Of a DNA stretch of 18,996 bases, positions 1 through 18,996 are shown in pieces. Origin of the DNA: Bacteroidota bacterium (GTDB lineage Bacteria; Bacteroidota; Bacteroidia; JACCXN01). The stretch covers positions 1 through 18,996 of the forward strand of contig JACCXN010000049.1 of NCBI GenBank assembly GCA_013696965.1, in the 5' to 3' direction. A program made the translations under genes and the position numbers. Position 1 is the first letter of the stretch. The number at the start of each line of letters is the position of its first letter. Below the pieces are notes generated by a model that saw nothing but the letters and a program-made list of their open reading frames with translations, made no database searches and was not told the DNA's origin.

Positions 1-413
1 TAAAGAAGAAGATTAATGTTTCTCAAATAACTTTTTCCAGAAGAAAATTAAGAAGTATTATTTACAACCTTGTAAATAATTCAATCAAATACAAATCCCC
101 TGATAGGAAACCTGAGGTTTTTATAAATACAGAATATGAAAAAGGATTTATAGTTATTACGGTTAAGGACAACGGCATGGGTATTTCCTCTGATAAGAAG
201 GAAGCCATATTTTCTAAATATTTCAGGGTAGAAAACAATATTGAAGGCACCGGTATAGGATTATACTTAGTGAACGAAATTGTAAAAAATGCAGGTGGAA
301 AGATTTCAGTAGAAAGCGAACCTGGAAAAGGAACTGAGTTTAAAATTTATTTAAAAGATCAGGCACCTGCCCCATCTGCGAAAAATATTGAAGCGCAGAA
401 GGAGAAAAGTTAA
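1..413 (+). CDS. Sensor histidine kinase, C-terminal ATPase domain (5' end outside window)
   Basis: The reading frame is open from base 3 and ends at TAA 411-413, giving about 136 residues of a protein whose start lies left of the window. The visible part is a HATPase_c (GHKL) domain with its boxes in order: an N box (NLVNNSIKYKSP), a G1 box (DNGMGI), an F-box region (FSKYFRV) and a G2 box (GTGIGLYLV), followed by the usual GG.I.VES..G.GTEF.I.L ending. This domain binds ATP and phosphorylates the conserved histidine, which lies outside the window, so neither the sensed signal nor the response regulator can be named. The last ~20 residues are a charged, low-complexity tail. Nothing links it to the arsenic operon downstream: the intervening gene is on the other strand. 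Confidence 0.93.
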   Translation, partial: KKKINVSQITFSRRKLRSIIYNLVNNSIKYKSPDRKPEVFINTEYEKGFIVITVKDNGMGISSDKKEAIFSKYFRVENNIEGTGIGLYLVNEIVKNAGGKISVESEPGKGTEFKIYLKDQAPAPSAKNIEAQKEKS

Positions 414-475
414 AGCGTGTTTTCAAGTCCATAAATACTAAATATATCAGATTAGCTGAGTTTAAAGTCTGTTTT

Positions 476-508
476 TTAGGAAATAACCTCCTTTGGGTTA
501 TTTCCTAA
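476..508. terminator. Perfect 13-bp hairpin between convergent gene ends
   Basis: TTAGGAAATAACC (476-488) and its exact reverse complement (496-508) enclose a 7-nt loop. It lies 62 bases after the kinase stop and 110 bases before the end of the minus-strand cytochrome remnant, the expected place for a shared terminator. There is no clear T-run after the stem on either strand; six T's precede it on the plus strand. The hairpin itself is certain, its use as a terminator only likely. Confidence 0.55.
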
Positions 509-617
509 CATTAATACTAACAATAAAGCTAAAAATTTTACTTTAGAGTCATTATAAATTTATTGGTTTGTTGTGTTAGACCCGCGAATAAAAATAAAAG
601 GCAAGCCGTTTAAATGT

Positions 618-1173
618 TTAAGGCAATGGCTCCCCAGCGTGGTAAACTGTTTTTTCAACCTTGCTGCTTACCGGTTCAAGGGACTTAAGATATAGGAATA
701 TGGCTTTTAAATCAATATCATCAATTCTGGAAAAAGATCCCCAGGGCATTGGGCTAACAAAACCATAGCCTGCATGAAAACGGGCAATAAAGGTTTCCTC
801 CGTCCAATGGGCCATCACACCGGTTTCCGGATCAGGCGTAAGGTTTGGCGAGTAGTATGATTTTCCCTCTGACCTTGGTTCTTCTGCAAAGAACATCCCC
901 CCGGCAAAAGGCTTTCCGATAAAAGCTCCGGACTTCATTTCCCGTTCGGTATGGCATCCCACACAGTTTGCAACGCTGTTGGCCAGGTATTCACCATATT
1001 CAACCGTGGAGGCTTTTACCATTTTTTTGGCTTGAGTTTTTTTGGGATGTTCTGGTTTTATAAGTCCAAAAGCCATCAAGGCTTTCCCAAGAAAATTAGG
1101 TCCTGATGGCTTTACTTACTTCATTTTTCAAAGGCTTCTGTGAGCGCACTTGTTTATAACCAGAGTATAAAGG
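618..1173 (-). pseudogene. Truncated and frameshifted c-type cytochrome
   Basis: The intact part (TAA at 618-620, open up to 1115) encodes about 165 residues with one heme c site, CVGCH, and a candidate distal ligand methionine in the SPMPWG segment; such domains carry electrons in the periplasm. The only candidate starts (TTG 1079, ATG 1076) lie inside what reads as protein sequence, with no signal peptide. Upstream, in the next frame (1099-1173), is YKQVRSQKPLKNEVSKAI, which aligns with YLKSLEPVSSKVEK near the end of the intact domain. So the parent was probably a two-domain, di-heme cytochrome. One base change of frame near 1100 and a stop at 1116-1118 separate the pieces, and the first heme domain is missing. 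An alternative is a short functional gene starting at TTG 1079, but it would lack an export signal. Confidence 0.7.
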
Positions 1174-1367
1174 TCAACAACCCCATTTGGTTTCAAGGGT
1201 ATTGCTATTTAATAGAGAATAACGATTTCGGGTACTTTATGAGTATCATTTGAGTGGTCTTGAATACAACATTTTAAATTACACTTGTCTATTAGTTTTG
1301 TTAATATTCAACCTCTAACAAAATGTTTTTTCTACAACGTCAGGAATTAATTCCCCAAACAACTTGC

Positions 1368-1406
<39 letters not shown>

Positions 1407-1530
1407 TTTAATAATAAATATCATCTCACCGAATTTTTAGGTAAGTATAACGCATATTTCACATATTAGCTGGGAAATGGTATCTTTAAAATACTGTTAA
1501 GTCGTTTAGCCGACAGTTTCGCAGAATAAC

Positions 1531-1559
1531 ATCAAATAACTTTGTATATTAAAATTGAT
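1531..1559 (+). promoter_or_regulatory. Bacteroidota-type promoter of the arsS operon, with a flanking dyad
   Basis: TAACTTTG at 1537-1544 matches the Bacteroidota -7 consensus TAnnTTTG exactly. No good -33 TTG/TTTG is seen at the usual distance; TTTC at 1517-1520 is the nearest. Transcription would start near 1550, just before ATG 1563, which argues that translation starts there and not at TTG 1542. The -7 box is framed by the inverted pair ATCAA (1531-1535) and TTGAT (1555-1559), a possible repressor site; no regulator gene is visible in the window. Confidence 0.5.
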
Positions 1560-1562
1560 ACT

Positions 1563-2615
1563 ATGAAATCTCTGAAAGCTCAAGGAAATAAATTCTCAAG
1601 TACTCAATATCAGTTGGAAGTACTTGAAAAAATCAGCAGCGAAGGAAGTCCTATAACAAGGTTTGAAGATAAACTTCAAACCTATGGAATATCTCCTTTA
1701 AAGCCCGCTGAACTTGAAATATTACAGGTAAATGTGGGAAAAATGTGTAATCAAGTTTGTACCCATTGCCATGTAGATGCGGGGCCGGACAGAAAAGAAA
1801 TCATGATTAGGGCAACTATGCAGGATTGTCTCAATGCACTTCGCCATGCACCCACCGTCCACACTGTTGATATGACAGGAGGCGCACCTGAGATGAATCC
1901 TGACTTTATTTGGTTTGTAAAAGAAATTTCAAAACTCGGAGTAAAAACGATTGTACGAAGCAACCTTACCATTCTTGTTTCTAATAAAAAGTATCATTCT
2001 TATCCTGAGTTTTTTGCTAAACACAAAGTAACCGTAATCGCTTCCCTCCCCTGCTATACAGCTGAAAATACGGATAAACAAAGAGGAGAAGGAGTATTTC
2101 AGAAATCAATTGAAGCATTAAAAATGTTAAATAATGTAGGATATGGAAAGGACGAGACAGAGCTTGAATTACATTTGGTTTATAACCCAATCGGCCCGTC
2201 CCTGCCACCACCACAGGATAAACTCCAATCAGATTATAAAAAAATTCTACTAGAAAATTTTGGTATTTCATTTAATAAACTTTATACCATTACCAATCTT
2301 CCTATAAGCAGGTTTTTAGAATACCTCCTGACTCTTGGCAAATTTGAATCATACATGGAAAAACTTGTTAGCTCTTTTAATCCTTTTACAATAGATGGTT
2401 TGATGTGCAGAAATACGCTTTCAGTCAGTTGGGAAGGAAAATTATATGATTGCGATTTTAATCAAATGCTCGAATTACAAACAGGGAATGGTTCTCCAAA
2501 ACACATCAGCGAGTTCAGTGCTGCAAAGCTGAAAGAACGAAATATTGTTGTGAATCAACATTGTTACGGCTGCACCGCAGGCGCAGGATCAAGCTGTCAA
2601 GGCGCTTTATTATGA
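1563..2615 (+). CDS. arsS: Arsenosugar biosynthesis radical SAM protein ArsS
   Basis: A 350-residue radical SAM enzyme. By family knowledge ArsS uses S-adenosylmethionine to attach a 5'-deoxyadenosyl group to dimethylarsenite, giving the precursor of arsenosugars. The 4Fe-4S site is the CX3CX2C motif at C62, C66 and C69 (KMCNQVCTHCHVDAGP), followed by the SAM-binding segment VDMTGGAPEMNP. The C-terminal third is rich in cysteines (MCRNTLSV, YDCDFN, and a final CYGCTAGAGSSC), the auxiliary region typical of this family, formerly DUF3641. The opening MKSLKAQGN is also typical. ATG 1563 is chosen over TTG 1542 because the promoter's -7 box overlaps TTG 1542. It is the first gene of a long plus-strand operon and its partner arsM lies in the same operon. 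Confidence 0.93.
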   Translation: MKSLKAQGNKFSSTQYQLEVLEKISSEGSPITRFEDKLQTYGISPLKPAELEILQVNVGKMCNQVCTHCHVDAGPDRKEIMIRATMQDCLNALRHAPTVHTVDMTGGAPEMNPDFIWFVKEISKLGVKTIVRSNLTILVSNKKYHSYPEFFAKHKVTVIASLPCYTAENTDKQRGEGVFQKSIEALKMLNNVGYGKDETELELHLVYNPIGPSLPPPQDKLQSDYKKILLENFGISFNKLYTITNLPISRFLEYLLTLGKFESYMEKLVSSFNPFTIDGLMCRNTLSVSWEGKLYDCDFNQMLELQTGNGSPKHISEFSAAKLKERNIVVNQHCYGCTAGAGSSCQGALL

Positions 2616-2708
2616 CCTTCAGGACTTATAATAAACAACCCATTCGCCCGATTGAACTTGGAATAGTAGGCAATAAGAAGTTGAATAATAAAGAAAAATT
2701 AAATAAAT

Positions 2709-3314
2709 ATGGCAACGGATAAATTATTAATGGTTTTTGTAAAGAATCCCCAAAGAGGCAAGGTTAAAACCCGCCTGGCTACAACTATGGGTGATGAAAA
2801 AGCACTGGAAATTTATAGAGTATTGCTCGATCATACACTGACAATTTCAAAAAGGGTGAATTGCGATAAAGCCATTTTCTATTCTGATTACATCGATGAT
2901 GGCGACATGTGGGGCAAAGCAAAATTCAGCCAGTTTGTTCAGGAAGGTAATGAGCTTGGTGAACGGATGCTCAATGCCTTTAAACAGGCCTTTTTAAAAC
3001 AATATAAAAGTGTTGTTATTATCGGCAGTGATTGTCTGGACTTGAATGAACATATAATTACGGATGCTTTTGATGTTCTTAAAAAGAATGAAATTGTAAT
3101 TGGACCTGCAAAAGATGGCGGGTACTACCTGCTTGGAATGCGAACACTTTACAAAGAGTTATTTATGAATAAACAATGGAGTACGGAGAATGTGTTACTG
3201 GATACTTTGCTTGATATAACCAAGCTTAATGTTAGCATGAAATTACTTCCAACTCTGTCCGATATAGATGAAGAAAAAGATTTAAAAATGTATCAAAATA
3301 TATTTGAGATATGA
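2709..3314 (+). CDS. TIGR04282-type arsenosugar biosynthesis glycosyltransferase (DUF2064)
   Basis: A 201-residue protein with a nucleotide-sugar transferase fold of the DUF2064/CofC-like type. Diagnostic motifs are FVKNPQRGKVKTRLA near the N-terminus (phosphate binding), IIGSDCLDL in the middle, and GPAKDGGYYLLGM, followed by STENVLLDTL near the C-terminus. Proteins with this pattern are named TIGR04282 and are recurrent neighbours of ArsS. The biochemical reaction has not been established, as far as I know; transfer or activation of a sugar for the arsenoriboside is the usual inference. There is no signal peptide or membrane segment, so it is cytoplasmic. It follows arsS after 93 bases and lies 247 bases ahead of the DUF547 gene, the longest gap within the operon. 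Confidence 0.88.
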   Translation: MATDKLLMVFVKNPQRGKVKTRLATTMGDEKALEIYRVLLDHTLTISKRVNCDKAIFYSDYIDDGDMWGKAKFSQFVQEGNELGERMLNAFKQAFLKQYKSVVIIGSDCLDLNEHIITDAFDVLKKNEIVIGPAKDGGYYLLGMRTLYKELFMNKQWSTENVLLDTLLDITKLNVSMKLLPTLSDIDEEKDLKMYQNIFEI

Positions 3315-3326
3315 AATAGCCATGAT
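3311..3326 (+). repeat. Short third match to the duplicated 95-bp leader element
   Basis: The sequence ATGAAATAGCCAT at 3311-3323 is identical to the first 13 bases of the element at 11802 and shares the first 12 with the copy at 15608. It overlaps the stop codon of the glycosyltransferase gene. Similarity fades after about 16 bases, so this is at best a remnant and could be chance. Confidence 0.35.
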
Positions 3327-3331
3327 CATAA

Positions 3332-3352
3332 AAATGAATAAGGGATTCATTT
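3332..3352 (+). terminator. Weak hairpin after the first glycosyltransferase gene
   Basis: AAATGAAT (3332-3339) and ATTCATTT (3345-3352) form an 8-bp AT-only stem with a 5-base loop, followed by a T-rich run that includes three tandem TTCAT units (3346-3360). It may slow or partly end transcription within the operon. The low stem stability makes this a weak call. Confidence 0.3.
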
Positions 3353-3382
3353 CATTTCATTTAATTTATATAGGCTGATTAA

Positions 3383-3517
3383 AAAAATAATAGAAACATC
3401 AGATTACCTGATCCGGATAATTTGAAACCTGTTGACATTTCGGAAATTATTCAAATAGCAGAAATGGCAGATGAAAAACTATCACAACTTTTAATTAACG
3501 TAATAAAAAAAATTTAA
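3383..3517 (+). other. Possible small reading frame or gene remnant between glycosyltransferase and DUF547 genes
   Basis: This frame is open for 44 codons and reads as ordinary protein, with LPDPDNLKPVDISEII followed by a helical, amphipathic end (ADEKLSQLLINVIKKI), closing with TAA 3515-3517. There is no good start: TTG 3422 would give 31 residues and ATG 3464 would give 17. I do not recognise it. It may be the tail of a lost gene or a small peptide gene. Confidence 0.25.
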
Positions 3518-3561
3518 ACTAAAACAACTGTTATCGTTAATTACACAATTTCCATAGCATT

Positions 3562-4317
3562 ATGAAAAAATTAATTTTTGCCTCATTATTTTCTTTTCTA
3601 TTCCAACAATGTAGCTCTACTACATTTATAGGAATCGGCAAAGCCCCTTCACATGAAATATGGAATGACCTTTTAAAAAAGAACGTCACACTTGATGGAA
3701 AGGTTAATTATAAAGGGTTTATAAAAGATAGCGTTGAATTCAACAAATACTTAAAACTGCTTACTGACAACCCTCCTAATGAAAAAACATGGTCGGTGAA
3801 CGAACAAAAAGCATTTTGGATCAATGCTTACAATGCCTATACTGTAAAACTGATTACAAAATATTATCCAATAAAAAGCATAAAAGATATAGGCAGCAGT
3901 ATTCAAATTCCTTTTGTGAACACACCCTGGGATGTTAAATTCATTTTCATTGGGAAAGAAAAAATGGATTTGAACAACATTGAGCATGGCCAGCTTAGAA
4001 AAAAGTTTGACGATCCAAGAATACATTTTGCCCTTGTATGTGCATCAAAATCATGTCCGGCACTTCTTAACGAGGCATACGACCCTGCAAGACTTGATCA
4101 ACAACTCGACAATCAGGCAAAGGCATTTCTGAAAGACACTTTCCGAAATAAAGTATCTGCTACCAATCCTCAACTATCCAAAATATTTGAATGGTATAAA
4201 ATGGATTTTACTAAAAAAGAATCCTTAATTGACTTTCTCAATAAATATGCTCCTGTAAAAATCAATGCCAATGCTAATATCACATACCTTGATTATGACT
4301 GGGGTTTAAATGAATAA
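3562..4317 (+). CDS. DUF547 domain lipoprotein
   Basis: A 251-residue protein. The N-terminus is a short hydrophobic stretch ending at C17 (LFQQCSS), which fits a Bacteroidota lipoprotein signal, so it is probably anchored in the cell envelope. The rest is a DUF547 domain: KAFWINAYNAYTVKLI, YPIKSIKDIG, an IEHGQLRKKF segment, then HFALVCASKSCPAL with two cysteines (CASKSC), and the closing YLDYDWGLNE. DUF547 proteins often sit next to arsS genes, but their activity is not established. The domain is clearly related to the N-terminal half of the minus-strand protein at 12581-14152, which ends the domain with the near-identical YDYDWSLNE. Its stop overlaps the start of the next gene by 8 bases, so the two are translationally coupled. 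Confidence 0.88.
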   Translation: MKKLIFASLFSFLFQQCSSTTFIGIGKAPSHEIWNDLLKKNVTLDGKVNYKGFIKDSVEFNKYLKLLTDNPPNEKTWSVNEQKAFWINAYNAYTVKLITKYYPIKSIKDIGSSIQIPFVNTPWDVKFIFIGKEKMDLNNIEHGQLRKKFDDPRIHFALVCASKSCPALLNEAYDPARLDQQLDNQAKAFLKDTFRNKVSATNPQLSKIFEWYKMDFTKKESLIDFLNKYAPVKINANANITYLDYDWGLNE

Positions 4318-5080
4318 TATGAAAATCAGCATAATCATACCCACATTAAACGAAGCTGCAAATATTGAACGGCTGATAATTCATTTGCATAAATATGGGG
4401 GAATGGATTTGCATGAGATAATCGTAAGTGATGGAGGAAGTTCTGATAGTACCTTAGAAATCGCAAGCAATGCCGGAGCAAAGGCTGTGTGTTCTGAAAA
4501 ACAAGGTCGTGCGCTTCAAATGAATTTGGGATCAAATCATTCAACGGGTGATATTCTTTATTTTGTGCATGCAGATACGCTTCCACCAATAGAATTTATA
4601 GCTGAAATTCAGAAAGCAATATTAAAAAGGAAAAAAGCTGGTTGTTTTCGATTTCGATATGATTCTGATAAAAAACTATTGGTTATCAATTCCTATTTCA
4701 CTAAATTCAATACTATTTTTAGTGGTGGTGGTGATCAATCGTTATACATTCAAAAAAACGTATTTAATGAACTAGGAGGATTTGACGAATCTTATGTGAT
4801 AATGGAAGATTTTGATTTAGTAAGTAGGCTTAGAAAAAAAAGATTCGGTTTGCATATTATTCCAAAGGAAATTTTAATTTCTGCTAGAAAATATTCGAAT
4901 AATAGTTACCTGCGTGTGAATATTGCCAACTTACTTGTTTTTTCATTGTACAAAATGGGAGTTAAGCCGGTTAAGCTCTCAGGTTTATATAAAAAACTCC
5001 TGAATCCTTTTTGTGATATGGAGAAACTCGATTTAAAATATGAAACAAAGAAGACTTTCGAAACAGATAATAAAATTTGA
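4310..5080 (+). CDS. TIGR04283-type arsenosugar biosynthesis glycosyltransferase (GT2)
   Basis: A 256-residue GT2 glycosyltransferase of the TIGR04283 type, a recurrent ArsS neighbour. Motifs in order: SIIIPTLNEAANIERLI (nucleotide-binding start), VSDGGSSDST, the family-typical KQGRALQMNLGS, FVHADTLPP holding the metal-binding acidic/His region, and GGGDQSLYI followed by GGFDESYVIMEDFDLVSRL near the acceptor site. There is no signal peptide and no strong membrane span. Transfer of a sugar onto the arsenoriboside or its product is inferred from context, not proven. ATG 4310 overlaps the upstream stop by 8 bases; ATG 4319, which gives MKISIIIPT, is an equally good start. Confidence 0.9.
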   Translation: MNNMKISIIIPTLNEAANIERLIIHLHKYGGMDLHEIIVSDGGSSDSTLEIASNAGAKAVCSEKQGRALQMNLGSNHSTGDILYFVHADTLPPIEFIAEIQKAILKRKKAGCFRFRYDSDKKLLVINSYFTKFNTIFSGGGDQSLYIQKNVFNELGGFDESYVIMEDFDLVSRLRKKRFGLHIIPKEILISARKYSNNSYLRVNIANLLVFSLYKMGVKPVKLSGLYKKLLNPFCDMEKLDLKYETKKTFETDNKI

Positions 5081-5156
5081 GAGGAGAGGAAAATGGATTT
5101 ACATATAGGCTAAAATGAAGGATACTATCGACATTAGAAAATTATGTATAAATAAC

Positions 5157-6491
5157 ATGAGTAAAAACATTGTAATAATTGGCAACGGAATATCAGGAAT
5201 AACCTGTGCAAGGCATTTACGAAAATTGAGCAAGCACAGGATTACGGTTGTTTCGGCTGAAACTGAATATTTCTTTTCGCGTACAGCACTCATGTATATC
5301 TACATGGGGCACATGAAGTTTGAGCATACCAAACCATATGAGGACTTTTTTTGGGAAAAGAACAAAATAGACCTTGTTAAAAAATTTGTAAATAAGGTTG
5401 ATACTAAAAACAAATTGGTTCTTTTTTCTGATGGTTCATCAATCGGCTACGATACACTTGTTCTTGCAACAGGCTCTAAGTCCAACAAATTTGACTGGCC
5501 CGGACAGGATTTTAAAGGTGTTCAAGGGTTATATCACTTACAGGATTTGGAAAATATGGAAGAAAATACCAAAGGTGTTTCTAGCACTGTAATTGTTGGT
5601 GGAGGATTAATCGGAATTGAAATGGCAGAAATGCTTCGTTCACGAAATATCGCTGTAACATTTCTTGTCCGTGAGAAAAACTTTTGGGACAATATTTTAC
5701 CAGTTGAAGAAGCAAAGATGATTAACCGTCATATCGGGGAGCATCATGTTGATCTTCGCCTCGAAACCGAATTAAAAGAAATCAAAGGGGATTCAACCGG
5801 GAGGGTAAGTTCCATCTTTACCAATAACGGAGAAGAAATACCCTGCCAATTTGTAGGTCTTGCCGTTGGAGTAAGCCCCAATATTGATTTTTTGAAAAAC
5901 TCAGGTATTGAAACGGACCGGGGTATATTAGTGAATGAGTTTTTTGAGACAAATATTCCGTATATCTATGCTATTGGAGATTGCGCCCAATTTAAAACAC
6001 CACCCAATGGAAGAAAACCCATTGAACAAGTTTGGTACACGGGCCGTATGCACGGAGAAACACTTGCTAAAACAATTTGTGGGCAGCGATCAGCATATTC
6101 ACCGGGGCATTGGTTTAATTCCGCCAAGTTTTTTGACATTGAATATCAAACTTATGGAGTAATAAACGCACAACAAAAAGATAGTGAAGAATCTTTTTAT
6201 TGGGAACATTCCAGTGGAAAAATAAATTTTCGGATAGTTTACGATAAAAAAGATAAAACAATTACAGGAATCAATGTATTTGGGTTCAGGCTCAGACACG
6301 AAGTCTGCGATGGATGGTTAACAGAAAAAAGAACAGTAGATTACGTAATAGAACATTTACCAAAAGCCAACTTTGATCCTGAATTTCACAAACAGTATGA
6401 ACCTGAAATAATAGAGCGATATAATAAGCAATCAGGCAAAAGTTTAAAATTAAAATCCCGGAAGGGTTTATTAGCAACATTTCTTAAATAA
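5157..6491 (+). CDS. FAD-dependent NAD(P)H oxidoreductase, NirB/rubredoxin-reductase type
   Basis: A 444-residue flavoprotein of the pyridine nucleotide-disulfide reductase superfamily (Pyr_redox_2), single-electron type. The FAD-binding GxGxxG is at residues 9-14 (IIGNGISG), the NAD(P)H-binding GGGLIG begins near residue 148, and the second FAD contact AIGDC has D275. No CxxxxC redox-active disulfide is seen, so it should pass electrons to a protein partner rather than reduce a disulfide. The adjacent polyferredoxin, 7 bases downstream, is the obvious candidate partner. A role in supplying electrons for arsenic reduction or a sugar modification is inference. ATG 5157 puts the Rossmann strand right at the N-terminus as usual; ATG 5115 would add 14 residues. 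Confidence 0.87.
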   Translation: MSKNIVIIGNGISGITCARHLRKLSKHRITVVSAETEYFFSRTALMYIYMGHMKFEHTKPYEDFFWEKNKIDLVKKFVNKVDTKNKLVLFSDGSSIGYDTLVLATGSKSNKFDWPGQDFKGVQGLYHLQDLENMEENTKGVSSTVIVGGGLIGIEMAEMLRSRNIAVTFLVREKNFWDNILPVEEAKMINRHIGEHHVDLRLETELKEIKGDSTGRVSSIFTNNGEEIPCQFVGLAVGVSPNIDFLKNSGIETDRGILVNEFFETNIPYIYAIGDCAQFKTPPNGRKPIEQVWYTGRMHGETLAKTICGQRSAYSPGHWFNSAKFFDIEYQTYGVINAQQKDSEESFYWEHSSGKINFRIVYDKKDKTITGINVFGFRLRHEVCDGWLTEKRTVDYVIEHLPKANFDPEFHKQYEPEIIERYNKQSGKSLKLKSRKGLLATFLK

Positions 6492-6498
6492 AAATTCA

Positions 6499-7854
6499 AT
6501 GGAAAATAACCCATCAATAAGCATCAGTAACCCACATCCTTCAGGAGTAGATATAATTCAAAAAACAGGACTGATCCTTTTCTCAGTAGGACTTTTATTG
6601 TTTTTAATTGCATCAACAGGTACAGGAATGAAATATCCGGTATTGCTTCTTTCCCTAAGCATTGGTTTGTCTGTGGGAGGAGCATTTATTTATTTTTTTA
6701 GAAAATATTTAACGAAATCAGCCGGGGTTAAAAATGACCAGATATGGCAAAACTCATTAACATCAAGAGGTGTATTTGCATGGTTGTTCGGAATTTTCCT
6801 TACTGGGTTTTACATTGTTATTTATTGGTTTCCGTCCGTTCTGGAAAACCTGATTCGTTTAATGGATCCTCTTAGCAACCTTATCAGAGGTAATGATTCT
6901 GATCAATGGTTTTTATACGGCACCTTGTATACATTGGCAATAGGAGTGATGGGAGTAAAAGCCCTGTTGAAATACCGGCATTCGAATTACCAGATTATCA
7001 GAACCTCTTCTATCATATTCTTTCAGTTGGGTTTTGCTTACCTCATTCCGGCAGTATTACAACTTTTTAATCAGCCTGAATTTTATTTCAGTTATTTCTG
7101 GCCACTTAAGTATGATTATTTATTTCCTTCCACAGTCAATTATTTGACAGAACAACCCGGAGCTTTGGGAGTATTTATGGTGTTTTGGGGAGCTGCAATG
7201 ATTTTTGTAGCAACGCCCATTTTAACTTATTTTTATGGGAAACGCTGGTATTGTTCTTGGGTTTGTGGTTGTGGTGGATTAGCAAATACTGCCGGAGACC
7301 CATTCCGCCAGTTATCCGATAAGTCACTTAAAGCATGGAAAATTGAACGATGGATGATTTACAGTGTTTTAGTTTTTATAATTATTACTACAAGTTTTTT
7401 GTGGATTAACTCTTACTATAATGGTTCTGTTTTTGGAAATGTATCCGGACCATTTGCTAATACCTATGGTTTTTTAATAGGTGCCATTTTTTCAGGTGTA
7501 ATCGGTGTTGGATTTTATCCTCTGATGGGAACAAGAGTATGGTGTCGTTTTGGATGTCCAATGGCAGCAATTTTGGGCATTCAGCAACGATTGTTTTCAC
7601 GGTTCAGGATCACTACTAACGGTGGGCAGTGTATCTCTTGCGGGAATTGCTCTACTTATTGTGAAATGGGAATAGACGTGAAGGCGTATGCTCAGAAAGG
7701 ACAAAATATAGTTCGTGCTTCTTGTGTTGGTTGCGGAATGTGTGCTACTGTATGTCCAAGAGGGGTTCTTAATTTAGAAAATGGGCCTTTAAAGGGGAGA
7801 GTTAATGATAACCCCATTCTTATTGGAAATAAAGAAGCAAAACTTAATTTATAA
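6499..7854 (+). CDS. Membrane polyferredoxin, NapH/CcoG-like 4Fe-4S protein
   Basis: A 451-residue integral membrane protein with about eight hydrophobic segments, the first two near residues 24-66. It has the two membrane-flanking cysteine motifs of the NapH/CcoG/RdxA family: CSWVCGC at 252-258 and CRFGC at 349-353. Two ferredoxin-type 4Fe-4S sites follow: CISCGNCSTYC (378-388) and CVGCGMCATVC (409-419, followed by P). The family moves electrons between the membrane or periplasm and a cytoplasmic partner. The flavoprotein gene lies 7 bases upstream, so the pair resembles a dedicated NAD(P)H-to-membrane electron path. What is finally reduced is unknown; this kind of pair in an arsenosugar operon is a notable feature. 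Confidence 0.88.
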   Translation: MENNPSISISNPHPSGVDIIQKTGLILFSVGLLLFLIASTGTGMKYPVLLLSLSIGLSVGGAFIYFFRKYLTKSAGVKNDQIWQNSLTSRGVFAWLFGIFLTGFYIVIYWFPSVLENLIRLMDPLSNLIRGNDSDQWFLYGTLYTLAIGVMGVKALLKYRHSNYQIIRTSSIIFFQLGFAYLIPAVLQLFNQPEFYFSYFWPLKYDYLFPSTVNYLTEQPGALGVFMVFWGAAMIFVATPILTYFYGKRWYCSWVCGCGGLANTAGDPFRQLSDKSLKAWKIERWMIYSVLVFIIITTSFLWINSYYNGSVFGNVSGPFANTYGFLIGAIFSGVIGVGFYPLMGTRVWCRFGCPMAAILGIQQRLFSRFRITTNGGQCISCGNCSTYCEMGIDVKAYAQKGQNIVRASCVGCGMCATVCPRGVLNLENGPLKGRVNDNPILIGNKEAKLNL

Positions 7855-7861
7855 TAAAAAT

Positions 7862-9379
7862 ATGCTTGTAAAAATAATCGCTGTAAAAATTGCGCTCGTC
7901 ATTGTGCTTGTATTATATACGCTTGCATTGCTGTTTATCTTTCTATATAGCATAGCACAGGCTCATTTGTTAGTTCGTTATTTGAAAGTTCAAAAGAAAA
8001 TACAACCCGGTCAATTGCCATTTAATGAAAAATTCCTTCCTCATGTAACGGTTCAACTTCCTGTTTACAATGAAATGTACGTAGTGGAAAGGCTGATTGA
8101 TACAGTATGCTCTTTTGATTATCCGCTTGACAAGCTGGAAGTACAAGTGCTGGATGATTCAACTGATCTAAGCATTGAAATTATTGAAAAAAGAGTACAG
8201 TTTTGGAAGGCAAAAGGAGTTGATATAGTACAGGTAAGGAGAACAGATCGTAAAGGATATAAAGCCGGGGCATTGGAAGAGGGGCTTGAGTTTGCAAAGG
8301 GTGAATTCATTGCTATTTTTGATGCTGACTTTGTTCCCTTAAAGGATTTTTTAAAAAAAACTATCCCGCATTTTTTTGAAAAGAATGTTGGCATGGTTCA
8401 AACCCGCTGGGGGCACATCAACAAACATTACTCTTTGCTTACTAAGCTCCAGGCATTCGGGTTAGATGCGCATTTTTCCGTTGAGCAAGTTGGAAGAAAC
8501 AGCGGTAACTGTTTTATTAACTTTAACGGAACTGCCGGTGTGTGGCGCAAATCATGCATTATTGATGCAGGAAACTGGCAGCCAGATACATTAACAGAAG
8601 ATCTTGACTTGAGTTACCGGGCTCAATTGAAAGACTGGAAGTTTGTTTATCTGGAGGATGTGGAATCACCGGCTGAGTTGCCTCCGGTGATGAGTGCATT
8701 GAAAACACAACAATACCGTTGGACCAAAGGGGGTGCGGAAGTGGCGAGAAAACATCTGGGAAATGTATTGCGTTCAGATAAGTCTTTCGTTATAAAATGG
8801 CACGGAGTATTTCATCTTTTAAATAGCGGAGTATTTGTCAGTGTTATTACCTGCGCAATCCTTAGCGTCCCTTTGCTTTTTATTAAACAATATTTTCCTG
8901 AATTCAAACAGCTATTTCTTCTAGCATCATTTTTTTTGTTAAGTTTTTTCATTTTAGCAATTTTATATTGGGTTTCAACAAACCAAAAATCAGAAAACAA
9001 ACTAAAATCCAGGCTCTATTTCATTCGTACATTTCCATTATTCCTTGCCATTATGATGGGGCTTTCATTGCACAATGCCATAGCAGTACTAGAAGGATAT
9101 TTTGGCAAGAAAACTCCGTTTATCAGAACGCCCAAGTTCAATATCATTAATAATAATGATTCGTGGGAAAGTAATAAATATATTACCGGTCAAATTAATC
9201 CGCTTACTGTAACGGAAGGGATTTTGTCCCTGTATTTTCTTTTTGCGGTTATTGTGGCGTTTCAAATCGGAGACTATGCCTTATTGCCTTTTCACATGAT
9301 GCTGACATTTGGTTTTGCGACCGTGTGTTATTACTCTGTTTTTCAATCAAAAATGATCAAAAAACCAATAAAACTATGA
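7862..9379 (+). CDS. Cellulose-synthase-like membrane glycosyltransferase (GT2)
   Basis: A 505-residue processive-type GT2. Residues ~5-30 form one membrane span, then comes the catalytic domain with LDDST (D98/D99), FDADF (D154 and D156), EDLDL (E246-D249) and the QQYRW signature at 283-287 (QxxRW), then several membrane spans from about residue 320 on. This pattern is shared by cellulose/mannan synthases and ceramide-glucosyltransferase-like enzymes. It may polymerise or add a single sugar on the cytoplasmic face with export through the membrane. Substrate is unknown; context suggests an arsenic-containing sugar or a lipid-linked acceptor. ATG 7862 is used because upstream alternatives overlap the previous gene. 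Its TGA overlaps the arsM start in an ATGA arrangement. Confidence 0.88.
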   Translation: MLVKIIAVKIALVIVLVLYTLALLFIFLYSIAQAHLLVRYLKVQKKIQPGQLPFNEKFLPHVTVQLPVYNEMYVVERLIDTVCSFDYPLDKLEVQVLDDSTDLSIEIIEKRVQFWKAKGVDIVQVRRTDRKGYKAGALEEGLEFAKGEFIAIFDADFVPLKDFLKKTIPHFFEKNVGMVQTRWGHINKHYSLLTKLQAFGLDAHFSVEQVGRNSGNCFINFNGTAGVWRKSCIIDAGNWQPDTLTEDLDLSYRAQLKDWKFVYLEDVESPAELPPVMSALKTQQYRWTKGGAEVARKHLGNVLRSDKSFVIKWHGVFHLLNSGVFVSVITCAILSVPLLFIKQYFPEFKQLFLLASFFLLSFFILAILYWVSTNQKSENKLKSRLYFIRTFPLFLAIMMGLSLHNAIAVLEGYFGKKTPFIRTPKFNIINNNDSWESNKYITGQINPLTVTEGILSLYFLFAVIVAFQIGDYALLPFHMMLTFGFATVCYYSVFQSKMIKKPIKL

Positions 9380-10344
9380 GTTACCTCGAAACAACAAAAA
9401 ATGTTTACAAAGAAGCGGCATTGAAGCCTGATGTTGGCTTATGCTGCACAACCACTCCGGTATGGCAATTGCCTGGTCTGGCAATTCCGACAAAGATGCT
9501 GCAAATGAATTATGGCTGCGGAAGCACTGTTCATCCGCGTGATCTTGTAAATAATCCAAGAATACTTTATGTCGGTGTTGGAGGGGGAATGGAGCTGTTG
9601 CAGTTTGCTTATTTCAGCAGGCAAAAAAATGGAGTTATTGGAGTGGATGTAGTGGATGAGATGTTGCAGGCAAGCAAAGAAAATTTTAATGAAGCGGAAA
9701 AACAAAACTCCTGGTTCAAATCAGAGTTTGTTGAATTAAGAAAAGGCGATGCCCTAAATTTACCTATTGAAGATGAAAGTGTGGATGTAGCAGCTCAGAA
9801 TTGCCTGTTCAATATTTTCAAAGCAGAAGATTTGAAAAAGGCACTTAGCGAGATGTATAGGGTTTTAAAACCAAGAGGACGATTAGTGCTTTCGGATCCT
9901 ACCTGTGAAACTAAAATGCCAGAAAATCTTCTCAATGATGAACGACTGCGTGCATTGTGTTTGAGCGGAGCATTGCCTCTTAAAGAATACATTAAAATGA
10001 TAACGGACATTGGCTTTGGAACGGTTGAAATAAGAGCCAAACGACCCTATCGTATCCTTGATTCAACACATTACAATACCGACAAATTGATTTATATTGA
10101 AAGTGTAGAAGTGTGTGCCATAAAAGACCCGATGCCTGATGACGGGCCCTGTGTTTTTACAGGAAAAACAGCGATTTACTTTGGTGAAGACGGATTGTTC
10201 GATGATCATAAAGGACATACTTTAATGCAAAATCAGCCTTTGTCTATTTGTGATAAAACGGCTAATGCTTTAAGGAGCCTTAACAGAAGTGGTATTTTTA
10301 TTTCTGAATCAACCTGGTTTTATGATGGCGGTGGATGCTGTTAA
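9376..10344 (+). CDS. arsM: Arsenite methyltransferase ArsM (arsenosugar type)
   Basis: A 322-residue class I SAM-dependent methyltransferase. The SAM site is [12 protein letters not shown] (residues 64-75) with acidic D91 after strand 2. The arsenic-ligating cysteines expected of ArsM are present: C143 in the family motif NCLFNIF and C195 in LCLSGALP, plus N-terminal C23/C24 and C48. By family knowledge the enzyme methylates As(III) stepwise, here probably to dimethylarsenite as the substrate of ArsS. A distinctive feature is the last five residues, GGGCC, a terminal cysteine pair that could bind As(III). Start ATG 9376 overlaps the upstream stop (ATGA), indicating translational coupling. 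Confidence 0.93.
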
Positions 10345-10367
10345 TTTATAATTTAAATTGCAAAAAA

Positions 10368-11462
10368 ATGAAAATATTATTTCTCTATTTACAAATTTCA
10401 CTAATTATTTCTGCCTGTTCGCAGCAAAATAAAAAAGCCGAGGAAAATAGTTTAGGCTATAATAATATTGAACTTCAGGATACAAGCTGGACAGATAAAG
10501 TTGTGAAAACCAAAGAAGAGTGGAAGAAAATACTTACACCCGAACAATACAATATCACAAGAGAACAGGGAACAGAGGTGAAGTTTAGTAGTCCATATAA
10601 TAAAAACCATCAATCGGGATTATATTATTGCGTTAGTTGTGGTATTCCGTTATTTAGTTCAGAAAATAAATTTGAATCAGGAACAGGATGGCCGAGTTTC
10701 TGGAAACCTTATTCGCAAAAGAGTGTACAAATTGCAACTGATAATTCTATCGGAATGCAACGTGACGAAATATCTTGCGCCCGTTGTGATGCTCACTTAG
10801 GGCACGTTTTTAATGATGGGCCACAGCCCACGGGCTTGAGATATTGCATTAATGGAGTGACATTGCTTTTCAACGCAACAGACAGTAAACCAACCAATGA
10901 TCTCTCGGCATACAATAAAGCTACATTCGCGGCAGGTTGTTTCTGGTGTGAAGAAGCCGTTTTTGAAGGTGTGAAAGGTGTGGCAGAGGTAATTTCCGGA
11001 TATTCAGGAGGCACTACCAAAAATCCCTCTTATGAAGAAGTAGGAAGCGGTACCACAGGCCATGCAGAAAGCATTGAAATTTATTATGACTCCACCAAAG
11101 TAAGTTATCAAAATTTGATTAAAGTATTTTTTGCATCTCAGGATCCCACACAGGTGAATGGCCAAGGGCCGGATGAAGGTACGCAATATCGATCCATTGT
11201 TTTTTACAGAAACCTTTACGAAAAACAACTAACTGAAAGTTATATTAATGAATTAAATAAATCAGGTAAATATAAAAAACCTATCGCTACTCAGGTAATA
11301 CCTTATAAAGAATTTTGGAAAGCTGAAGATTATCATCAGAATTATATTCATCACCACCCTACCGATGCGTATGTTCAGCATGAATCAATTCCGCGAATTA
11401 AGAGAACACAGAAGCAGTTTCCTGAGCTTTTTAAACCTGAACGTTTGATAATTGAGAAGTAA
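10368..11462 (+). CDS. msrBA: Exported bifunctional methionine sulfoxide reductase MsrB-MsrA
   Basis: A 364-residue fusion, MsrB first and MsrA second. The N-terminus is a lipoprotein signal with the lipobox ISAC17, so it acts in the envelope. MsrB (about 45-170) has zinc cysteines C88, C91, C137 and C140 and catalytic C160 in RYCING. MsrA (about 185-350) starts with the catalytic GCFWCE (C191) and continues with VISGYSGG and [20 protein letters not shown]. Together they repair both S- and R-methionine sulfoxide in proteins. It lies 23 bases after arsM and 7 bases ahead of the next gene. In this context it may protect envelope proteins against oxidation that accompanies arsenic stress; that link is inference. 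Confidence 0.93.
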
Positions 11463-11469
11463 TCGTATT

Positions 11470-11763
11470 ATGAAAACAAAATTGATATTTGTGTATAATG
11501 CCGATGGCAATTTATTTAGTAAAACAATTGATTTTGCTCACAAGATACTTTCCCCCTCTACCTATGCTTGTAACCTTTGCAGTATTACTTACGATAATTT
11601 CGGAATGAAGAAAGAATGGGCTGAATTTCTTCGCAAATTAAATATGGAAACGATATTTTTTTACAAAGATGAGTTTCTAAAAAAGTACGGCAAACAAAAA
11701 ACGGAATTTCCGGTTATCTTTATTGACAAAGAAAATTCAATGGAAGTATTAGTTCAAAATTAG
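11470..11763 (+). CDS. Small conserved CxxC protein of unknown function
   Basis: A 97-residue soluble protein. The first strand, KLIFVYNADGNLFSKTIDF, and the following KILSPSTYACNLCSITY carry the features I recognise from a conserved small family sometimes given the doubtful label 'GTPase'; no GTPase motifs are present. C34 and C37 form a CNLC pair that could bind a metal or arsenite or do thiol redox work, and the later FPVIFIDKEN strand suggests a thioredoxin-like fold. There is no signal peptide, so it is cytoplasmic. It follows msrBA by 7 bases in the same operon. The function is not known. Confidence 0.75.
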   Translation: MKTKLIFVYNADGNLFSKTIDFAHKILSPSTYACNLCSITYDNFGMKKEWAEFLRKLNMETIFFYKDEFLKKYGKQKTEFPVIFIDKENSMEVLVQN

Positions 11764-11801
11764 AGCAGGTATCACAGCAAAACTCAAATCACAAAAATAA
11801 A

Positions 11802-11895
11802 ATGAAATAGCCATAATTCTTGAAGAAATACCAACCGAAAATGAATATATGGCGTATTCCATTTGACCAACAAGAAAAATTATATACAAATGAAA
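11802..11895 (+). repeat. Direct repeat, copy A, ending at the redoxin start codon
   Basis: This 94-base element begins ATGAAATAGCCA and ends at the ATGAAA that starts the following gene. Its first 68 bases match the copy at 15608-15703 at 58 positions with no gaps; the remainder aligns with a 2-base length difference and ends in TTATATACA. Both copies carry the same short open frame ending in TGA (here at 11864-11866), reading EIAIILEEIPTENEYMAYSI. Sequence before the element and after the start codon is unrelated between copies. Confidence 0.9.
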
Positions 11896-12486
11896 CAATT
11901 TAAAATAACTTTCATCGCACTAACCGTCTTCTCAAGTCTGTCCTTTATTTATATGAACCAGGATAATCCCAGCGGACTCAAAAAAGGCGAAAAAGCACCA
12001 GCATTCATTGCAAAAGATCATGCCGGTAATAGTATTGATCTTTACTCAATTTTACAGAAGGGTCCGGTGGTCCTGATGTTTTATAGAGGTGAGTGGTGTG
12101 GATACTGTACCAGGGAAATGAGTGAATTTCAGGATTCACTTCATTATATTACAGAAAAAGGAGCCTATGTTATTGCCATTACTCCTGAAACCAACAATAA
12201 CATCAGCAAAACGATTGAAAAAACAAAAGCCTCCTTTTCAATTATCCACGATGAAGAATCTAAAATTATGACTTCATATAAAACAAGTTTTGTTGTGGAT
12301 AGTGCAACAGTTGAGAAGTATAAAAAATGGAACGTTGATTTAGAAGAAGCGAATGGCAATAAGGATCATATCTTACCGGTACCTGCAACTTATGTTATTG
12401 GTAAAGATGGAATTATTAAATACGTTTTTTTCGATAAGGATTATAGCAAAAGAGCTACTGTAAAAGATATTATCAATGCTCTATAG
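11890..12486 (+). CDS. Exported peroxiredoxin-like (AhpC/TSA, redoxin) protein
   Basis: A 198-residue protein with an N-terminal hydrophobic segment (about 5-21) that acts as signal peptide or anchor, then a thioredoxin-fold redoxin domain. The active site is WCGYC (C70, C73), preceded by VVLMFYRGEW, as in the peroxiredoxin-like subgroup; PATYVIGKDGIIKYVF is the cis-proline strand. It probably reduces peroxide or thiols in the periplasm, and would fit beside the exported MsrBA. ATG 11890 lies exactly at the end of the direct repeat; TTG 11863 is an in-frame alternative but starts inside the repeat. The gene is the last of the first operon and faces the minus-strand DUF547 fusion. Confidence 0.87.
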   Translation: MKQFKITFIALTVFSSLSFIYMNQDNPSGLKKGEKAPAFIAKDHAGNSIDLYSILQKGPVVLMFYRGEWCGYCTREMSEFQDSLHYITEKGAYVIAITPETNNNISKTIEKTKASFSIIHDEESKIMTSYKTSFVVDSATVEKYKKWNVDLEEANGNKDHILPVPATYVIGKDGIIKYVFFDKDYSKRATVKDIINAL

Positions 12487-12526
12487 AAACTACATTGCAT
12501 CCTAAAAAATTTGAAGGCGAAAAATT

Positions 12527-12541
12527 AAGGGAATAGCCCTT
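12527..12541 (-). terminator. Short hairpin between convergent genes
   Basis: AAGGG and CCCTT enclose a 5-base loop in the 94-base gap between two converging genes. Read on the minus strand it is followed by AATTTTT, as a terminator of the DUF547 fusion gene should be. The stem is only 5 bp. Confidence 0.35.
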
Positions 12542-12580
12542 TAAAATAAATAATATCCATCAAGTATAAGAAGATTTTTT

Positions 12581-14152
12581 TTACCTGATAACTCGTACTC
12601 CAAAGTTGAAAGTTTGTCCTGCCCCGGCATTCATGCCCATAGTGAATTTTGTGTAAAGCACCTCGGTTTCCAACAGCCCCGGAATCAATTGAAATTTCAA
12701 TCCAACACCCTCTTGCCTGAACCAGGAGGAAATCCCCTTCTCATTATATGAAGGCCAAAACTCATTTTGAACATAAACTGTAACCCTTTTGGAAGGAAAC
12801 CAACTTAGAAAGACATCCAATGGTGTTGCAAGGTTTATTGATTTTGTTTCAAATGTTTTATTAACAGAAAGCCAGGGGGCAAGCTGAAAGAAAAGTTGAA
12901 ATTTATTTCCAATAGAATGATCGTAATAAAATTGTGTAATAAGAAAATATCTGTCGGCACTCAGGTATGGCTTGCCGTTTGACGCTCCTTCCTGATCTTT
13001 TGATACGGGAATAAGAAAGGTGCTTTGTACGGAAAGGTGGGCAAGTTTTTTAAATGGTGCGATTTTTATTTTCGGGCCAACAGATGAAATTGCTGTGCGG
13101 GTATTGGGTGTATTCTCAAATTTTAATAATGCAAAAGGTGAACTTGTTTCTGAATCATTCCTGACAGATTTTATCCACATATCGGCTCCAATACTTAGTC
13201 TGGGCGAAATGCCAATCAGGAACTGGTTAATAGAAGAAAAATAACTAGAACGGGAATGGTAGTTTATTTTATTTCCGTCCTTATCGAACCCTTCAGTTTG
13301 TGTATAAAGGTTGTTGAAAAATTTATACTCCCATTGATTTCGTTTGAGTAAAACAGAAGGTGTATATGCCTGTATATTAGCTGTTTTTTGTGTTGGATCT
13401 GAGAGTTGTTCAGTATTATTCTTATTAAATTCATTTAACGACCAGTCGTAATCGTAATAATCTACCTTATAATCTTCCGGGATTTTATTTTCACGATATT
13501 TATTAATGAACCCTATAACGCTTGACCCATCTTGTTTAAAATCTTCTTCATACCATTTGAAAATTTCGGACAAAAGGACTTTTTTCTCAGCATCGTTCAC
13601 TGTGATAAAATTATTGTTGTTGAGCGCTGCTTTTGCCTGAACATCCATTTGATTTTCAAGTTTGTCGGGCAAAAAAGCATTGCTTATTATTGGCGGACAG
13701 CCATTGGCTCCACACACCAGTACAAAATGCAATCGGGCATCTTTATAAACAGGGCGTAATTCTTTATTTTCAATTTCATCAAGTGTTATTTTTTTTCCAC
13801 CAACCTCATACTTGATACCATTATAAAATCCTGAAATATCCATCGGTGATTTTATTGGATAGTGATCCACTACATTTTTTATTACAAGAATATTGTAAGT
13901 ATTAATCAGGAATGTTTTTTTTACATTTTCCGGAAGTAACTCAAAATGAATGTTCCTAATTTGAATAGTTAAACTATCTAATTCCTTTCTGTCAGAATGA
14001 ATCGCTGAATAGTTCACCAATCCATTGCTTACATACTGATTAAAAAAGCGGTTTGCCGATGAGAAAAAGTCATCCGCTTCATTTTGAGAATAGGCAGTAT
14101 GAAATGTAAAAACAGTAACGATTGTATAACAAATTTGCCTGAGATAACCCAT
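12581..14152 (-). CDS. DUF547 domain fused to a probable outer-membrane beta-barrel
   Basis: A 523-residue exported protein: a signal peptide (MGYLRQICYTIVTVFTFHTAYSQ) is cut near residue 23. The N-terminal half is a DUF547 domain, with FLINTYNILVIKNVV, YPIKSPMDISG, LHFVLVCGANGCPP (two cysteines, as in the other copy) and closing YDYDWSLNE. The C-terminal ~270 residues have alternating aromatic/polar strands, glycine-rich turns and a final strand ending GVRVIR, as expected of an outer-membrane barrel. So the DUF547 domain would sit on a membrane-bound scaffold. ATG 14152 is preferred over GTG 14188 because it starts directly at the signal peptide. It is divergent from the MORN-like gene and is the only minus-strand gene between the two operons. 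The barrel call is inferred from pattern only. Confidence 0.8.
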   Translation of the reverse strand: MGYLRQICYTIVTVFTFHTAYSQNEADDFFSSANRFFNQYVSNGLVNYSAIHSDRKELDSLTIQIRNIHFELLPENVKKTFLINTYNILVIKNVVDHYPIKSPMDISGFYNGIKYEVGGKKITLDEIENKELRPVYKDARLHFVLVCGANGCPPIISNAFLPDKLENQMDVQAKAALNNNNFITVNDAEKKVLLSEIFKWYEEDFKQDGSSVIGFINKYRENKIPEDYKVDYYDYDWSLNEFNKNNTEQLSDPTQKTANIQAYTPSVLLKRNQWEYKFFNNLYTQTEGFDKDGNKINYHSRSSYFSSINQFLIGISPRLSIGADMWIKSVRNDSETSSPFALLKFENTPNTRTAISSVGPKIKIAPFKKLAHLSVQSTFLIPVSKDQEGASNGKPYLSADRYFLITQFYYDHSIGNKFQLFFQLAPWLSVNKTFETKSINLATPLDVFLSWFPSKRVTVYVQNEFWPSYNEKGISSWFRQEGVGLKFQLIPGLLETEVLYTKFTMGMNAGAGQTFNFGVRVIR

Positions 14153-14274
14153 AAATAGAAAAATTGTAAGTTCCAAAGAAAATAACACCTGAACTATTAA
14201 ATTGTCGCCTGAAAGACAAAAGGTATAAACGCTAATTAATTACCTTGCAGGCAGTAAATATAATTCATTTTTAC
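14153..14274. promoter_or_regulatory. Divergent promoter region
   Basis: These 122 bases separate two divergent genes and must hold promoters for both. On the minus strand TTTG (14217-14220) and TAGTTCAG (14189-14196), 20 bases apart, fit the Bacteroidota spacing, with four of six fixed -7 bases matching. No good match is seen on the plus strand. Confidence 0.35.
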
Positions 14275-14916
14275 ATGCACTATCAGCATAAACCATTTGT
14301 TGCATTGTTGCTTGCTATCCTGGTAGTTTCCTGTGGTAATAACAATGACAACAATTATTCTCCCGAATATAATAAAAAAGTGTATCATGCTCCTACCAGT
14401 ACCATTGATACTGTGCCAATAAAGGATGAATATGTAAGGGAATATTATTCCAACGGAAAAATAGAATCTGAGGGGTGGATAAAGGCAGCCCGGAAAAATG
14501 GTTATTGGAGATATTATCATCCAAATGGAAAACTTTTTAAGCAGGGTAATTATTTAAATGATTTGATGAGCGGCTGGTGGCAGGAATTTAGAAAGGACAG
14601 TACATGCGTATGTCAGGGCCAATATTCCAATGGGAAAAAGGAGGGTTACTGGATGTATTTTTATCCCAATGGGGAACTTCAGAAACAGGGCAGTTTTATT
14701 AATGATAATATGATTTCGTGGTGGAAGGAATACAATGAGCAAGGTAATTTAACTTATGAAGGGGAGTATAACAATAGAATTAAAGAAGGGTACAGCAAAA
14801 GCTATAAGAATGGTATATTGCAAAGCGAAGGCAAATACATTAACGGAAGGCAAAGAGGAAGATGGAAATATTATGACGAACTTGGTAAAATGATAAAGAT
14901 TCAAGAATATGACTAA
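14275..14916 (+). CDS. MORN-like repeat (YwqK-type) lipoprotein
   Basis: A 213-residue lipoprotein with lipobox VVSC (about residue 20). The body is five to six degenerate MORN-like repeats of the kind YYSNGKIESEG..., G.W.YYHPNGKLFKQGNY, YSNGKKEGYWMYFYPNGEL and so on, each about 20-25 residues. Such proteins are commonly labelled 'YwqK family antitoxin', but nothing here suggests a toxin partner; an envelope or surface binding role is more likely. ATG 14275 is chosen because it opens directly onto the signal sequence. Its stop overlaps the next gene's start by 8 bases, so it heads the second operon and is coupled to the Dpm1-like gene. Confidence 0.82.
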   Translation: MHYQHKPFVALLLAILVVSCGNNNDNNYSPEYNKKVYHAPTSTIDTVPIKDEYVREYYSNGKIESEGWIKAARKNGYWRYYHPNGKLFKQGNYLNDLMSGWWQEFRKDSTCVCQGQYSNGKKEGYWMYFYPNGELQKQGSFINDNMISWWKEYNEQGNLTYEGEYNNRIKEGYSKSYKNGILQSEGKYINGRQRGRWKYYDELGKMIKIQEYD

Positions 14917-15604
14917 AAAGAAAAATATAGTGGTAATTATTCCTGCTTTTAACGAGGAGAACTCAGTTGGGCATGTTATTAGAGATTTGCCCAAAGACTT
15001 TATAAGCGAAGTGATAGTAGTAAACAATAATTCCAATGATAACACCAAACTAAACGCACAAAAAGGCGGGGCAACGGTTCTTGATGAAAAGCGTCAGGGA
15101 TATGGTTACGCCTGCCTGAAAGGAATTGCATACGTAAAAGAAAAAATTCACAAGCCGGATATTGTTGTTTTTATTGATGCTGATTATTCTGATTATCCCC
15201 AGGAAATGATAGCGCTTGTACAACCGATAATCGAACAGGATTACGATATGGTGATAGGATCCAGGGCGCTTGGAAACAGAGAAAGGGGGTCTATGACACC
15301 ACAACAGATTTTTGGAAATAAATTAGCAACAAGCTTAATGAAGTTTCTTTATGGAGTAAAATATACCGACCTCGGCCCTTTCAGAGCAATAAAATTTGAT
15401 AAACTATTAGAATTGGAAATGAGGGACACTACCTATGGATGGACGGTAGAAATGCAATTGAAGGCTGCAAAGAAAAAGATGAAAGTAACGGAAGTGCCCG
15501 TTAATTATAGAAATAGAATAGGGTTTTCCAAAATAAGCGGGACGGTTAAAGGCACTATTATGGCAGGATATAAGATTATCACCACTATTTTTAAATACAT
15601 TTAA
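14909..15604 (+). CDS. Dpm1-like polyprenyl-phosphate sugar synthase (GT2)
   Basis: A 231-residue GT2 enzyme of the dolichyl-phosphate mannose/glucose synthase-like subfamily. Motifs: VVIIPAFNEENSVGHVI, VVNNNSNDNT, the metal-binding DAD at 90-92 (FIDADYSDYPQEM), GSRALGNRERGSM, and YTDLGPFRAIKFD, followed by the typical TYGWTVEMQLKAAKK. It lacks C-terminal membrane spans, as in Dpm1 itself. By family knowledge it moves a hexose from a nucleotide sugar to a polyprenyl phosphate. The GT-C enzyme two genes downstream is the kind that uses such donors. The sugar and the final product are not visible from sequence. Confidence 0.88.
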   Translation: MTKKKNIVVIIPAFNEENSVGHVIRDLPKDFISEVIVVNNNSNDNTKLNAQKGGATVLDEKRQGYGYACLKGIAYVKEKIHKPDIVVFIDADYSDYPQEMIALVQPIIEQDYDMVIGSRALGNRERGSMTPQQIFGNKLATSLMKFLYGVKYTDLGPFRAIKFDKLLELEMRDTTYGWTVEMQLKAAKKKMKVTEVPVNYRNRIGFSKISGTVKGTIMAGYKIITTIFKYI

Positions 15605-15607
15605 ACC

Positions 15608-15703
15608 ATGAAATAGCCAAGATTCTAAAGGTAACACCAACCGAAAATGGATATTTGGCGTATTCCATCTGACCATTAAAAAACAAATTATATACAGATG
15701 AAA
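15608..15703 (+). repeat. Direct repeat, copy B, ending at the lipoprotein start codon
   Basis: This 96-base partner of the element at 11802-11895 begins 3 bases after the stop of the Dpm1-like gene and ends at the ATGAAA of the next gene. Its frame reads EIAKILKVTPTENGYLAYSI and ends in TGA at 15670-15672. Two of the ten base differences in the ungapped 68 bases are silent in this frame (CTT/CTA, ATT/ATC). Confidence 0.9.
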
Positions 15704-16633
15704 AGAACTTTTCTTATTTTATTTATTCCCCTAATTTCATTGAATTGTGGGAACAATCTTGCCCTGGAAAAGGGATCGACTATAACAGAAGAATTTGCTA
15801 AATACTGGTATAGTGGCAAAGCTGAAATAACAAGCTATAAACTCCAGCAGGCGCGTTATGGAGAAATGCATGCAGGCTCCGCTGTAACCATTTTTGTTAC
15901 GGAAGATTTTTCTGCAAAAAAGCATGTCAAACTGGATAATCCTCAAAGTGCAGGCAGTGATGCTGTAAGTGTGCTGAAGCTAAATCTTACAAAAAATTTT
16001 AATACAGGAATTTACCCTTATTCCATGATGCTCTCTGTTTTTAAGCCAATAAATACAAGCAAATGGGAACATGCATTAAAAATAACAGCATCATCACAGG
16101 AATGGTGTGGACATACATTTACTCAAATAGATGCCGATAAAGATAAATACAATGCAAAACTTTTTTCCTATTTTGAAAGTGAAGGAGATCAGGAAAAAAT
16201 ACTTCCTTTGGTTTGGATGGAAGATGAGCTGTGGACATTATTACGGATAAATCCATCAGGCTTACCAATAGGCAATATAAAAATCATTCCCGGATTATTA
16301 CAGCAACGATTACTCCATACAAATCTTCAGGCAGAAGATGCAGGCGCATCATTGGTAAATGTCTCTGAAATACCTTCCTGGATTGGAGCAGAAAAGAATT
16401 TAATGAGTTATTCAATCACTTATAAAGAAAAGCAAAGAACCCTGAGAATCTATTTCAGCGAGGGATTTCCTCATGCCATTGCCGGATGGGAAGAAAGCTA
16501 TCCTGATGGCTTTGGCAAGGATAAAAAAACGTTGACAACGAGGGCCGTAAAAGATAAAACAATAATTACGGATTACTGGAATCATCATCATAATAGCGAT
16601 GCTGCTCTGCGTGATTCTCTTGACTTGAAATAA
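15698..16633 (+). CDS. Conserved lipoprotein of unknown function
   Basis: A 311-residue protein with an N-terminal lipoprotein signal (lipobox LNC17). I recognise the opening FAKYWYSGKAEITSYKL, followed by QARYGEMHAGSAVTIFVTEDF, from a conserved Bacteroidota family that databases often label 'septum formation inhibitor Maf'; no Maf nucleotide-pyrophosphatase motifs are seen, so that label is not supported. A central QEWCGHTF segment and a YDG-like ending are the other landmarks. Its start lies at the end of direct repeat copy B. Its stop shares one base with the next start (TAATG), so it is coupled to the GT-C gene. Function unknown. Confidence 0.75.
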   Translation: MKRTFLILFIPLISLNCGNNLALEKGSTITEEFAKYWYSGKAEITSYKLQQARYGEMHAGSAVTIFVTEDFSAKKHVKLDNPQSAGSDAVSVLKLNLTKNFNTGIYPYSMMLSVFKPINTSKWEHALKITASSQEWCGHTFTQIDADKDKYNAKLFSYFESEGDQEKILPLVWMEDELWTLLRINPSGLPIGNIKIIPGLLQQRLLHTNLQAEDAGASLVNVSEIPSWIGAEKNLMSYSITYKEKQRTLRIYFSEGFPHAIAGWEESYPDGFGKDKKTLTTRAVKDKTIITDYWNHHHNSDAALRDSLDLK

Positions 16634-18003
16634 TGTTTAAACAGCCCATTTCTTCAATTACCTTTTATACAGTTACCGGCATATCGCTGGCCGGATATAT
16701 ATTGCTTGGTTATTCAACTGAACGTACAAATTTCCCACAACTCATTGTCTTGTTCGGGCTATTGTTTGGCGGATATTTTTATCTCACAACGGTAAATCTG
16801 AATGAAAGTTTAATTAAGCAAAGCATTGCGGTTGCTATTTTATTTAGACTTTCTTTACTTTTTATGATGCCAAATCTTTCGGATGATTATTTCAGGTTTG
16901 TATGGGATGGACGACTATCAGCGCATGGTATTAATCCTTTTATTGTAATGCCATCCGATTTTATTAATTCACCGGAAGCTACGGCAACAGGGCTCGATTA
17001 TAAATTATTTTCCTCTATGAATTCGCAGGGATATTATACCATTTACCCTCCGGTGCTGCAATTTGTTTTTTTTGTATCAGCTAAATTATTTTCTTCTAAT
17101 ATATTGGGAAGCGTAATCGTAATGCGAACGTTCATTATCGCAGCAGAAATTGGAAGTATTTTTCTTCTTTCGTCTATTCTAAAAAAATGGAACCTGCCAT
17201 CTAAAAATACATTGTTTTACGCTTTAAATCCCCTTGTTATAATGGAGCTGACCGGGAACCTGCACTTTGAAGCATTAATGATTTTATTTCTGCTTCTTGC
17301 TGTTTTTCTTCTTATGAAAGAGCAGCGCACTTTATCAGCTATTGCATTTTCTTTAGCTATCTGCTCAAAATTATTGCCTGTGATGTTACTGCCACTGCTT
17401 CTTAAAAGAATAGGACTTAGAAAAAGTATGCGATTTTATTTTATCTGTGGAATCACTACCGTTTTACTTTTCGTCCCATTTATTGACAAGGAGTTCATTG
17501 GAAACATCTTTTCGAGTATCGGCCTCTATTTCCATAGCTTTGAATTCAACGCGAGTATATTTTATATAGTAAGGTGGGCAGGATTTGAAACACTTGGATA
17601 CGATGTAATCCGGAAAGCCGGAGCAATATTATCTCTTATTGCAATGGCAGGGATATTTTCTGTTGCCGTTTTTCAGAAAGGGAAAGACATAAGTTCTCTT
17701 TTCAATGCAATGCTGTTTTGTCTTACTATTTATTTTGCTTTTGCCACTATCGTTCATCCCTGGTATATTTCAACGCTTGTGGCTTTTTCAGTATTTACGA
17801 GCTGGAGATTTCCGTTAGTATGGTCAGGATTAATTATGCTCACTTATTTTACATACCGCAGCGTTCCTTATTCTGAAAGCCTGTTATTGGTGGCAATCGA
17901 ATATTTATTTCTGTGCGGATTTATGGCGTATGAGTGGAATGGAAGCAGAAAGCAAACGCTTTGCAAGAACTATAATTTAGGTAATGGTGCAAAAAATAGT
18001 TGA
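16633..18003 (+). CDS. GT-C type membrane glycosyltransferase
   Basis: A 456-residue protein with about ten or more membrane spans. The first extracytoplasmic loop carries the acidic motif NLSDDYFRFVWDGR (D84, D85), followed by HGINPF, as in GT-C enzymes that use polyprenyl-phosphate sugars (DUF2029/GT87 and alpha-mannosyltransferase-like). Further landmarks are YTIYPPVLQ, FYALNPLVIMELTGNLHFE and a conserved IVHPWYIS near the C-terminus. It should transfer a lipid-linked hexose to an acceptor on the outer face of the inner membrane. The Dpm1-like enzyme two genes upstream is the likely donor source. Acceptor unknown; an arsenosugar glycoconjugate is a speculative option. Confidence 0.85.
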   Translation: MFKQPISSITFYTVTGISLAGYILLGYSTERTNFPQLIVLFGLLFGGYFYLTTVNLNESLIKQSIAVAILFRLSLLFMMPNLSDDYFRFVWDGRLSAHGINPFIVMPSDFINSPEATATGLDYKLFSSMNSQGYYTIYPPVLQFVFFVSAKLFSSNILGSVIVMRTFIIAAEIGSIFLLSSILKKWNLPSKNTLFYALNPLVIMELTGNLHFEALMILFLLLAVFLLMKEQRTLSAIAFSLAICSKLLPVMLLPLLLKRIGLRKSMRFYFICGITTVLLFVPFIDKEFIGNIFSSIGLYFHSFEFNASIFYIVRWAGFETLGYDVIRKAGAILSLIAMAGIFSVAVFQKGKDISSLFNAMLFCLTIYFAFATIVHPWYISTLVAFSVFTSWRFPLVWSGLIMLTYFTYRSVPYSESLLLVAIEYLFLCGFMAYEWNGSRKQTLCKNYNLGNGAKNS

Positions 18004-18308
18004 TGAATTTTTCCATAAGTGCAACTGTACATCTGAAGAGGACGCAAGCTCTGCTGGCGAGCAACTAGCTAGTAATAAGACGGTAGGGGATGGGTCTTTA
18101 AAGGTTTTGTGATGGACTTGAAAAATGGGACATTCACAAAAAATCCCAATGGTTAAGGCTACAAGTTATACCGATTGCACATTCAACATAGTCCAATTTT
18201 AGCAAAGCCTCATTGTACTATTTTCATGTAACATCGGCATTAACCATTGTAATTTACAAAATATTTTTTGGACTGTTTTATAAATACAATTGGTATTATA
18301 TAACAAAA
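18004..18308. other. Intergenic stretch without a recognised gene
   Basis: No convincing coding sequence is seen on either strand. It holds a perfect 10-bp palindrome, ACTAGCTAGT (18064-18073), a 13-base dyad TTGTAA-T-TTACAA (18247-18259), and a 5-bp hairpin TGGGA/TCCCA (about 18126-18148). None has a clear function; one may end the upstream operon. Confidence 0.5.
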
Positions 18309-18338
18309 TCACCGCCCCTCACAAAGGAAAGACGGTGA
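18309..18338 (-). terminator. Terminator of the T9SS-exported protein gene
   Basis: TCACCG (18309-18314) and CGGTGA (18333-18338) form a 6-bp GC-rich stem with an 18-base loop. Read on the minus strand it lies 38 bases after the stop codon and is followed directly by TTTTGTTATA, fitting a Rho-independent terminator. Confidence 0.6.
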
Positions 18339-18376
18339 CAAGTTTGATGTGAATAAATTATTGGTCGTAAAGGCAA

Positions 18377-18996
18377 TTAATGAACAACTACCAGCTTGCG
18401 CATGGACGATCCTTTTTCAGTGATAGACCTTACCATATAGATCCCTGATGCCAATCCACTGGTCGGGATAATATGGGTATACGTTCCAACGCCAAGCTTC
18501 CCATTATAAAGATTCTTCACTATCCTTCCATACTCATCGAGAAGGGCCAAGGTCACTTCCGAAGGAGAATCCATATAAAGATTAACTGTGGCTTCGGTAT
18601 TTGCCGGGCTTGGCATAGGTTGGCTTAGCTGATTTTTATTTTCGGCAGAGAGATCATTGATGCCAATGGGGCCTGACCTGATCACCATCCACACTTTTCC
18701 GGTACCCGATCCGAAGATATTAAGCCCGGGTTCCAGTACACCAAGGTCAACGATTAACAAAGTATCCCCCATAAAAATAGTGGAGACCGGTTTGTTCATT
18801 TTTTCCGGCACGAAAAGTTCCTCTGGGGTAGAACCTGAATTTACAACAAAGTCTGATTTTGCCCCAGTGATATGGTCAAAACGCGAAACCTTATAACCGG
18901 TAAACTCAAATATACCTGTTTGCGGGGCAAAAGAACCGGACTCAGTAACAAACAAATTGTTTTCGAACCCGAATTCAGTACTGGTGGATGGGGCAA
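18377..18996 (-). CDS. T9SS-exported protein, C-terminal part (5' end outside window)
   Basis: The frame is open to the right edge and ends at 18377-18379, giving about 206 visible residues; the TTG at 18955 is not the real start, since coding sequence continues upstream (TEFGFENNLFVTESG). The last ~80 residues are a type IX secretion type A sorting domain: PMPSPANTEATVNLYM, the LALLDEYGRIVKNLYNG strand pair, GTYTHIIPTSGLASGIYMV and the closing MRKLVVVH. The visible N-terminal part has repeat-like segments (GFENNLFVTESG, and GYKVSRFDHITG, P..IFMGDTLLIVDLG) that resemble a ScyD/NHL-type beta-propeller. It is therefore probably a secreted, surface-attached or released propeller protein. It is transcribed toward the operon and seems unrelated to it. 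Confidence 0.85.
   Translation of the reverse strand, partial: APSTSTEFGFENNLFVTESGSFAPQTGIFEFTGYKVSRFDHITGAKSDFVVNSGSTPEELFVPEKMNKPVSTIFMGDTLLIVDLGVLEPGLNIFGSGTGKVWMVIRSGPIGINDLSAENKNQLSQPMPSPANTEATVNLYMDSPSEVTLALLDEYGRIVKNLYNGKLGVGTYTHIIPTSGLASGIYMVRSITEKGSSMRKLVVVH

Follow-up and report, generated by a model that had tools for sequence, protein, structure and literature searches.

An arsenosugar biosynthesis operon merged with a conserved glycosyltransferase and redox gene block in a Bacteroidota genome

In seaweeds, organic arsenic occurs mainly as arsenosugars and arsenolipids. Enzymes of the ArsM family produce dimethylarsenic and those of the ArsS family add a 5'-deoxyadenosyl group; the peroxidase-like protein TIGR04169 is a frequent, non-obligatory associate of the arsenosugar gene cluster. 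To our knowledge, the steps beyond the arsenoriboside are not settled. AglJ-like GT2 glycosyltransferases group with the polyprenyl-phosphate sugar synthases, whose products serve as donors for enzymes of the GT87/MptB-like kind. ArsS was characterised by Cheng et al. 2021, as cited in PMC12159101.

We analyzed a stretch of 18,996 nucleotides (the window), which is a whole contig of a draft genome of 3.86 Mb from a Bacteroidota bacterium. The genes for ArsS, TIGR04282, DUF547, TIGR04283, a flavoprotein, a polyferredoxin, a membrane GT2, ArsM, MsrBA, a small protein and a redoxin follow each other in this order on one strand. Neighbouring genes are separated by at most 99 bp or overlap by up to 10 bp, with the sole exception of a 247-bp gap (3315-3561) between TIGR04282 and DUF547. 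The spacing between the FAD protein and the polyferredoxin, and between the polyferredoxin and the membrane GT2, is 7 bp in each case; the membrane GT2 and arsM overlap by 4 bp (ATGA at 9376-9379), arsM and msrBA by 10 bp, and DUF547 and TIGR04283 by 8 bp. The original prediction had listed ArsS, ArsM, glycosyltransferases, a DUF547 protein, a flavoprotein/polyferredoxin pair and redox proteins in a tightly spaced operon with a start-stop overlap between the GT2 and arsM; all of these genes are present and fall into the expected families by HMM, and the spacing is as described. Its boundary at 12486 was too narrow, i.e., the glycosyl and redox part extends to 18003 with conserved partners (MORN, AglJ-like GT2, lipoprotein and GT87), and a gene remnant in the 247-bp gap had been missed.

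Comparison with other loci resolves two modules: a known arsenosugar core (module A) and a syntenic block not described before, DUF547-FAD-polyferredoxin-GT2 (AglJ-like)-membrane GT2-GT87 (module B). The core is an ordinary, already known arsenosugar operon, and module A very probably makes an arsenosugar. All coordinates below refer to the plus strand unless stated otherwise. ArsS, the arsenosugar radical SAM enzyme (1563..2615; TIGR04167, 452 bits, cut-off 300), has the CxxxCxxC motif and a DUF3641 C-terminus, and ArsM (9376..10344) is of the arsenosugar subtype (NF038099, 571.5 bits, cut-off 400). TIGR04282 (2709..3314; 210.5 bits, cut-off 134) is a CofC-like GT-A protein with a weak CofC match; it is likely a nucleotidyltransferase or a glycosyltransferase, its closest characterised relative, CofC, being a nucleotidyltransferase. 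TIGR04283 (4310..5080; 219.8 bits, cut-off 182) is a soluble GT2. To call TIGR04282 a glycosyltransferase, as in the original prediction, is therefore uncertain. The DUF547 protein (3562..4317; PF04784, 98.9 bits, cut-off 27) has a signal-like N-terminus and is 36-73% identical to 32 homologues of the compared loci, with H155, C160 and C165 invariant. Its AlphaFold model is of high confidence (pLDDT 91), but comparison with PDB structures gave no convincing hit (best Foldseek E 1.5; VIA Z not above 4.3); therefore, no function could be assigned from the fold. The TIGR04169 protein is absent from this genome (best match 31 bits, cut-off 120).

The 247-bp gap contains the last 35 codons and the stop codon of a purine nucleoside phosphorylase (PNP) gene (3410..3517; tblastn E 3e-14, 71% identity to the PNP of locus L038). 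A nucleoside phosphorylase query against the same genome matched the window at 3410-3508, and comparison of the gap with 15 phosphorylases of related clusters recovered their last 35 residues in a single frame at 45-71% identity; for the other intergenic stretches of the window, the best E against the same phosphorylases was only 0.07. The related locus L193 reads arsS, a 280-aa protein, TIGR04282, PNP, a PiT-type transporter, DUF547, TIGR04283, FAD and polyferredoxin, i.e., the order of the window with extra genes interspersed. Since an intact PNP is found at the matching place in L193, the remnant occupies the site of a full gene in a relative and, judged from sequence, the local PNP copy is decayed. 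Within the cluster of the window, the search for an intact nucleoside phosphorylase found the 35-codon remnant only, and a full-length, more distant PNP (51% identity) lies on another contig (C41) of the same genome. A nucleoside phosphorylase is seen in the clusters of relatives here and is not obligatory.

In module B, the FAD/NAD(P) oxidoreductase (5157..6491, in an ORF that opens at 5115; Pyr_redox_2, 183 bits) is of the ferredoxin reductase/NirB/CoA-disulfide reductase kind, and its nearest solved structures are 3lxd, NoxA-3 and ferredoxin-NAD reductases. The polyferredoxin (6499..7854, by HMM) is a NapH-like 4Fe-4S membrane protein with about seven membrane segments by hydropathy. The membrane GT2 (7862..9379) is of the BcsA/PgaC kind, with BcsA as the nearest solved structure; its score of 107.8 bits falls under every NCBIfam cut-off. 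It carries D, DxD, TED and QQxRW motifs, with D98/D99, D154/D156, E246/D247 and Q283-R286-W287 invariant among three aligned members, and about five membrane segments by hydropathy, so that the D, DxD, ED and QxxRW motifs and the membrane helices of a processive-type membrane GT2 are all found. The MORN-repeat lipoprotein (14245..14916, by HMM) has relatives that come after the polyferredoxin in L119 and L128. The soluble AglJ-like GT2 (14909..15604) is of the polyprenyl-phosphate hexose synthase kind (AglJ model, 129 bits, below cut-off), and its relatives lie immediately downstream of ArsS in L050 and L096. The lipoprotein at 15698..16633 is conserved in the block, and its model (pLDDT 85) has an EipB/LolA-like curved beta sheet; the comparison of this model with the DUF1849 structure 6ntr (VIA Z 14.4, 209 aligned, rmsd 4.1) suggests a fold in common with EipB/LolA and a role in the envelope. 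Finally, the GT87/MptB-like membrane GT-C glycosyltransferase (16633..18003) has a weak GT87 match and an MptB match of 29.8 bits, and its ortholog is the last gene of the block in L112, L113 and L213.

Several further genes lie between these parts. The MsrB-MsrA fusion lipoprotein MsrBA (10335..11462; NF004042, 348 bits, cut-off 330) has counterparts in L154, where msr genes also lie inside the block. The small CxxC protein (11470..11763) is kept beside the block in Pontibacter L227, as found by locus comparison, and the exported AhpC/TSA redoxin of the TlpA/ResA kind (11863..12486, by HMM family match) is a window-specific neighbour. On the minus strand, a gene at 12581..14188 encodes a DUF547 domain (PF04784, 75 bits) with a long C-terminal region; related DUF547 genes border the block in L119, L126 and L128.

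Among more than 150 loci compared, the syntenic block is found again in several families, as well as in records named as Algoriphagus, Hymenobacter, Cyclobacterium and Pontibacter; DUF547, MORN or the 15698-16633 lipoprotein frequently accompanies it. On reading further in two genomes, the order was FAD, polyferredoxin, AglJ-like GT2, membrane GT2 and GT87. The most similar polyferredoxin found (72%) is that of L154, in which modules A and B are adjacent. A polyferredoxin scan of 84,980 species returned Bacteroidota, Calditrichota, Dadabacteria, Gemmatimonadota, Planctomycetota, Methylacidiphilum, a Myxococcales MAG and Sulfidibacter. The FAD reductase is its partner in 91/100 loci, and in other phyla the pair often stands alone. 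We also considered a third, unrelated role of this pair and rejected it: gene clustering across the 100 loci gave no further partner common to distant lineages, the unlabelled clusters being mostly lineage-specific. Several clusters also encode a protein of the fatty-acid-hydroxylase type. The search of the open-access literature yielded nothing on the block or on the function of TIGR04282 and TIGR04283. The novelty of this locus lies in the conserved block, in the way it has merged with the core, and in the PNP decay.

Of 296 genomes from the phylum, 121 encode an ArsS that scores above the cut-off. Across 81 ArsS loci in this phylum, ArsS is usually accompanied by TIGR04282 and TIGR04283; seven of the loci (the window among them) contain the FAD-polyferredoxin pair, and the membrane GT2 lies within about 10 kb in three only. 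The membrane GT2 was accordingly rejected as a constant ArsS neighbour, though it is generally encoded at another site of the same genome, and it is a poor marker of the block because relatives (425-580 bits) occur in many genomes without the block. We then used a panel of 80 genomes, 40 with and 40 without ArsS; it should be noted that the following tests ignore shared ancestry. The AglJ-like GT2 was present in 35/40 genomes with ArsS versus 9/40 without (Fisher p 5e-9) and the polyferredoxin in 28/40 versus 9/40 (p 4e-5); within the class of the host genome, the latter difference was 20/21 versus 5/20 (p 3e-6). The distance between ArsS and the polyferredoxin was at most 25 kb in 12 of 28 genomes, and a conservative count of nine corresponds to a chance probability of 7e-11. 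Where the polyferredoxin scan had returned an ArsS-free locus (50 genomes), ArsS was found elsewhere in 35. This neighbourhood survey, which had been proposed with the original prediction as a possible refutation, places ArsS, the polyferredoxin and the GT2 together outside the circle of close relatives as well, in 20/21 ArsS carriers of the class and in other families and phyla.

The block also exists without arsenic genes. Five genomes of the class (G045, G064, G158, G162 and G182) have it without ArsS and arsenosugar-type ArsM, although divided between two contigs in some of them, and four further genomes of the phylum have the polyferredoxin and the AglJ-like GT2 without ArsS/ArsM. In G182, TIGR04283, DUF547, PNP and TIGR04282 lie within about 25 kb of the block and both arsenic genes are missing; among ArsS-free genomes, TIGR04283 is found in 7/9 block carriers versus 1/31 others. 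It thus seems that TIGR04283, and in G182 also TIGR04282, goes both with the block and with ArsS; a role of the block in arsenic chemistry alone is therefore excluded.

The block tracks ArsS, yet occurs without ArsS/ArsM, and is therefore best read as an envelope glycoconjugate pathway with steps in common with arsenosugar synthesis. ArsM would give dimethylarsenic and ArsS would add the 5'-deoxyadenosyl group, as expected from their families. A PNP would strip adenine from the ArsS product, a step in which the distant C41 copy may substitute. TIGR04282, given its CofC-like fold, probably activates arsenoribose phosphate, and TIGR04283 would transfer the activated arsenoribose. The FAD protein and the polyferredoxin would feed NAD(P)H electrons into a reaction at the membrane, which might be the activation of ArsS or the reduction of pentavalent arsenic. 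Going by their families, the AglJ-like GT2 would make a polyprenyl-phosphate sugar, GT87 would use that sugar on the outer face, and the membrane GT2 would extend a glycan or glycolipid, whereas DUF547 and the EipB/LolA-like lipoproteins would work in the envelope. The TIGR04282, TIGR04283 and DUF547 steps are common to both modules; hence, the likeliest output is an envelope-linked glycoconjugate, which would bear arsenoribose if ArsS and ArsM are present. Family, fold and neighbour evidence together point, by inference, to an envelope glycan or glycolipid.

Our overall reading, i.e., that modules A and B are merged in one locus with an envelope glycoconjugate bearing arsenoribose as the likeliest output, has in our estimate a probability of about one half. 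That the two modules act in one pathway stands at even odds, and that arsenic ends up in the product of module B is a hypothesis with the odds somewhat against it. For incorporation of the arsenosugar into a larger or membrane-linked product, as originally proposed, the support is indirect, and it is weakened by the scarcity of the membrane GT2 near ArsS (3/81 loci) and by the block without ArsS/ArsM. A still bolder version, namely a widespread undescribed pathway in which arsenoribose would be carried into an envelope glycolipid or glycan via polyprenyl-phosphate sugars, GT87, the membrane GT2 and a FAD-polyferredoxin electron line, with an arsenic-free version in genomes without ArsS/ArsM, appears improbable.

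Module B might instead have nothing to do with arsenic and make an envelope polysaccharide or glycolipid, being no more than a neighbour of the arsenosugar genes in this lineage, its FAD-polyferredoxin pair serving envelope or general electron transfer. The existence of the block without ArsS and ArsM is consistent with this, as are the Algoriphagus loci, in which a complete block has no arsenosugar gene within 10 kb (ArsS is elsewhere in two of the three such genomes tested), and the GH113 mannanase-like lipoproteins that flank the block in several loci. However, the linkage to ArsS is repeated in distant families (12/28 genomes within 25 kb) and is accompanied by the association in presence, and we consider an unrelated pathway possible, with the odds somewhat against it.

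Another arrangement would assign the FAD-polyferredoxin pair to arsenosugar synthesis proper, as the supplier of electrons to ArsS or to the reduction of As(V), and leave only the glycosyltransferases to a different pathway. In L080, L088 and L110 the pair accompanies ArsS and TIGR04282 with no GT2/GT87 nearby, in L050 it lies immediately upstream of ArsS, and in Methylacidiphilum L204 ArsS and the AglJ-like GT2 are divergent from it. On the other hand, many ArsS loci (families f18, f22 and f24) consist of ArsS-TIGR04282-TIGR04283 alone, with neither block nor pair, which indicates that ArsS does not generally need the pair, and the pair remains with the block in ArsS-free genomes; this division is rather unlikely. 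A plain resistance locus with adjoining housekeeping genes is very improbable: MsrBA and the redoxin are indeed general stress proteins, but the family/HMM search found no pump, ArsC or ArsR among the ORFs of the window, and ArsM is of the arsenosugar subtype (571 bits). Both the absence of these genes from the window and the conclusion of biosynthesis rather than simple resistance had been predicted; the former is confirmed and the latter well supported, ArsS and ArsM being of the arsenosugar type; an interrupted Acr3 lies on another contig (C38) of the same genome.

Under the reading of a merged locus, the block that travels with ArsS supplies named candidate genes for the steps beyond the arsenoriboside, and genomes with the block, TIGR04282 and TIGR04283 but without ArsS/ArsM are natural controls. 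TIGR04282/TIGR04283 carry the NCBIfam label "arsenosugar biosynthesis glycosyltransferase", which is based on context and may be too narrow. With core and block merged, one can test whether arsenic sugars become part of the cell envelope in some bacteria.

Compared with known systems, an ars resistance operon differs from this locus in that ArsR, ArsC and a pump are not among the ORFs of the window. The membrane GT2 shares DxD, TED, QQxRW and membrane segments with the BcsA/PgaC enzymes, whereas its 107.8 bits stand against a cut-off of 699 bits for UDP-forming cellulose synthase, and a PilZ match is lacking. The AglJ-like GT2 and GT87 resemble AglJ/dolichyl-phosphate sugar synthases and polyprenyl-P-sugar-dependent GT-C enzymes (GT87/MptB) at the family level and in the conserved pairing of both genes, but the proteins of the window are bacterial and score under the cut-offs. 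Like the NapH/MauN membrane ferredoxins, the polyferredoxin has Fer4_5 and two C-terminal 4Fe-4S cluster motifs; unlike them, it has no nap genes nearby and is typically partnered by the FAD reductase. The NCBIfam arsenosugar cluster (ArsM, ArsS, TIGR04282, TIGR04283 and TIGR04169) is matched by its first four members, all above curated cut-offs, and the present locus differs from it in the absence of TIGR04169 from the genome, in the reduction of PNP to a remnant, and in the extra envelope block.

The proteins TIGR04282 and TIGR04283 are fused into a single protein in three of the compared loci (L051:12579-13934, L095:6910-8301 and L096:6989-8272), and this fusion supports their action in consecutive steps. 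Near ArsS, L095 and L096 also encode an 826-aa protein that is related to the polyferredoxin but distinct from it (4388-6905 in both); other families (f17, f35 and f40) have proteins similar to this relative.

In the window, a decayed purine nucleoside phosphorylase, of which only the final 35 codons and the stop are left (3410-3517), is located between the TIGR04282 and DUF547 genes. Another position within the locus (12581-14188, minus strand) is occupied by a gene for a DUF547 domain with a long C-terminal region, on the strand opposite to its neighbours. TIGR04282, purine nucleoside phosphorylase, DUF547, TIGR04283 and an AhpD-like protein are clustered in L134 (G182:C16:892000-911900), whose genome contains neither ArsS nor the arsenosugar-type ArsM.

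Elsewhere in the window's own genome, the match to an Acr3 arsenite pump gene (L235, G000:C38:37562-38528) is split into three pieces in differing frames, representing either a pseudogene or an assembly error. Arsenosugar clusters include a fatty-acid-hydroxylase/OlsE-like protein in L193 (3726-4568) and L154 (1381-2130), and also in L083, L127 and L128. A PiT-type phosphate transporter adjoins arsenosugar genes in L193 (6054-7160) and L227 (19811-20932), as well as in L096, L150 and L214, and possibly reflects arsenate entry or a phosphate link.
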